Assembly (NCBI RefSeq): GCF_014132355.1
Contig: NZ_BLZO01000188.1
Coordinates: forward strand, 1-64,000
Direction of reading: 5' to 3'
Source of the DNA: Okeania sp. KiyG1
Lineage (GTDB): Bacteria > Cyanobacteriota > Cyanobacteriia > Cyanobacteriales > Microcoleaceae
DNA: 64,000 nucleotides
The notes below the pieces were generated by a model that was not told the DNA's origin, searched no databases, and saw nothing but the letters and a program-made list of their open reading frames with translations. Positions within the stretch are counted from its first letter, which is position 1. Each line of letters opens with the position of its first letter. Positions 1-64,000 of this stretch are shown here, in pieces. The position numbers and the translations under genes are program-made.

Positions 1-21
1 AGTTCAAATTCACCCTAGACA

Positions 22-321
22 ATGCCTATAACAAAATGCCATGTAGAAAATAATTCATATATTAAAACTGGCATGAGTCCTGAAGAGTATTGTCAAATAT
101 GGGTCCCTGTACTTTACAACACTTTACCAGAACAGCGAGGATACAAAGCTCGCTGTATCGAAGAGTTAGCAAAAGTCACAGGTTTTACCGAGCAATCTAT
201 AAAAAACTGGGGAGCTGATTTCAAAGGGCATCCAGACTATGTCAAGGTCATGCTAAAACAGGCCAACATCATCAACGAATTCCGTCAGTTATTCAAAAAA
301 CACTTTGTTGATGGTACTTGA
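22..321 (+). CDS. Small HTH-like protein, copy 1
   Basis: A 99-residue protein of unknown family. Residues ~40-70 (GYKARCIEELAKVTGF then TEQSIKNWG) look like a helix-turn-helix with a conserved W-G after the second helix, so DNA binding is inferred. The ATG at 22 lacks a clear ribosome site; an internal ATG at 76 (MSPEEYCQ) is a plausible alternative start, and it is the part kept in both copies. Compared with the copy at 54482 there are 14 changed codons, 11 of them synonymous, which is the mark of a translated gene under selection. The other copy lacks one base at position ~52, shifting its N-terminal frame. Confidence 0.6.
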   Translation: MPITKCHVENNSYIKTGMSPEEYCQIWVPVLYNTLPEQRGYKARCIEELAKVTGFTEQSIKNWGADFKGHPDYVKVMLKQANIINEFRQLFKKHFVDGT

Positions 322-421
322 CTTAATAGTAATACCTGGTTACTTTTAAGCTAAATAAAAACTACAAGGAAGTTACAAGCTTCCCTATAGCCAAAAAAGA
401 TAATTAAAAAATTCTTGAACC

Positions 422-829
422 ATGAATATAGCACATTTCGAGGATATAAATCCAGCCTCCCTACTTTTGCAATTCCAGTGGCTATCCCAAACGCAACTAG
501 CAAAAGCCCTGGGAGTCAATCCATCTGCCGTATCGAGATGGATGTGTGGCGCAACAAACCCAAGCCGGACTATTCAACGACTAGCCTGGGAACTTTTACA
601 GATTTTAAATAAGTGGCCACTGCCGTTCCCTCCAAAAATCGAAACAGCAGAATTGGACCCACTACAACTGCTAACAAAATTTAATATTTCCCGTTTTACA
701 TTAGCTGAAGCTCTAGGAGTTTCGGTTCGAGCTATTGGCCACTGGATTAATGGCCAGAACAAACCATCTCGAAAAGTACGCCGATTGGCCCATCAACTGA
801 ATCAAAAGTGGGTTGTACTAACCGGATAG
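422..829 (+). CDS. Double helix-turn-helix DNA-binding protein, copy 1
   Basis: A 135-residue protein made of two similar halves, each carrying an XRE-like HTH: QLAKALGVNPSAVSRWM at ~25-41 and LAEALGVSVRAIGHWING at ~93-110, each followed by N-x-P-S-R. A protein with two HTHs can bind two half-sites alone, so a plasmid regulator role is inferred. The ATG at 422 follows a TTGAAC stretch with no good Shine-Dalgarno. It lies 100 bp after the small HTH gene and 300 bp before the giant modular gene. The copy at 54869 is identical. Confidence 0.7.
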   Translation: MNIAHFEDINPASLLLQFQWLSQTQLAKALGVNPSAVSRWMCGATNPSRTIQRLAWELLQILNKWPLPFPPKIETAELDPLQLLTKFNISRFTLAEALGVSVRAIGHWINGQNKPSRKVRRLAHQLNQKWVVLTG

Positions 830-856
830 GATGTAGTGATCGCTCCCCCGTGTAAT

Positions 857-878
857 CAAGTGCAGTTAGTTGCACTTG
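857..878. promoter_or_regulatory. 8-bp-arm palindrome between HTH gene and modular gene
   Basis: CAAGTGCA at 857-864 and TGCACTTG at 871-878 are perfect inverted repeats with a 6-base loop, in the 304-bp gap (830-1133) between the double-HTH gene and the giant gene. There is no T-run after it, so an operator is likelier than a terminator. The rest of the gap holds a GATCGATC-rich stretch near 950-962 and AT-rich sequence with TATACT at ~978. No convincing gene was seen. Confidence 0.4.
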
Positions 879-1133
879 AGCCGAGCATCACTCCATCCGT
901 ACTTCCGTTGCATCATAGTAATATTGCATTCATGTTAAAAATCTTGAACTGCGATCGATCGTTCAAAAAATACCAAACTATACTGTATATAGCTGCAGTT
1001 GTGTTATTTCAGATCGCGAATCGTATATACAAGATTTTCAATTAACCCCCGCAACCCACCACTCTCTGATGTACACGGAATTCCCACTGTCTGCAACCAG
1101 GAAATTCTGTAAACGATATCAATAAAATTCATT

Positions 1134-3106
1134 ATGATACATCTACAAAGCCAACAAGAGCTGGTGAGAATTCTTCAAGTCCAGCTACAGCAAGAACAAG
1201 AACGTCTAGAAGACATGAGTAATGCGGATACAAAAATTTCCGCATTAACAGGAGAGTTGGCTCCAATACTCGAAAAGTATCCCGTATATCGAGCCGATGT
1301 TGCCGAGCAACTCGGATTAATCTTACCAACATTACCGTCACCAACACTGCGAGTAATTGAAATAGTTGATGGCGATTATCGAAAAGACGAACAAAAAATG
1401 TAGTCTCGGACACAAAACCCTCAAAATATACCGAAAGTAGTAATTGTCTAGATGATAATAGTCTAGACAATCAGACAGAACTGCCTGCAACAGAGAACGC
1501 ATCAAAAGATGTTGATGTAACTTGGTACAACTCCATCAGTGGAGAAGTAAGTGCAGGGAACGAACGAAGGTATTTTCGGGTACTTTGGAACAACAAACAA
1601 AATCAACATCAAGTAGGTCTCAAAAAATCTGAATCCGCCAAGAGGTGGAGTAAAGATATCAATCCCACTACTCAACCCTTAATAGATAGGGTGGAGAAAG
1701 AATTCAAACTAGGAAAACCTGCTGAAAATTTTCGACAGAAATTGTACGAAGCAGCAGAGGAAGTAGGAGGTAAGTTTACTGCTTCTTTATGTAATTTAGG
1801 TACTTCCGGCACTTTCCATCTAAATGAAACTTTTGGCGTTTTTCAGATCGAGAATGAAGATATCGAGGTAGGTCATAACGACGGTAACTTTTGGTATATC
1901 CGTCCTGGTCGCAACAAAGTTTACTGTTCTGGCGACCTTCTTGCCTTTGCTGAAATATTGAAAGGTATAAAAACGGATATAGTTTTAGCGGAGCAGAAAT
2001 CAAAAGATAGCATAACTCCTCAGCTTAAGGCAGCAGAAAATACCCAAATAGACACTGCTGAGATAGTAGATGTAGCTACGGTTCCTACTGTCACTTGGTA
2101 CAACAGCAGTACCGGAGAAGTAAAAAAAGGTTCTTTTAAAAGGTATTTCCGGATAATTCCGGACGATATCAAAGATGAGCATGAAATCAAGTTTAAACAA
2201 AAAACCAACTCAGGAAACTGGATTCAACCAGATAACTCTACTAAACTATTTGCGGAGGCTATCTGGGAAGAATTCAAAGCAGGTAAACCCGATGCAGTAG
2301 AAGCCATTCTACAGAGATTGTACAATGTGCCAGAAAAAGTAGGAGGTAAGTTTGTCAAAAGTCATTCAAGCTGTACTGTAGGTAAGTTGGGCACTTCTTA
2401 TATCCCAAATCAAGAAAGTATTGAAGTAGGCTATAACGACGGTAGTTATTGGTATTTTCGTCCTGGGTATGAAAAAGTTTACTATTCGGGAGATGTTCAT
2501 GAGTTTGCTGAAATCTTAACAGGTTTAGTAAAAAAAGAGCCACCAATATCCAATTCTTCAAAAATAGAAACAGCTAAACCAAAATCCTCAGACTGTTGGT
2601 ACACACCACCAGAGATTGTTGAATTAGTAGAACTTGTGTTAGGAAAAATAGACCTAGACCCCTGTTCTGACGACGGAAAACACATACCAGCAAAATACCA
2701 CAAAACCATAAGAGAAGATGGACTTGCTTGTGTATGGTTTGGGAAAGTATTCATCAACCCACCCTATAGCTGTCCTGGTAAATGGATAGAGAAACTGATT
2801 TCAGAAGTTAATGACAGTAACGTCACAGAAGCGATCGCTCTCTTGCCAGCATCAACAGATACTAAATGGTTTAAACCACTGTGGAATCAACCCATCTGTT
2901 TTTGGAAAGGAAGGATTAAATTCCTAGACGTTAATTACCAACCAAAACTACCCGCACGTCAGTCACATTGTCTAGTCTATTGGGGAGAAAATATAGAGAA
3001 ATTTAGACAAGTATTTTCTCAGTTTGGAGAAGTAAAGTTACCAACAAAAAACGAATCTACACAGGTTGAAGTTGAAGTTGACCCCAAAGAAGTAGAAAAA
3101 CATTAA
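1134..3106 (+). CDS. Giant modular protein, N-terminal part with Dam-type adenine methyltransferase, copy 1 (frame-broken)
   Basis: Same gene as the intact 657-codon frame at 55580-57553. Here the A-run at 1393-1398 has six A instead of seven, so translation stops at codon 89 and resumes in the right frame later (GTG at 1691). Residue numbering from the intact copy: coiled coil 1-62; WY-type module 129-278 and its repeat 320-466 (both start VTWYNS and contain GGKF and YSGD/YCSGD signatures); phage-type DNA N6-adenine methyltransferase domain 487-634 with DLDPCS and catalytic INPPYS. Predicted to methylate adenine in DNA. The frame probably also joins the downstream 981-codon frame through an A5 tract at 3096-3100. 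Confidence 0.75.
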
Positions 3107-6100
3107 CACTCACAGAAAGAATCACACCATTACTATTAGAAAATTGGGTAATAAAAACCATAGATAATAATCAAATATTTATCTACTCATCAGACACACA
3201 AAACAGTAGTAATTGGGTAAAAGTAACTGATATTTCTCACACAGAACATGGGAAAACCTTCCCCTTCCTAGTCTCCCACGAAACCCGATTTATCAACGAT
3301 GTCAAGACGATAGAAGAAGCGATCGAAAGAGCAACTTGGTGGTTTGACTGCCCTATCATTGACAACCTTGAATTGTTGATGGACACCATTAACAGTTACG
3401 ACACGGACTTACTTAAAATAACTAGGGAAGAAAACTCAAACACAGCTCATATCCTGTCGGGAGAAAATCAATTAGGCACAATCTTTCTCAAAAGCAATGA
3501 TACGTTAGAAATTCCAGAACGCGAATACCACCTACTCGAAGACTTGTACAGCATCGACATAGGTACTTTAATCGAAGACATCGAAAAACAAAAGCTAGGT
3601 AATTATCGTGATTATCTAACAGGAGTAAGTAGTTTAGAACAAGAATTGAACCATCTAGACACTCTCCAAAATGCACTCCACTGCCTCTCTAATCATTTGA
3701 ATTTCATCGTCATCCGTCAAGGAGAAATATTTAAAGCTTACAACGGTAAAGAATGGTTAGAAAATTACTTAGGCTCCGTCAAAGTTAATGATTTAGAAAT
3801 CAAACCAGACGAAGAGTTGATTAATAATCTATTAGAACAATATTCATTTCTACTCAATCAACTAACCATTGATATTATCAAAGGTGAACAATCAATTGAA
3901 ATAGAAAATTACATCATCACTTCGGAACCCATCAAAGAATTACTAATTAAAGAAACCTGGAATGAACAAGACTTGGAAACTGCCAATAATCTACTCAATA
4001 AACTTGTAGAATCAACTCCACCCTGGAACGAATTGACAGAAACTATACGCCATAAACATCAAAAAATATTTGAAAAGGACCCCGAACAAACTGATGATAA
4101 TGACACTAATAATGGAGGCTCCATTACTCCGACTCCCTCTCCCAAAAACCCTAACAATAATGGCAGTCAGACAATTGAATCAACAAAAGAAGAATTAGAC
4201 ACATTATTTTCAGCAATCCAATCATACCAAACCGACTTAAACATTCAAAAAAACAACAACAAATTAACCTTCTATCAACAGAAATACAGACTAGGTTCTG
4301 TCGAACTAAATCCAAATAAATTAGTAGCAGAAGAAGGCTTAATAGCAAACCTCAAAATCTCCTACGGAATCGACATCAAAGGTTTAATTGAATCGATAGA
4401 ATTCGCATCACTTGATAATTGCTTTGAACTAGACCCATTCGAGCATATTGGCAAAAGTAATCCAGCCATCTTTATCCCTGGATGCGTCGTCGCTCCCACT
4501 TGGAAAGAGGGACGCGGACTACAAGGAGTACTACAGTTAGTCAATGGACAAGTAGCCACTATTCAATGGCTGAACTCCTTAGACCACGGGGATAATGTGC
4601 CAGAACAAGTAAACATTGGTTTGCTCCGTTATATTGCAGCTCAACAGACAGCTAAAAATGACAGCCTTCACACTGAAGCATTAAGCGATGAACCCACAGC
4701 AGAAAACTTTGCTGCACTGAAATTTGGCGGTCTGATAGCAGCAACTACTGTTAACAACACTAATACCAACAAAGAAAACTCAGAAGTCGTTGAAAATACT
4801 ACTGCTTCTAGCTTTCCTGATGACAACGAAGACCTAATCTGGGAAGACCTGACCTGGATGGATGCCATCAAAGTAAAACTCGAAAAGCTCGAAGGTTTTA
4901 CGGTAAGCCATGATGAGGTAGACCTCACTGCATGGCATTACGGTACAAAAGTAGGTAGCATCCACCACAACGAGGAAAACGAACTAGAAATAGAACAAAA
5001 ATTAATTGGTGAACTGGCTAAATATAACTTCGACCTAGAAGCATTTTTAGTAAATCTTAATATCCCCTATAAGTTCTATCACCTCAAACCAGTCGTCATC
5101 ACACCAACAACCGAACGCTCTGATCTTCAAACCTCTGAACAGGAATCTAGCAGTGAGCAAAAAATGACAAAAAAGCCTCCAGTAGAGGAATTAAACTATC
5201 AAGTAAATGGCAAAAGTATCAGCTTCGGTTTAACCCTACCACAGCTACTATCAGAACAAAAAACAGTCACGCGGAGGATGTGGAAAGATAGCTACGCCAA
5301 ACGCTTCCTTAATGACTGGAATGCCAGACCGGGAGAGTTTCTCTACCCTGCACTAACGAAAAGCTATCGAGTTGGTGGTAAGCAAGTTGGTTACATCAAA
5401 CTCACCCATCAACCTTACCAAGAAAAATTAGCCGATATACCCACTTCTGACTTAGCAGCAGAAGGTTTTCCAGAACTATCACGCGCAGAATTCATCAACA
5501 AATTCTTTGATGGTAACGACCAACAAATAGCATGGGTAATTCGGTTTGATTTTATCCCTAATAAGGAAAAGCCTGAAAATAACGCAGAGCAAATAGGTGA
5601 AAACTCACCATTACCATTAGACCTGCTCGACCAAATGACTGCTGTATTTGATGGGTTAGAGAGCATCCGTACCTCTCGCTCTGGAAACGTACTTTGGTTT
5701 TACCGTGGGTCTGAAAACCTCTATCCCTGTTCAATGAAAACCTTTGATGATAATACTTCCACACTTTTCCCTACTGTCAAGTTGAACGACAAAATGAAAG
5801 AACTATATGGTATTGATATAGATCGAGTCTGTTATGACTTAGAAACAGGTAAAGAGGTTAATATCAATAATTATATTGACCATAGCGTTTTGGAGCAAAC
5901 AATTAAAGACAGCCACAAAAACAATGATACTATCACTTGGCAAGACTTATTAAATAATGCTGCCTACTTAGATATTACTGATAGTCAAACTTCTGATGAG
6001 TTGAACACATCCACAACCACAGAACAGTCACAGACCAATACAGAAGAACATCCTGAAAGACTACATTGGCTCAAAGACACATCAATGTTTAACCGTAGTG

Positions 6101-6318
6101 AGACTTACATAGTTTGGAACGGAACGCAGAAATGCGGGAAAATCAACCTTTGCAATAAAAGCAAAAACAAAGCAGGATTTGGCAAATGGTACGTCAGTCC
6201 CAACGTTTTCGGACCATACTACGACACCATCGAAAAAGCAGCGACAGCGTGTTGGCAAGACTTTATTTCCCAAAATGCTGAACAGACGGCAACACAAGAA
6301 GACTTAATACCTTTCTAA
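3103..6318 (+). CDS. Giant modular protein, C-terminal part with ASCH-like domain and repeated YxIDL-type modules, copy 1
   Basis: The frame is open and coding-like from 3103, but its first usual starts are TTG 3373 and ATG 3379. One extra A in the A5 run at 3096-3100 would fuse it to the methyltransferase frame, giving about 1,728 residues in all. Counting from TTG 3373: related ~75-residue modules at 5-78, 95-183, 274-348, 494-570 and 750-836, each ending in a pattern like L..LY.IDI..LIE.I; a KOW-like stretch near 366-420 (GVLQLVNGQVATIQWL); an ASCH-like domain 616-727 with TVTRR and AAEGF signatures; and a terminal WY-type module 896-964. ASCH domains often bind RNA or modified bases. Overall function unknown. 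The copy at 57820 is identical. Confidence 0.7.
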   Translation, partial: LTLTERITPLLLENWVIKTIDNNQIFIYSSDTQNSSNWVKVTDISHTEHGKTFPFLVSHETRFINDVKTIEEAIERATWWFDCPIIDNLELLMDTINSYDTDLLKITREENSNTAHILSGENQLGTIFLKSNDTLEIPEREYHLLEDLYSIDIGTLIEDIEKQKLGNYRDYLTGVSSLEQELNHLDTLQNALHCLSNHLNFIVIRQGEIFKAYNGKEWLENYLGSVKVNDLEIKPDEELINNLLEQYSFLLNQLTIDIIKGEQSIEIENYIITSEPIKELLIKETWNEQDLETANNLLNKLVESTPPWNELTETIRHKHQKIFEKDPEQTDDNDTNNGGSITPTPSPKNPNNNGSQTIESTKEELDTLFSAIQSYQTDLNIQKNNNKLTFYQQKYRLGSVELNPNKLVAEEGLIANLKISYGIDIKGLIESIEFASLDNCFELDPFEHIGKSNPAIFIPGCVVAPTWKEGRGLQGVLQLVNGQVATIQWLNSLDHGDNVPEQVNIGLLRYIAAQQTAKNDSLHTEALSDEPTAENFAALKFGGLIAATTVNNTNTNKENSEVVENTTASSFPDDNEDLIWEDLTWMDAIKVKLEKLEGFTVSHDEVDLTAWHYGTKVGSIHHNEENELEIEQKLIGELAKYNFDLEAFLVNLNIPYKFYHLKPVVITPTTERSDLQTSEQESSSEQKMTKKPPVEELNYQVNGKSISFGLTLPQLLSEQKTVTRRMWKDSYAKRFLNDWNARPGEFLYPALTKSYRVGGKQVGYIKLTHQPYQEKLADIPTSDLAAEGFPELSRAEFINKFFDGNDQQIAWVIRFDFIPNKEKPENNAEQIGENSPLPLDLLDQMTAVFDGLESIRTSRSGNVLWFYRGSENLYPCSMKTFDDNTSTLFPTVKLNDKMKELYGIDIDRVCYDLETGKEVNINNYIDHSVLEQTIKDSHKNNDTITWQDLLNNAAYLDITDSQTSDELNTSTTTEQSQTNTEEHPERLHWLKDTSMFNRSETYIVWNGTQKCGKINLCNKSKNKAGFGKWYVSPNVFGPYYDTIEKAATACWQDFISQNAEQTATQEDLIPF

Positions 6319-6357
6319 AACAATTAATAATTAACAATTAATAATTAATAATTAGGA
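6319..6357. repeat. AT-rich TTAATTATTAATT-type repeat, left of S23 ORF
   Basis: Overlapping units of AATTAATAATTAAC fill this stretch just after the stop of the modular gene. The reverse complement of the same motif occupies 6718-6753, on the other side of the four-helix-bundle ORF. Similar units recur at 32811-32930, 35220-35270 and 35525-35635. Confidence 0.7.
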
Positions 6358-6367
6358 ATTAAAAATC

Positions 6368-6726
6368 ATGGAAAAAATAATGTAATCCAAAACAAATCTT
6401 TCAAATTTGCACTACGAATAGTTAAGTTATCACAATATCTAAACCAGGATAAAAAAGAGTATGTTTTATCAAAACAAATACTTCGGAGTGGTACAGCAAT
6501 TGGTGCTTTAGTGCGTGAATCTGAATATGCGGAAAGCCGTGCTGACTTTGTGCATCAACTGCGGATTGCCATCAAAGAAGCTAACGAAACGCAATATTGG
6601 TTAGAGCTATTACATCAAGCTGATTACATTAATAAAAAAGGTTTTAAATCAATTAATCAAGACTGTATTGAAGTCATAAAAATCTTAATCGCAATCATCA
6701 AATCAACAACAAAAAATAATTATTAA
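6368..6726 (+). CDS. Four-helix-bundle (S23/IVP-type) protein, copy 1, start obscured
   Basis: The frame ending at 6726 encodes a typical S23-family sequence: FALRIVKLSQYL, LSKQILRSGTAIGALV, DFVHQLRIAIKEANETQYWLELL. The family forms four-helix bundles and was first seen inside 23S rRNA intervening sequences; its role is poorly known. The likely ATG at 6368 is out of frame because the following A-run (6372-6377) has six A where seven would fit, so only a GTG at 6511 remains as an in-frame start. The second copy has another homopolymer loss (60898-60902). The ORF sits between inverted AT-rich repeats, as if inserted as a unit. Confidence 0.65.
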
Positions 6727-6753
6727 TTGTTAATTACTAATTGTTAATTATTA
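6718..6753. repeat. AT-rich repeat, right of S23 ORF
   Basis: Units of TTAATTGTTAATTACTAATT, the reverse complement type of the repeat at 6319-6357. It overlaps the last codons of the S23 ORF and runs up to the AACAGGAG ribosome site of the next gene. Confidence 0.65.
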
Positions 6754-6772
6754 ACAGGAGTGCCAAAGTCAA

Positions 6773-7871
6773 ATGAATCCACATTTTATTAACAATACCA
6801 ACGTCAACAACAATTCCGACAACACGACAGAAACAGAATCACAACAATGTATGAGTGATAGCGTTACCAAATCTTATAACACCTTTTCCGGTGACGAGCA
6901 TCTACCCGAAGGCCATATAACAACCCATCCCTTTAGTCTTACTCTAGAGGAACTTTCAAGCTTGCTTAACAATGGCCAGGAATCCAGTGAAAGTGTAACT
7001 ACGAAACCAGAGGCAATTTCTCAAAACCTACGAGTCACCCACCATCAGGATTGTAGCGGTTCCACAGAGGACTCTAGGGAACTGTCACAGTCCAAACCAG
7101 CAGAAAACAGTGAATGCCTCAATCAATCAACAATCCCTGGCCTAATTCAAGATGGCCTACCAAAACAAAAAAAATCTGAAACTCTACAAACCAGACTTAA
7201 TCAGGACTCTAGGGTTTCTACTGAGTACTCTATAGAAAAATCTCCCAACAAACCAGTTGGGGGCAGTAGAAAAAACAACAAATCCACATCTGTTGGCCAA
7301 TTATCTGATAGTCCAATTAATTGTGAAAAAGCTCAACTTCTGAAAACTTTACCAAACAAAGACTCTAGGGTTTCTACTGAGTACTCTATAGAAAAATCTC
7401 CCAACAAACCAGTTGGGGGCAGTAGAAAAACAACAAATCCACATCTGTTGGCCAATTATCTGATAGTCCAATTAATTGTGAAAAAGCTCAACTTCTGAAA
7501 ACTTTACCAAACAAAGACTCTAGGGTTTCTACTGAGTACTCTATAGAAAAATCTCCCAACAAACCAGTTGGGGGCAGTGGATGGCTTCATAAATACACAA
7601 AATTAATCGAAACAAAGACTGGAGTTGTTGAATATCCCCGTGTCAAAGAAGGTCAACGTTCTCAATACAATCCTAAACACTGGTATTGGAACTACTGCTG
7701 GCATAAGAAAGGGAAAAACGGTAAACCTTTGTACAAAAAGGGCAAAGCAGTAGTCTCCTCAGTCGGATGTCCGATCAAAAGGTAAGAGCAGCTAGTAGTG
7801 CGATCGCTGCCAAACTACCACATCGCCAAATTTTAGAAATAATCAAAGGCGACAACTCCCCACCCACATAG
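6773..7871 (+). CDS. Tandem-repeat protein with basic C-terminal domain, copy 1 (frame-broken)
   Basis: An ACAGGAG ribosome site precedes ATG 6773. The protein is polar and Asn/Ser-rich, then carries a 52-residue repeat beginning DSRVSTEYSIEKSP, then a basic domain with HWYWNYCWHKKGKNG. Copy 1 has two full repeat units plus a partial one; the second full unit is 155 bp rather than 156 because its A-run at 7426-7430 has five A instead of six, so the frame ends at 7498. Copy 2 (61219) has one full unit plus a partial one and stays open to the basic domain. In both copies the frame after the stop at 7783-7785 reads on as VRAASSAIAAKLPHRQILEII up to 7871 if A4 at 7777-7780 were A5. Function not recognised; the C-terminus could bind nucleic acid. 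Confidence 0.6.
7205..7578 (+). repeat. 156-bp in-frame tandem repeat (2 full + 1 partial units)
   Basis: Units begin at GACTCTAGGG: 7205, 7361 and 7516, the last running only ~63 bp before the sequence diverges. Period 156 bp equals 52 codons. The matching array in the second copy (61651-61869) has one full and one partial unit. Confidence 0.9.
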
Positions 7872-7940
7872 ACTTTCACCATTATACATCTTAATACAAC
7901 AACCCATCACTTCTGAAAATTTTTTAATCACTGAAAACTT

Positions 7941-9609
7941 ATGAATTTACCATCAGTAGCATCTCAAACAAAACTGCTGCAACCCTCATTGTTACAGCAG
8001 CATACTCAAAAACCTGGAAGAAGATCAACAATTATCTCTAAACCTCATTATAGCATCATCACAAATTCCCCAACTCAGAGATTACCAGCTCCAAGTTATT
8101 GACGATCTATACAAGTTCATCAAGCACAACCACCGCCGAATATTAATTGTCGCCCCTACTGGAGCAGGGAAAACTATAATTGCTGCTTCCTTCATACATC
8201 AAGAATATTCCAGTGGTAAAACTATATTGTTCATCGTTCATCGTGATGTGCTTATCAAGCAAACACTAAATAAATTTGCTAACTTCGGCATTGAATGTGG
8301 AGTCATTGCTGGAGGCTACAAAGAAACTCGCTCTGCCAAAGTTCAGATAGCCAGCGCACAAACTCTCAGTCGAAGGAAAATCAATTGGTTTGCTCCTGAC
8401 ATTGTATTAATAGATGAAGCACATCAAACCGCCTGGAACAAAGTAGTAAAGAGACAATTAGAAAATTACCAAGGTGAATTTGGCAATACCACCTTTATAG
8501 GTCTCACCGCTACTCCCTGGAGACTTTCAAAACGAGAAGCAATGTCAGACCTATTCGATACCCTCATTGCAGCTCCAACTCCAGGCGAACTTATCCTCAA
8601 AGGATACTTGACACCCCCAATTTACTACAGTGTTGATGGTGCTGACCTCAAAGGAGTGCGGACTGTAGCAGGTGATTATGATAACTCTGAGTTAGTAGTA
8701 CGTTGCAATGTGCCAAAGGTCGTCGAAACTCTAGTCTCCGAATGGAAGCGATTAGCCAACGGTAGATTAACCATTGGCTTTGCTGTAAATGTAGCACACG
8801 CAAAAGCGATCGCCACTGCCTTCAATCAAGCTGGCATCCCCGCAGCAAGTGTAGACGGCACCATGCCCACAAAAATGCGAGAAGTAATTTATTCACAATT
8901 ACAATCAGGACTCATCAAAGTCTTAGCAAGTTGTGAGGCATTGGGAGAAGGTTTTGATGTCCCTGCCATTTCTTGCGTTTTATTATGTCGTCCCACTAAA
9001 TCTAAGGCTAAGGCATGGCAACAGATAGGCCGTGCAGCAAGACGCTTTAAGGGTAAACATGACTTCTTAATTCTAGACCAAGCAGGGATAATCGCACGAT
9101 TTGGTTTCATTGAGGATACCACAATATTTACCCTGGGGAAATCCGACAACACCCCCACTGGTGTAGCTCCCACAAAAATTTGTCCGAGTTGTAACGCCAT
9201 AAATCGCAATTTCGACAAGGTGTGTAGCTGTTGTGGCTATCAATATCCAGCAGCACCATTACCTAAACTTTTACCTACTCAAGAGTTCAAACTATTACGC
9301 TGCACGGCAGATAAGGTCAAGCAATATCGCCATTACCATGAACTGCTCACAGAAGCTTACCATCGAGGACTAAAATCTAATTGGGCAGATAAACAATACC
9401 AAATTCATTATGGATACTGGCCTCCCTACAAATGGATGCACGGTGCCATATTTGGTTCGCAACCTACTGTGGCTGACAAAGTTGCGTATCAAAAATATTT
9501 ACTCCGCCTGATGAAAGCCGACGGTCAGTGCATAGGTTGGGTTGAACACCACATGAAGATGATTTTTGGCGATCAAACATCCGTTCCGCTCCGCGATAAC
9601 TATGTTTAG
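7941..9609 (+). CDS. SF2 DEAH-type helicase with zinc ribbon, copy 1 (apparent N-terminal frame break)
   Basis: Helicase motifs in order: LRDYQLQVID (Q-like), APTGAGKT (motif I, near 8153-8176), LIDEAH (II), LTATPWR (III), QQIGRAAR (VI), then a four-cysteine zinc ribbon (CPSCNAI...CSCCGYQYP). It should unwind or remodel nucleic acid using ATP. Motif I lies upstream of any usual start in its frame (first is TTG 8227, which would lose motif I). The ATG at 7941 comes into frame if the A5 run at 8008-8012 were A4, giving about 555 residues. Both copies show the same break. It lies upstream of rep and may serve replication or transfer. Confidence 0.75.
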
Positions 9610-9623
9610 CTACGCTATCGCGT

Positions 9624-9836
9624 GTGAAGATAAGGCTTGAAAAGAAAAAAAACTACGGGACTAACACCCCCGTAGAGAAAACAAACAAAAATGAAAAAAC
9701 TTATGAACAAATTATTGCACAAACATCAAAATTCTGCAACTACTACCCTAATCTCCGCTGTCAAAACTTCTTTACAGGAGGAAGTGTAAAATGGATTGGA
9801 AAATATTTAATCGCCACCCCAGAGCCTCAGAAATAG
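9624..9836 (+). CDS. Short ORF in the rep leader, overlapping rep
   Basis: A 70-codon Lys-rich frame from GTG 9624 that overlaps the rep start by 46 bp. It has no clear ribosome site. Pairs of a small ORF overlapping a CyRepA1-type rep are known (Ssr7036 before Slr7037 on Synechocystis pSYSA), so a leader-peptide or translational-coupling role is possible, but sequence similarity cannot be judged here. It could equally be a chance frame. Confidence 0.3.
   Translation: MKIRLEKKKNYGTNTPVEKTNKNEKTYEQIIAQTSKFCNYYPNLRCQNFFTGGSVKWIGKYLIATPEPQK
9645..9675 (-). terminator. Hairpin with T-run on the minus strand in the rep leader (candidate antisense RNA terminator)
   Basis: CTACGGG (9653-9659) pairs with CCCGTAG (9669-9675) around a 9-base loop. 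On the plus strand the stem is preceded by eight A and followed by no T-run. On the minus strand it reads as a GC stem followed by eight T, the form of an intrinsic terminator. It would end a transcript antisense to the rep leader. A TTGACA is present on the minus strand at 9764-9759, though a good -10 at the right distance is lacking. Confidence 0.5.
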
Positions 9837-12800
9837 CAGAAGGTTTAGGAATTATCCCTCCTAACTTGGCATTAACACCAGTAAGAGAAAAACGCCCCTA
9901 TAGAAGTAACTGGCAACATGAAGAGCCAGTTAGTAGGGAAGCGATCACTACTGCCATAACCCAAGGGCAAGATTTAGTCAGTAAAAAAGGTAAACCATAT
10001 ACAGCTTTTGATTCTGGATATGGGGTAAGACTAGGTGAGATATCCGATGGACTGCTGGCCATAGATGTAGATGGCGCTAGTGCCGAACCTATTCTCAAGG
10101 CTATTTGTCCAGATTTACCTAAATCTGTAAGTTGGACATCAGGAAAACCAGGACGGTATCAAATAGCATTTCAAATCCCGCCGGAGTATAGGGAAAAATT
10201 AGCCAACTTTACCCGAGCTGTAGTCCGAGAGTGGAAGGGCTTAAAAACTGACACAGACGAACTTTTAGAATTTCGTTATAATTATTGCCAGTCCGTTCTG
10301 CCGCCCTCCTACCATCCAACAACTGGTAGATATAGCTGGGTAAATTCCCCAGCAGATACAGAAGTAGCGATTGCCCCACAACCTATCCTAGATGTACTCC
10401 TAGAACTAGCCGACAAGGAAGCTAAGGCCACCACTGAAGCTGAGGTGAAAAAGGCAGAACGCGCGCGGTACTTAGAGCAACGTAAACTAGAAAGACAAGC
10501 CTTACCTACTCTCAGCACTGCTGACTCCTTAGCCGATATCCTAGAGCTGGACATCCTCCCCAGGCTAAATACAGAAGATATATATAATTGGAGCGAGCAT
10601 CAATTTAAAAAGCATGGGCCCAATAAATTAGTTGGTTACTGTCCACAACACAACGGGTCTAGCGGTACGGCATTTCAAGTAAATACAAAAGACAATTCCT
10701 GGTATTGTCATGGTTGTCAGGAAGGCGGTCATCCTGTTCAATATCGTTGGTTTTTGAAAGGTGAGCATGGCACACCTACAGGCAAGGATTTTGTGGAGAT
10801 AGTTGAAGAGTTGGCTGACGATGCTGGCGTAGAACTGCCGGAGTGGAAACCACCGCAGAAACAAAGTCAGTCTAAATTAATACCTGAAACTGAATACAAC
10901 TTCAAACACAAGTTCCCACGTCTACTAAAAGATACAGTCAGTAATCTGGCTCAAGATCTTAAAGATAAGGTAGCCAGACCTGCTTATAAGTATTTCCGTC
11001 GGAATGGCAAACTACCACCCGCGCCAGAGCTACACCCCAAAGAAAAACAACGTATTCGTCAAGCGAATGTTGCAGAAGCAAAACATTTAGCAGAAACTAC
11101 TACAGCAATAGTTAAATGGGAACCGCCTTTACTATTAGGTAAAATTCAAATTAGATTAGGAGATGATCCTAATAACTGGAATGTACCAACAGACTTTGAA
11201 GATTGGAAAAATCAAGGTAGTCCAGCTTATGTAGTTCCTCCAGGGATGAGGAATATTTTTGAAGCTCTTATGGTCAAACGCGGTATCAAAAATTTGTTTG
11301 ACTCTAGTGGTACTGGTACTGGCAAAAGCCATGACACAGGTAATTTACCACCTTATTTGGGAATCAATCCCCATACACAAAAAAAATCTGAAGACGACCC
11401 TACTCTCTACTATATTTGTGACGACCCGCGTAACCCCACTACAGAAAGCATTGAGAGTAATTCGGTTGTTTTGCCATCTCGTCATAGTGGTTTAGTTGAA
11501 GATACTACCAAGCAAACGCCTTTGGGATACCCTCATATCCGCCGACCTAAAGGTAAGGAAGAGCCTACTATAGAAGCATCTTGCATCAGAGAAGCTATAT
11601 TTAGATATTTCCCCGAATTTAAAAATCGGACTCTATTCGGCGGTAAAGCTTCTGCTGGATGCCAAGGATGTCCCAAGTTGTTGAATGAGGACGGTAAAGT
11701 AGTTTGTCCACTGCTGGTTGGGCGCTGGAAAACTAAACAATACGCACCATTTATCCGTTCTCATCCTCAACAGCTCTCTACACTATCTGAAACAGATATT
11801 GCAGTAGTAGATGAAGCTGCCAAGATTCTTAAATCAACAAAGGACATATTTGTAGGTAGTGAATCATTAAATGAAGCTTTCTATGAATTAGGAACTAACC
11901 TCATAAAGCATCAAGTAGATGGCCTGCATTATGGCAATGCTATCTTCCGCGCTCTCTCTCCTTTAATCCAAATAATGAAGGAAATGATGGTATTTATAGA
12001 TTCCACTCCCAACATTAAGAAAAATGGATTGAATCATAATGAGTTTATTAATTTAATGTTTGAGAAGTTAGCCGATCTTTATTGTAGTCATGGTCTAATT
12101 ACAGAGCAAGAAAAAACGCTTTTTTTAGAAGCTAAATCAGGCAATTCTAATTCCAGTGATGTACTTCAATTAAAAAGTATTAAAGGTTCATGGATAGAAA
12201 AATTAATTAATCGTGCTTTGTGGAATTTATCTGCTGTTGAATTTTTAACTAAAACTGATACAAATATTTGGGGAGAAGTTCGGGTATTTGGAAATAAGGA
12301 TATTAGGGTTGTCAATGTAAGTCCTACTGTTGAAGATGTAGTTCAAATCCTCAAAGAAGTATATAAACCAAACTTAGAAAATTTGATTGAGGATGATAAT
12401 TTGCCTTGGGAAATCCAACGAAAACGGATTGATGAAAAGTGTAAATTAAACTTTGTTACTCCACTACTAAATGTTCTGACTGGAAGTAGGGGATATATCC
12501 AAGCTAAAAGCTATGGGTTTTATATAACTCAGTCAGATAACCATGTAAAGCGGAGTCTTTTCAATGCTCAGAGTATTATCTATAAGGACGCAACAGCACG
12601 ACCTGAAGATATAGCTATGCGTATAGGTGTTGATTCTGAGGATATCCTGGAATATAAAGTCGCTACACCTGCTGCTACTAATTTAGTTATTAAATTAGTA
12701 GGTGGTTTCGGTAGTTGTGGAGCACAACGGGATAGTAAGGAACAGAGAGAAAAGGGATTGAGTGAAGCTTCGCTACCAAAACGATTAATCAAAGGTGTAG

Positions 12801-13783
12801 AAAAAATTATAGCGGATTCCATATCTCTTACAGCACAGCTTGGTAAAAAGGCGAAAATAGCTTTGATTGATTTTCAGGGGCAACTCTCTAATTATAAAGA
12901 TATACAAGGGATTGATTATTTTGGTTATTGGTGGCGAGATAACCGAGGAACTAATATACTCCAGGACTATGACGTAATCATCGCTATAGGCAACCCTACG
13001 GCAAATCTAGGTGCTAAGGCGGCTTCCTTTAGAACTTTGACTGGTAAGTATGCTAATCCTGCTAACCCTACTGAGGAGTTTAAGGAGTATATCCAGCATT
13101 CTGTGGTCAGTGAAAAATTACAGTTAGTCGGTCGTCTCAGAGCGCATTTACAGCCTCACAAACAGAAGGAAGTTCATCTACTGGGGGATTATTCGGAACA
13201 TTTGATTTGGCAGCTAAAAGATAAATTTCCCGGATGCCAAATCAATAAAATGATGGCTTATGATTTATGTCCCGAAGCTGCAACCCGACGAGACCTTGAC
13301 ACTAAGATGGCCATTGAACTGGGTATGAAGTTACTACGTTTTGGTCAAAAAGTAACCCAGGAGAAAATAGCTAAGGAGATGGGATGTAGTCAAAGTTGGG
13401 TGAGTAAGATTTTTAAGAAGTTGTCTCCTGAAGGGGGGTATAAGGAGACAATTAAATTATTCCACTCCCTTAATAATCTATTTTTAAGGAAGTGGAATAA
13501 TTCTGATAATCCCATGGATGGGTTATCTGATGAAGTTAGGTGGATAGCTGAGACTTATTTTCCAGCGTTGGTATCTGACTTGATAAATGGTGATGAACTA
13601 CCGTCAGATTTGATTGAGGTGGTGGACATAGCTAGGGAGGATTTTGGAGCTGATTTGTTCAAGTTGTTGGATATTGATACAGTTTTTGATTTTATTATGG
13701 GGTTGGTGGGGCAACTTCCTGGGGATTTGAGGCAGTTGTTTGAGGATATATTGGGGCCACCACCAGATTTTGCTTCTGGGTGA
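9791..13783 (+). CDS. CyRepA1-like plasmid replication protein (primase-polymerase/helicase)
   Basis: A strong AGGAGG at 9777-9782 precedes ATG 9791. The 1,330-residue protein has the layout of cyanobacterial CyRepA1-type initiators: a primase-polymerase N-terminus with AIDVDG (metal-binding acidic residues at 92-94) and SGKPGRYQ at 117-124; a CHC2-like zinc finger at 284-309 (YCPQH...WYCHGCQ); a P-loop GTGTGKS ending at 513; a DEA box at 674-676 (AVVDEAAK); and a helix-turn-helix near 1188-1211 (TQEKIAKEMGCSQSWVSKIF). It should recognise the origin, prime synthesis and unwind DNA. It is intact and is the best landmark for the plasmid. A second copy would start beyond the right edge of the window. 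Confidence 0.88.
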   Translation: MDWKIFNRHPRASEIAEGLGIIPPNLALTPVREKRPYRSNWQHEEPVSREAITTAITQGQDLVSKKGKPYTAFDSGYGVRLGEISDGLLAIDVDGASAEPILKAICPDLPKSVSWTSGKPGRYQIAFQIPPEYREKLANFTRAVVREWKGLKTDTDELLEFRYNYCQSVLPPSYHPTTGRYSWVNSPADTEVAIAPQPILDVLLELADKEAKATTEAEVKKAERARYLEQRKLERQALPTLSTADSLADILELDILPRLNTEDIYNWSEHQFKKHGPNKLVGYCPQHNGSSGTAFQVNTKDNSWYCHGCQEGGHPVQYRWFLKGEHGTPTGKDFVEIVEELADDAGVELPEWKPPQKQSQSKLIPETEYNFKHKFPRLLKDTVSNLAQDLKDKVARPAYKYFRRNGKLPPAPELHPKEKQRIRQANVAEAKHLAETTTAIVKWEPPLLLGKIQIRLGDDPNNWNVPTDFEDWKNQGSPAYVVPPGMRNIFEALMVKRGIKNLFDSSGTGTGKSHDTGNLPPYLGINPHTQKKSEDDPTLYYICDDPRNPTTESIESNSVVLPSRHSGLVEDTTKQTPLGYPHIRRPKGKEEPTIEASCIREAIFRYFPEFKNRTLFGGKASAGCQGCPKLLNEDGKVVCPLLVGRWKTKQYAPFIRSHPQQLSTLSETDIAVVDEAAKILKSTKDIFVGSESLNEAFYELGTNLIKHQVDGLHYGNAIFRALSPLIQIMKEMMVFIDSTPNIKKNGLNHNEFINLMFEKLADLYCSHGLITEQEKTLFLEAKSGNSNSSDVLQLKSIKGSWIEKLINRALWNLSAVEFLTKTDTNIWGEVRVFGNKDIRVVNVSPTVEDVVQILKEVYKPNLENLIEDDNLPWEIQRKRIDEKCKLNFVTPLLNVLTGSRGYIQAKSYGFYITQSDNHVKRSLFNAQSIIYKDATARPEDIAMRIGVDSEDILEYKVATPAATNLVIKLVGGFGSCGAQRDSKEQREKGLSEASLPKRLIKGVEKIIADSISLTAQLGKKAKIALIDFQGQLSNYKDIQGIDYFGYWWRDNRGTNILQDYDVIIAIGNPTANLGAKAASFRTLTGKYANPANPTEEFKEYIQHSVVSEKLQLVGRLRAHLQPHKQKEVHLLGDYSEHLIWQLKDKFPGCQINKMMAYDLCPEAATRRDLDTKMAIELGMKLLRFGQKVTQEKIAKEMGCSQSWVSKIFKKLSPEGGYKETIKLFHSLNNLFLRKWNNSDNPMDGLSDEVRWIAETYFPALVSDLINGDELPSDLIEVVDIAREDFGADLFKLLDIDTVFDFIMGLVGQLPGDLRQLFEDILGPPPDFASG

Positions 13784-13814
13784 CTAGATTTTATAGCAAA
13801 AATTAACAAATTAA

Positions 13815-13831
13815 CCTACTTTGGAAGTAGG
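13815..13831. terminator. Hairpin between convergent rep and unknown gene
   Basis: CCTACTT and AAGTAGG form a perfect 7-bp stem with a 3-base loop, 32 bp after the rep stop and 26 bp from the end of the reverse-strand gene. There is no long T-run, so termination efficiency is uncertain. Confidence 0.4.
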
Positions 13832-13856
13832 CAGGGCGGAGCTATGCTCTTAATCG

Positions 13857-14435
13857 TTAATCGCTATACCAAGCGGGTTCATTGTAGTGGCGCATACGAG
13901 TGGGTTTTTTTGTAGAGATGACGTGTTCTGATTCATCACCTACAACTTCATTCATTTGGTTTTCTTCAATTTGGTCTAATATCTGGGCATATTTAATGCC
14001 TAATTTAGAGTATCCTGAGTTCCATAATTTCCACTCTTCATAAGTTTTATAGGGTCTGTCTTCTACAATTTTTCTGCACTCATCCAGTGTAGAACATCCT
14101 TTAGCACCAGGAAAAGAACGATGCCTGACTCTAGGATACCATTTCCCATTTTTCTTATATGCTGTAGCTTCATAGGACTTGGGAGCTTTCATGATTAAAG
14201 CTGCTTCATTACCTTTTTTAGAAGTAAAATATACATATCCTTTTCCTGTACTCCAAGCTTTCCAGTTATCTGAGGCTAAAATTTTATCGCAGCGTTTTTT
14301 TAAATATAAGAAAGTGCATTTATCTTTGGCATCGTAGTCACCAATCCAGTTTAAGACTTCATCTGAACTCATCCCTAATTCTTTTAATTGTTTCCGAGTA
14401 TAATAAACGTCTCGATTTATTACTTTTTTTCCCAT
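13857..14435 (-). CDS. Unknown basic protein under shared promoter/operator
   Basis: I chose the ATG at 14435 because GGAGGT lies 9 bases upstream; an upstream start at 14468 is less likely. The 192-residue product begins MGKKVINRDVYYTRKQL and is rich in Lys, Trp and Tyr (GNGKWYP-like aromatic runs such as NGKWYPRVRHRSF). No family recognised. Its upstream region, 14518-14580, contains a promoter-like segment nearly identical to the one before the reverse-strand gene at 18190, so the two are probably co-regulated. Convergent with rep. Confidence 0.6.
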   Translation of the reverse strand: MGKKVINRDVYYTRKQLKELGMSSDEVLNWIGDYDAKDKCTFLYLKKRCDKILASDNWKAWSTGKGYVYFTSKKGNEAALIMKAPKSYEATAYKKNGKWYPRVRHRSFPGAKGCSTLDECRKIVEDRPYKTYEEWKLWNSGYSKLGIKYAQILDQIEENQMNEVVGDESEHVISTKKPTRMRHYNEPAWYSD

Positions 14436-14517
14436 ATTATTTACCTCCAAAATATAATGTGACCGCACAGGCCATTAGGTTTAACTAGCTATTAATAGTA
14501 CCATCCATCCTATCAAA

Positions 14518-14580
14518 AATAGGAATTGTTCTATTTTAGACTATTTATATAGTATAACAAAAAATCTAAGAACTAATCAA
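14518..14580 (-). promoter_or_regulatory. Duplicated promoter/operator, copy A
   Basis: On the minus strand: TTGATT (14580-14575), 18-bp spacer, TATACT (14556-14551), a good sigma70-type promoter. About 63 bp match 18245-18306, including AATAGGAATTGTT at one end and the whole promoter at the other. The left palindrome arm seen in copy B is altered here. It would drive the gene starting at 14435 with a ~110-nt leader. The rest of the 14469-14906 gap is AT-rich with no gene seen. Confidence 0.6.
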
Positions 14581-14906
14581 ATAAAAGTGAAGATGTCTTT
14601 ACCATTCTAGACATGGATGGCACCATTCGTAAATCTAAGTATACTTCATATTGATATTAACTATTTATATTTTTAATTGATAATTTAGTAGTAGATATAT
14701 CCAGATACAGTAGACTATTAATTGTTAATTAGCTAATTGATATTGTCGGACATTTTCTCCTAAAGTTGTCTCTAAAAAATTGTAACATATACCACTTAAA
14801 AATGTTATAATTATAGTCGAAAGCAGACAAATAAAGATGGCAGTCAATATAAAATCCGTACATCACTATTTTACATTGTTAATTATTAATTGAGGATATA
14901 AACACT

Positions 14907-15831
14907 ATGAAATTTGTAAGTCCTAAGATAGATTATGCTTTTAAAAAAAATCTTCGGTTCACAACAAAGTCAAGATATCTTAATTAGCTTTCTCAATGCC
15001 ATAATTTATGGGGGGAAAAAAAATATTCAGTCTTTGACAATTGTTAATCCTTTTAATCCTGGTCAATTGCTCAGTTTGAAAGATACATATTTAGATGTAA
15101 AAGCTGTTTTAGTTGATGGTTCTGTTGTAGTGATTGAAATGCAGGTTGCTAGAATGGCTGGTTTTAATAAACGAGTAGCTTATAACCTAGCTAAAGCTTA
15201 TGCAAATCAATTAGAAACAGGAGAAGATTATCTCTTACTTAATCCAGCTATAGCAGTAACAATTACGGATTTTATTTTGTTTGAAAATAATGAGGATGTA
15301 ATTAATAAGTTTGTTTTTCAACAAGAGACTAAAAAAATTAAATTTTTGGAAAAAGAGTTACAACTATTTTTTGTAGAATTGCCCAAGTTTAAGAAAGATT
15401 TGTCTGAGTTACATAGTTTAAGTGATAAGTGGATTTATTTTCTCAAAGGTGCTAGCCGCTTAGATGAGATACCGGATAATTTAAGAGAAGTTTCGGAAAT
15501 AGAAAAAGCTTTAAATATTGCTAATAAAATTAACATGACAGCGGAGGAGTTAGACATAGTTGAGCGTCGAGCAATAGCAATGCAAGATGAGAGAGGACGG
15601 ATAACTTATGCGGAATAACAAGGGGAGCAAAGAGGGGAACAAAAAGGCCAACAAAAAGGGAGAGCGCAATTAATAATACGTCAATTAAAAAAGCGTTTTG
15701 GAGAAATTCCAGAGGCAATAAGTAGTCAAATTGAGGATTTATCAGTTGCAGATTTGGATAATTTAGGGGAAGATTTTTTAGACTTCAATAATTTGGAAGA
15801 TTTGTTGAGTTGGTTGCAGGAACGCTCCTAA
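14907..15831 (+). pseudogene. Rpn/PD-(D/E)XK nuclease-family protein with DUF4351-like tail, disrupted
   Basis: ATG 14907 (MKFVSPKIDYAFKK) is the normal N-terminus of the Rpn/transposase_31-like family, after a TTGAGGA ribosome site. The A-run at 14943-14950 has eight A where seven would keep frame. The body includes YLDVKAVLVDG and VIEMQV, the D...E-x-Q nuclease core. TAA at 15616-15618 interrupts the frame in front of the Gly/Gln-rich QGEQRGEQKGQQKG linker, which leads into a DUF4351-like end (LEDLLSWLQE). So there is one frameshift and one nonsense codon. Rpn proteins are DNA nucleases linked to recombination. It may be decayed or affected by sequence errors. Confidence 0.7.
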
Positions 15832-15836
15832 ATCAA

Positions 15837-15977
15837 TAGACTTGTCGCTTTATAACTTAAAAAATCCCCAAAAGCCTTGTTCTATAAGGGTTGTAATCAT
15901 TTGCTACTAAAATGCCAGGGAATGATTGCTCTGTCTAGGTTGGAGCGATTTTTTTCCTCTATTTAGCGACAAGTCTA
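15837..15977. mobile_element. MITE-like element with terminal inverted repeats
   Basis: TAGACTTGTCGCT at 15837-15849 and AGCGACAAGTCTA at 15965-15977 are perfect 13-bp inverted repeats bounding 141 bp with no ORF. Both ends start and finish in TA, so a TA target duplication, typical of IS630/mariner-type elements, would fit. No matching transposase is in the window. The gap 15978-16264 that follows is AT-rich with one HIP1 site and no gene. Confidence 0.6.
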
Positions 15978-16264
15978 ATATTTATCAGATTGTTGACATT
16001 TATACCAGCACCATAATTTGAATTTGGTGTCATATGGGAATGCCAACTAACTAATATGCTATCATTATAATATAAACCTGCTACTTAGTTAGGCTTTAGT
16101 ATTGTTCGTACAATGTGCCATGTGTAACCGTATTATTCAAATAGGTAAACCCAAAAGCTACAAACTTGAAATCTAGTTCACTCCACTCAGGGGAGTTGTC
16201 GCGATCGCTCCTTTCATGCAACAAAGCCCCTGTTAAATATATTAATAGTAGATAGGAAGCGATT

Positions 16265-17179
16265 ATGAAGTATGCAGAATCAATTTTACTAGCAGGTGAA
16301 TTAATACCTGCTGACAAAGCAGATCACAACACTTATAAAGAATTGCTTTGCAGATGCCCAGAGTGTGGCCATGAGGTATTCTTGAGCAGGGAACATGAAC
16401 GAAATTACAAATCAGGTAAAACTGCTCAAATACCTAATACCTGGAAGCATTTTAAAGAAGTGCCTGAATTATCTGCCTCACGTTGTGAGGCTAGGGTAGG
16501 GAGATATAGCTATAAATCAATTCAAAGGAAAAATAGTGTGGCGCGAAAACAGCGGGTTAAATTCTACCAGGAAAAATTGTTTTACATAGTTCTTAATCAC
16601 TGTCTTCAAGAAGCAGGCACTAGCAGACAAGAATTTGAAAATCACAACAAAGCAATATGGTCAACTCCGGCTCATGTGTCAATAGCTACTGTGGTCAAAA
16701 GTAACTTGAAAGAAAACCAGTTGAGATTGAATTTATTGGTAGATAACATCATTGACTCTGAGAGCTTTGTAAATGACAACCCGAATCTTTTTGAACTGTA
16801 TCAAAAGGGCTTGACCTCAGTAGTTAATGTTTTTATTGTCAAAGTGGCAAAAGAAGCTATTCAATACGCTATTACCAGGTTAGACAAAAACCTTCTGAAT
16901 AAGTTAATTACTATTTGCATTGCTCGTACCAATGCAATTTTAAACCTAGATTTATTGGTAAGGGTATTTAATGAGGAGATATGTTCCCTTGAGTATGAAA
17001 AAAATCAACTCTATATATCCTATGATGCAGATTATAAGGATTCTGTCCTTAAATTATTGGAAGAACTCCAGATTTTAGCTGCCGTTAATTTCTGCAAGAT
17101 GTTCCTGGAAATATCTTGGATTGATGAGCTTGGCATATATAAGCAACGTCACAGTTTATCAGACGTAGGGTTTGGTTGA
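16265..17179 (+). CDS. Zinc-ribbon protein, unknown function
   Basis: 304 residues. The N-terminus has a zinc-binding pattern, LLCRCPECGHEVFL followed by HFKEVPELSASRCE, which resembles the N-terminal metal-binding region of CoiA-like competence/nuclease proteins, but no nuclease core is recognisable. The remaining ~200 residues are mostly helical. Start at ATG 16265 has no strong ribosome site. It stands alone between the MITE-like element and a reverse-strand gene. Confidence 0.6.
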   Translation: MKYAESILLAGELIPADKADHNTYKELLCRCPECGHEVFLSREHERNYKSGKTAQIPNTWKHFKEVPELSASRCEARVGRYSYKSIQRKNSVARKQRVKFYQEKLFYIVLNHCLQEAGTSRQEFENHNKAIWSTPAHVSIATVVKSNLKENQLRLNLLVDNIIDSESFVNDNPNLFELYQKGLTSVVNVFIVKVAKEAIQYAITRLDKNLLNKLITICIARTNAILNLDLLVRVFNEEICSLEYEKNQLYISYDADYKDSVLKLLEELQILAAVNFCKMFLEISWIDELGIYKQRHSLSDVGFG

Positions 17180-17277
17180 TTTATCTAACTCTTGGCGACA
17201 AAATTAACGCTAATTGATCATTTCTGATACCAATTTCGAGATGTTTTTGTTGCAACTCTAATAACTCTACTAAAACT

Positions 17278-18190
17278 TTAAACTGGTAGTAGTATCGGCT
17301 CTAATGACCCTCGTCCGGAATCAATTTTTGTTGGTATAGCTTGGTTATTGATGATGTTCAAACTATGACATACAAGGTTATTTATTTTAAATATTAACTC
17401 TCGATCTGAATTAGTAAGGCTTACTAATTCATGTCTTTCATCAAGTACATAATTTCGATATTTGATGCACGAACACCAATTCTGACCAATTGTATCAAAA
17501 AAAGCAATTTGAATCATAATATCATAATCATTTTGATCTTCCCAGTCCTCATTAATACCACTAATACGTAGAACATATTCTCCCTGTTTTTTAAAATATT
17601 CGCGAGAAGTATTTTCGTACCCTCTTAAAAAACAATTTACAACACAGTAATCTGCGTAACCTATTCCATATCCAGTAGATAAAGCATGATTTTTTCAAAC
17701 AATAATATAAATTTTTCAACGGGGATTTGTTGATTTTGAAATAATTTCACTTCTTTTGTTAATGGTTGATTTTGATAGCGGGCCATCAATTTATTATCTA
17801 CATAATAAATTGGCGCTGCTTTAGTCAAGCACCATGAATTATGTGCATGACTGTTATTCATAAAAACAGGATCGGCTATTTTTTGATACTTAAATAATTC
17901 ATACGACCTGCACCAATAGTAGTGTAATAGACAATTATATTTGCTAGTTCATCCCAAGATATATAATTGTTATTTATCTTGTATGGGCGTTTTGTTTTTA
18001 AAGTGTTTAAGCTTGTTAGTGCATCTCTTTTTATAGAACTGTTTTGTTGCCACAACTTATTAATATGTTCAAGTCTCAAAGTTTGTATAGACTTTTTTGA
18101 AAATTTATAGTCTGCATCGGTTATTAATTGCTGTTTAGGGATTTTGCCATAATTTTTGTCTAATGCTTTTCTACGTTTTGCTTCACCCAT
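17278..18190 (-). CDS. Unknown protein starting MGEAKRRKA, frame-broken
   Basis: Three reverse-strand fragments read as one ~304-residue protein if two T-runs (plus-strand 17879-17884 and 17690-17695, six each) had seven bases. It starts MGEAKRRKALDKNYG, an N-terminus common to small cyanobacterial proteins, continues through SIKK/IADPVFMNNSHAHNS and FEK/NHALSTGYGIGYADYC, and ends with IDSGRGSLEPILLPV. AGGAGG lies 9 bases upstream of ATG 18190. Function not recognised. Its promoter segment 18245-18306 is shared with the gene at 14435. Confidence 0.55.
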
Positions 18191-18244
18191 ACAAAAATCC
18201 TCCTAAATGTATTGCGAACGCTCTCCACAAAACCTGATATTTTT

Positions 18245-18306
18245 AATAGGAATTGTTATAGTTATACTATATAAATAGTATAACAAAAAATCTAAGAACT
18301 AATCAA
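18245..18306 (-). promoter_or_regulatory. Duplicated promoter/operator, copy B, with perfect palindrome
   Basis: On the minus strand: TTGATT (18306-18301), 18-bp spacer, TATACT (18282-18277). The -10 lies inside a perfect palindrome: GTTATACTAT (18261-18270), ATAA, ATAGTATAAC (18275-18284), a classic place for a repressor. The same segment lies at 14518-14580. It serves the gene starting at 18190 with a ~80-nt leader. Confidence 0.65.
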
Positions 18307-18309
18307 GGT

Positions 18310-18495
18310 GGAGTCAAAGCTGGCCATAAATTATTTGATGATTGTATTAAAGAGCAGCAAATTACTTTAGATATATTTCCAGAAATATCGAAAATACTTT
18401 TTTGCCTTTTGATGGAAATCAATTAGCGGTAGTTTATCCTAGCTTTTGTTCGAGTTTGATAATGCGAGGAAAAATCAAAAAAGGAGAGCTTGAGT
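18310..18495 (+). other. Possible gene remnant
   Basis: Two overlapping frames look coding (GHKLFDDCIKEQQITLDIF, then FDGNQLAVVYPSF) with a frame change near 18398-18403 and no start. It may be the 3' end of a lost gene immediately upstream of the next one. Weak evidence. Confidence 0.25.
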
Positions 18496-19500
18496 ATGGT
18501 GTCTATTCCAGACCTAGAAAAAATTTAGAAAAATGCAGCAGCTCCTTAATGCTGCACAAAATGAAGTACAAAAGAAAACTTTCCAAGATATTATTGATAA
18601 TTTAACTAAGCAATTAGAGTCAGAAAAATCTAAATTAAATCCGACTAAAGCTGAGGATTTTAAAGTAGATAAACCTTCAGATAAAGACACAACATTTCAA
18701 TCAATTCAGCAGTCAAAAACTGAAACTAAAAAACAGACAGAATCAAAGCCTAAATCTGAATCTCAAAAAGTAGCTACTTCAGAAGTGAAAGAAGAAGAGA
18801 AATTAGAAAATAAAGAAGAAGAAAGCCTACCACCAAAACAAGATTATGCTTTCCAAGGTATAGGAATTTTATATGGCAAAATAGTCAGGCGATATGAGGA
18901 TAATGATGCTTACTACAATCTGATTTCAGAAGGAAAAACTTATGGATTAATTTATAATAGCCCCAAGGTAAAAGAGTTTCTCAGGCTAGACTACAATCCT
19001 GACAAAGATAGGTATTTGACTGTTTATCCTTACCTCACACATTTTCCTAACAAAAATACTCCCCCCAAACTAGGTTTTACAATAATTGCAGCCAATGATA
19101 CTCCTCATTTAGATTTAAAGGTTAATGAGTTTAAACTATCAGGATTGTGGCAATTTATAGCGGTTTGTAAATGTCCTGTAATAAGTATTCATAGAAATAG
19201 AAAAGGTAAAGGCGATCGTGTCTCACGATTAAAGAAAAATTTGATAATGAGAAATTAAATAAGAAGTTAACTAGGGCAAATCACGTTCCTGTGCTGTGGA
19301 GGGATTCTCCAGTAAAACCGTTCAGATTTAATCCTAAGTTGGAGAAAGATCAACAAGGCGATCGCTACTTTGTGGAAATTAAAGCTAAATTTTTACCAGG
19401 TAGAGAGCAATGGGGATTTATGGAATTACTTGGAGAGCCAACTTTAGATGTTCCTAAGTATTATAAACCTGAGAAAATTTCTAATCCCCAAGTAGCATAA
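18496..19500 (+). CDS. Unknown coiled-coil protein, frame-broken
   Basis: AAGGAG at 18481-18486 and ATG 18496 give MVSIPDLEK. An A6 at 18518-18523 and an A5 at 19235-19239 each need one more A to join three frames into one ~335-residue protein. The order is: coiled coil (LEKMQQLLNAAQNEVQKKT...LTKQLESEKSKL), a Lys/Glu-rich linker, and a folded C-terminal half with GILYGKIVRRYEDND and ANHVPVLWRDSPVKPFRF. This layout resembles host-factor-like plasmid proteins, but no family is recognised. Confidence 0.55.
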
Positions 19501-20270
19501 TATATTTTTCCCGACTTCCAATTTTGGAAAAATAATCCCTACGAAATTGGAATCCGAACTCTATTTTTTAATTGTTTACTATATAAAAGTTTCAAATTGT
19601 GAAGATCGATTAAATTTAGATAATAAAATACATAACAATAAATGTCTGAATTAATATCAGCAACAGTTTTATTTTTGTGTAAAATAAATTTGAAATTAAT
19701 ACAAGGGAATTTAAAAATATTTATTCTCTTCAATATAAATATATTAAAAATATTGAAAATTGAGTCAGAAAATTTACAGTCAATGAAAATTTTGTAAACA
19801 TCTTTTTTTCAACAATATTCAAGTATTTTAGTTCCCATTTAATAAAATTAAGGTTCATAGGAAATATCTTCTCAATAAAAAGTTGAATTGCAATAGCTTT
19901 CGTTGACTTACACATATTAGATGTAATTTTAATGGAAATTACATTGATATTTTATCATAAAAATATTGCTCAAATATATTGAGGATGAAAAAGGATATTC
20001 TGATGAATTTGCTACTTGTAAAAATTACTATGAATATCTAAGATATACAATAGTTTGAGTTGTGAATAATTATTGAGGAATCAATCACCACTATATAAGT
20101 GTCCTCTCTTTCAACTAGCTCGATAGGAGTCTCCCGCTATAATCTGCGATTTATCGGTAAGAGGAATATCGGGACAATGAAAGTATGAAGTTGTCCAATA
20201 ATTATTATCGCATTCTTTTGTGCTAAAAGTTATTATTTGTTTCACCATTAAGCTAGAATTAAAGTAGTTA
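19501..20270. other. AT-rich gap, no gene seen
   Basis: About 770 bp of very AT-rich sequence. Short reverse-strand frames at 19539-19915 are low-complexity and have no ribosome sites. The right part probably includes the left end of the TnpB element, but I could not place its boundary. Confidence 0.5.
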
Positions 20271-20282
20271 GTGAAAAAGCTA

Positions 20283-21599
20283 ATGAAGCAAGTAATAACG
20301 GCAAAACTGAAGTTACATTTATCCTCAGAGCAAAAAGAGCTTTTGAGAGAAGTTTCATTGGCTTATAGAGATGCGCTAAATTACTCTTCTGAAATAGCAT
20401 TCACTAATGGAAAAGTATCAAGTTCAAATAAGTTGCAAAAGCTTGTTTATCAGGATATTAGAACTAAATTTGGTTTACCATCTCAGATGAGTTGCAATGT
20501 CCCAAGACAAGTAGCTGCAACTTATAAAGGGTTGTGGACTAAAGTTAAACAAAATGCGAATCATCTTCAACTAGGCCAGACTAAAAAGCGATATCAAGGG
20601 TTGGACAAACCACCTAAGTATGCATCCAGAACTTGCAATTTAAACTACAAACGAGATTACTCTTTTGTGAAGCAAGGGGTGAGTTTAATTACTTTGCAAG
20701 GTCGAATTAAAGTTCCTTATTCTGGATACAACAAGCACATTAAACTAATTACTTCAGGTAAAAATACAGTTAAGTTTGGGGGAGCAAAAATTTATTACGC
20801 TCGTTCAACTAGAACTTATTATTTGCTGGTTTCTTTGGAATTGGAAATACCAAACATTGAACCTGATGCAATTAATCGTGTAGTCGGTGTTGATGTGGGA
20901 CAGCGATACCATGCAGTAACTACAGACATCAGAAATCAAACTCATTTTTATTCGGGAAAACAGTGCAATCATAAAGCTACCTGCTACCAAAAAGCCAGGA
21001 AATCTTTACAGCAAAAAGGCACTCGTTCTGCTAAAAGACGCTTAGTTTCTTGATCAGGAAGAGAGAGACGGTTTGTTGCCGATCAAAACCACTGTTTATC
21101 CAAACAGATTGCTACTCCTAATACCTTAATTGGACTGGAGAACTTAACTAATATTCGGGAAAGAACCAAGCCTCGCAAAACTGGAAAAAAAGCGTCGATT
21201 AAACAGCGAAAAGCTAATAATAAGCAAGCTAAGTGGTCCTTTGCCAAATTGCATTCATTGATCGACTACAAAGCTGTTTTAAATAACTCGTTAGCTATAA
21301 AAGTTGATGCTGATTATACCTCTCAAGCTTGTCCTCATTGCGGGTATACCAGCAGAGGTAATCGTCCAAAGAAAGGGCTAATTTTCCGCTGTGAATCTTG
21401 CGGTTTTGAACTCCATGCCGACTTAATTGGCGCAAGGAATATAGCAATGCGAACGCTGCTTACCCGGCAAGACTGGGTAAGTACGGGGTCTTTGTCAGCG
21501 ACCCCTAATGGTTCGTCGGCTGAAGCCAAAGCTGCGCGCCTTTCAAGGTTTGCAGAACTGCGGTGGACGGCAGAATCAAGCCAACATCATAATCTTTGA
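20283..21599 (+). pseudogene. tnpB: IS605-type OrfB/TnpB RNA-guided nuclease with in-frame TGA
   Basis: Start at ATG 20283 (MKQVITAKLKLHLS) matches the usual TnpB N-terminus. RuvC signatures are kept: VVGVDVGQR (first Asp), IGLENLTNIRER (Glu), and the zinc finger CPHCGY...CESCG then HADLIGARNIAMR (last Asp). TGA at 21051-21053 interrupts RRLVS-stop-SGRERRF, a normally continuous region; CGA would give Arg and restore it. No TnpA is nearby, so this is a TnpB-only (IS1341-type) element that could not move on its own. TnpB cuts DNA guided by an omega RNA from the element's right end. Confidence 0.85.
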
Positions 21600-21619
21600 T
21601 TTGATGTTTGGTAGTTGAC
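21450..21619 (+). ncRNA. Candidate TnpB omega RNA / right end
   Basis: The end of tnpB and the bases just after it are GC-richer than surroundings. The last element is a stem, CCAACATCA (21581-21589) with TTGATGTTTGG (21601-21611), followed by GTAGTTGAC ending about 21619. This is how cyanobacterial TnpB right ends look, with the guide taken from the flank beginning near 21620. The 5' limit is a guess. Confidence 0.45.
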
Positions 21620-21720
21620 TTGCCTACGTTCCCAAACAGTTGCTTAGGTTCCTTGTACTTCCGTTTTTTAGTGTCTATATTTCAATTATAGACATCAAAC
21701 AGACAAGGAGAGACAAACTG

Positions 21721-22380
21721 ATGTACACATCTAAAATGCCTATTAGCTATGGATTACAGGGAAATGAAGAAAATTATGGAGACAATGTAATAGACTTCCA
21801 TATAGACGACGAAGTAGAAGGACAGACAGACATTCCTGCTACTGAAACAGTTCGTTACACTCTTGAACAATTAGCTCAGGAACTAAGTATTTCTACCAAA
21901 ACTATCTACCGTGCTGGCACTGGCTACTATCCCCGGATTTGCGAATGTTGGTATTGGTTAACAGAAGGATTCAAGGTAGGTGAAAGGTATACCCCTCTGG
22001 CCTTGGAGAAAATGCAAGAACTACAAGAGGCGATCGCTCTCAAGCTCCCAGATGGTACTAAAAATCCAGGCAAAATGCAGTATGAGGATTTCAAGCAGCA
22101 AGTATGGGCTTCCTATTCTCAATCTGAGCCAGTAGCTAATATTGTTCCCGCACCTAAATACGATTCTTCTAGAGCCACAGCTAATATGGCTCAAATATTC
22201 AGAATTAAAAACGAAGCAAGCAATGTCGGGAATGCGCTCGACCAACTTACCAGTTCTCTAGAGTCTTTTTATGGGCAAGTAGGGACAGAAATGTCGGCGC
22301 GTTGTGGAGCAGCGCTGGTGGGTAATTTCAATGATGGGATGGCACAAATACTAGAGCAGCTAGGTCACACTTCAAAATAA
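21721..22380 (+). CDS. HTH protein, first gene of putative transfer operon
   Basis: AAGGAGAGA ahead of ATG 21721 favours this start (MYTSKMPISYG) over an upstream frame start at 21640 that lies against the TnpB element. The ~219-residue protein has a helix-turn-helix at about residues 44-65 (TLEQLAQELSISTKTIYRAG) followed by a W/Y-rich segment. The rest is helical. Likely a DNA-binding protein. The next gene begins 14 bp later with its own AAGGAGGT, and the co-directional set ends with the ATPase at 23764. Confidence 0.65.
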   Translation: MYTSKMPISYGLQGNEENYGDNVIDFHIDDEVEGQTDIPATETVRYTLEQLAQELSISTKTIYRAGTGYYPRICECWYWLTEGFKVGERYTPLALEKMQELQEAIALKLPDGTKNPGKMQYEDFKQQVWASYSQSEPVANIVPAPKYDSSRATANMAQIFRIKNEASNVGNALDQLTSSLESFYGQVGTEMSARCGAALVGNFNDGMAQILEQLGHTSK

Positions 22381-22393
22381 AGGAGGTTTAAAA

Positions 22394-22651
22394 GTGGTAA
22401 AAGTTACGGTTGACATTGGTGATTGTTATTGGCTGGCGAAGCCGTTGACGGCTATTGAGAAATTGGCTAGTGAAGACGACACCAATATTGATGATATAAG
22501 TAGTCTTACTGAGGCTGCTGAAGATGCGGGTTGTAAGTGCAACCAAAATATTCCACCTATGGATGATGAGAATTTAGTTGATAAGACTCTGCAGAGAATT
22601 AAAAGTTTGGAGGATAGAGTAAATAACTTAAAGTCAAGCCAGCAAAGCTAA
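22394..22651 (+). CDS. Small acidic protein
   Basis: AAAGGAGGT sits 7 bases before GTG 22394. The 85-residue product is acidic, with two Cys (CKCNQ) and a short C-terminal coiled coil (LQRIKSLEDRVNNLKSS). Unknown family. Its tight spacing to the HTH gene implies co-transcription. Confidence 0.6.
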   Translation: MVKVTVDIGDCYWLAKPLTAIEKLASEDDTNIDDISSLTEAAEDAGCKCNQNIPPMDDENLVDKTLQRIKSLEDRVNNLKSSQQS

Positions 22652-22670
22652 TAGTATAGGATATTTCAAA

Positions 22671-22869
22671 ATGATTGCTGATATTGTCAAAATCACCGCT
22701 GCTGCTTTTGTTGGTTTTGTGGGAGCGATAGCTCCCATCTGAATATTCTGATAATGCCTATTTTTCAGAGTTTCAGAAGTTACAGCAACAATATTCTAAC
22801 TGTAGAAACCAACAGCAAAAACAGTTTCGTTTGGTTGAAAAATTTTATAAGGAGTACAAAAACAAATGA
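22671..22869 (+). CDS. Small single-pass membrane protein, frame-broken
   Basis: ATG 22671 encodes one hydrophobic helix (VKITAAAFVGFVGAIAP). A CCC at 22734-22736 read as CC continues into a Gln-rich tail (FQKLQQQYSNCRNQQQKQF) that ends with TGA overlapping the next ATG (ATGA at 22866-22869). The exact overlap supports the tail as real coding sequence. About 65 residues. Unknown function; the two neighbours suggest a membrane complex. Confidence 0.5.
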
Positions 22870-23426
22870 CCTATACTTTAGGTTCTTCGTTACAGCCTAA
22901 GTTTTCATCTGCTCGTCAAAAGCTTACTAACGTTAGCTTTGATGGGACTGAGTCAATCACAGAGCATGAGTATAATCTTCAGAAGCAGCACAAAGAAGGT
23001 CAAATGCGCTCTCTTGATTTGCAGATTATGGATAATAACCTGCTGGCTAAATCTTGGGATGTGGCTGCTTCTGGTGAGAAAGTAAAGCAAAGGCAAATTA
23101 ACTACAACATCGAAAGCACTAACGCTGATATTGCTGATGTTAAACAGTTAATAGCAGATGTAAATTATGAGCAAGAGCAGACTCGCCTTTCCCTGAGCCA
23201 AGAAAAGCATTCTCAGCTTGAGGACAGATTGTTGTTTGAACAAGCTTCTTCCATACAGGAAAGAGAAATGATGACAATTCAGGGCAACACCCGGCATCTG
23301 CAAATAGAGGAATCTAGGTTGAATCTTACTCAATTGGAAGCTAGTTTAAAATCCCGATATGCCGCCGATTTTGATGTGTTGGATGCAATTCCAATATTTA
23401 TTGAAGATTCAACTGGTTTAACTTAG
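22866..23426 (+). CDS. Coiled-coil protein
   Basis: A 186-residue protein whose centre (~30-165) is heptad-rich and highly charged. The AAGGAGTA ribosome site and the ATGA overlap with the preceding small membrane protein fix the start. No family recognised. It lies between two tiny membrane proteins and upstream of a membrane ATPase, so a structural part of a transfer or partition complex is a fair inference. Confidence 0.65.
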   Translation: MTYTLGSSLQPKFSSARQKLTNVSFDGTESITEHEYNLQKQHKEGQMRSLDLQIMDNNLLAKSWDVAASGEKVKQRQINYNIESTNADIADVKQLIADVNYEQEQTRLSLSQEKHSQLEDRLLFEQASSIQEREMMTIQGNTRHLQIEESRLNLTQLEASLKSRYAADFDVLDAIPIFIEDSTGLT

Positions 23427-23438
23427 GATATCAAAAAT

Positions 23439-23540
23439 ATGAAGTTTAACTTCATTCCGCTGGTTATTATCGTTAATTTCTTGGGTTTTTTGCTGTTTTT
23501 TGCTGCTTGTGCATTGACTGTCAAGCTTGTTTTTAACTAG
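23439..23540 (+). CDS. 33-residue membrane peptide
   Basis: ATG 23439 starts 12 bp after the coiled-coil gene. The peptide is a single hydrophobic helix (IPLVIIVNFLGFLLFFAACA) ending KLVFN. Short, but its location in the operon and helix composition support it. Confidence 0.45.
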   Translation: MKFNFIPLVIIVNFLGFLLFFAACALTVKLVFN

Positions 23541-23700
23541 CTATCAGCTTTCAGCTATCAGCTCTCAGCTAAAAATCCAAGGGTATAAGTCCCCCACTAT
23601 ATTTAGAAAAAATTAGTGGTGTGTGTTAATGGGGGTTTGAATCCCCCATTATACAAAGTGAAAAGCTGATTGCTGATTGCTGACTGCTGACTGCTACTTT
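23540..23700. repeat. Heptamer and CAGCTATCAGCT-type short repeats
   Basis: CAGCTATCAGCT/TTCAGCTATCAG units at ~23540-23572 and a run of TGCTGAT/TGCTGAC heptamers at ~23666-23697, both common cyanobacterial short tandem repeats. Between them is a pair of G-run/C-run segments (TCCCCCACT, TGGGGGTTTGAATCCCCCA) that can form hairpins. No gene. Confidence 0.65.
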
Positions 23701-23733
23701 AACCTTTAGTGGAATCTTTCGTTCTTTAGTTTT

Positions 23734-23758
23734 ATAGGGGGTTGCTCCCCTATTTTTT
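23734..23758 (+). terminator. Intrinsic terminator just before the ATPase gene
   Basis: ATAGGGG (23734-23740) and CCCCTAT (23747-23753) form a 7-bp stem with a 6-base loop, followed by TTTTT. It ends 5 bp before ATG 23764. Such close spacing suggests either that the upstream operon ends here or that the hairpin attenuates ATPase expression. Confidence 0.6.
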
Positions 23759-23763
23759 CTATT

Positions 23764-25844
23764 ATGAAGTTCAAAATTGCAGTGGCAGGGATTATTGTTT
23801 CTACAGGAATATTCGTTTTTTCATCAATGAATGTGTACCTGGAGAAAAAGATTAAATTAGTATTGTTAGGTAGCTCTTTTCTGGGAATTATAGTCAGTAC
23901 CTCGACTCTGGCAAATACTATTAATTCCTCTCAAGAAAAAATCGATAAAATTTCAAAGGATGCTGATTTAGAATTAGCAACTTTACAGCAGCAAAATGAA
24001 GAATTAATAAACTCTCTACAAAATAAAATTGTTGAAGTTACGCAAAAAAAGGATATTAAAATATCTGAGTTGGCTCAAGATCTAGATAAGTTAACTCGTA
24101 AGTTAAAAACCTGTGATGTTCGTGTAAAAGAAGCTTCGATAGAAATTGCTAATAGGTATGAAGCTGAAATAGTAGTTATCAAACAACAATTAAATGATGA
24201 GTTTACCACTGAATTAAATCAGGCGCTCGCTGTATCAGATGAACTTAGGAATCAGTTAGACTTATCTCAGCATAAACTAGAGCAGTTTTATAGTAGAGAA
24301 AATAATATAATTGCTGAAGAAAGAAGGTTAGACGATATAAAGAAACAGTTGAACTTGTACAAAGAACAACTGAAAATAAATCAAGAGAAATCAGCCTTGG
24401 AAGTAGAAAAAGCTTTATTGGCAGAAAAAGAAAAGTTTGATGAGTTAGTAAGGACTAATGAGCTTTACAAGCATCAGCTTTTAAAATATCAAGATGCACT
24501 AAACTCTCTACAATCTGAGAATACTAATTTAAAGAATAGTAGTAAGCTAAGAATTGCTCATGGTGCAAGTTACGAAGCTTATCTCTCTCAAATAATTCAG
24601 AATACTTATTTAGAGAACGAAATTAACGTTTCCTTTGCTGAATTTAATCGCTATGGAGATACTTTAGCTTTTAAGTTTTACCTAGTAGATTCTACCAAAG
24701 CTTCTAAAGCTTTAAAAATTAATCATTCCTTGGAATTATCAACAGGCAAATTTTGTAATACTGAGATAAAAGGAGGATACTTATTAGTCAAAACAGAGAA
24801 TGAAAAATCTAGAGATGTTAGCCCAATTGTTGTCACTTCTGGTACTACTAAAAAGCGTGATACTTGTTGGTTAGATGATACCTTTGTTAAATCTCACCAC
24901 GACTTAATTCTTGGCGCAACTGGTAGGGGAAAATCTACTTTAGTAGATAATATTGCAGCTTTAGCTAATATTCATTTTGGAGGGAACGCAGAAATCTTTG
25001 TAATTGACCCCAAATATCCTTATACAGAGTGGAAGTTTGCAGGTAAAAAATTTAAACCACAATACAAGGGTTTAAATGCCATTAATGAGGATTTTCGTAC
25101 CAGTTTTGATGGTCTTAAAGATATGGTAAACTCTCTACAAAATAGATTAGATGCTGCGACTATTGCTGCGGAGAATGGAGATGAATTACCAGAAATAAAA
25201 CCTCAAATCTGGGTAGTAGATGAATCTTTAATGCTGAGAGAGTATGATAAAGAATTACATAGCAAAGCTATTAAATTATTATCTACAGTTGGTCGGGCTT
25301 TAAAAATAAGAATTATTTTATTGACTCAAGAATCAAATGTTAATACAAACGGCTTAACTGTTAGTGGTAGCTTCAACTTCACCAGGTATTATTTAGGCGA
25401 CTCTGCCAAGGTTCCTAGTGTGATAAATCGGGAGATAAAATCAGCTACAGAGTAAAATGAAATAGTAGCTAAAACTTCAGATTTAATCGAACGGGGTGAG
25501 AAGTATTTTGGGTTGATTTGTCCCGGTGAAGAGAAGGCGTTTGTGGAGGTTTTGCTTCCTCCCGGATTCTACGCCGAACAGCAAAATCCTCCACAGAAGG
25601 ATGAGTCTGAAATCCAGTTAGGACAATCAACAGAGCATCTTAATCCTCCCGAACCGCCAAAGGTCGAAATGGAGGATAACCGCCGAAATAGTGCTAATAA
25701 TAGCTGCCCTAAATGTGGAGGAAAAACCTCCTTAAAAATGGTGTGCGCTCCTTAAAAAGTGGTAAAGTACAGCGGTATAAATGTGGGGATTGTGGTAAAC
25801 AATTCTCTGTAAAGTTATCGGATGCAGTAGAGGTTTTAAGATAA
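23764..25844 (+). CDS. Membrane-anchored VirD4/FtsK-like ATPase with C-terminal zinc ribbon, interrupted
   Basis: Two N-terminal membrane helices (residues ~4-20 and 31-50), a long coiled coil (~55-265), then a P-loop GATGRGKST (~383-391) and Walker B IWVVDES (~482-488), followed by QESNVNT. This is the layout of DNA-pumping ATPases such as coupling proteins. An in-frame TAA (25453-25455) follows residue 563, yet the same frame continues as NEIVAKTSDLIERGEKYFG. After an A5 (25734-25738) that needs one more A, a zinc ribbon follows (CPKCGG...YKCGDCGKQFS) to 25844. With the relaxase at 50751 it could form a transfer system. Whether the TAA is real decides if the tail is made. Confidence 0.65.
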
Positions 25845-25882
25845 AAAAAGTCATTTTGGAATTTAAATAATTAAATTGTAAT

Positions 25883-26065
25883 TTGATAAATTGGAAAGAT
25901 TTGATACTGTTTCCATGCGATGAAGAATACTGGGATTTGTGGCACTACTATAAATTTTTATGGGACAATTTACCTGCTGATACTTCGGGACATGATGAGT
26001 GGTTTAAGAGAGTAATGGCCGATGAAAAAGGAAAGAAGGTTTATGATAAAAGTAATTTTCTATAA
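25883..26065 (+). CDS. Possible small acidic protein
   Basis: A 60-codon frame from TTG 25883 with a plausible composition (FPCDEEYWDLWHYYKFLWD) but no ribosome site. It overlaps the next frame by ~40 bp. It may be real or may be the start of the next gene in a shifted frame. Confidence 0.3.
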   Translation: MINWKDLILFPCDEEYWDLWHYYKFLWDNLPADTSGHDEWFKRVMADEKGKKVYDKSNFL

Positions 26066-26516
26066 ACCAATAAAAATATTATTCAGAATCATCAGATTAT
26101 TATTAATGACAACAGCAAAAATAATAATCTATTTCCTGGATAGGCCAGTAGAAATCCAGGGAAAACCAAAGGTAAATTATCATACTTATATCCAATCTCC
26201 AGAGTGGAAAGCCAAAGGAAAAATATTCAAGAAAAAAGTAGGCGATCGCTGCCAAGTATTTCCTTGGATAAAATTAAAAAACTACGCTATTTATCACTGT
26301 TTTTACAGTAATTTAGGCAATGAAAAGTGGAATATTGATTGTGTAGTTTTGTCAAAATCTGCTCATGCCATTGTGCATAGTTGGTTGGCTGGTTCTATCT
26401 ATCCCATAGGAGTAAGTGAGCAAGAAAAAAAAGGTAGTAAATATCCTAATTTCTTTCAAAGAGTTTTTCATTTGTATGCTCGTTTAATCGGCTTACTTCT
26501 GTATCTCTTGAGGTAG
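26022..26516 (+). CDS. Degenerate HNH-like protein with membrane segment
   Basis: Start could be 26022 or ATG 26043 (MIKVIFYKP). A hydrophobic helix at ~15-38 precedes YIQSPEWKAKGKIFKKKVGDRCQ and YSNLGNEKWNID...HAIVH, the spacing of cyanobacterial HNH endonucleases (SPEW, RCQ, NLG.E, H...H). The usual zinc cysteine pairs are mostly lost (RCQVFP rather than RCQVC), so nuclease activity is doubtful. A second hydrophobic stretch ends the protein (LIGLLLYLL). Confidence 0.5.
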   Translation: MKKERRFMIKVIFYKPIKILFRIIRLLLMTTAKIIIYFLDRPVEIQGKPKVNYHTYIQSPEWKAKGKIFKKKVGDRCQVFPWIKLKNYAIYHCFYSNLGNEKWNIDCVVLSKSAHAIVHSWLAGSIYPIGVSEQEKKGSKYPNFFQRVFHLYARLIGLLLYLLR

Positions 26517-26564
26517 GATTTATTTCAGCACGAAGGGCTTTGTTGCTCATTTTATATAAAACCT

Positions 26565-27074
26565 TTACAAAGGTAGTTCGAGTTGTTGCGCTTGGTTCCA
26601 GTACTTATTCCAATAGTTCCAATCCGGCTCCCACCAGATTAGAGTATACCTGGACTGCGGGAGTGGAGGTACTTCATGTGTCTTTTTGGTTTCAAACCTA
26701 TAAATAGTACCAGCTTTGCAAGAATGCGGTGTACCATCATGCTTGAACATAAAATCGGTGGTACTCAAGGAATAACCAATTTTCCCGTATCCTGTTGCGT
26801 CCCGATGTGGTTTAATCCCGCCACCCTTCTCGTAGTAGCACAGCAAGGATATTTTCCAGTTGGGACAATATTTACTTGCCAGTCTGTTCATTCGCTCATC
26901 CTTGTGTGCGGGCAGATACAGAGGTGGTTTATCTAGGGTGACAGCCCACCCTAAAGTCAAAAATATTCTTTTAAAATCTAACTTGTATCGACCCCGACGC
27001 ATCAGGTGGTGCTTGCTTTTGCACCAACTCTCAAAAGAGTGAATATTACTAATTTTGCCAATATCTGTAACCAT
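26565..27074 (-). CDS. 2OG-Fe(II) oxygenase, AlkB-like
   Basis: 169 residues from ATG 27074 (the frame also has TTG 27095). Iron ligands are visible: GGGIKPHRDATGYG (His, Asp) and the distal His in KKTHEVPPLPQSRY, where the later Arg would bind 2-oxoglutarate; it ends with LIWWEPD. The family oxidises methylated or normal bases, or protein side chains. Last gene of a reverse-strand operon after a 210-residue unknown and two modular proteins related to the giant methyltransferase protein. That link suggests a nucleic-acid substrate, which is inference. Confidence 0.75.
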   Translation of the reverse strand: MVTDIGKISNIHSFESWCKSKHHLMRRGRYKLDFKRIFLTLGWAVTLDKPPLYLPAHKDERMNRLASKYCPNWKISLLCYYEKGGGIKPHRDATGYGKIGYSLSTTDFMFKHDGTPHSCKAGTIYRFETKKTHEVPPLPQSRYTLIWWEPDWNYWNKYWNQAQQLELPL

Positions 27075-27135
27075 TTTTTTTATAGTAACTGCCAATGTGG
27101 GCTATCAAGGGGGTTTGTACCCCCCCCGAACAAAA

Positions 27136-27768
27136 CTAGAAATCAGTCCCGACTAATAATTTATCTTGCTGTCCCCCACTGATAATTTGCTGGATTTCAG
27201 GGGCAGACAGGCCATCCAAGCACTGCATCTTACCAGTACTTTGAGGATCGACAAATTTGCCAGAATCGTCCAATGTTGCACAAAGCTGTTCTATGGAATT
27301 GTCTTCCTTTTTCCGGTTTCGCCAGCTCCACTCTATCGAGTAATAATGGATAGGTTTGATAACTCCGGTATCATCGGGTTTCTGCCCAGAGTGCTTAATA
27401 AAAGAGGCGATGAATACTCCCTCAGCAGCTTCGACCCCTTGACATTGTAATTTAGTAACCAAATTTAAGAAGCTACTCAGCGAGCGCGTTTTTTGGTATG
27501 TAACCATAAGGCACTCCCGGAATATATCAGGGCTAGTTCCGGAGTTCTCAGCAATCATAAATATTTGTCCCCAAAGTGTATGTTTTGTTTGGCCAAGAGT
27601 GCCAAACCACTTGGAGAATTTAAGGATGCTACATTCTAATTTATTACCTAGAGCCTCTTCTCCTAGCTTCCACTGACCCTCTTGGCAGTTACAGCGAAGG
27701 TTAGGAATGTCGTCTGCAACTAGGATTGCATTTTTTGGCTTAGTTCCGAATACCTTAAATGTTGTCAT
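27136..27768 (-). CDS. Unknown protein in oxygenase operon
   Basis: 210 residues, starting MTTFKVFGTKPKNAIL. It has three Cys near the N-terminus (LRCNCQEGQWKLGEE, LECSI) and reads as a mixed alpha/beta fold (KFSKWFGTLGQTKHTLWGQIFM). No family recognised; a single-strand-binding or core replication-accessory protein is conceivable but unsupported. It starts 18 bp downstream of the modular protein at 27786 and ends 61 bp before the oxygenase ATG, in the same direction. Confidence 0.6.
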   Translation of the reverse strand: MTTFKVFGTKPKNAILVADDIPNLRCNCQEGQWKLGEEALGNKLECSILKFSKWFGTLGQTKHTLWGQIFMIAENSGTSPDIFRECLMVTYQKTRSLSSFLNLVTKLQCQGVEAAEGVFIASFIKHSGQKPDDTGVIKPIHYYSIEWSWRNRKKEDNSIEQLCATLDDSGKFVDPQSTGKMQCLDGLSAPEIQQIISGGQQDKLLVGTDF

Positions 27769-27785
27769 AATAAATGCCCGTTAAG

Positions 27786-28616
27786 TTATTTGTTGTGTTT
27801 ATGGGTCTTGTCCCATTCTGAGGAAGAATCAATTAATTGCAGAGCAATCTTCAGGGCTTGAAACAAATCTGGCGCGACCTGTGTTTGTGATTGCCAATCC
27901 TCTGTAGGGCTGATGTAATACTGATCCTCATGTTTCTTGAGGTAGCAGTACTTTGTAACAGTTCTCTGGATTTTGCACTGAAAGCGATCGCCAACTACAC
28001 GATAAGCTTTGAAACCATCAGGCAAATAATTTGCTACCTTACTACCTAAGCGAACTTCCTTGGGATGACGAAATATCTCTTTTGACTGGATTTCTTTCCA
28101 GATGGCGTCAAAGTAAGGTTTTAGGTAGTCTGGGGAGTGTCCCCAGTAGGAATGATAAATCTGATTGCGATATACTAATTCGATATAGTCGCCGTGATAG
28201 TCATTGCGATGGTATCCGAAATAATGCCCGTTGATGTACCCGTCATTGGGGTGCAAATCTTTTGACCACTGGATACTGAGATGTAGGTCTGGCCTGATTT
28301 TTGGATGCAAGATGTGTTTTGATTTAATGACCTCATAATTGATATCATTCTTCACCATGAAAGCTTCTAGATTGAGGTCGTACTTTGCTAGTTCATTTAT
28401 CAAAGTGGGAGTGATGTCAATATAACTACCATGATGGTATGCGACTCCCACTTTTGTTCCCCAGTGCCAAACCTTGAGAATTATGTCGTTATGGTCAACT
28501 TTGAACCCTTCTAATTTCTCAATCTCAGTTTTTATGCACTCAAGCCAAGAGGGTTCATCATAGTCATAGAGTGAAGCATATTCAAGATATTCAGGGTTGT
28601 AAATAAAGTCATCCAA
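27786..28616 (-). CDS. Modular protein with LEGF/YxLNL module
   Basis: 276 residues. Residues ~18-90 (SWLECIKTEIEKLEGFKVDH...WHWGTKVG...LINELAKYDLNLEAF) align closely with residues 494-570 of the 981-codon modular frame (WMDAIKVKLEKLEGFTVSH...WHYGTKVG...LIGELAKYNFDLEAF). The C-terminus carries WY-type modules (YYISPTEDW, DLFQALKIALQLI) like the end of that protein. Function unknown. It lies 57 bp downstream of the 555-residue modular protein. Confidence 0.65.
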   Translation of the reverse strand: MDDFIYNPEYLEYASLYDYDEPSWLECIKTEIEKLEGFKVDHNDIILKVWHWGTKVGVAYHHGSYIDITPTLINELAKYDLNLEAFMVKNDINYEVIKSKHILHPKIRPDLHLSIQWSKDLHPNDGYINGHYFGYHRNDYHGDYIELVYRNQIYHSYWGHSPDYLKPYFDAIWKEIQSKEIFRHPKEVRLGSKVANYLPDGFKAYRVVGDRFQCKIQRTVTKYCYLKKHEDQYYISPTEDWQSQTQVAPDLFQALKIALQLIDSSSEWDKTHKHNK

Positions 28617-28672
28617 GGTATCCGCCCCGTATAGGGTAGAGGCGGAATCATTACACGCCTCAGATGACTTGA

Positions 28673-30337
28673 TTATTTTTTTAGGTTCAGTCCTTTGGAA
28701 AATATCGTGTATCCGCTTGCTGGAATATATACATTTTTACCATCCCAGACAACGTGTACTGTCCCATCTTCTTTGACGAAATTAACCTCAACAGTTTTAC
28801 CGTTAGCGATGCTATCTTTGGTATGTACTTCAATGATGTCGCCTGCTTCTACCCTTGGTTTGGATGCTTGCTCCTCTGCCAGTTTTCCAGTGGGTGAGCC
28901 ACTTTGAGCATTTTTGGCGGGACCTAGTCCTGTGAAGTTATTATTGGCTATTTCCTGGGCTGTAGGTTGCTCTGGTTCTGGTTGTGCTTCTAATGCAGCT
29001 TCTAACTTAATCACAAGGTCAGTCGGGCAAGGTTTTTGAGACTTTGCATCTACTCCTTTAAGCGATCGCTTATCTACTATCTTGAATGTGTCATGCTTTA
29101 CTAAGTAGATAACCCGCTTGGAATCCTCTACTTGCTTGCCATATAAGTAAAAACCTACATACCGGGCAATTTCTAGCTTTCCTAGAGCGTTGTGCCAACC
29201 AACTAAGTCAAAGGGTAAGGCAGCTCGCTTGGAATCCGCGACGACGTTGATGCACTTTATGAGATTCCGCTCGGCATGGGTGCAGCTTTCCCAAATCTCA
29301 AGAGCCATAGGTGCACCTATAGATGCTTTAAATTCCTCTAATTCTGATTTGTTCTTTTTGCTCAACAATTGTTGCTTCAGTTGCGAGAGCGTGGGTTCAG
29401 GTTTTTGAACCATTGACTCATCTTCTACTTGCTCAACATCAGCTTTTAAAGTTTCGACAGTAGCCTTAGCTGTAGGCTTGTGTTGCTGCTGAACTTTGCC
29501 TACTTCTGATTTTTTAGATAAGCAATAATTATCAAGAGTGATAGATTTACCTTCGTTCACATCCTTTAGGAGTAAAGGTAAATCTAATGCGTAAGTCCTA
29601 ATCAAGTTTTCTTCAAGCTCGATAGTGCTTACTAAATCTTTTTTGTCGGTAAAAATCATCCCTAAAGATTTGCCTTTAATTTCTATGTACATAGCTATCT
29701 TAGGAATGCCTCGGGTCTTTGAAAATTCAAAAGTATCCAGTTCTGACAATACTTTTTCAACCAGAGCAATTTTTTGTTCTTCGTCGTCGGATTGAATCGG
29801 CAATACTACGGATTGTACCTGCTCATGTCCAGAATCCCATGCGGAAATTTCTTGCTCCTGCCGTGGCTGATTTCTTTGAGAGAGTTGGTCATGTGCTTCA
29901 ATTAATTGAGCTATTTCTGCTTCAGATGAGTATGGTGATTCAATAGGTTCATTCAGATTTTCTAAATCCCATGCGGATTTCTCAGTAATTATTTCCTCAG
30001 TTTGGGGTGCGGTTTGTGGTGGCCCGTCACCGAATAAACTATCATAAGCTTCTATTTCAGATTCAGTATATTCGGCTGTTTTGCCTACTGATTCAATTTC
30101 AATTCGCACTGGCCCTGTTTGGTCTGCTTCACTCTCTCCGAGCTTGAGGCGATCGCTTACCAGCAGTTTGTAATCTGGATGCTCAGTCAGTAATGATTCT
30201 AGTTCTGCAACAACTGACTTAATCTTGGTATCAGCTTTTGTTAGCTCAGTCAGTCTGGATTTTGCTTTCTTGAGTTGAGCTTCTAAGATAGAGACCAACT
30301 CTTCTTGCTTGATAATTGTTTGGGATTTTAGTAACAT
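28673..30337 (-). CDS. Modular coiled-coil protein related to the giant methyltransferase protein
   Basis: I chose ATG 30337 (MLLKSQTIIKQEEL), with GGGAAGG upstream, over the longer frame from 30382; 555 residues. Residues ~10-65 (EELVSILEAQLKKAKSRL, ADTKI) match the N-terminal coiled coil of the giant protein (QELVRILQVQLQQEQERL, ADTKI). A YxLDL-type module follows (SLGMIFTDKKDL...LIRTYALDLPLLLKDV). The C-terminus has a KOW-like stretch (VEAGDIIEVHTKD, VNFVKEDGTVHVVWDG). It heads the four-gene reverse operon. Confidence 0.7.
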   Translation of the reverse strand: MLLKSQTIIKQEELVSILEAQLKKAKSRLTELTKADTKIKSVVAELESLLTEHPDYKLLVSDRLKLGESEADQTGPVRIEIESVGKTAEYTESEIEAYDSLFGDGPPQTAPQTEEIITEKSAWDLENLNEPIESPYSSEAEIAQLIEAHDQLSQRNQPRQEQEISAWDSGHEQVQSVVLPIQSDDEEQKIALVEKVLSELDTFEFSKTRGIPKIAMYIEIKGKSLGMIFTDKKDLVSTIELEENLIRTYALDLPLLLKDVNEGKSITLDNYCLSKKSEVGKVQQQHKPTAKATVETLKADVEQVEDESMVQKPEPTLSQLKQQLLSKKNKSELEEFKASIGAPMALEIWESCTHAERNLIKCINVVADSKRAALPFDLVGWHNALGKLEIARYVGFYLYGKQVEDSKRVIYLVKHDTFKIVDKRSLKGVDAKSQKPCPTDLVIKLEAALEAQPEPEQPTAQEIANNNFTGLGPAKNAQSGSPTGKLAEEQASKPRVEAGDIIEVHTKDSIANGKTVEVNFVKEDGTVHVVWDGKNVYIPASGYTIFSKGLNLKK

Positions 30338-30382
30338 AATGTTTGCCTTCCCGGTTCTTTCTTTACGGACTATGAAGGACAT

Positions 30383-30550
30383 TTAAAGGACATTGCCTCA
30401 ACTTTGCTAGGAGCGGGCGGTGTCCTTTTTTTTGTCCTATAGCTAGTTATATATCCAGCTACATTTATTATTATAGACCGTTAACAAGTCTATGTCAAGT
30501 CTTTACATAAAAAAAATAATTGTGTTATTGTTAGGCCATAGTCCGTTAAC
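30383..30550. promoter_or_regulatory. Divergent control region with repeated CCGTTAAC
   Basis: Lies between the reverse operon (start 30337) and the forward RHH gene (30572). CCGTTAAC occurs at 30479-30486 and 30543-30550. The first is inside an imperfect palindrome, TAGAC (30474-30478) and GTCTA (30488-30492). A ribbon-helix-helix protein such as the one encoded next would typically bind repeats of this kind. Confidence 0.45.
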
Positions 30551-30571
30551 ATGACAAAGGAAGTAGTCAAA

Positions 30572-30802
30572 ATGTCAGCCCCACTAGGAAATAAAAATGC
30601 AGAATCAGCTTGGTTCCCGCCCGTCGATCCAGAAGAGCGCACGGTATTTGTTGCGGGCCGGATAATCGAAAGTCAGAACGAAGCCCTTGAACGCATAATC
30701 AAGCAGAGAGGTATAACAAAATCAGCTATAATTAGAGAAGCTATAGGGTTTTGGTTAGAATGTCAGGAGAAGGGGGCAGGTAGTGTTTCTGCTGGTAAAT
30801 AG
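30572..30802 (+). CDS. Ribbon-helix-helix (CopG-type) regulator
   Basis: I chose ATG 30572 (MSAPLGNKNAES) because AAAGGAAG lies ~9 bases upstream; the frame is open from 30551. The 76-residue product contains a beta strand (TVFVAGRII) and helices (NEALERIIKQRGITKSAIIREAIGFWL), the RHH fold. Probably autoregulates through the CCGTTAAC repeats. No toxin partner follows directly. Confidence 0.65.
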   Translation: MSAPLGNKNAESAWFPPVDPEERTVFVAGRIIESQNEALERIIKQRGITKSAIIREAIGFWLECQEKGAGSVSAGK

Positions 30803-30853
30803 TGTTCAATAAAAAGTATTAAGAATAAGCGATCACTCTTTTTTTTGCATCTA

Positions 30854-30883
30854 TTTTTCCGATAGCATTTGCTATCGGAAAAA
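30854..30883. terminator. Perfect CGATAGC stem-loop, copy 1
   Basis: TTTTTCCGATAGCA (30854-30867) and TGCTATCGGAAAAA (30870-30883) form a perfect 14-bp stem with a 2-base loop. With A and T runs at the ends it can act as a bidirectional terminator. Close relatives are at 49160-49188 and 52968-52992. Confidence 0.65.
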
Positions 30884-31017
30884 GCTTGTGGGTAAATTTT
30901 CGTCGTTAACTTATTTCTGATAGAAAGGAACTAGAGCAAATATTTTAGTTGCCATATTATCGACTAAGGCCACGGTTGAGCGGTATACTGTAGATGTAGA
31001 TAATGCAGGAGGAAGGT

Positions 31018-31242
31018 ATGGCCAAAAAGACTAAAAATATAGGATACGAGACAGTAGCTAAGACCAGAAATAATGGTAAATTCGCCAGTCCTAACCACAA
31101 ACCTTTAGCTGGTACTTTGGGTGTCAGATTACCTGTGGACTTGAATGAGTGGGTGGTGGAAGAAGCAAAGCGTAGAGGTTGCACAAAAAATGAGTTAATC
31201 AGAGAAGCAGTGCGGTTAATGTCACAGCAACAAGTCAGTTAG
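31018..31242 (+). CDS. Ribbon-helix-helix antitoxin-like protein
   Basis: AGGAGG at 31008-31013 sets ATG 31018 (MAKKTKNIGYE). The 74-residue protein has an RHH region: LGVRLPVDLNEWVVEEAKRRGCTKNELIREAVRLM. A TATACT at 30984-30989 can serve as -10. The next gene, an AbiEii-like nucleotidyltransferase, starts 18 bp later, so this is a candidate antitoxin or autoregulator of a two-gene module. Confidence 0.65.
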   Translation: MAKKTKNIGYETVAKTRNNGKFASPNHKPLAGTLGVRLPVDLNEWVVEEAKRRGCTKNELIREAVRLMSQQQVS

Positions 31243-31260
31243 TAAAAAAAAGCGATCGCG

Positions 31261-32097
31261 ATGTACAGAACTCAAGCAGAAGATACGACAATTGAAGCCG
31301 AGCAAATCTTGTTTCAACTGATAGGCAATATTCCTGTTGAAACCAGAATAATGCAATATCACAGGGCTTCTATTCAGTCACAACAAATATGGTGGGATTT
31401 ATTCAAAAAACATAATAATTTCACCAATAAACAGCTAAAAAGAGAGTACATAAACTTAAAATTTGGAGCGCAATATTGCTCAATAAATAAACTTGTTGAT
31501 ATAGATTTTATGATTGCTTCGGAAATAGATTTAGCTATTACACTTGGTGAAAAGTTAGATGGCTTGAATATCCCATATTATTTAGGAGGTGGTCTTGCTA
31601 GTTCTTTCTGGGGGGAACGCAGACAAACTGAAGATGCTGATATTGCAGTTATTTTAGAACCATATAAAGTAGAGGAATTAGTGTCAGCTTTATCAAATGA
31701 ATTCTATCTGAGCGAAACTGCTATAGATGATGCCATGAGAGGTCGTGCTAATACTTTTAATGTGATTCATCTAGCCTCAGTTATTAAAGCTGATATTTAT
31801 CCTATCAAACAATCTAATAATTTTGAAATGTCAGCTATGTCGCGCCGGAAACAAGTGCAACTATTTTCGACAAATAAAAGTATTTATATTGCTTCTGCTG
31901 AAGATATAATTTTGCAGAAATTAAGGTGGTATAACATCGCCAAGAATCATTCCGAGAAACAATGGCGTGATATTTTGGGTGTTCTTAAAGCTAGAAGGAA
32001 AGAACTAGATTATGACTACCTAAAGCACTGGGGAAATCAACTTAACGTCTCTCCAGAGTTAGAAAGGGCTATTGATCAAACGACATTACCTGGATAG
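31261..32097 (+). CDS. AbiEii-like nucleotidyltransferase
   Basis: 278 residues. The nucleotidyltransferase core shows at ~105-125: YYLGGGLASSFWGERRQTEDADIAV (split here only as a motif: GGG, ERRQTEDADI with two acidic metal ligands), followed by KADIYPI as the third acidic position, then EDIILQKLRWY. AbiEii-type enzymes add nucleotides to tRNA or other targets and act as toxins in abortive-infection pairs. The partner here would be the RHH gene upstream rather than the usual AbiEi. ATG directly follows a HIP1 site. Confidence 0.65.
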   Translation: MYRTQAEDTTIEAEQILFQLIGNIPVETRIMQYHRASIQSQQIWWDLFKKHNNFTNKQLKREYINLKFGAQYCSINKLVDIDFMIASEIDLAITLGEKLDGLNIPYYLGGGLASSFWGERRQTEDADIAVILEPYKVEELVSALSNEFYLSETAIDDAMRGRANTFNVIHLASVIKADIYPIKQSNNFEMSAMSRRKQVQLFSTNKSIYIASAEDIILQKLRWYNIAKNHSEKQWRDILGVLKARRKELDYDYLKHWGNQLNVSPELERAIDQTTLPG

Positions 32098-32158
32098 CTA
32101 GCTCGCGCTAACTAAAATCAGGCCACAAAAGTCTTCTCCAGATTGGGGAGGATTTTTT

Positions 32159-32586
32159 TTGCACGTCAAGAGCGATCGCCTCACACAAACCAAGAAAAAG
32201 GGACTGTTAATTGAAGCCTTAGTAGGGACTGGAAAAAGCACGATGCTAGCTGAAATTGCTAAGGTTTTGAGGGATAAAAAATTATCTCTTTTAGAATGTC
32301 GTTTTGTTGTATTTGGCAGAAAAAATAAAGCAGATTTAGCCAGCAAACTAAGTGAAATAAATCTGTACAAACTCTCAATAGCTTAGGTTATAAAATACTC
32401 AGAGAAGTACTAGAAAAGTATCACAATCAATTCAGATTAAATAATGGTAAGTATGAAAAAAATGCAGAAACAAAAAGATATATTGATAGCTATAAAAAAT
32501 GGGGAGATAAAATAGCAGGTAGCCTTCAAATAGCAAATCAATATCGGGAAATAGCTATTAAGTCTAAGAAAGATTTTGTTGATTAA
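32159..32586 (+). pseudogene. Remnant of a P-loop/UvrD-like helicase
   Basis: LIEALVGTGKSTMLAEIA is an ATPase P-loop, followed after a frame change near 32360 by VQTLNSLGYKILREVLEKY, which resembles the SF1 motif after motif Ia (T-x-N-S-x-G-Y). No start with ribosome site and no downstream helicase motifs, so the gene is truncated at its 3' end and probably at its 5' end. Confidence 0.5.
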
Positions 32587-32613
32587 AATGGCTGAAATAT
32601 TCCGAACAATACT

Positions 32614-32743
32614 CAACATTTCAGGCAAACTTTTTAGCGCAGCGACCCAACCGACTACGCACTAACTTGTTTTTGTATTTTGGCAATTATGTTTTCTTGC
32701 GGTCGTGTTGGGTAAAAAGTTTAGCTTGCGGCCTGAAATGTGT
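32614..32743. repeat. Imperfect long inverted repeat, no ORF
   Basis: The blocks CATTTCAGGC, AAACTTTTT and ACCCAAC on the left recur in reverse complement and inverse order on the right (GTTGGGT, AAAAAGTTT, GCCTGAAATG), about 130 bp overall. It could be a decayed MITE or a large structured RNA. The gap to 33038 otherwise contains AT-rich repeats. Confidence 0.45.
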
Positions 32744-33038
32744 TCGCCGACTATACTATTTCAAAGGGTAAAAAGAGTAGAATGCTGAAATTTTTATCTA
32801 AAAAGGCTTCCTTAATAATTAATAATTACTGAGATATCTATTATGATTTTAGCCAGGGGATATTGTGTGGGTTTTCAAAGTAAATATTACCCCTCCATTA
32901 ATCATTAATTATTAATTATTAATTATTGAACACTCACATTTTATTCACAATAATTCCCCATTGAAGTGAACTAGGCACAATTGGAAATTTGAGTGGAAAA
33001 AGATTCACACCACTCACCCGAAACAGTCTACATAACTA

Positions 33039-33854
33039 CTAACTATTTCCATTACAATAGATTCTTTTAGCTAAAGTTGAATCTAACACAAAAGGATTTT
33101 CATTGCCTTGATATTTAGCAATTAAATGAGAACGAGTTATCTCTAAATCATCAACAGGGTCAGCAATATTCCACTGACAAAGTATTTCTTTTTGCTGTGG
33201 AAAAAAGTTAGAGTCTTTGGCATTAGCTTGCTTTCTATATACCGTGTAGAAATAGAACATAGCACGAGCTACATCACCCTTTTTATTTTCTCTGGGTTCA
33301 AATTCACTTCCTGTTAATGATTCACTATAATTATCAATTTCTGTAATGGGTTGATTAAGTAAAATTTGATTATTTATCCACCATTTATCTGTGAATGAAT
33401 CATTAATTTCTGCGAAAGGATTATTGCTCCGTTCACTATTGACCCGTTTATAAGCAGGAAAAAGACTATGCAAATCACTTTTACCCGCACCTATAGCTCC
33501 CTTACTTTGAGGATAAATATGCTCGGCATTAATATCATTTTGATATGCTATTTGTCTGGGATTAGATGAATTAGGGTCTAAATCAATACTATAACCAGTG
33601 TATATACCCTGAACTACACCATCATGGTTATCAATTTTTGTATACATGATATCTCTAGCCATCTTATAACTAAAAGTTTTTTTTGGAGCATATTCTTTAG
33701 CTACTTTTTTCAATAGTTCTATACCATTAAGCTCTGGCATAATTGATTCTAGTTGACTACTTTCTAAGTTAAAAGCTATTCCATTAGACGAAAAGTTGAC
33801 TAGAAAAAAGCAACTTAAACAGACACATAATAAGATTTTTTTAACTAATTGCAT
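33039..33854 (-). CDS. Secreted endonuclease I-family nuclease
   Basis: 271 residues. Signal peptide at 1-28 (KKILLCVCLSCFFLVNF then NGIAF). The endonuclease I core is clear: NAEHIYPQSKGA, SDLHSLFPA, VNSERSNNPFAEI, FEPRENKKGDVARAMFYF, and DPVDDLEITR near the end. These are nonspecific nucleases exported to periplasm or medium for DNA degradation. Intact. On a plasmid it could supply nutrient scavenging or act on incoming DNA. Confidence 0.85.
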   Translation of the reverse strand: MQLVKKILLCVCLSCFFLVNFSSNGIAFNLESSQLESIMPELNGIELLKKVAKEYAPKKTFSYKMARDIMYTKIDNHDGVVQGIYTGYSIDLDPNSSNPRQIAYQNDINAEHIYPQSKGAIGAGKSDLHSLFPAYKRVNSERSNNPFAEINDSFTDKWWINNQILLNQPITEIDNYSESLTGSEFEPRENKKGDVARAMFYFYTVYRKQANAKDSNFFPQQKEILCQWNIADPVDDLEITRSHLIAKYQGNENPFVLDSTLAKRIYCNGNS

Positions 33855-34234
33855 AAGTATTTTTTCCTTTTACACAAATTTTCACGCTCCCAAAATTCCA
33901 ACTTCTGCACAGCTCGTTTCGAGCATCTCCTCACCCTGTCTATCATAACGAAGTAGTAGTCATGGGTGAAGCAGCCACCCGCCAATTTCTGCACAGTCAC
34001 AATATCTTTGTATCCAGCAAGTCAGAACACTCGTGTCCAGAATCAGGACACACCCATAGCGCATCTGTCCGAGGCCACTTCATAATTATTAATTTTGAAT
34101 TTTTAATTACTGAAAGCCATCTGCCTTAATTAATGAAACAAAAGTCTTTTCACCAACCTGCTCACTTCAACTATTTTTTTTTAGCTCTCCAGTTGCAAGG
34201 GAAACGTTTTTTCCTGTATTGTGGACTGTAAAGT
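33855..34234. other. Intergenic gap, no gene seen
   Basis: About 380 bp between divergent nuclease and recombinase genes. I see no RNA gene, clear palindrome or att-like duplication. Confidence 0.5.
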
Positions 34235-35215
34235 ATGATAATGCGGTTTTCCTTACCTAAGTATATGTCTGATATTGTTGTTCAATCTTCTCTACCTCTG
34301 GCCTCTCACTCTGACCTCCTGGAGGAGTTGTTGGCTGATAAGCGTAGTCCTAATACTCGGCACGCTTATGCTAAGGATTTGAAAGATTTTTTCCGCTTTA
34401 TTGCAGGGTGTGACCCCACTCCGGAGTTGGTAGAGCAGTTTCTTTCCTTGGAGAGAATGCAGGCGATCGCTTGGGTATTAAAATATCGGCAACATCTTTA
34501 TGGCCGTGGGTTGAAAAGTGCCACGGTTAATCGTCGGATATCTGCAATCAAGTCTTTGGTTAATTATGCTCGGAAAGTGGGGCAATGTAATTTTACTCTG
34601 GCTGATATCCAGAGCGATAAAGTTCGGCCTTATCGGGACACGACTGGCATTCCTGCTGCTGAATATAAAAAGATTTTAGCTGTGCCGGATCGTTCTTGTT
34701 TTGGGGGGAAGAGAGATTATGCGATTCTTAGGTTATTATGGGATAATGCTTTGCGCCGTTCGGAAGTGTCGAAGTTGGATATACTGGATGTTGATTTGAG
34801 CGGACGCTCGCTTTGGGTATTGAGCAAGGGGTGGGGGGATGAAAAACAGCGGGTAAGCTTGACGCTCAAGAGTGTGGAGGCTTTGCAGGATTGGTTGACG
34901 GCAAGAAAGGAGTGGGATGTTAATCAACCTTTGTTTATTAGGCTTGACCATTCTACTTGGGGAAAAAGGTTGGGAGACCATGCTATTTATATGATGGTAC
35001 GACGGTTGGCGACTAGAGCGGGTATTGAGAAGTTGATGAGTCCCCATAGGGTGAGGCATAGTAGTATTACGACGGCTTTGGATAAGACTAATGGGGATGT
35101 GAGAAGGGTGCAGAAGTTATCACGTCATTCTAATTTGAATACTTTGCTTATTTATGATGATAATCGTCAGGATTTACAGAAGGAAATTTCTGATATTTTG
35201 TCTATGGAAGTTTGA
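34235..35215 (+). CDS. Tyrosine recombinase/integrase
   Basis: 326 residues from ATG 34235 (ATG 34265 also possible). N-terminal SAM-like domain with SPNTRHAYAKDLKDF, then catalytic residues: Arg in DNALRRSEVSKL, His-x-x-Arg in HRVRHSSITTAL, His in SRHSNLNT, and Tyr in LLIYDDNR. It joins DNA at specific sites, either resolving plasmid multimers (XerC-like) or integrating the element. Being the only tyrosine recombinase here, a dimer-resolution role fits a plasmid. No ribosome site stands out. Confidence 0.8.
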   Translation: MIMRFSLPKYMSDIVVQSSLPLASHSDLLEELLADKRSPNTRHAYAKDLKDFFRFIAGCDPTPELVEQFLSLERMQAIAWVLKYRQHLYGRGLKSATVNRRISAIKSLVNYARKVGQCNFTLADIQSDKVRPYRDTTGIPAAEYKKILAVPDRSCFGGKRDYAILRLLWDNALRRSEVSKLDILDVDLSGRSLWVLSKGWGDEKQRVSLTLKSVEALQDWLTARKEWDVNQPLFIRLDHSTWGKRLGDHAIYMMVRRLATRAGIEKLMSPHRVRHSSITTALDKTNGDVRRVQKLSRHSNLNTLLIYDDNRQDLQKEISDILSMEV

Positions 35216-35829
35216 GTTTATAATTAACAATTAATAATTAACAATTAATAATTAACAATTAATAATTATCGGTCGCGTCACGCGTCTGGGGAGTTCTATT
35301 GCTGGAGCATCAATAATTAAGCGCCTGACACTCATTAATTACTGAAAAATTCAGGTAACAACTCTATCCTTAGCTGTGCCACGAGCTGTCGCCCTACAGG
35401 GATAAAAAAAGGAAAAAATTCCTTTTCAACAATTCTTTTATTAGAGAAGAGGTAATTATTAATTATCGCTTACTGGAGCAAGCCCTAATTAACAAGAAAG
35501 TATCTTCCTAGATATACGCTCTGAAATTATTAATTATTCATTATTCATTATTAATTACAAGGGGAGACTATCTCACTAGCTTTATGTTCTTCAATTATTA
35601 ATTATTCATTATTAATTATTCATTATTCGGTAAAGCATAATTCTTGACAACAGTCTGAACGATTGATAAAGTTGCTCTTAGCAACTTATGGCAATATGTA
35701 GTCTTTTGGTAATTTTTCCTAGACAAAAGTTATAGTTTCCTCGACTACAAGACTCAATCTATAACAGTGCGAGAGTGATTCCGGGTAAGAGCGTTATAGA
35801 ACTCCGTTCCGCTTACGCGACCGAAAATT
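35216..35829. repeat. Gap with TTAATTATTAATT-type repeats
   Basis: Direct AATTAACAATTAATA units fill 35220-35267, and ATTATTAATTATTCATTATTC units occur at 35525-35560 and 35590-35635. No gene seen in these ~610 bp. Confidence 0.6.
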
Positions 35830-36039
35830 TCATTCTTTTCCTTCTGCTTTCCCCTCATAAATTTCAACAATATCTAACCCAACCTCATAAACAGTATCAA
35901 TTAATCCATCTGGTTTAACTACTTTCACATGACCGCCAAACCCAATAACCCAACTTAAAAAACTCACATCTTTTAAACACCAACCAGGTAATTCCACTTG
36001 AAACCGATGGAGAAAACGTCGATCTGTGGGAGATGTCAC
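35830..36039 (-). pseudogene. WYL-like C-terminal fragment
   Basis: The 69-residue frame (FQVELPGWCLKDVSFLSWVIGFGGHVKVV, KPDGLIDTVYEVG) resembles the end of WYL-domain regulators, where W..SFG..V.V..P..L is usual. The WYL core and N-terminal HTH are missing upstream, so it is a remnant. Confidence 0.4.
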
Positions 36040-36160
36040 TCAATACAATCTGTCTGTATTAAGTGTGGAAGTTATCAACAACCATCCTGAACCGTTCGGG
36101 AGAATTAGCTGCTTCATATAAATCAGTCGTATCCTTGCACGAATCTTCTATTTCTGCCAA

Positions 36161-37174
36161 TTAATAATAATGTCGGTATTTTTTCCGAGCCATCCGTTTC
36201 GCTTTTTTTGTATTCCATCGAGGTACAGCAATTATATCATCAACTTTTTTCAACTTCTCAGGAATAGGTTCTCCTACCAATAAATCAATTGTTTGCGCAA
36301 TAAACTTACAGCAGTTTATAGGAAATCTTAAAACTTGTTCCTCTGCGAATCTAATAACAACCCAATCATTCTGCTCAAAAAAAATGTCTCTATTAATCTC
36401 TGTTTGATCGTCTGTGCAGTGAGTTGTTTTTTTACCTTTGCCACTACAAGTATAAGGCTCGTCAATTTCTATATCTACATATAAATTCCAGTCTTTAAGA
36501 TAATAAATAAAATCAGGAGTGTAGGGATATTCAACATACTTGATAACCCGATAATCCACCATTATTTCGCCAGGTAGGTAATGACTAAGAGTTTGGTGAA
36601 ATATTTCTTCACTCCTTCCTTTGGGAGCATTGCTCCCTTGAATAGGTTTCAGTGGCTTAATTTGCTGAAATTTTTGTCGAGCTAATTCTATTTTTTGACT
36701 GCGCTCTGTGGATTGTGTTCTGTAATTTTCCACTCTATTTTGATAATCACGCATACTAGAATGCTGGCTAGTTTGGGATTTTTGCCATTGCTCTAAATGC
36801 TGCTGATAGGCATCCAATTCTGCTCTATAATTAAGCATTATCATATCGAATTTTGCTTTCTTTACCCCATAGCCATTTTTTTCTCTATAGAAAATATAGC
36901 TAGCTACAATTACAGCTATTACCAACATAAATCCACCACCTGGACCAATGGCTTTAACCCAAAATGCAGAGACAAAAATAACTAATCCTATCATTGCTAA
37001 AAAAATATATATATTAGGTTTTTTTGGTTCTATTAATTTAGGTTTAATAGGTAATTTTGGTTTCTCTATAAATTGTGGTTCTTGAAATTGAGGGACTTCA
37101 ATTTCAGGCATCGCTACAGCAATGTTTAAAATTTTTTTGGGGATTTTAAAAACAGGGTATACTTGATTAAACAT
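36161..37174 (-). CDS. Membrane-associated PD-(D/E)XK-type protein
   Basis: 337 residues. Two adjacent membrane helices (~54-70 and 75-96), a charged coiled coil (~105-175), then a nuclease-like fold: YTPDFIYY (Asp), LYVDIEIDEPY (acidic-x-acidic, in place of E-x-K), and DWVVIRFAEEQV. The ending is very basic (KKAKRMARKKYRHYY). Proteins of this layout are found in many cyanobacteria; a restriction-like role is inferred but unproven. The first insertion sequence lies just upstream. Confidence 0.65.
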   Translation of the reverse strand: MFNQVYPVFKIPKKILNIAVAMPEIEVPQFQEPQFIEKPKLPIKPKLIEPKKPNIYIFLAMIGLVIFVSAFWVKAIGPGGGFMLVIAVIVASYIFYREKNGYGVKKAKFDMIMLNYRAELDAYQQHLEQWQKSQTSQHSSMRDYQNRVENYRTQSTERSQKIELARQKFQQIKPLKPIQGSNAPKGRSEEIFHQTLSHYLPGEIMVDYRVIKYVEYPYTPDFIYYLKDWNLYVDIEIDEPYTCSGKGKKTTHCTDDQTEINRDIFFEQNDWVVIRFAEEQVLRFPINCCKFIAQTIDLLVGEPIPEKLKKVDDIIAVPRWNTKKAKRMARKKYRHYY

Positions 37175-37314
37175 TGTTAAATAATTATTGGACTTTGGAC
37201 AAAAAGAAAACAGTTAGCGTAATATTTACGCTAACTATATTAGAGAAATATTTCTCTGTCTCCAGTGAATTTAATCACTGAAAAATGGCAATAATTAAGA
37301 GTTGTCGCCCACTA

Positions 37315-38760
37315 CTAAGAAACTTTTCGTTGTTTTTTGGATTTTTTTTTGCCTTTGATGATAACTTGATGACGAGTTCGTGGTGTTGTTTTATATCCTT
37401 TAATCCGTCCGGTAGAATAACCTCGACGTTTAGGAGATGTCGTCATTGTACCCAAAGTCGAAATTATTCGATAAAAATCTCTTTGAACTAAACTGGGAGT
37501 GATTTTAACTGATTTATTAGTCTTCAAATAATGTTCCCAAGGACGGGGTAAAACAATGGCTAAATTCCTAGCAGCCCATAAATTAACATAAGCAATTAAT
37601 GTTAATTTGAACCAATTTTCTTCATGTTCAACATCAGGGGTTGAATAAGCTGTCATTAATAATCTTTGTTTACCAAATCGGAACAGATGTTCTATGTCAT
37701 AACGTTGCCGATAAGATTCATAGCAATCAATCAAACTTAACTCTTGACGTCGAGAACCAATAACAATTAACCACATCGGTTTCCCAATCTGATTACCTAC
37801 TTCATCAGTAATATTAATTTGTAGTAAAGTAAAAGGATAACGATTCATTTTATAGTTCTGAGTTCCTTTCATTAACATCTGGTTCCAACCCGAAATTGTT
37901 ACTGTCAATTGACGACCTTTTCTAGTAGTAAAAATGGATTGACTAACCTCCGTAGGTTCATGCCAAGTATTCTCATCTTTCAGGTCAAATTTATCTCCAT
38001 ACCAACGGGGATGTCCTGAAGTAATTGCTTGGTGTTCTTTCCTGATAAATTGACGGTAAAAGACTCGATTGCTTCTCACTCGTGTCACGGTAATTAAGTT
38101 TTTATGCTTGACTTGTTCTCCAATAAAATTTCTTTGGCTGTAGAAACTGTCAGCAACTAAAACTGATAACTTCTCTCCAGAGAAAGAAGCAGTTTTAAAG
38201 ATTTTTTCCAGTTGTTTATTACCAATGTTAGTAGCCTTTTCTGACGAGGGAACCCTTTCTCCTAATAAGGGAACAGCCCAAGGTACATTACCTGTTGCTA
38301 TTCTCTCTGGTAAAGCGCATATAACTGAATAATAATGGCCAATACTAATGGGTTTATTTCCTTTAATTGGATTGGGATAATTGATAAAAGTTTTGTCGGC
38401 CAATGTAGCTGAAAAAGGACGTGGACAAGGAGTTGTATCAATTCCAAATAAATGAAAATGTCGGGAAACTGGAGTAGGAATTGTTTGAGACGCAGCCTCT
38501 AATAAGTAATTAACTTGTTGTGAGTAATTATCATCATTTTTATCAGGTAAAAATTCTTGAATTCCTTTATATAAACTGTTATAATTTCGTCGAAATAAAG
38601 GATGTTCAGACAATTCTACTACCGAACTTGCGATGGAGTTTGATGAAAGGGCATCTACTAATTCTATAATAGTTTCAATTCTTGCATTAACTCCATGATA
38701 AAGGTTTTGCCTCCAGGATAAGAACTCCTTGATTGATTGACTGTTTTCTTGATTTTCCAT
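37315..38760 (-). CDS. DDE transposase (IS4-superfamily type)
   Basis: 481 residues, intact. Catalytic triad candidates: Asp in FGIDTTPCPRP, Asp in VLVADSFYSQRNF, and Glu in YRQRYDIEHLFRFGKQRLL, the Y(2)R(3)E(6)K pattern typical of IS4-type enzymes. Very basic C-terminus (KGKKKSKKQRK). Cuts and rejoins the element's ends. Divergently transcribed from the accessory gene across 76 bp. Confidence 0.85.
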   Translation of the reverse strand: MENQENSQSIKEFLSWRQNLYHGVNARIETIIELVDALSSNSIASSVVELSEHPLFRRNYNSLYKGIQEFLPDKNDDNYSQQVNYLLEAASQTIPTPVSRHFHLFGIDTTPCPRPFSATLADKTFINYPNPIKGNKPISIGHYYSVICALPERIATGNVPWAVPLLGERVPSSEKATNIGNKQLEKIFKTASFSGEKLSVLVADSFYSQRNFIGEQVKHKNLITVTRVRSNRVFYRQFIRKEHQAITSGHPRWYGDKFDLKDENTWHEPTEVSQSIFTTRKGRQLTVTISGWNQMLMKGTQNYKMNRYPFTLLQINITDEVGNQIGKPMWLIVIGSRRQELSLIDCYESYRQRYDIEHLFRFGKQRLLMTAYSTPDVEHEENWFKLTLIAYVNLWAARNLAIVLPRPWEHYLKTNKSVKITPSLVQRDFYRIISTLGTMTTSPKRRGYSTGRIKGYKTTPRTRHQVIIKGKKKSKKQRKVS

Positions 38761-38836
38761 GGTTGTGAATAATACACCTCTGAATGTTAGTGTATATTTT
38801 ACGCCAACATAAATCCTTTCTTAACTATTCAGTCTC

Positions 38837-39265
38837 ATGTCTACACCGAAATCCAAGCAAACCACTCAACCTGCAGCCATTAGAGGGAAACAAATTCAGG
38901 GTTTAATCCGTCAGATGAAGCAGAAAATTAAGAAAATTGAACGAGAAGGAGAGGTGATTCCTCGTGAAGTTCATATCATCCGTTATCAAGTCAATAGAAA
39001 TCAGAAACTTTACTATTATTATAAATTACAATCTGCTTCACCGATTTTTCCTATGGCTACTGATAGTCAGAAAAAAACTAAATATAAATATTTAGGCAAA
39101 GCGGGTAGTGAAGCTCATATTGATGCAGTTGAAAAAATGAGTCGAAGGAATCTTATTGATGAGTTGGAGAGAGTTGTTCATTCCCTTCAAGAAAGTTATT
39201 TAGATATTTGTTTTGGTGGAGAAATTGAACCAGACCCATCCTATGATCTTCGGGATGATAAATAA
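38837..39265 (+). CDS. IS accessory protein, paralogue of the one at 41414
   Basis: 142 residues inside the insertion sequence. It shares with the 41414 protein the pattern VI/VAR/IIRYQ, YYYYKL/YWYYQL, FPxxxxxxK..K/HLGKAGS(E/Q)AHIDxV, and the spacing of the final helix (LQESYLDI/LYESWLDL). Function unknown; its pairing with two different transposases suggests a regulator or target-selection factor. Confidence 0.65.
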   Translation: MSTPKSKQTTQPAAIRGKQIQGLIRQMKQKIKKIEREGEVIPREVHIIRYQVNRNQKLYYYYKLQSASPIFPMATDSQKKTKYKYLGKAGSEAHIDAVEKMSRRNLIDELERVVHSLQESYLDICFGGEIEPDPSYDLRDDK

Positions 39266-39420
39266 TGTCAAAAACAAAGATAATTCCAGTATGAATTCGG
39301 TCTTTAAACCTTAATTTTGGTAGTTAGTGTAACTATTACGCTAACTACTTTTTTTTGTCCAAAGTCCAATAATTAATTACTAATTATTATATTTGATAAG
39401 TTTTAAAGTAATTTCAACCC

Positions 39421-39903
39421 ATGCCAAAAAATAATAATATTCAAATATTTCTAATTTTTAGTGCTTTAGTAATATATGTTAGTTTTGGTGTCTATACAAA
39501 TAGAGTAAGAAGTATTTCTAGACCTCAATACTTGCCAGTTACAGCAGAAGTTATTATTAATGATTTAAAAATAGACTTAGAAGTCGCTGACACCCAAAAA
39601 GAAAGAAAAATCGGGCTTATGTTTAGACCTTCTTTACCCGACGATCGCGGGATGCTGTTTGAGTTTAAACCTCCTCAAAGAGTAAAACTGTGGATGAAGA
39701 ATTGCTTAATCAGTCTGGATATTATCTTTATTAGGAATAGTATTGTGCAAGGGTTAGTCCCCAACGCGCCTCCTTGTTATACAGATAAATGTTCTATATA
39801 TGATTCTGGAGTGATTGTGGATAGCGTAATTGAATTGAAAGGTGGACGTGCGAATGAGTTGGGCTTAAAGATAGGCGATCGCTTGACAGTAACTACATAT
39901 TGA
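39421..39903 (+). CDS. DUF192 family protein
   Basis: 160 residues with an N-terminal membrane anchor (~7-25). The DUF192 core is clear: VEVADTQKERKIGLMFRPSLP, GMLFEFKPP, VKLWMKNCLISLDIIFI, and a C-terminal GGRANELGLKIGD. These small exported or anchored beta-rich proteins are widespread; the function is not settled. It stands alone between two insertion sequences. Confidence 0.85.
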   Translation: MPKNNNIQIFLIFSALVIYVSFGVYTNRVRSISRPQYLPVTAEVIINDLKIDLEVADTQKERKIGLMFRPSLPDDRGMLFEFKPPQRVKLWMKNCLISLDIIFIRNSIVQGLVPNAPPCYTDKCSIYDSGVIVDSVIELKGGRANELGLKIGDRLTVTTY

Positions 39904-39955
39904 AAATAATTAATTATTAACAATTAGTAATTTATCAATGCCGGAGTATTGATTA

Positions 39956-40255
39956 TTAAAGTTGTTGCAATTGAAATTTAACAACTTCTTGATAATTTGC
40001 TTTATTGTGTGGAAAACCGCTTAAATTTTTCCCTGTCTCGGGTATCCAGACTATTAAGAAGTATTTTCTTAAGCGTAAAGCCAGTTCAATTAATTCAGCA
40101 CTAGCTTTGCTTTTCTCTAAAATTAAATAAATTTTAGGGCAGTTAATTATATTAGTTATTTGAGTTATTTCTTTGATCAAAGACTCGATTGTTTTCACTT
40201 TTGGACAGAAATATTCAGGAAAAGCTTTACTCACATCTTGCACCTGACAAGACAA
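39956..40255 (-). CDS. Small unknown protein, possibly truncated by an IS
   Basis: 99 residues, plausible protein composition (IYLILEKSKASAELIELALRL, FLIVWIPETGKNL). It overlaps the transposase end by 25 bp in another frame, so its true 5' end may have been replaced by the insertion sequence. No family recognised. Confidence 0.35.
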   Translation of the reverse strand: MSCQVQDVSKAFPEYFCPKVKTIESLIKEITQITNIINCPKIYLILEKSKASAELIELALRLRKYFLIVWIPETGKNLSGFPHNKANYQEVVKFQLQQL

Positions 40256-41353
40256 AGTTCCAAACCGTGTTTATAAAACCAAGGATTTAGTAACTTTAAT
40301 TTTTTGATAAGGGAAAGGAGTAAAATCTGAGGTAAGAGCAAAACTAAGGCTTTTTCGGCTGAATCATACCAATCTAAATCATCAAAATAACCATTATGTA
40401 AATAAATCCAATAAGCTAATAAATAAGAGACGAGAGAAAGAATTAACCAACGATAAACCCCTAATAAAGTTTTTTGTCCAAAACGATGGAGACTAAATTG
40501 ATGTTTGGCCGTTTTAAAGAAACCTTCAATCTGCCATCTACGTTTTCCCCAACGGACGATAGTTTTTCCCTTCATAGGTTTAGTTGAAATAACAAATCGC
40601 TTAACTCTTTTTCCATCTCGTTTTAGCCAAACCCATGATAAGAAGACAGGAAAATTTAAGCCGTTTAGATAAACTTGTTGTCCACGAGTTTTTAGTTCAG
40701 ACACTTTACGTCCATCAGTTAATTTTCTGGTATTAGGGATGCCAAGAATTCCATGATGATTAAAAGAACTGTCACGGAGTTTTTCAATGAATTTAATTGT
40801 CCCAAAGGCTGTATCTCCTAAAACATAAATTGGGAAAGATTTTGTCAAAATAGAAGGCAATGTATTCAGTAATTTTAAAGCCAGTTGAGAAGGTGATGAG
40901 GTTCCTTTGCCTCTATATACACGAAAACTCCAAGGAAATCGCCAATTACCTATAACTAAGTAAAGAACAACGATGTGTAAACCTTTTTATGATTATAAAC
41001 TCTAACTAATTCTTTTAGATGAACAAACTTCCCTACTTTTTCAAGAGTTGTTAAATCTAGAATAACTTGTAAAATGAGTTTTCGTCCTTTTATTCTTTCA
41101 GATAAAACTAAGTTGAGAATGAAAGAACGAACAGTGCGTATCAGAGAACGAGTTGACCAATTATAATGATTTAAGAAGCGACTAATAGCACTTTCTGATT
41201 TGGTTTGACAATGATGAGGAACAGCATTTCCTTGACTATGTAGAAACAAGCCTAAAACAGATTCTAGAGTTTCTTTTGATAAATTGTGGGCATTAATTCT
41301 TTTAAAGAGCAGAGTAATTCGTCAACTTGGGATAAAATGGGGTGAGGCAACAT
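40231..41353 (-). CDS. IS4-type transposase, second element, frame-broken
   Basis: Frames at 41353-41250, 41249-40956 and 40956-40231 join into one ~375-residue transposase if T4 at 41301-41304 and T5 at 40984-40988 each had one more base. It begins MLPHPILSQVDELL, with N-terminal HTH-like SESAISRFLNHYNWS, then VLGDTAFGTIKF (Asp), and RRWQIEGFFKTAKHQFSLHRF (Glu). It ends GLELCLVRCKM. Divergent from a homologous accessory gene, the same plan as the element at 37188. I could not find matching terminal repeats. Confidence 0.65.
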
Positions 41354-41383
41354 AGTTCTCTGTTTAAAATAGAGAACTATAAT
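41352..41383. promoter_or_regulatory. Palindrome between divergent IS genes
   Basis: ATAGTTCTCT and AGAGAACTAT face each other around a short loop. A partly similar palindrome lies at 41849-41879, after the accessory gene. The first may be an operator or transposase-binding site, the second part of an element end. Confidence 0.4.
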
Positions 41384-41413
41384 AACATATTCCATAATCA
41401 AAAAGCTCAAAAA

Positions 41414-41815
41414 ATGGCTAAAATCAACAGTAATCTAGAAATAGCAGAGCGAGCAGACCGTATTAGAGAAGCTATAGCTGCTTTAAAACGTGAAAAATCA
41501 GAAATTGAAGCTTCAGGATGGGTTGCTCCTGCTGATTGTTATGTAGCACGGTATCAAGCCAAAGGGCAAAAATATCATTATTGGTATTATCAACTCAAAG
41601 GGTCTAGATCTGTTTTCCCAAAAAGTAATAAAAAAGGGGAATTTTCGCGTTTTAAACATTTAGGAAAAGCAGGAAGTCAAGCACATATAGATGGAGTGAA
41701 TGCTGTGATTAGAAGAGGTAAAATTGAGCAATTAACTTCAGCTATCGAAGCACTTTATGAAAGTTGGTTAGATTTATATCCCGATGAAGAAAAAGCAGGT
41801 CATCGGGTAGAGTAA
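41414..41815 (+). CDS. IS accessory protein, paralogue of the one at 38837
   Basis: I chose ATG 41414 (MAKINSNLEIAERADRI); the frame is open from 41342. 133 residues. Coiled-coil start, then CYVARYQAKGQKYHYWYYQL, KHLGKAGSQAHIDGV and LYESWLDLYPDEE. Similar throughout to the accessory protein of the first insertion sequence, although the two transposases are different. Function unknown. Confidence 0.6.
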   Translation: MAKINSNLEIAERADRIREAIAALKREKSEIEASGWVAPADCYVARYQAKGQKYHYWYYQLKGSRSVFPKSNKKGEFSRFKHLGKAGSQAHIDGVNAVIRRGKIEQLTSAIEALYESWLDLYPDEEKAGHRVE

Positions 41816-42064
41816 GATTAATTTACCCTCTGGTTTTTATTACTTCTTCATTATAGTTCTCTATTGAGAAGAGATAACTAACTCCCACCTCCGATCAGAT
41901 AAGTATTTCAGTTATTGTTCTTCATATCAACTTTTGTTGGTGCAAGATGTGAGTTTAGCAAAAATTTGATGGCAAATTTCTCCGAGCAAATATTCTTTAC
42001 TACTACTTGGTTTTGCCAGTTTAATATTGATTTCAATCATCTTAATTTGACGCTATCCTTAAAT

Positions 42065-42901
42065 TTAATTGCTTGCACTACGTTCCTGTGGAGGCTTAAC
42101 CCAAAGAGTACAAAAACCATCTTTGACTGGTCGATTATTATAACTCATCTTAATTTTGAGATTTTTAGCATCATTCAGACATTGGCCTGAATTAATGTAA
42201 TCCTTATTCCAATCTAATATATTTTTAGCTTGTTTCCCCTCTGGACTCATAGCCCAAGCAAGAGCATTTGCCTGCACGCGAGTTAATTTGACAGGACTAC
42301 TAGGATCTATTCCTCCTTGTAAGTAAGGTGGCACTGTCATCCCACTGAGAAATCCGATTGCTATCCCTCCCAGCACACAAGCTCCAGCAGTAACACTAGC
42401 CCAGGGTACGGCATTGAGATATTGCTTGGTGGTTTCAGTTTTGGCAGTATTCAGAGAAGAGGCCACGGCAGATGCGATCGCTGCCTGTTGTTCAAGCACG
42501 GAAGTTCTTTGTGCTAGCTCCATGCTCACTTTTAGTTTATCTCGCCAAGTTTCTAATTCTAAAGTCCAGCAATCAAGAATATGTCCGAAAGTTTGAGGAG
42601 CTTCGTCTAATAATAATTCTAGTCTCCCTGAAGCCACTAAGATGAGAAATATAGGGTCGTCAACAGTAACTCCTGTTGTCCTCACCAATCCTTCTAACTT
42701 AGCTTTGTAAGCATCGGGTTTTCCTTCTAGTAGTTCATCTAGTAAGTTTTTCCCCTGGAAATTATTAAAGGAATGTGGATCGGGGGTCGTCGCTTGGCTA
42801 TGGACTTCCTCTACAACTCTAACTTCTTCGAGTTTACTACTTACTTGATTTACTGGATTTTTGTGATTTTGTAGCGGTATATCTGGCATTGGTTTTTTCA
42901 T
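42065..42901 (-). CDS. DUF6753-like membrane protein
   Basis: 278 residues. DDPIFLILVASGRLELLL and the helical stretch after it look like DUF6753, a family seen on cyanobacterial plasmids. A membrane helix lies at ~175-195 (VTAGACVLGGIAIGFLSG), and the C-terminus has AWAMSPEGKQAKNIL. The start overlaps the end of the ParA-like gene by 65 bp, so translation may be coupled. Role unknown; it goes with partition or transfer genes. Confidence 0.65.
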   Translation of the reverse strand: MKKPMPDIPLQNHKNPVNQVSSKLEEVRVVEEVHSQATTPDPHSFNNFQGKNLLDELLEGKPDAYKAKLEGLVRTTGVTVDDPIFLILVASGRLELLLDEAPQTFGHILDCWTLELETWRDKLKVSMELAQRTSVLEQQAAIASAVASSLNTAKTETTKQYLNAVPWASVTAGACVLGGIAIGFLSGMTVPPYLQGGIDPSSPVKLTRVQANALAWAMSPEGKQAKNILDWNKDYINSGQCLNDAKNLKIKMSYNNRPVKDGFCTLWVKPPQERSASN

Positions 42902-43853
42902 TACTTACCTGTTCTACAGTGTTGTTGGCTGTGATAGTATTTTCAGGACTGATAGACAAAGGGCTGGTAGAAAATCCTGAAAGATTGTTATCATAGAGAT
43001 TGTGCCCTAATTCCTCTAAGTTTTTGAATTGTTCGGTTTGTTTAAAAATAGCTGAAAATTTATCAATAAAAACTTTAACAACATGGCGATCGACTACTTT
43101 GTTTCTAAAATAACCTTCTCCATTTAACGCCCGTTCATAAGACATTTCCGAACCTCTAATTTCAGTAGCACAAGATTCTTTAAGTGTAGGAAAATCTATA
43201 GTTAAAGCTTTTGAAATAGCTGTTGCATATACAGGTTCTTCCAATAAATTCCAATCATCACTAAAGTGGTGGTTTTTCACTAAAACGTGAGTCATTTTGT
43301 GGGAATACTTGTTAATAGAATCAACAAATAAATTCATACTGTTATGTTCGCCATTAGTAACAAACCACCTGACAAATTTTACTGGAGTAGGTAAAGATTC
43401 TGCTAGGCCGAATAAGTCATTTATGGAAAACCAAGAATCTATTGCGCGTTTTGCTGCTGATGGAACATTTACGATAGCGATTTTACCAATAGAAGCATCA
43501 AAAATAGAATCAGCAGTTTTTTGTTCCCGAAGGTTTTCAGTAAAAAAACCTTCTACTAACAATTATGAATACTGTTGAGCGTAAACTCTTTTGACATCAG
43601 GATTAGTTCGATCTGCATCAATCAAAATCAAGGGGATATATTGACAGTTTTCTCTAGTTTCATCATTGAAAATATCAACCTCCTTTGTCAAGCCAGTAAG
43701 CTCGTTCTTTAATAAAGAATTTACTCGTTCTTTTTCGAGAGAATTTGACCCGATTAACCTTAAAGTTTGAAGGCAATAGTAAAACATAGCTTGAGCAACA
43801 ACGGATTTTCCTACTCCGCCTTTCTCCCCATCAACTAAATGTATACAATTCAT
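42837..43853 (-). CDS. ParA/MinD-like ATPase with in-frame TAA
   Basis: N-terminus has a deviant Walker A, DGEKGGVGKSVVAQAM, then LILIDADRTNPDVKR. After residue 96 a TAA (plus 43563-43565) interrupts, but the same frame continues at once as LLVEGFFTENL...IAIVNVPSAAKRAIDSWF and on to residue ~338. That continuation is what a full-length ParA-type ATPase should contain, so the stop is either a recent mutation or a sequence error. It follows the ParR-like gene by 13 bp and precedes the DUF6753-like gene. AAGGAGG lies just before the start. Confidence 0.65.
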
Positions 43854-43866
43854 GTTAATCCTCCTT

Positions 43867-44277
43867 TTAAAAATTTATAGTTTCTCCATTTTGAAATATT
43901 TCTCGATCTTTATCTAATTGTTGTTCATCATCTAATTCTTCTTCTTCGTCTACCTTCTCTCCTTTTGCTCCATTAGGAAATTGTGCTTGATTTGTTACTG
44001 CTAGAGGTTGCTGTAAAGACTTACACCCAAGCATTAAGCACATTAGCTGAAAATGGTTGATAAATTTTTGATAAGATAGTTCAACCTCATTATGTATAGT
44101 TTCTGGAGAAGATTCTACAGATGTTAAGGCGTAGGGCAACCAAAGTATTTCTAGAGCTTCTAAAATGATACTTTTTAAAGGCTTATCTTTCTGTTTTAAA
44201 TAATTAAAAAGTATCTCATCTGTGCCCCCAGTTTTATATTTGATGCGAACATAAGAATACTTACTGTTATTGTCGAT
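43867..44277 (-). CDS. ParR-like ribbon-helix-helix adaptor
   Basis: I chose ATG 44277 (MIDNNSKYSYVRIKYK); the frame is open to 44367 and overlaps the ParM-like gene. 136 residues. The start, SYVRIKYKTGGTDEILFNYLKQKDKPLKSIILEALEIL, fits the RHH of ParR adaptors (strand, then helices with RSK..I.EAL). The C-terminus is very acidic (DEEEELDDEQQLDKD). ParR binds the centromere repeats and caps the actin filament. Its place directly after the actin-like gene supports this. Confidence 0.55.
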   Translation of the reverse strand: MDNNSKYSYVRIKYKTGGTDEILFNYLKQKDKPLKSIILEALEILWLPYALTSVESSPETIHNEVELSYQKFINHFQLMCLMLGCKSLQQPLAVTNQAQFPNGAKGEKVDEEEELDDEQQLDKDREIFQNGETINF

Positions 44278-44336
44278 CATCTTCTGCGAGTTGCGTTCTG
44301 ATTTACACTTCGATAGCACATTGTAAATCACTGGTG

Positions 44337-45523
44337 TCAAGTTGGTAGATAATATAAATAGTAACAATAGAGGTCATATATTCGTTCTTTCAATGAATAT
44401 CTGTCTATCCTGTTAGGAGGTTTTATACCATCAAAAATAAACATCTCATTATTCCGTGTCCCATTAAAATAATGTATCTCACTTCTTAGAAATTCAGCAG
44501 TACCTCCACAGAAGACGACGATATTATTATCAAACGGTATAAATTCTAATAGCCAATTTTTTAAAGCTTCAAAATATTCGGCGCGAGAAAGATGAAGACC
44601 ATCTTTCAATCTCTGTAATTGGGATACGGTATTGTTTATAAAAGTAGTATCTATTAATTTATTAAGATATGTATTCGCATTTTCCAAATCAGAGTTGGCA
44701 GCTACAATTATTGGTAATAATTCCGATACAGGGTTTTTTTTGCAGGTAAAATTTCTGAATTTTTCAATCATAAAATTCATCCCTAAATCAGAAGAGTATT
44801 TGTTGATAGGTTGCCCACGTTTGAAAGTAATCAAGCTGGCATTTCTGTAACCTAGCATGACTACAGAAAAGTTTTGCTGATTGAACCTATATTTAGGGTT
44901 GTTTTTTAGATAGAGCGTAATTCCTGCGCTTTCTGGTTTGCAATCAAAATCTTCAAGCGTAACAGACATCTCTCCAGAAGGAGTATTAAAACTTTGACAA
45001 GCTTGTTTTAACAATTTTTCTAATTCAAATCTATCATTGTACTCCCCAGGAGGTATGAGTAGGCCAAAATAAATGGCAAACTTTGATGGTAGATTCCATT
45101 TCTCCTTGATCACCCACAAAAGGGCTAAAGTTTTGAATATCGCTAATTCATACTTTGGAGGTTTTAACAAAGTAAATCCACTAAATTTTTCTGCTAAACT
45201 ACCAATAACTTTGTAATGTGCGTCCTTCACACCACACCATGCTCTATGCTCTGGTTCACCATAATTACTAAATGTTTCTTTTTCCAATATTTCGATTGAA
45301 CTACGACTGACATTAGCAATTTCAGAACCCATAAATATAGGTAAAATTATATTTTTATCCTTTTATTTGCAGAAGCAATAGCTTTAGTCCCCATACCTCC
45401 AAAATCAGCCACAACAACAATTTTATCAAATTTTTTCGGTATGGAATCTTGTACATCTACATCATTTTCATCTATTTTTTTTGGTATGGAATCTTGTACA
45501 TTTACATCTTGAGTTTGAACCAT
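44337..45523 (-). CDS. parM: ParM-like actin ATPase, frame-broken
   Basis: The main frame (44337-45332) gains its missing N-terminus if T5 at 45352-45356 were T6: ATG 45523, MVQTQDVNVQDSIPKK, then IVVVADFGGMGTKAIAS, the phosphate-1 loop of actin-like ATPases, then ILPIFMGSEIANVS. Later motifs: VVMLGYRNASLITF (phosphate 2 area) and VVFCGGTAEFLRSE (adenosine site). About 395 residues. It polymerises to push plasmid copies apart. The centromere-like iterons lie 75 bp upstream. A short repeat, VQDSIPKK, occurs twice in the N-terminal tail. Confidence 0.75.
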
Positions 45524-45592
45524 TATTGCATTTATCTCTTGTCTACAAAAATATATTAGTCAAAAATATTCTCCAAATATTGTGTTTGATTT

Positions 45593-45640
45593 ACAGTTCG
45601 GTCACAAGTAGGTCACAAGTCGGTCACGAGTTAATCACAA
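45593..45640. repeat. parC-like centromere: three 11-bp direct repeats
   Basis: CGGTCACAAGT (45599-45609), AGGTCACAAGT (45610-45620) and CGGTCACGAGT (45621-45631) abut exactly, with partial units on each side (CAGTT before, TAATCAC after). In type II partition loci the centromere sits directly upstream of parM, as here. ParR-like protein is the predicted ligand, and the repeats may also repress the promoter. Confidence 0.75.
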
Positions 45641-45995
45641 TAAATTTTCTTGTACAGTTTATGTATATTTAAAGTGCATTATGTCAAATTTCATAAAAAT
45701 TATTGGATTCAACACTAGCAAATAGAGTAATTACCAATTATTTTTTTATTGTAATAAGAGTCTGAAACAGAATCTGGAAGGCTATTTTTAAGATATTAAA
45801 ACGCTTTGAATTACCTTCACTGTTTTACGGATAATTAAACCCATCTACTAGCTAAAGCAACCCCTTAGATGCAATAAACTTTAATTAAATATAAAGAACA
45901 GAATAATATCAAAAAATTTGAGATATTTTTGTATAAAAAATATTGTATATTATGAAGCTTTTTCTTAATAAAACTTTACAAAAACAGGAGTAATA
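45641..45995. other. Intergenic gap upstream of response regulator
   Basis: AT-rich, with no gene or clear repeat. An AGGAG ribosome site occurs at its right end, 6 bases before ATG 45996. Confidence 0.5.
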
Positions 45996-46748
45996 ATGAC
46001 TGTAAAAAGAGTTGTGATTATCGAAGATAATTCAAATCAATTGATAATTTTAAAGACTATTTTGGAAACAAAAATCCCTAACTGGGAAATCAAAACATCT
46101 TCTACAGGTGAAGAAGGTATATTGCTAATAAATGCATACAAACCTGATTTGATATTATTAGATCGATGTTTACCAGACATAAGTGGCGATACCATCTGTG
46201 AGTATGTCCGCACCAAAATAAATGAGTATGACCCTTATATTTGTATGCTGACAGGATTGATCAGTACTCAAAGTAAAATTCAAGGATACAAAATAGGGAT
46301 AGATGATTATATCTGTAAGCCTATTGATTATGAAGAACTCCCTATTCGGTTGGCACTAATGTCTACCAGAGGGCATCGCGATCTTCCTGTGTCACGGAAT
46401 CAATTTGATTTAGAAATACAAACTAAATATTTACGCATCTTGCCTAATGGGCGGGTATATATAAATCTTCCTGATGAGGAAGAAAAAGAAACTTATCTCA
46501 CTGAAACAGAATTACGCTTGTTTAAACTTTTAATTCAATCCGCCGGACGTTTTGTAAATAGAAGAGATATAGGCTTACATTTATGGGGTGCTTGCTGTTC
46601 GTACAGTGTAGTGAGTACAAACATACATAGAATCAAGAAAAAATTAGGTGCAGCCAATATTTTAATTGAAAGTAATAGACACTTGGGTTATTCTTATAAT
46701 GATAATGCTTTCATAAAAGACGATGCTCATATACGACATTTGGCTTAA
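45996..46748 (+). CDS. OmpR-type response regulator
   Basis: 250 residues. Receiver domain 1-120: VVIIEDNSNQ (acidic pocket), LILLDRCLPD with the phospho-acceptor Asp at ~55, and IDDYICKPID with the conserved Lys. The winged-helix DNA-binding domain fills ~160-235 (TETELRLFKLLIQSAGRFV, VVSTNIHRIKKKL, GYSYN). The kinase gene overlaps its end by 26 bp, so the pair is translationally coupled. Targets unknown. Confidence 0.88.
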   Translation: MTVKRVVIIEDNSNQLIILKTILETKIPNWEIKTSSTGEEGILLINAYKPDLILLDRCLPDISGDTICEYVRTKINEYDPYICMLTGLISTQSKIQGYKIGIDDYICKPIDYEELPIRLALMSTRGHRDLPVSRNQFDLEIQTKYLRILPNGRVYINLPDEEEKETYLTETELRLFKLLIQSAGRFVNRRDIGLHLWGACCSYSVVSTNIHRIKKKLGAANILIESNRHLGYSYNDNAFIKDDAHIRHLA

Positions 46749-47588
46749 TGTAACAAAAGGTATCATACTTTTTGTGTCGTTATTACTATCTGTCTATCCT
46801 GAAAAAGAATATTATACCGAGCAAGAATATTATTCAGTACCAGAGGTCTACAAGCCTGAGTTATCAGAGTTATATTGCCCAGTTCGTGTTAATATTATTT
46901 CTTTTGTAATGGGTTGTAAAATAGCAGCAATATCAGATAAAACAGATAGAAAAAATCAAGATACTTGTCGATTTTTAAAGCACGAACTGCTTACACCTAT
47001 ATCAGTTCTCAAAGGCTTTTTTTGTGAAAAAAAAACGGATGAATTTAAGATTGTTGTTGATGAAATAGAGCGAATTGAGGAAATAATAGTCAATTTTGAT
47101 CCTGAAAAAGCTTCTTTTTTCAGAAAAACATCAGATAATTCTCCTTTTTTATCCATGATTTAATAAACAATATAGTCCTACAGCTAAGATTTTTGAACAA
47201 TAATGGTATAGATATTATTGTGGAAGTTCGTGATTCTTTGCCTCCTCTCAACATAGATAAAAATGTGCTGCATCAGATATTAACTAATCTGCTAACCAAT
47301 TCTTTAAAATATACGGTTGCGGGTTCTATTTTGATATTGGCTGAGTACGAACACACAAGTATCAAAATAATTATTGAAGATACAGGGATAGGCATGGATA
47401 GTGAGAAGGAAGTCCCATATATATTTGATTGTTGTTGGCGTTCTCAAAAAGTTCAGCATAATATAGCAGGGCATGGTCTGGGGATGACTGTAGTCAAAAA
47501 ATTAGTTGGGGATTTAGAAGGCAAAATAGAGGTATTTTCTCAAGTGAATGTCGGTACAGTTGTAACTTTATCCTTACCACTAACCTAA
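46723..47588 (+). CDS. Histidine kinase, frame-broken
   Basis: Frames 46723-47163 and 47193-47588 join into one ~288-residue kinase if T6 at 47145-47150 were T7 (SPFFIHDLINNIVLQL across the junction). N-terminal membrane helix (GIILFVSLLLSV), then the H-box CRFLKHELLTPISVLKGF, N-box LHQILTNLLTNSLKYT, G1 IEDTGIGM and G2 GHGLGMTVV. No sensor domain beyond the short N-terminus. It would phosphorylate the regulator just upstream. Confidence 0.8.
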
Positions 47589-47703
47589 AACAGAGGTTGA
47601 TAGGAGATAGTACAATAAGATGAAAGGCTACTTATATTTTCATCACAAAAAATTCGGGAAGCGGGAAACCTGCCAGTTTTAACGGCTGGATGCAAACGAT
47701 GCG

Positions 47704-47719
47704 ACGGGTTTGAACCCGT
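47704..47719 (+). other. Hairpin in left end of second TnpB element
   Basis: ACGGGTT and AACCCGT form a 7-bp stem upstream of the TnpB gene. The surrounding 47630-47787 sequence is GC-richer than its neighbours, as expected for a transposon left end recognised by secondary structure. Confidence 0.4.
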
Positions 47720-47787
47720 AGTCACATTGACAACTTGAGGTTATTTCGCTAATGCTAATATAGTTATTATACAGCGACAAATGAAGT

Positions 47788-49062
47788 ATGTACCTAACCC
47801 AAAAGAACAAAATTAGAAATTTGTCTAGCCAGGAATTTAAAGCATTAAGACAATTGTGCAGATTATCCAAAAATATGTACAATGTCGGTCTTTATTCGGT
47901 ACGACAATTCTATTTTTCTAAGGGCGGATATCTGAGGTATGAATCAAACTATCATTATTGTAAAGACAATGAAAATTATCAGCTACTTCAAACCGATATT
48001 GCACAGCAAATTTTAAAAGTTGTCGATCGGTCTTTTAAGTCATTTTTCAACTTAATCCAAAAGGCCAAAGAAAGTCTATATAGGTTTGAACAAATACGAA
48101 TGCCTAGATATCTCAATAAAGAGGGGTACTTCCCTTTAATAATACCTCGAATTAGGGTGAAAGATGGATATTTTAATATTCCAATGTCTAGGAAATTCAA
48201 GGCTGAATATGGTGCAGTAAAAATACCTTTTCCTGAAAGATTAGCAGATAAGAATCTCAAATAAGTTAGAATAATACCTAGATTTAATGCTAGTTTTTTT
48301 GAAGTAGAATTTATTACGGAATAGGAGTCACAACCAGCAGTAAAGACAGATAATATAGTAGCAATAGACTTAGGTTTAGACAATCTAGCTACTTGTGTAT
48401 CAAATACTAGGTCATCGTTTATTCTAGACGGTAGAAAACTTAAATCAATCAACCAGTGGTACAACAAAGAAAATTCTAGATTGCAGTCTATAAAAGACAA
48501 ACAGGGCATTAAAGGTTTAACAAAGAGACAAATTAGCATTACGGTAAATCGGAATAATAAAGTCAGAGATTACTTGAATAAAGCTGCTAGGTATTTAATC
48601 AACTGGTGTATTGAAAATAGAATATCTACTCTAGTTTTAGGTGTAAATCCTGGCATGAAGCAAAATATCAATTTAGGCAAAAAAACTAACCAAAATTTTG
48701 TACAAATACCACACCATAATTTTAGATTTAAACTAAAAGCTATGTGTGATAGGTATGGTTTGACCTACACTGAACAGGAAGAATCCTATACTTCTAAAGC
48801 TAGCTTTTTAGATGGTGATTTAATACCTGTGTATAATGCTGATAATCCCACGGAATATAGTTTTAGTGGTAAACGAATAAAGCGTGGTTTGTACAAGACT
48901 AGGAAAGGAAAATTGATAAATGCTGATGCTAACGGTGCTGCCAACATTGGAGTCAAAAGCAACCTGAATGGGTTTATCCCGGACAGATTAGAGGCATCTT
49001 TGGCTATGCCATTAAGGGTAAAATTTGACGTGACTTCAGTCCGGCAAATTTGTTCCGCTTAA
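47788..49062 (+). pseudogene. tnpB: TnpB-type nuclease with two in-frame stops
   Basis: MYLTQKNKIRNLSSQEFKALRQLC is the typical start of the second cyanobacterial TnpB type. In-frame TAA (48262-48264) and TAG (48322-48324) break the middle, NLK-stop-VRIIPRFNASFF and ITE-stop-ESQPAV, after which IVAIDLGLDNLATC (first RuvC Asp), EESYTSKASF, and NADANGAANIG (last Asp) are intact. The usual Glu position reads LVLGVNPGMKQN, as in the subfamily with a rearranged active site. Inactive unless the stops are errors. Confidence 0.8.
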
Positions 49063-49066
49063 GAAT

Positions 49067-49096
49067 CCACGCGACTTTCAGTCCGTGGAGTGTCAA
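49067..49096 (+). ncRNA. 3' hairpin of candidate omega RNA / right end
   Basis: CCACG (49067-49071) pairs with CGTGG (49084-49088), followed by AGTGTCAA ending 49096. This is the normal right end of this TnpB type; the guide would be copied from the flank starting at 49097. The 5' part overlaps the end of the gene. Confidence 0.55.
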
Positions 49097-49159
49097 TTCT
49101 GATTAATTTCTGAGGGTATTCTTAAGGGTTGCCGAAGGCAACTCTTAAAAATGCTCTGT

Positions 49160-49188
49160 TTTTTCCGATAGCAAATGCTATCGAAAAA
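49160..49188. terminator. CGATAGC stem-loop, copy 2
   Basis: TTTTTCCGATAGCA and TGCTATCG-AAAAA (one G lost relative to copy 1), same stem-loop as 30854-30883. It sits after the TnpB element. Confidence 0.55.
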
Positions 49189-49211
49189 CTTCTTTGTCCT
49201 AAAATGGTTGA

Positions 49212-49411
49212 TTATAGCGGTTTTCAAATAGATAGACTACAGTGGCAAAAGCATTCTCCTACTCCCTACTCCCGCGCACCAAAAGAATTTTGTAGTCTAC
49301 TTATAGCGGTTTTCAAATAGATAGACTTACAGTGGCCAAAGTATTCTCCTACTGTCTGCTCCCCACTCCCTACTCCCTACTCCCGCGCACCAAAAGAATT
49401 TTGTAGTCTAC
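49212..49411. repeat. Abutting tandem duplication (89 + 111 bp)
   Basis: Both units start TTATAGCGGTTTTCAAATAG and end CCAAAAGAATTTTGTAGTC then TAC: 49212-49300 and 49301-49411. The length difference is due to more CTACTCC-type heptamers in the second unit. No ORF. The region 49097-49495 has no gene. Confidence 0.8.
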
Positions 49412-49495
49412 TCAAATGAAAAGCGCTGTAAAAGTAGCCATACCCTTGAAACTTATTTATACTAAAGATGGCCTATGGCTACCAAGCCTTATTAT

Positions 49496-49939
49496 CTATA
49501 CTTTTTTGGCTTTAGGATCGCCATATAAAGATCGCCAATGATTTAATTCTGTTTCCAGTTTAGTATTAACTATACCTAAGTTGATGATGCTTTCTTTGCA
49601 GTCATTCAATTCAGCACGATATATTTCTGTATTATTCTCATGCACATAAGATAAAAATAATTCGGATATGATGTTTGTACAAAATGATAGTAGTTGACTG
49701 CAACTTAGTTTAATATTTAATATTTTCAAGGCATCCTTGAAAATAAGTAAATTTAGGTTGTTAAACTGGTATATAGTAAAACGATGCGTAGGTATATTGT
49801 CCCCAGTGTATTTTTTGATTGTTTTGGATAAATCAGAAACAGATATATATTCATTTTTATCCTGACAAAATAGGGTTATATCTAGAGTAGAAATATATAT
49901 AGGTTTTAGTGCATATAAAGTTGTGTTTGAATTATTCAT
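49496..49939 (-). CDS. Unknown protein coupled to relaxase
   Basis: 147 residues. Its start overlaps the relaxase stop by 4 bp (ATGA type), so it is translated with it. The N-terminal half is a mixed fold (YISVSDLSKTIKKYTGD), the C-terminal half a coiled coil (LGIVNTKLETELNHW). A relaxosome accessory role is inferred from the coupling only. Confidence 0.6.
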   Translation of the reverse strand: MNNSNTTLYALKPIYISTLDITLFCQDKNEYISVSDLSKTIKKYTGDNIPTHRFTIYQFNNLNLLIFKDALKILNIKLSCSQLLSFCTNIISELFLSYVHENNTEIYRAELNDCKESIINLGIVNTKLETELNHWRSLYGDPKAKKV

Positions 49940-50751
49940 AGTTCTATTTCGCTTTTTTTCGTCTGACGTTTCTGAAATTGCTGTGTTTTCAAGTAATTTT
50001 GTATTTCTTTGTCCAATTGCTGGAATATTAGAAGTTCTTGCTGAGTATTCTTATGTTCTATTAGCCATCTATCTGTGGTAAAATGCGCAGATATCAAAGG
50101 TATTGTATTAGAATTACTGCCATAAACACCTAGATGATTATTGTTTAGAATTAATCTATAATCCCCTACGAAAAGGTCGTTTAGATTGAAATCTTCAAGA
50201 AACAAACGATACTTCCGGAAGTGATTATTAAGATGTTCTTGTATGTGTGATAAGTTCGATGAGGTTGTACGCAGCCAATGATTTTTACTCCAGGTCTCTT
50301 CTAAATTAAACTCTTTTTCTATTTCTTTTAACGCAGCTTGATTCTGATAGTAATTATTGTGTAGGTGCGATATTTTGCCATTGCGATTGATGAGATTAAA
50401 GACACAGTGTAAATGGGGGCGACCTGTATCCTCATGGATTACATATACTCTTTGATTGTCTTCAAGTCCTATTTTTTGAGTAAAAGATTCTGATATATCT
50501 ATCCACTTTCTGTGGGAGATCCCTATCTGTATATCTTTGTCGGCTGGAGATATAGAAACATGGTAACAACTTTTTTTTGCTCCCCTGTTTTGACTTCGTG
50601 CGGTCATATATTTAATGATTTCATTAGTGACTTCTTTGGTCTCTACAGATCGAACAGGGATATTAGTGGCGATTAGTGTAGATTCTTTCTTTCCCAGTAC
50701 ATAAGACAGGGTAGTTCTAAAGGATGTAGCACAACTGCATTTAGTACGCAT
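49936..50751 (-). CDS. Relaxase/mobilization protein (MOBP-like), 5' joined to IS1 frame
   Basis: I take ATG 50751 (MRTKCSCATSF) as the likely native start; the open frame continues upstream into the IS1 element to 51144. Motifs: TLSYVLGKK with a Tyr near the start (candidate nicking Tyr), YHVSISPADKD, and VYVIHEDTGRPHLHCVFNLINRNGK, which is the His-x-His metal site of relaxases. It nicks the transfer origin and leads the strand out. No ribosome site is obvious, so it could depend on the fused reading frame. An oriT was not identified. Confidence 0.75.
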   Translation of the reverse strand: MRTKCSCATSFRTTLSYVLGKKESTLIATNIPVRSVETKEVTNEIIKYMTARSQNRGAKKSCYHVSISPADKDIQIGISHRKWIDISESFTQKIGLEDNQRVYVIHEDTGRPHLHCVFNLINRNGKISHLHNNYYQNQAALKEIEKEFNLEETWSKNHWLRTTSSNLSHIQEHLNNHFRKYRLFLEDFNLNDLFVGDYRLILNNNHLGVYGSNSNTIPLISAHFTTDRWLIEHKNTQQELLIFQQLDKEIQNYLKTQQFQKRQTKKSEIEL

Positions 50752-50864
50752 GGTAAACAAGTGAGGATGATGAGGATGATAATGGGAATCCCTCTTTCTG
50801 TATGATAATCTGTCTGGTTTTATGCCAAAATTCCTCTCGGTTTCATGTAATAAGTAAAAAATAT

Positions 50865-51695
50865 GGCGTTGGTGAAGCGCGGGTATGATTTGAGAAAAGA
50901 GCGATCGCTGTGAATGTCTATAAGGAACTGGAACATCCAAAAAATTTAGATAATGAATCAGTAAGCGAATTGAATGCTTTAACATCTCTAAAGATTTTGA
51001 GTAGCAAAGAGTTTTTCGATGTAATCTGGCAAGATAGTGGCGAAGTCTAGTATTTTCTCCTTCTACTCTGGTCATATAGGTTTTGCTGATAATTTGATCC
51101 CCATCATTAATAAAATTGGCATATACTTTCCATCCATCTGTCACATAAAAATAACATTCCCATTTTTTGACTTTTTCCCATAAAGGATAAAATGTTTCTC
51201 CACTACGATTTCCAATAACCCATTCTAAAATTCCTTTTTCAAAATGATCTACTGCCGTCCATAGCCAAATTTTGTTTTTTTTGAGCCTACAAATGTCTGT
51301 AATTCGTCTAGCTCTCCTACTTGAGGAATTTTTCAGGAGAGTAAGAATCGGGTAATAGTTTTCCTACTTGTTTAACCCAGTTGATAATTGTAGTATGGTG
51401 TACCTTTTTGACTCTTGATATTGCTCTTAAGCCCATACCATTAACATACATTTTTAAGCATTCATCTCTGAGTTCATCACTATAACCTCTATAAGTTTCA
51501 TAGCAATCAATAAATTGACGACCACATTCTACACACATATAGTTTTGCTTTCCTTTTTTTTGGCCATTTTTATTGATGTGAGTTGATTGACATTCTGGAC
51601 ATTCCATAATTTTTCTGCCTAATTTAGCGTTGGCGGAGCAAGTGCGGCAGCTATATCGCTCTTTTCTCAAATCATACCCGCGCTTCACCAACGCC
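50865..51695 (-). mobile_element. IS1-family element
   Basis: Ends are 38-40-bp inverted repeats: GGCGTTGGTGAAGCGCGGGT at 50865 and the inverse ending 51695. The 831-bp length is normal for cyanobacterial IS1. No target duplication is seen (flanks TAAAAAATAT and TGGAATTTTG), so sequence next to one end has been lost or rearranged. Confidence 0.85.
50930..51607 (-). CDS. IS1 transposase InsA-InsB (programmed -1 frameshift)
   Basis: InsA starts at ATG 51607 (MECPECQSTHINKNG) with a zinc ribbon (YMCVECGRQF) and HTH (GLRAISRVKKVHHTTIINWV); it stops at 51317. A -1 shift on GAAAAATT gives IPQVGELDELQTFVGSKKN, entering InsB: WLWTAVDHFEKGILEWVIGN, FYVTDGWKVYANFI. -1 frameshifting is the usual IS1 mechanism. 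InsB has no stop inside the element: after LLIHYLNFLDVPVPY it reads out through the terminal repeat into the relaxase frame. Confidence 0.8.
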
Positions 51696-52685
51696 TGGAA
51701 TTTTGCCCGAAATATGTAATATGTTATTAACCTTATTATTTTCAGTAATACCCTTATTTTCAATATATTGTTTTGCTTCTAGTTCTGTAAAAGGCTGTAA
51801 ACAAATACGTTCTATTTTATCTTCATAATTTGCCCATTGAAAAAGATTGATTTCTTTCCTGCAAGCAATAGCAAAAATCAAAGTTTGAGGGATTTTACCA
51901 TAATCTTCATCCAAGCAATTTCTTAACCATATACCTACATTCTCTGTTACTCTTTCATAATTATCAAAACAAATAACGACTAATTTTTCTTGAGTTAAGT
52001 TTTTCAATCCTTCCCAAAATAAAGGAGTAAGAATGCTAAGAGGATCGCGCATTAAACTCTTTTCATCTTTACTGTTAAACTTTTTTGCTATAAAAGCAGC
52101 CCACTCCTCTGCTTGTTTACTTAATTCTTCATCATCGAAAAACTCTAAAACAGTATCAATTCCTGGAACTTTTTTACCGAAACTCAATCCTACTTTAGCC
52201 GTTGTTTTACCAACAAAATTAGATAACCCTTGAGGTTTTTCTGGGTCGTTGTCTATCTTTGAGCGACATTGAAGATAGAGTTTATATTGATCGTTAAACT
52301 TCTTAAAATTTTGGTCAACAAATAATTGAGGATTGGCCGAAGATAACTTTTTCAACGGAGAAATAAATCTAGAAAAAGTAGGAAAATTAGTTAAAATATA
52401 TTTTTCAATATCCCTTAAATTACAATCAATTTCTCCTAACTTTTTTACTACAGTTCCCATGATGGTAGGAATATCAGTTTCATCTCCATCAAGATAAACT
52501 GATAAATTCCCAGACTCCAATGCTAAATGCCGAAACTGTTGCAAAAGATAGGTCTTACCCATCCCACTTTGTCCATGAATATTAATAATCAACAAAGGAT
52601 TTTGAGGGGCTTCAGGCGACTGGGTTAAATATTGGAGAAATTGCTCAATCTCTTTTTCTCGTCCGATAAATTTTTGAGAACACAT
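51672..52685 (-). CDS. STAND/AAA-type ATPase truncated by IS1
   Basis: 337 residues in the present frame, of which the last few (GVGEARV) come from the IS1 end. FIGREKEIEQFLQYL start, Walker A NIHGQSGMGKT, Walker B LVVICFDNYERV, and IPQTLIFAIACRKEI, as in signalling ATPases with an N-terminal or NACHT-like ATPase core. The usual C-terminal repeat or effector domain is missing, so the protein is broken. It might once have been a defence or regulatory ATPase. Confidence 0.65.
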   Translation of the reverse strand: MCSQKFIGREKEIEQFLQYLTQSPEAPQNPLLIINIHGQSGMGKTYLLQQFRHLALESGNLSVYLDGDETDIPTIMGTVVKKLGEIDCNLRDIEKYILTNFPTFSRFISPLKKLSSANPQLFVDQNFKKFNDQYKLYLQCRSKIDNDPEKPQGLSNFVGKTTAKVGLSFGKKVPGIDTVLEFFDDEELSKQAEEWAAFIAKKFNSKDEKSLMRDPLSILTPLFWEGLKNLTQEKLVVICFDNYERVTENVGIWLRNCLDEDYGKIPQTLIFAIACRKEINLFQWANYEDKIERICLQPFTELEAKQYIENKGITENNKVNNILHISGKIPGVGEARV

Positions 52686-53043
52686 TTTTGATACAGATAA
52701 GGAGATACGATCAAAACTTACGCAAAGACGCTATATATATCACTTAAAATCATTAGGAATTAGGTAAAACACTATATGTAGTGAGTAACATAAAATCATT
52801 TACCATCAGAGAATATTACTGGAGCGCTCGCTAAATCCACTCAGCGCTCGCTTCCCACAAAATTCAACCTATGCCACAGGCCACCTTACATCATTAGGAG
52901 TAGCTGTTGGTTCAGCATACAGATTTCGGTTGAAACTATAAGATTTATGATTTATGTTATTGATTCCTTCCGATAGCGTTTGCTATCGGAAAATTTCATG
53001 CTATTGAACGACGGGACTTGCTATTTCCCTAGATCCTAAATTT
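52686..53043. other. Intergenic gap with CGATAGC stem-loop copy 3
   Basis: TTCCGATAGC (52968-52977) and GCTATCGGAA (52982-52991) form the third copy of the stem-loop seen at 30854 and 49160. GAGCGCTCGCT is repeated at ~52822 and ~52842. No gene seen. Confidence 0.55.
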
Positions 53044-53241
53044 CTAAGCAAGTCTATTTCCTGCATCGTCGATTATTTCATCCCATTGCAGATGAAAATC
53101 ACTATTCAAAAGCTTGGCTGTTTTCAACAAATCTATCCCCCAATTTTCAAGAATAGAATCAACTTCAGCAGCAGAAGTTAATCTCAAGTAATCAATTCCG
53201 AACTCCAGGTGGCTTTGAATCGCCATTTTCAATAACTGCAT
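53044..53241 (-). CDS. Possible C-terminal continuation of RHH protein, or small overlapping ORF
   Basis: The frame (IDYLRLTSAAEVDSILENWGIDLLKTAKLL) overlaps the end of the upstream regulator. If AA in CGGAATTG were single A, the regulator would read straight into it (PPGVR-IDYLRL). As an independent ORF it would start MQLLKMAIQS. Undecided. Confidence 0.35.
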   Translation of the reverse strand: MQLLKMAIQSHLEFGIDYLRLTSAAEVDSILENWGIDLLKTAKLLNSDFHLQWDEIIDDAGNRLA

Positions 53242-53542
53242 TCTGAATATTGAACAAGCTTTCTACAGGAATATTTAACTTACGAGCCAACAAGAGTACC
53301 TGCTCCGGAGGCAATTGCTGCTTGTTATACAAAGATTTCAAAAAATCAAACGAGAGTTTTTCTGCTTTTTTTAGCCTCTGCGGGAAAGGCAAACCAGGGA
53401 TAACTTGGCCTTCTTGAGAGAGATTTATAACTCTTTCAACAATATATTCTGTTAAGTTTGCTTCTGTCCTTTTTTCTTCTTTGGCCCACTCCTGTAATAT
53501 TTCATAAGTTTCATCAGAAAAAGTCGGCGTCGTCCGTGGCAT
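53192..53542 (-). CDS. Arc/CopG-like regulator with HTH-like C-terminus
   Basis: 116 residues. N-terminus MPRTTPTFSDETYEILQEWAKEEKRTEANLTEYIVERV has the RHH pattern, and LPPEQVLLLARKLNIPVESLF resembles the XRE-like end of the protein at 53860. It may regulate plasmid genes. The C-terminus may continue into the overlapping frame at 53044. Confidence 0.6.
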   Translation of the reverse strand: MPRTTPTFSDETYEILQEWAKEEKRTEANLTEYIVERVINLSQEGQVIPGLPFPQRLKKAEKLSFDFLKSLYNKQQLPPEQVLLLARKLNIPVESLFNIQNAVIENGDSKPPGVRN

Positions 53543-53859
53543 ATTTCTATATATCTATAATTTATTTGGACTTATATATGAAATTTATACCATTTTTCTA
53601 CGAGAAATGCTCAAACTCGACAACTGTAAGGCTTAGAGCATATATCGTTTATTTTTCTATACAAATATATACAAAATATACTTGGCGTATACAAGTATTG
53701 TTATTAATATACAAGCATAACAAAAAAAAAGCCTAGACGCAATGCCGTGCATCAAGGCTGAAACATCAACTGTGCAAAGTCTCAAGGCTGAAAATGCACT
53801 CTAGAAAATAGTTTTCAAAAGCTATTGTTCTTGAATTAATTTAGCTGTGTAGCGATCGT

Positions 53860-54228
53860 TTAATCATCAAAACTTCGAGCATACAACTCATGCAGTTCAT
53901 CAATATCAACTCGCAAAGTAGTTGCTAACCTTAGTAAATTCAGCTCGTTAGGTTTCTTACCCTTGAGCATTGCGTCTATATGATCTTGCGTGATTTTTGA
54001 ATTTTTCAATAAGTCTAAATTATCCCTAACAAAATCAGCAAGCGTATCGTAGTTTTGAACTGGCTTTGCTCTATAGTATCCCGTTTCGCGCACAGCTTCT
54101 TCAACTTTTTCTGCAATCCATTCAGTCATAGATACTTCCGAGTCCAAGCACAGTGTACGAAAAGCACGATGTATGGGAGTTGGAAGATAAACAGAAAGTT
54201 GCGTGTAACCTTTGCGAGTCCGAGACAT
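53860..54228 (-). CDS. RHH-HTH two-domain regulator
   Basis: 122 residues. RHH: TQLSVYLPTPIHRAFRTLC...MTEWIAEKVEEAV (~9-48). HTH-like: ITQDHIDAMLKGKKPNELNLLRLATTLRVDIDEL (~78-112). The protein at 53192 has the same order. It is divergent from the repeat-region genes at 54482, with a shared ~250-bp control region, so it may repress them and itself. Confidence 0.65.
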   Translation of the reverse strand: MSRTRKGYTQLSVYLPTPIHRAFRTLCLDSEVSMTEWIAEKVEEAVRETGYYRAKPVQNYDTLADFVRDNLDLLKNSKITQDHIDAMLKGKKPNELNLLRLATTLRVDIDELHELYARSFDD

Positions 54229-54302
54229 AAGTTAATTGTAATGTACTTACTCTATTATTGCCTCACATCAAACTTTTTTTGCTTATATCCTGTAAAAATA
54301 GA

Positions 54303-54331
54303 TTGACATAATAAAACAAGTACGTTACATT
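54303..54331 (+). promoter_or_regulatory. Forward promoter upstream of right repeat
   Basis: TTGACA (54303-54308), 17-bp spacer, TACATT (54326-54331). Overlapping it is AAGTACGTTACATTA, related in inverse to TAATGTACTT at ~54239-54248 near the start of the divergent RHH-HTH gene; these are candidate operators. Confidence 0.5.
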
Positions 54332-54481
54332 AATGGTAATAGCTATTTTTATAGAATGAGTTGAGTTTTATGGCGATCGCCAGAGACATTAAACAAATCA
54401 GTCCTGTGAACTTAAGGTAACTATTGATTACTATAGATATAGATATAGTTCAAATTCACCCTAGACAATGCCTATAACAAA

Positions 54482-54766
54482 ATGCCATGTAGAAAATATT
54501 CATATATCAAAACTGGCATGAGTCCTGAAGAGTATTGTCAAATATGGGTCCCTGTGCTTTACAAGACTTTACCTGAACAGCGAGGCTATAAAGCTCGTTG
54601 TATCGAAGAGCTAGCAAAAGTCACAGGCTTTACCGAGCAATCTATAAAAAACTGGGGAGCTGATTTCAAAGGGCATCCAGACTATGTCAAGGTCATACTT
54701 AAACAGGCCAACATCATCAACGAATTCCGTCAGTTATTCAAAAAACATTTTGTGGATGGTGCTTGA
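54482..54766 (+). CDS. Small HTH-like protein, copy 2
   Basis: Counterpart of the gene at 22. A one-base deletion shifts the frame of the first ATG (54468), so an out-of-phase ATG at 54482 (MPCRKYSYIKTGMSPEE) becomes the usable upstream start. From SYIKTGMSPEEY onward the product differs from copy 1 at only three residues (N/K, M/I, T/A). The ATG at MSPEEYCQ works in both copies and may be the true start. Confidence 0.55.
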   Translation: MPCRKYSYIKTGMSPEEYCQIWVPVLYKTLPEQRGYKARCIEELAKVTGFTEQSIKNWGADFKGHPDYVKVILKQANIINEFRQLFKKHFVDGA

Positions 54767-54868
54767 CTGTATAGTAATACTTGGTTACTTTTAAGCTAAA
54801 TAAAAAGCTACAAGGAAGGTTACAAGCTTCCCTATAGCCAAAAACGATAATTAAAAAATTCTTGAACC

Positions 54869-55276
54869 ATGAATATAGCACATTTCGAGGATATAAATCC
54901 AGCCTCCCTACTTTTGCAATTCCAGTGGCTATCCCAAACGCAACTAGCAAAAGCCCTGGGAGTCAATCCATCTGCCGTATCGAGATGGATGTGTGGCGCA
55001 ACAAACCCAAGCCGGACTATTCAACGACTAGCCTGGGAACTTTTACAGATTTTAAATAAGTGGCCACTGCCGTTCCCTCCAAAAATCGAAACAGCAGAAT
55101 TGGACCCACTACAACTGCTAACAAAATTTAATATTTCCCGTTTTACATTAGCTGAAGCTCTAGGAGTTTCGGTTCGAGCTATTGGCCACTGGATTAATGG
55201 CCAGAACAAACCATCTCGAAAAGTACGCCGATTGGCCCATCAACTGAATCAAAAGTGGGTTGTACTAACCGGATAG
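54869..55276 (+). CDS. Double helix-turn-helix DNA-binding protein, copy 2
   Basis: Identical 135-residue product to the one at 422; see there for the two HTH motifs. The start of perfect identity between the two repeat copies lies just upstream of this gene. Confidence 0.7.
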   Translation: MNIAHFEDINPASLLLQFQWLSQTQLAKALGVNPSAVSRWMCGATNPSRTIQRLAWELLQILNKWPLPFPPKIETAELDPLQLLTKFNISRFTLAEALGVSVRAIGHWINGQNKPSRKVRRLAHQLNQKWVVLTG

Positions 55277-55579
55277 GATGTAGTGATCGCTCCCCGTGTA
55301 ATCAAGTGCAGTTAGTTGCACTTGAGCCGAGCATCACTCCATCCGTACTTCCGTTGCATCATAGTAATATTGCATTCATGTTAAAAATCTTGAACTGCGA
55401 TCGATCGTTCAAAAAATACCAAACTATACTGTATATAGCTGCAGTTGTGTTATTTCAGATCGCGAATCGTATATACAAGATTTTCAATTAACCCCCGCAA
55501 CCCACCACTCTCTGATGTACACGGAATTCCCACTGTCTGCAACCAGGAAATTCTGTAAACGATATCAATAAAATTCATT

Positions 55580-57553
55580 ATGATACATCTACAAAGCCAA
55601 CAAGAGCTGGTGAGAATTCTTCAAGTCCAGCTACAGCAAGAACAAGAACGTCTAGAAGACATGAGTAATGCGGATACAAAAATTTCCGCATTAACAGGAG
55701 AGTTGGCTCCAATACTCGAAAAGTATCCCGTATATCGAGCCGATGTTGCCGAGCAACTCGGATTAATCTTACCAACATTACCGTCACCAACACTGCGAGT
55801 AATTGAAATAGTTGATGGCGATTATCGAAAAGACGAACAAAAAAATGTAGTCTCGGACACAAAACCCTCAAAATATACCGAAAGTAGTAATTGTCTAGAT
55901 GATAATAGTCTAGACAATCAGACAGAACTGCCTGCAACAGAGAACGCATCAAAAGATGTTGATGTAACTTGGTACAACTCCATCAGTGGAGAAGTAAGTG
56001 CAGGGAACGAACGAAGGTATTTTCGGGTACTTTGGAACAACAAACAAAATCAACATCAAGTAGGTCTCAAAAAATCTGAATCCGCCAAGAGGTGGAGTAA
56101 AGATATCAATCCCACTACTCAACCCTTAATAGATAGGGTGGAGAAAGAATTCAAACTAGGAAAACCTGCTGAAAATTTTCGACAGAAATTGTACGAAGCA
56201 GCAGAGGAAGTAGGAGGTAAGTTTACTGCTTCTTTATGTAATTTAGGTACTTCCGGCACTTTCCATCTAAATGAAACTTTTGGCGTTTTTCAGATCGAGA
56301 ATGAAGATATCGAGGTAGGTCATAACGACGGTAACTTTTGGTATATCCGTCCTGGTCGCAACAAAGTTTACTGTTCTGGCGACCTTCTTGCCTTTGCTGA
56401 AATATTGAAAGGTATAAAAACGGATATAGTTTTAGCGGAGCAGAAATCAAAAGATAGCATAACTCCTCAGCTTAAGGCAGCAGAAAATACCCAAATAGAC
56501 ACTGCTGAGATAGTAGATGTAGCTACGGTTCCTACTGTCACTTGGTACAACAGCAGTACCGGAGAAGTAAAAAAAGGTTCTTTTAAAAGGTATTTCCGGA
56601 TAATTCCGGACGATATCAAAGATGAGCATGAAATCAAGTTTAAACAAAAAACCAACTCAGGAAACTGGATTCAACCAGATAACTCTACTAAACTATTTGC
56701 GGAGGCTATCTGGGAAGAATTCAAAGCAGGTAAACCCGATGCAGTAGAAGCCATTCTACAGAGATTGTACAATGTGCCAGAAAAAGTAGGAGGTAAGTTT
56801 GTCAAAAGTCATTCAAGCTGTACTGTAGGTAAGTTGGGCACTTCTTATATCCCAAATCAAGAAAGTATTGAAGTAGGCTATAACGACGGTAGTTATTGGT
56901 ATTTTCGTCCTGGGTATGAAAAAGTTTACTATTCGGGAGATGTTCATGAGTTTGCTGAAATCTTAACAGGTTTAGTAAAAAAAGAGCCACCAATATCCAA
57001 TTCTTCAAAAATAGAAACAGCTAAACCAAAATCCTCAGACTGTTGGTACACACCACCAGAGATTGTTGAATTAGTAGAACTTGTGTTAGGAAAAATAGAC
57101 CTAGACCCCTGTTCTGACGACGGAAAACACATACCAGCAAAATACCACAAAACCATAAGAGAAGATGGACTTGCTTGTGTATGGTTTGGGAAAGTATTCA
57201 TCAACCCACCCTATAGCTGTCCTGGTAAATGGATAGAGAAACTGATTTCAGAAGTTAATGACAGTAACGTCACAGAAGCGATCGCTCTCTTGCCAGCATC
57301 AACAGATACTAAATGGTTTAAACCACTGTGGAATCAACCCATCTGTTTTTGGAAAGGAAGGATTAAATTCCTAGACGTTAATTACCAACCAAAACTACCC
57401 GCACGTCAGTCACATTGTCTAGTCTATTGGGGAGAAAATATAGAGAAATTTAGACAAGTATTTTCTCAGTTTGGAGAAGTAAAGTTACCAACAAAAAACG
57501 AATCTACACAGGTTGAAGTTGAAGTTGACCCCAAAGAAGTAGAAAAACATTAA
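55580..57553 (+). CDS. Giant modular protein, N-terminal part with Dam-type adenine methyltransferase, copy 2 (intact frame)
   Basis: 657 codons, uninterrupted because the A-run at 55839-55845 has seven A. Order: coiled coil 1-62, linker, WY-type modules 129-278 and 320-466, methyltransferase 487-634. In the last, WYTPPEIVELVE, DLDPCSDDGKHIPAKYH, INPPYS (542-547) and LLPASTDTKWF match phage Dam-type N6-adenine methyltransferases. The stop lies right after A5 at 57543-57547; one more A would read through into the next frame (EKTLTLTERITPLLL). Confidence 0.8.
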   Translation: MIHLQSQQELVRILQVQLQQEQERLEDMSNADTKISALTGELAPILEKYPVYRADVAEQLGLILPTLPSPTLRVIEIVDGDYRKDEQKNVVSDTKPSKYTESSNCLDDNSLDNQTELPATENASKDVDVTWYNSISGEVSAGNERRYFRVLWNNKQNQHQVGLKKSESAKRWSKDINPTTQPLIDRVEKEFKLGKPAENFRQKLYEAAEEVGGKFTASLCNLGTSGTFHLNETFGVFQIENEDIEVGHNDGNFWYIRPGRNKVYCSGDLLAFAEILKGIKTDIVLAEQKSKDSITPQLKAAENTQIDTAEIVDVATVPTVTWYNSSTGEVKKGSFKRYFRIIPDDIKDEHEIKFKQKTNSGNWIQPDNSTKLFAEAIWEEFKAGKPDAVEAILQRLYNVPEKVGGKFVKSHSSCTVGKLGTSYIPNQESIEVGYNDGSYWYFRPGYEKVYYSGDVHEFAEILTGLVKKEPPISNSSKIETAKPKSSDCWYTPPEIVELVELVLGKIDLDPCSDDGKHIPAKYHKTIREDGLACVWFGKVFINPPYSCPGKWIEKLISEVNDSNVTEAIALLPASTDTKWFKPLWNQPICFWKGRIKFLDVNYQPKLPARQSHCLVYWGENIEKFRQVFSQFGEVKLPTKNESTQVEVEVDPKEVEKH

Positions 57554-60500
57554 CACTCACAGAAAGAATCACACCATTACTATTAGAAAATTGGGTAATA
57601 AAAACCATAGATAATAATCAAATATTTATCTACTCATCAGACACACAAAACAGTAGTAATTGGGTAAAAGTAACTGATATTTCTCACACAGAACATGGGA
57701 AAACCTTCCCCTTCCTAGTCTCCCACGAAACCCGATTTATCAACGATGTCAAGACGATAGAAGAAGCGATCGAAAGAGCAACTTGGTGGTTTGACTGCCC
57801 TATCATTGACAACCTTGAATTGTTGATGGACACCATTAACAGTTACGACACGGACTTACTTAAAATAACTAGGGAAGAAAACTCAAACACAGCTCATATC
57901 CTGTCGGGAGAAAATCAATTAGGCACAATCTTTCTCAAAAGCAATGATACGTTAGAAATTCCAGAACGCGAATACCACCTACTCGAAGACTTGTACAGCA
58001 TCGACATAGGTACTTTAATCGAAGACATCGAAAAACAAAAGCTAGGTAATTATCGTGATTATCTAACAGGAGTAAGTAGTTTAGAACAAGAATTGAACCA
58101 TCTAGACACTCTCCAAAATGCACTCCACTGCCTCTCTAATCATTTGAATTTCATCGTCATCCGTCAAGGAGAAATATTTAAAGCTTACAACGGTAAAGAA
58201 TGGTTAGAAAATTACTTAGGCTCCGTCAAAGTTAATGATTTAGAAATCAAACCAGACGAAGAGTTGATTAATAATCTATTAGAACAATATTCATTTCTAC
58301 TCAATCAACTAACCATTGATATTATCAAAGGTGAACAATCAATTGAAATAGAAAATTACATCATCACTTCGGAACCCATCAAAGAATTACTAATTAAAGA
58401 AACCTGGAATGAACAAGACTTGGAAACTGCCAATAATCTACTCAATAAACTTGTAGAATCAACTCCACCCTGGAACGAATTGACAGAAACTATACGCCAT
58501 AAACATCAAAAAATATTTGAAAAGGACCCCGAACAAACTGATGATAATGACACTAATAATGGAGGCTCCATTACTCCGACTCCCTCTCCCAAAAACCCTA
58601 ACAATAATGGCAGTCAGACAATTGAATCAACAAAAGAAGAATTAGACACATTATTTTCAGCAATCCAATCATACCAAACCGACTTAAACATTCAAAAAAA
58701 CAACAACAAATTAACCTTCTATCAACAGAAATACAGACTAGGTTCTGTCGAACTAAATCCAAATAAATTAGTAGCAGAAGAAGGCTTAATAGCAAACCTC
58801 AAAATCTCCTACGGAATCGACATCAAAGGTTTAATTGAATCGATAGAATTCGCATCACTTGATAATTGCTTTGAACTAGACCCATTCGAGCATATTGGCA
58901 AAAGTAATCCAGCCATCTTTATCCCTGGATGCGTCGTCGCTCCCACTTGGAAAGAGGGACGCGGACTACAAGGAGTACTACAGTTAGTCAATGGACAAGT
59001 AGCCACTATTCAATGGCTGAACTCCTTAGACCACGGGGATAATGTGCCAGAACAAGTAAACATTGGTTTGCTCCGTTATATTGCAGCTCAACAGACAGCT
59101 AAAAATGACAGCCTTCACACTGAAGCATTAAGCGATGAACCCACAGCAGAAAACTTTGCTGCACTGAAATTTGGCGGTCTGATAGCAGCAACTACTGTTA
59201 ACAACACTAATACCAACAAAGAAAACTCAGAAGTCGTTGAAAATACTACTGCTTCTAGCTTTCCTGATGACAACGAAGACCTAATCTGGGAAGACCTGAC
59301 CTGGATGGATGCCATCAAAGTAAAACTCGAAAAGCTCGAAGGTTTTACGGTAAGCCATGATGAGGTAGACCTCACTGCATGGCATTACGGTACAAAAGTA
59401 GGTAGCATCCACCACAACGAGGAAAACGAACTAGAAATAGAACAAAAATTAATTGGTGAACTGGCTAAATATAACTTCGACCTAGAAGCATTTTTAGTAA
59501 ATCTTAATATCCCCTATAAGTTCTATCACCTCAAACCAGTCGTCATCACACCAACAACCGAACGCTCTGATCTTCAAACCTCTGAACAGGAATCTAGCAG
59601 TGAGCAAAAAATGACAAAAAAGCCTCCAGTAGAGGAATTAAACTATCAAGTAAATGGCAAAAGTATCAGCTTCGGTTTAACCCTACCACAGCTACTATCA
59701 GAACAAAAAACAGTCACGCGGAGGATGTGGAAAGATAGCTACGCCAAACGCTTCCTTAATGACTGGAATGCCAGACCGGGAGAGTTTCTCTACCCTGCAC
59801 TAACGAAAAGCTATCGAGTTGGTGGTAAGCAAGTTGGTTACATCAAACTCACCCATCAACCTTACCAAGAAAAATTAGCCGATATACCCACTTCTGACTT
59901 AGCAGCAGAAGGTTTTCCAGAACTATCACGCGCAGAATTCATCAACAAATTCTTTGATGGTAACGACCAACAAATAGCATGGGTAATTCGGTTTGATTTT
60001 ATCCCTAATAAGGAAAAGCCTGAAAATAACGCAGAGCAAATAGGTGAAAACTCACCATTACCATTAGACCTGCTCGACCAAATGACTGCTGTATTTGATG
60101 GGTTAGAGAGCATCCGTACCTCTCGCTCTGGAAACGTACTTTGGTTTTACCGTGGGTCTGAAAACCTCTATCCCTGTTCAATGAAAACCTTTGATGATAA
60201 TACTTCCACACTTTTCCCTACTGTCAAGTTGAACGACAAAATGAAAGAACTATATGGTATTGATATAGATCGAGTCTGTTATGACTTAGAAACAGGTAAA
60301 GAGGTTAATATCAATAATTATATTGACCATAGCGTTTTGGAGCAAACAATTAAAGACAGCCACAAAAACAATGATACTATCACTTGGCAAGACTTATTAA
60401 ATAATGCTGCCTACTTAGATATTACTGATAGTCAAACTTCTGATGAGTTGAACACATCCACAACCACAGAACAGTCACAGACCAATACAGAAGAACATCC

Positions 60501-60765
60501 TGAAAGACTACATTGGCTCAAAGACACATCAATGTTTAACCGTAGTGAGACTTACATAGTTTGGAACGGAACGCAGAAATGCGGGAAAATCAACCTTTGC
60601 AATAAAAGCAAAAACAAAGCAGGATTTGGCAAATGGTACGTCAGTCCCAACGTTTTCGGACCATACTACGACACCATCGAAAAAGCAGCGACAGCGTGTT
60701 GGCAAGACTTTATTTCCCAAAATGCTGAACAGACGGCAACACAAGAAGACTTAATACCTTTCTAA
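57550..60765 (+). CDS. Giant modular protein, C-terminal part with ASCH-like domain, copy 2
   Basis: Identical to 3103-6318. Usual starts in frame are TTG 57820 and ATG 57826, but the ~270 bp before them also code convincingly (WVIKTIDNNQIFIYSSDTQ, FINDVKTIEEAIERATWWF), a WY-type module. This argues that it is translated as an extension of the methyltransferase frame rather than from TTG/ATG. Confidence 0.7.
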   Translation, partial: LTLTERITPLLLENWVIKTIDNNQIFIYSSDTQNSSNWVKVTDISHTEHGKTFPFLVSHETRFINDVKTIEEAIERATWWFDCPIIDNLELLMDTINSYDTDLLKITREENSNTAHILSGENQLGTIFLKSNDTLEIPEREYHLLEDLYSIDIGTLIEDIEKQKLGNYRDYLTGVSSLEQELNHLDTLQNALHCLSNHLNFIVIRQGEIFKAYNGKEWLENYLGSVKVNDLEIKPDEELINNLLEQYSFLLNQLTIDIIKGEQSIEIENYIITSEPIKELLIKETWNEQDLETANNLLNKLVESTPPWNELTETIRHKHQKIFEKDPEQTDDNDTNNGGSITPTPSPKNPNNNGSQTIESTKEELDTLFSAIQSYQTDLNIQKNNNKLTFYQQKYRLGSVELNPNKLVAEEGLIANLKISYGIDIKGLIESIEFASLDNCFELDPFEHIGKSNPAIFIPGCVVAPTWKEGRGLQGVLQLVNGQVATIQWLNSLDHGDNVPEQVNIGLLRYIAAQQTAKNDSLHTEALSDEPTAENFAALKFGGLIAATTVNNTNTNKENSEVVENTTASSFPDDNEDLIWEDLTWMDAIKVKLEKLEGFTVSHDEVDLTAWHYGTKVGSIHHNEENELEIEQKLIGELAKYNFDLEAFLVNLNIPYKFYHLKPVVITPTTERSDLQTSEQESSSEQKMTKKPPVEELNYQVNGKSISFGLTLPQLLSEQKTVTRRMWKDSYAKRFLNDWNARPGEFLYPALTKSYRVGGKQVGYIKLTHQPYQEKLADIPTSDLAAEGFPELSRAEFINKFFDGNDQQIAWVIRFDFIPNKEKPENNAEQIGENSPLPLDLLDQMTAVFDGLESIRTSRSGNVLWFYRGSENLYPCSMKTFDDNTSTLFPTVKLNDKMKELYGIDIDRVCYDLETGKEVNINNYIDHSVLEQTIKDSHKNNDTITWQDLLNNAAYLDITDSQTSDELNTSTTTEQSQTNTEEHPERLHWLKDTSMFNRSETYIVWNGTQKCGKINLCNKSKNKAGFGKWYVSPNVFGPYYDTIEKAATACWQDFISQNAEQTATQEDLIPF

Positions 60766-60814
60766 AACAATTAATAATTAACAATTAATAATTAATAATT
60801 AGGAATTAAAAATC

Positions 60815-61172
60815 ATGGAAAAAATAATGTAATCCAAAACAAATCTTTCAAATTTGCACTACGAATAGTTAAGTTATCACAATATCTAAACCAGGATAAA
60901 AAGAGTATGTTTTATCAAAACAAATACTTCGGAGTGGTACAGCAATTGGTGCTTTAGTGCGTGAATCTGAATATGCGGAAAGCCGTGCTGACTTTGTGCA
61001 TCAACTGCGGATTGCCATCAAAGAAGCTAACGAAACGCAATATTGGTTAGAGCTATTACATCAAGCTGATTACATTAATAAAAAAGGTTTTAAATCAATT
61101 AATCAAGACTGTATTGAAGTCATAAAAATCTTAATCGCAATCATCAAATCAACAACAAAAAATAATTATTAA
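60815..61172 (+). CDS. Four-helix-bundle (S23/IVP-type) protein, copy 2, doubly frame-broken
   Basis: Same ORF as 6368-6726. In addition to the start-region A6, the run at 60898-60902 has five A rather than six, so even the N-terminal helix is out of frame. The readable part starts at GTG 60957 (MRESEYAES). Confidence 0.55.
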
Positions 61173-61218
61173 TTGTTAATTACTAATTGTTAATTATTAA
61201 CAGGAGTGCCAAAGTCAA

Positions 61219-62162
61219 ATGAATCCACATTTTATTAACAATACCAACGTCAACAACAATTCCGACAACACGACAGAAACAGAATCACAACAATGTATGA
61301 GTGATAGCGTTACCAAATCTTATAACACCTTTTCCGGTGACGAGCATCTACCCGAAGGCCATATAACAACCCATCCCTTTAGTCTTACTCTAGAGGAACT
61401 TTCAAGCTTGCTTAACAATGGCCAGGAATCCAGTGAAAGTGTAACTACGAAACCAGAGGCAATTTCTCAAAACCTACGAGTCACCCACCATCAGGATTGT
61501 AGCGGTTCCACAGAGGACTCTAGGGAACTGTCACAGTCCAAACCAGCAGAAAACAGTGAATGCCTCAATCAATCAACAATCCCTGGCCTAATTCAAGATG
61601 GCCTACCAAAACAAAAAAAATCTGAAACTCTACAAACCAGACTTAATCAGGACTCTAGGGTTTCTACTGAGTACTCTATAGAAAAATCTCCCAACAAACC
61701 AGTTGGGGGCAGTAGAAAAAACAACAAATCCACATCTGTTGGCCAATTATCTGATAGTCCAATTAATTGTGAAAAAGCTCAACTTCTGAAAACTTTACCA
61801 AACAAAGACTCTAGGGTTTCTACTGAGTACTCTATAGAAAAATCTCCCAACAAACCAGTTGGGGGCAGTGGATGGCTTCATAAATACACAAAATTAATCG
61901 AAACAAAGACTGGAGTTGTTGAATATCCCCGTGTCAAAGAAGGTCAACGTTCTCAATACAATCCTAAACACTGGTATTGGAACTACTGCTGGCATAAGAA
62001 AGGGAAAAACGGTAAACCTTTGTACAAAAAGGGCAAAGCAGTAGTCTCCTCAGTCGGATGTCCGATCAAAAGGTAAGAGCAGCTAGTAGTGCGATCGCTG
62101 CCAAACTACCACATCGCCAAATTTTAGAAATAATCAAAGGCGACAACTCCCCACCCACATAG
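61219..62162 (+). CDS. Tandem-repeat protein with basic C-terminal domain, copy 2
   Basis: Open from ATG 61219 to 62076 (285 codons), with one full and one partial 52-residue unit (61651-61869) and then the basic domain GWLHKYTKLIETKTG...HWYWNYCWHKKG. It confirms that the early stop in copy 1 is due to the short A-run. The frame after the stop continues as VRAASSAIAAKLPHRQILEII to 62162. Confidence 0.65.
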
Positions 62163-62231
62163 ACTTTCACCATTATACATCTTAATACAACAACCCATCA
62201 CTTCTGAAAATTTTTTAATCACTGAAAACTT

Positions 62232-63900
62232 ATGAATTTACCATCAGTAGCATCTCAAACAAAACTGCTGCAACCCTCATTGTTACAGCAGCATACTCAA
62301 AAACCTGGAAGAAGATCAACAATTATCTCTAAACCTCATTATAGCATCATCACAAATTCCCCAACTCAGAGATTACCAGCTCCAAGTTATTGACGATCTA
62401 TACAAGTTCATCAAGCACAACCACCGCCGAATATTAATTGTCGCCCCTACTGGAGCAGGGAAAACTATAATTGCTGCTTCCTTCATACATCAAGAATATT
62501 CCAGTGGTAAAACTATATTGTTCATCGTTCATCGTGATGTGCTTATCAAGCAAACACTAAATAAATTTGCTAACTTCGGCATTGAATGTGGAGTCATTGC
62601 TGGAGGCTACAAAGAAACTCGCTCTGCCAAAGTTCAGATAGCCAGCGCACAAACTCTCAGTCGAAGGAAAATCAATTGGTTTGCTCCTGACATTGTATTA
62701 ATAGATGAAGCACATCAAACCGCCTGGAACAAAGTAGTAAAGAGACAATTAGAAAATTACCAAGGTGAATTTGGCAATACCACCTTTATAGGTCTCACCG
62801 CTACTCCCTGGAGACTTTCAAAACGAGAAGCAATGTCAGACCTATTCGATACCCTCATTGCAGCTCCAACTCCAGGCGAACTTATCCTCAAAGGATACTT
62901 GACACCCCCAATTTACTACAGTGTTGATGGTGCTGACCTCAAAGGAGTGCGGACTGTAGCAGGTGATTATGATAACTCTGAGTTAGTAGTACGTTGCAAT
63001 GTGCCAAAGGTCGTCGAAACTCTAGTCTCCGAATGGAAGCGATTAGCCAACGGTAGATTAACCATTGGCTTTGCTGTAAATGTAGCACACGCAAAAGCGA
63101 TCGCCACTGCCTTCAATCAAGCTGGCATCCCCGCAGCAAGTGTAGACGGCACCATGCCCACAAAAATGCGAGAAGTAATTTATTCACAATTACAATCAGG
63201 ACTCATCAAAGTCTTAGCAAGTTGTGAGGCATTGGGAGAAGGTTTTGATGTCCCTGCCATTTCTTGCGTTTTATTATGTCGTCCCACTAAATCTAAGGCT
63301 AAGGCATGGCAACAGATAGGCCGTGCAGCAAGACGCTTTAAGGGTAAACATGACTTCTTAATTCTAGACCAAGCAGGGATAATCGCACGATTTGGTTTCA
63401 TTGAGGATACCACAATATTTACCCTGGGGAAATCCGACAACACCCCCACTGGTGTAGCTCCCACAAAAATTTGTCCGAGTTGTAACGCCATAAATCGCAA
63501 TTTCGACAAGGTGTGTAGCTGTTGTGGCTATCAATATCCAGCAGCACCATTACCTAAACTTTTACCTACTCAAGAGTTCAAACTATTACGCTGCACGGCA
63601 GATAAGGTCAAGCAATATCGCCATTACCATGAACTGCTCACAGAAGCTTACCATCGAGGACTAAAATCTAATTGGGCAGATAAACAATACCAAATTCATT
63701 ATGGATACTGGCCTCCCTACAAATGGATGCACGGTGCCATATTTGGTTCGCAACCTACTGTGGCTGACAAAGTTGCGTATCAAAAATATTTACTCCGCCT
63801 GATGAAAGCCGACGGTCAGTGCATAGGTTGGGTTGAACACCACATGAAGATGATTTTTGGCGATCAAACATCCGTTCCGCTCCGCGATAACTATGTTTAG
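62232..63900 (+). CDS. SF2 DEAH-type helicase with zinc ribbon, copy 2
   Basis: Identical to 7941-9609, including the A5 run that separates ATG 62232 from the helicase frame. Motif I (APTGAGKT) lies before the first in-frame TTG at 62518, so the longer, frame-corrected gene is the functional one. Confidence 0.75.
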
Positions 63901-63935
63901 CTACGCTATCGCGTGTGAAGATAAGGCTTGAAAAG

Positions 63936-63966
63936 AAAAAAAACTACGGGACTAACACCCCCGTAG
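63936..63966 (-). terminator. Rep-leader hairpin, second copy
   Basis: CTACGGG (63944-63950) and CCCGTAG (63960-63966) with the A-run at 63936-63943, identical to 9645-9675. The window ends 34 bp later, before a second rep could be seen. Confidence 0.45.
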
Positions 63967-64000
63967 AGAAAACAAACAAAAATGAAAAAACTTATGAACA

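Follow-up and report, generated by a model that had tools for sequence, protein, structure and literature searches.

A locus in Okeania sp. KiyG1 raises two linked questions: whether two consecutive reading frames form one gene, and what a protein joining a DNA methyltransferase to an ASCH-like domain might do. We analysed it within a 64,000-nucleotide stretch of contig NZ_BLZO01000188.1 (positions 1 to 64,000, hereafter the window). The first frame (P1) stops directly after a run of five adenines (A5). The second (P2) is open from 57529 to 60765, 1078 codons from stop to stop, and yields 981 amino acids from its first start, TTG 57820. The original prediction held that one additional A would give a protein of 1,728 residues, and the frame arithmetic agrees (656 + 1072). 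We assign a probability of about 0.6 to the reading that the locus encodes a single orphan Dam-type methyltransferase of around 1,728 residues, with accessory modules and an ASCH-like end, and that the A5 stop is an assembly error.

The joint between the two frames

The stretch from 57547 to 57820, which had been described as coding-looking, lacking its own start and running into the 981-codon frame, is coding, as Okeania proteins align from the first residue of P2 (37-50% identity in the alignments). For a two-gene arrangement with a good second start, the first in-frame candidates are TTG 57820 and ATG 57826, and visual inspection of the 40 bases before TTG 57820 showed no clear ribosome site. 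A start there would delete a module that is conserved from the joint onward, and the two-gene reading was therefore rejected. Homologues always split into two genes, the pattern named at the outset as counting against a fusion, were not found: loci in five other Okeania MAGs carry both parts in one uninterrupted frame (6/6). Four of these loci are complete (1031-1263 codons) and two are ended by a contig edge beyond the joint; two partial Dam frames (G250 C22 and C178) lie outside the six because their contigs end before the joint. In all six relatives the joint reads GAAACTACT, with at most three As, and the nearest longer A-run lies downstream, in frame.

The KiyG1 genome holds four copies of the gene: window copies A and B (B being the locus described here), C64 and C43. 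C64 has six As at the joint and a frame of 1649 codons that is open across it, with zero substitutions relative to the window gene, while the other three copies have A5. In a further paralogue, C153, the frame also continues through the joint. The two frames are thus very probably one gene, and the likeliest origin of the A5 stop is a homopolymer called too short in the assembly. The duplicates were not accepted as independent genes. They share 13.4 kb (1 to 4 mismatches), and other sampled 20-kb stretches of C64 and C43 gave a single 182-base match to the window. As copies of one block they are not independent evidence of conservation; that evidence comes from the Okeania loci.

Inside the gene (55580-60765), the four copies vary at two A-runs only. 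The second of these is A7 in copy B and in three relatives, where it has the length that keeps the frame open, and A6 in the other three copies, which breaks the frame near residue 84. No assembled copy has both runs open: B is open at 55839 and closed at the joint, and C64 is the reverse. Accordingly, no assembled copy encodes the full layout without interruption. Across 54850-63990, variation is confined to ten sites of differing run length, one further insertion of a single base, and a tandem unit that holds the one substitution column. At four of the ten run-length sites the window copies agree with each other against C64 and C43, a consistent pattern suggesting that some of these differences may be real rather than base-calling noise.

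That pattern is what real variants would show and, together with A5 in three of four copies, it would suit a true frameshift, with the gene broken or phase-varied by run length in some copies to leave a 657-residue product. We regard this as quite improbable: the four copies of the gene show no substitutions, the runs are just 5-7 bases long, the second run is short in three of four copies relative to the relatives, and the neighbouring helicase frame is also changed (556-582 codons in relatives, with a window frame change between 62300 and 62305). The original prediction also offered A5 as a slippage site yielding short and long products, and on paper GAA AAA C permits a one-base back-slip of tRNA-Lys. 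Programmed slippage is hardly credible: in the relatives the fusion is written in a single frame, 0/6 of them have more than three consecutive As at the joint, and C64 contains the fused frame.

Domains and modules of the predicted protein

The assignment of a Dam-type methyltransferase was borne out. The domain scores 63.2 bits against PF05869 (curated Pfam cut-off 28.1), and the NPPYS motif, conforming to the catalytic pattern [DNS]PP[YFW], is present in 7/7 aligned sequences. The phage N-6-adenine methyltransferase equivalog TIGR01712 scored 54.6 bits, under its cut-off of 97.05. The protein shares this catalytic domain with PF05869/TIGR01712 enzymes and differs from them in its modular build and size, about 1,728 codons here and as given above for the complete relatives. 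PADLOC matched the methyltransferase to its orphan methyltransferase model. For the Dam part alone, 638 phage records and 34 plasmid records show matches; among the matches listed (25 phage, 34 plasmid), coverage extends over the Dam part or slightly more only. Avoidance of GATC was considered as a clue to the target and discarded, since GATC, rare on the plasmid, is also rare in 12 other sampled contigs (208 kb; contig C2 taken without 1,066 bases). Composition is therefore silent on the target.

Table 1 Features of the locus and its surroundings. Positions are those of the window; P1 and P2 ranges are residues.
Feature	Position	Strand	Details
First block copy	1..9709	+	joint A5 at 3096-3100
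Primase-polymerase	9791..13783	+	1330 aa, after first block copy; PF09250 1.1e-19
HTH gene	54869..55276	+	135 aa, two HTH stretches; Pfam HTH_3 1.9e-13
Frame 1 (P1)	55580..57553	+	657 codons; N-terminal segment, two WY modules, Dam-type methyltransferase
N-terminal segment	55595..55765	+	P1 6-62; 38-43% identical to N-terminus of another modular family, same genus
A7 run	55839..55845	+	A6 in window copy A (1393), C64, C43; A7 in relatives L089, L092, L093
WY module 1	55958..56443	+	P1 127-288
WY module 2	56531..56974	+	P1 318-465; homologous to module 1; absent from C153 paralogue and L094
Dam-type N6-adenine methyltransferase	57026..57397	+	P1 483-606; PF05869 3e-17
NPPYS catalytic motif	57203..57217	+	P1 542-546; invariant in 7/7 aligned sequences
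Joint A5 run	57543..57547	+	A5 also in window copy A and C43; A6 in C64
Frame 2 (P2)	57547..60765	+	1072 codons; no start codon before TTG 57820
Third WY of original prediction	57574..57834	+	P2 10-96; in 6/6 fused relatives
YxIDL module 1	57805..58038	+	P2 87-164
YxIDL module 2	58108..58359	+	P2 188-271
YxIDL module 3	58603..58830	+	P2 353-428; within stretch largely missing from relatives
Separate-family module	59302..59523	+	P2 586-659; also in frame 27789-28736(-)
ASCH-like domain	59644..60015	+	P2 about 700-823; A3 profile 4.6e-51, PHROG 11705 3.7e-16
YxIDL module	60073..60351	+	P2 843-935
C-terminal segment (WY of original prediction)	60472..60744	+	P2 976-1066
Small gene	61219..62076	+	conserved C-terminal GSGWL..HWYW..GCP segment
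SF2 helicase	62518..63900	+	460-aa frame; Pfam on other copy, 8227-9609

The ASCH-like call stands on profile evidence (the A3 profile has 19 rows, the window sequence among them) and on PF04266 matches of relatives. PF04266 itself did not match P2 up to E 1, nor did it match the window domain in a genome scan up to E 0.1. A homologue that is 49% identical in the domain (L062) scores 21.5 bits against the PF04266 cut-off of 21.2, and 7 of the 24 members of the domain alignment match at E up to 0.1. Comparison by hhalign with a set made up of E. coli YqfB and five PF04266 matches, of which two fall below the cut-off, gave 88% and E 3.2e-6 over 50 columns; YqfB alone gave 24% over 21 columns. 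Profile searches of solved structures returned chance-like matches to MHC chains for the ASCH profile and none for profiles A1 and A2. Four residues, K27, T30, R32 and E94, are invariant in 29/29 aligned ASCH domains. They line up (Lys, Thr and Arg by hhalign, Glu by eye) with Lys21, Thr24, Arg26 and Glu74, given as catalytic in YqfB in PMC6972931.

The proposed layout of four uniform WY and five uniform YxIDL modules was not fully reproduced by module comparison. Both WY modules of P1 are homologous. The third matches a module of another Okeania protein rather than these two, and also occurs in a 411-codon frame of Okeania SIO3B5; the C-terminal one has no relative in a 14-protein set. Four of the YxIDL modules match one another, mostly weakly, and the fifth (P2 586-659) belongs to a separate family. 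The suggested N-terminal coiled coil is an impression, the segment having a sub-threshold PF16159 match only. A member of the other modular family that shares this segment lies at 28676-30382(-) in the window. An alignment of the P2 N-terminus run against viral contigs gave 178 pattern matches, 0 of them confirmed.

Genomic setting and related fusions

The fusion sits in a conserved block of HTH gene, fusion, small gene, SF2 helicase and primase-polymerase. The HTH gene is upstream in 6/6 Okeania loci (tblastn 82-93%, L089-L094), the small gene and the helicase are each downstream in 4/4 loci that reach that far, and the primase-polymerase is in three of these four, the fourth contig ending earlier. 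Pfam identified no nuclease domain in the HTH, small, helicase and primase-polymerase genes, ResIII being read as a helicase domain, and we call the methyltransferase orphan because no nuclease partner was found in the block. In PADLOC, the helicase scores best against a type IV methyl-directed restriction enzyme model, in that model's helicase part (8.2e-28), and given this match the block may have a defence role. Rfam had no match in 54800-64000. The small gene and the C-terminal domain found in Calothrix Dam proteins resemble each other too weakly for the link to be retained (E 0.002 using five sequences; hhalign 12.6%). Elsewhere in the window, reading 26568-27101 as AlkB-like rested on a motif impression, Pfam found nothing there, and the idea was likewise dropped.

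In all four complete Okeania relatives the ASCH-like end is missing, as is most of P2 337-552; the two cut ones are uninformative. An ASCH-like end joined to a Dam fusion of this kind is seen in this genome only, so the full layout rests on one genome. In Okeania SIO3B5 the ASCH part has a frame of its own on a different contig, and a Dam fusion elsewhere in that genome lacks ASCH.

The same ASCH subfamily is joined to methyltransferases in other contexts. We examined 22 genome frames, from 24 places outside G000 (G313 C2 and G322 C177 were left out), and 34 viral frames (excluding L129, for which the profile gave no ASCH match), using phmmer in all 56 and Pfam in 19 (15 genome, 4 viral). A DNA methyltransferase was found in the same frame in 5/22 genome and 4/34 viral cases, and none in the remaining 17 and 30; two of the 22 genome frames are fused to DNA polymerase A. 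Some fusions resemble the window protein in having this ASCH subfamily and Dam in one frame, with the order C5-MTase - ASCH - Dam - ParB-like, with or without D12-MTase (L057, L096, L095), or simply ASCH - Dam (L031, L034). They differ in that ASCH precedes Dam and in that WY/YxIDL modules were not noticed, and their Dam domains are about 40% identical to that of the window, except G166/L031 (65%). With the window protein included, either of the two domains, Dam or ASCH, can come first. ASCH occurs in 8 of 62 family genomes, Dam in 13, and the two together in 5 (P 0.008, uncorrected for kinship), and on the Dam tree the ASCH-fused label changes, by gain or loss, at least three times. The literature searched, mostly open-access and available in part, yielded no account of Dam-ASCH fusions.

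Dam proteins of Calothrix plasmids (AP018275, AP025021) are among the closest annotated Dam domains (58-65% identity in four plasmids), and in both records the genes lie near DnaB helicase genes. They differ from the window protein in having no detected P2 or WY match and in carrying their own C-terminal domain, labelled a C-5 methylase in the AP018275 record.

Possible roles of the methyltransferase-ASCH pair

ASCH domains are widespread and mostly of unknown function, according to PMC6972931 and PMC9599836. Some have been proposed on bioinformatic grounds to read 6mA, a proposal recorded in PMC11037411 as lacking experimental confirmation. Fusions of ASCH to HsdS, nuclease or ParB-CTPase folds, as described in PMC7641849, PMC10853773 and PMC12704722, likewise tie the domain to DNA modification or mobile-element proteins. 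In those cases ASCH is joined to a specificity subunit, nuclease or ParB fold; in the window protein it is joined to the methyltransferase itself.

The best-fitting mechanism would pair a writer with a reader that recognises the writer's own mark or a related one. The gene would yield one polypeptide, placing a methyltransferase with tandem modules on both sides in a mobile replication block. The methyltransferase may mark the element's own DNA, and the ASCH-like domain may bind a modified base, for which the 6mA product is the simplest candidate. Such binding could hold or direct the enzyme on marked or half-marked DNA beside the helicase and primase-polymerase, with the remaining modules serving as scaffold or as protein- or DNA-contact parts. 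The likely gain would be protection from host restriction, replication timed by methylation state, or both. In its specific form, where the ASCH-like domain recognises Dam-made 6mA and thereby couples methylation to plasmid replication via the helicase and primase-polymerase, the proposal is tentative and rather unlikely.

A single polypeptide could alternatively be a plain orphan methylase that protects the element against host restriction and does nothing more, with structural modules and the ASCH-like end a passenger. The PADLOC match, the many phage and plasmid records matched by the Dam part alone and the four complete relatives without the ASCH end make this possible; the occurrence of both domain orders, the repeated label changes on the Dam tree and the ties of the block to replication genes incline us against it. 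The ASCH-like domain might instead be an enzyme of amidohydrolase type, like YqfB, with an N-acylated base as its substrate; the catalytic positions of YqfB are those invariant in our alignment. We think this improbable, as these are what we take to be general ASCH signature positions, YqfB is a stand-alone enzyme of 103 amino acids with very weak overall similarity, and the fused partners are DNA methyltransferases and a DNA polymerase, which do not point to N-acyl chemistry.

Returning to the single methyltransferase with an ASCH-like end, its detection illustrates how redundant copies within one assembly can reveal a long frame that a difference in run length conceals. Fusions of this ASCH subfamily to methyltransferases provide concrete proteins for testing the 6mA-reading proposal. 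If they do combine a 6mA writer with its reader, such fusions in cyanobacterial mobile DNA would make up a family of devices of this sort, and a first test set for the idea that ASCH domains read 6mA.

Reading frames across the joint

The window opens contig C188 of a 198-contig, 10.98 Mb genome, and its two frames and the A5 run between them lie exactly where the original prediction placed them. That prediction joined the frames (P1, P2) into a single protein. The joining is upheld by contig C64 of the same genome, where the joint run is A6 and a single 1649-codon frame (counted between stops) reads through it, and by the closest relatives of the locus, all from Okeania MAGs. Scanning genome contigs with an alignment of P2 residues 1-336 gave six such loci in five MAGs; the Dam frames on contigs C22 and C178 of genome G250 were left out, as these contigs end before the joint. 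The P1 and P2 parts share one frame at all six loci. The relatives' joint sequence, GAAGTTGAAACTACT, has at most three consecutive As, with a longer A-run ~15 bases downstream, in frame. Two of the six frames are cut by a contig end beyond the joint; the four complete ones (1031, 1052, 1113 and 1263 codons) stop at around P2 residue 690, without the ASCH-like domain or anything beyond it, and most of P2 337-552 is also missing from them. A real protein joined across P1 and P2 is very likely.

The gene sits in a block present twice in the window (copies A and B), and a 13.4 kb version is shared with contigs C64 and C43 with 1 to 4 mismatches. In sampled 20-kb stretches elsewhere on C64 and C43, no window match was found except one 182-base hit. 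As the shared block starts and stops at contig ends, it could be either a replication block present in several copies or a repeat of the assembly. All 18 substitutions between the window copies sit in the first 400 bases, where copy A, apart from a single indel, is identical to C64 and C43 but unlike copy B; the overlap between the window's ends therefore cannot be explained simply as a closed circle.

In an alignment of 54850-63990, the four copies differ at 10 run-length sites, by one further single-base insertion (C43, at 61917) and in a tandem unit of 155-157 bases, within which the single substitution column falls. Inside the gene (55580-60765), two A-runs are the sole differences. The joint run is A5 in all copies except C64; the run at 55839 is A7 in copy B alone and A6 in the other three, where it breaks the frame near residue 84. 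Both runs are open in none of the four assembled copies. Copies that vary in run length but not by substitution suggest long-read base calling as the source. Since relatives L089, L092 and L093 have A7 at the 55839 site, the A6 there is a short call, and by the same logic A5 at the joint is best explained as A6 read one base short. At four of the 10 run-length sites the window copies agree against C64 and C43; some of the differences may therefore be genuine. A paralogue on contig C153 reads through the joint, followed by two frame changes further on.

Coordinates of the features discussed (window unless stated; L, locus outside the window)
Feature	Position	Content
P1	55580-57553	657 codons
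P2	57547-60765	
Joint run	57543-57547	
Block copies A; B	1-9709; 54447-64000	
Shared 13.4 kb	1-13419; C64 52773-66188; C43 1-13401	HTH, fusion, small gene, helicase, primase-polymerase
Divergent ends	1-400; 54447-54850	18 substitutions
Tandem unit inside the small gene	7205-7578; 61651-61869	155-157 base unit, unequal copy number in the two window copies
Second modular region	27789-30382 (-)	569-aa frame (fusion's N-terminal segment, YxIDL-like module); overlapping 316-codon frame (P2 586-659-type module)
402-aa frame	49939-51144 (-)	residues 1-62, IS1 transposase part; 155-281, MobA/VirD2 relaxase
L057 (cyanobacterial genome); L096 (viral contig)	4877-8941; 2575-6642	~1,355-codon frames: C5 methyltransferase, ASCH, Dam, ParB-like stretch, D12 adenine methyltransferase in one polypeptide
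L063; L043	5353-7959; 1420-3213	same ASCH subfamily N-terminal to family A DNA polymerase with 3'-5' exonuclease
L180 (genome G285, contig C79)	about 5081-7113 (-)	Dam and ASCH fragments ~1 kb apart, one strand, window's order

Domains of the probable joined protein

The proposed Dam-type methyltransferase was recovered at P1 483-606 as a PF05869 match over the cut-off with NPPYS intact; it does not qualify for the TIGR01712 equivalog. Profile searches among 14 proteins showed P1's two WY modules to be homologous to each other, and the module at P2 10-96 matched one in a 411-codon frame of Okeania genome SIO3B5 (1.5e-7). Four YxIDL modules (P2 87-164, 188-271, 353-428 and 843-935) also found each other, the strongest match at 4.1e-8 and most between 0.0003 and 0.05. 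To this extent the predicted modules hold, but P2 586-659 belongs to a different family, also present in the window's second modular frame. Frames of 563-707 codons with the N-terminus of the 569-aa frame occur in the genus. The 402-aa frame is probably an insertion scar.

The window's ASCH-like domain (P2 about 700-823) alone gave no PF04266 match in the Pfam search; its assignment is supported indirectly, through relatives and profile comparison. PF04266 matched seven of 24 members of an ASCH-domain alignment (best 5.5e-5), with locus L062 exceeding the cut-off, and profile comparison reached 88% over 50 columns against YqfB plus five PF04266 matches, versus 24% against YqfB alone. Ten positions are invariant across 29 aligned ASCH-like domains, including K27, T30, R32 and E94, which align with YqfB residues important for activity (the Glu matched by eye); changing those residues abolished or lowered activity, according to PMC6972931.

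Recurrence of the ASCH-methyltransferase link

Among 22 genome ASCH loci examined, out of 24 such places outside genome G000, five have a methyltransferase in the same frame: C5-ASCH-Dam-ParB-like-D12 at L057, C5-ASCH-ParB-like-D12 at L058 and L060, and ASCH-Dam at L031 and L034, the ParB-like stretches being below the Pfam cut-off or phmmer-only matches. DNA polymerase A shares the frame at two (L063, L043), and neither was found in the other 15 frames. Plasmids carrying a gene of this ASCH-polymerase type are also among the plasmid matches listed. In viral contigs a methyltransferase was found in four of 34 ASCH frames (L095, L096, L097, L098) and not in the remaining 30.

Across 62 genomes of the family, ASCH occurs in eight, Dam in 13 and both in five, against 1.7 expected (hypergeometric 0.008, not kinship-corrected; in G285 the two, on the same contig, are fragments). 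The L180 fragments may be what is left of a decayed Dam-ASCH gene, or a misassembly of one. SIO3B5 carries ASCH and Dam apart, each in its own frame and on its own contig. In a 22-row Dam tree with several long branches, three changes of the ASCH-fused label are required even when only well-supported branches are counted, gains and losses being indistinguishable.

Neighbourhood and proposed role

An HTH gene precedes the fusion at all six Okeania loci. Downstream, a small gene and an SF2 helicase follow at 4/4 loci reaching that far, and a primase-polymerase (PF09250) at three; the fourth contig stops earlier. The whole resembles a replication block. In the first window copy the helicase matches PF00271 and PF04851. 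Among PADLOC models the helicase fits best to the helicase portion of one for type IV methyl-directed restriction enzymes, to which we give little weight because SF2 helicases match widely. In both Calothrix plasmids examined, a DnaB helicase gene is close to the related Dam gene.

On the plasmid, no palindromic tetramer falls further below its expected count than GATC (82 observed against 188 expected, a ratio of 0.44). The ratio is also low, 0.58, in 12 further contigs from this genome, so the scarcity does not reveal the methylase target.

The protein is most likely an orphan methylase marking the element's own DNA, combined with a putative modified-base-binding domain and a module array. 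The predicted methylase would mark the element's DNA, and the putative binding domain and modules would hold the protein at the replication block. The predicted writer part is well supported by its sequence; the putative reader part is supported by association and by a published prediction, recorded in PMC11037411, that some ASCH domains read 6mA. ASCH-HsdS and ASCH-nuclease fusions are described in PMC7641849 and PMC10853773. It is the recurrent link between ASCH and methyltransferases that makes this layout interesting.
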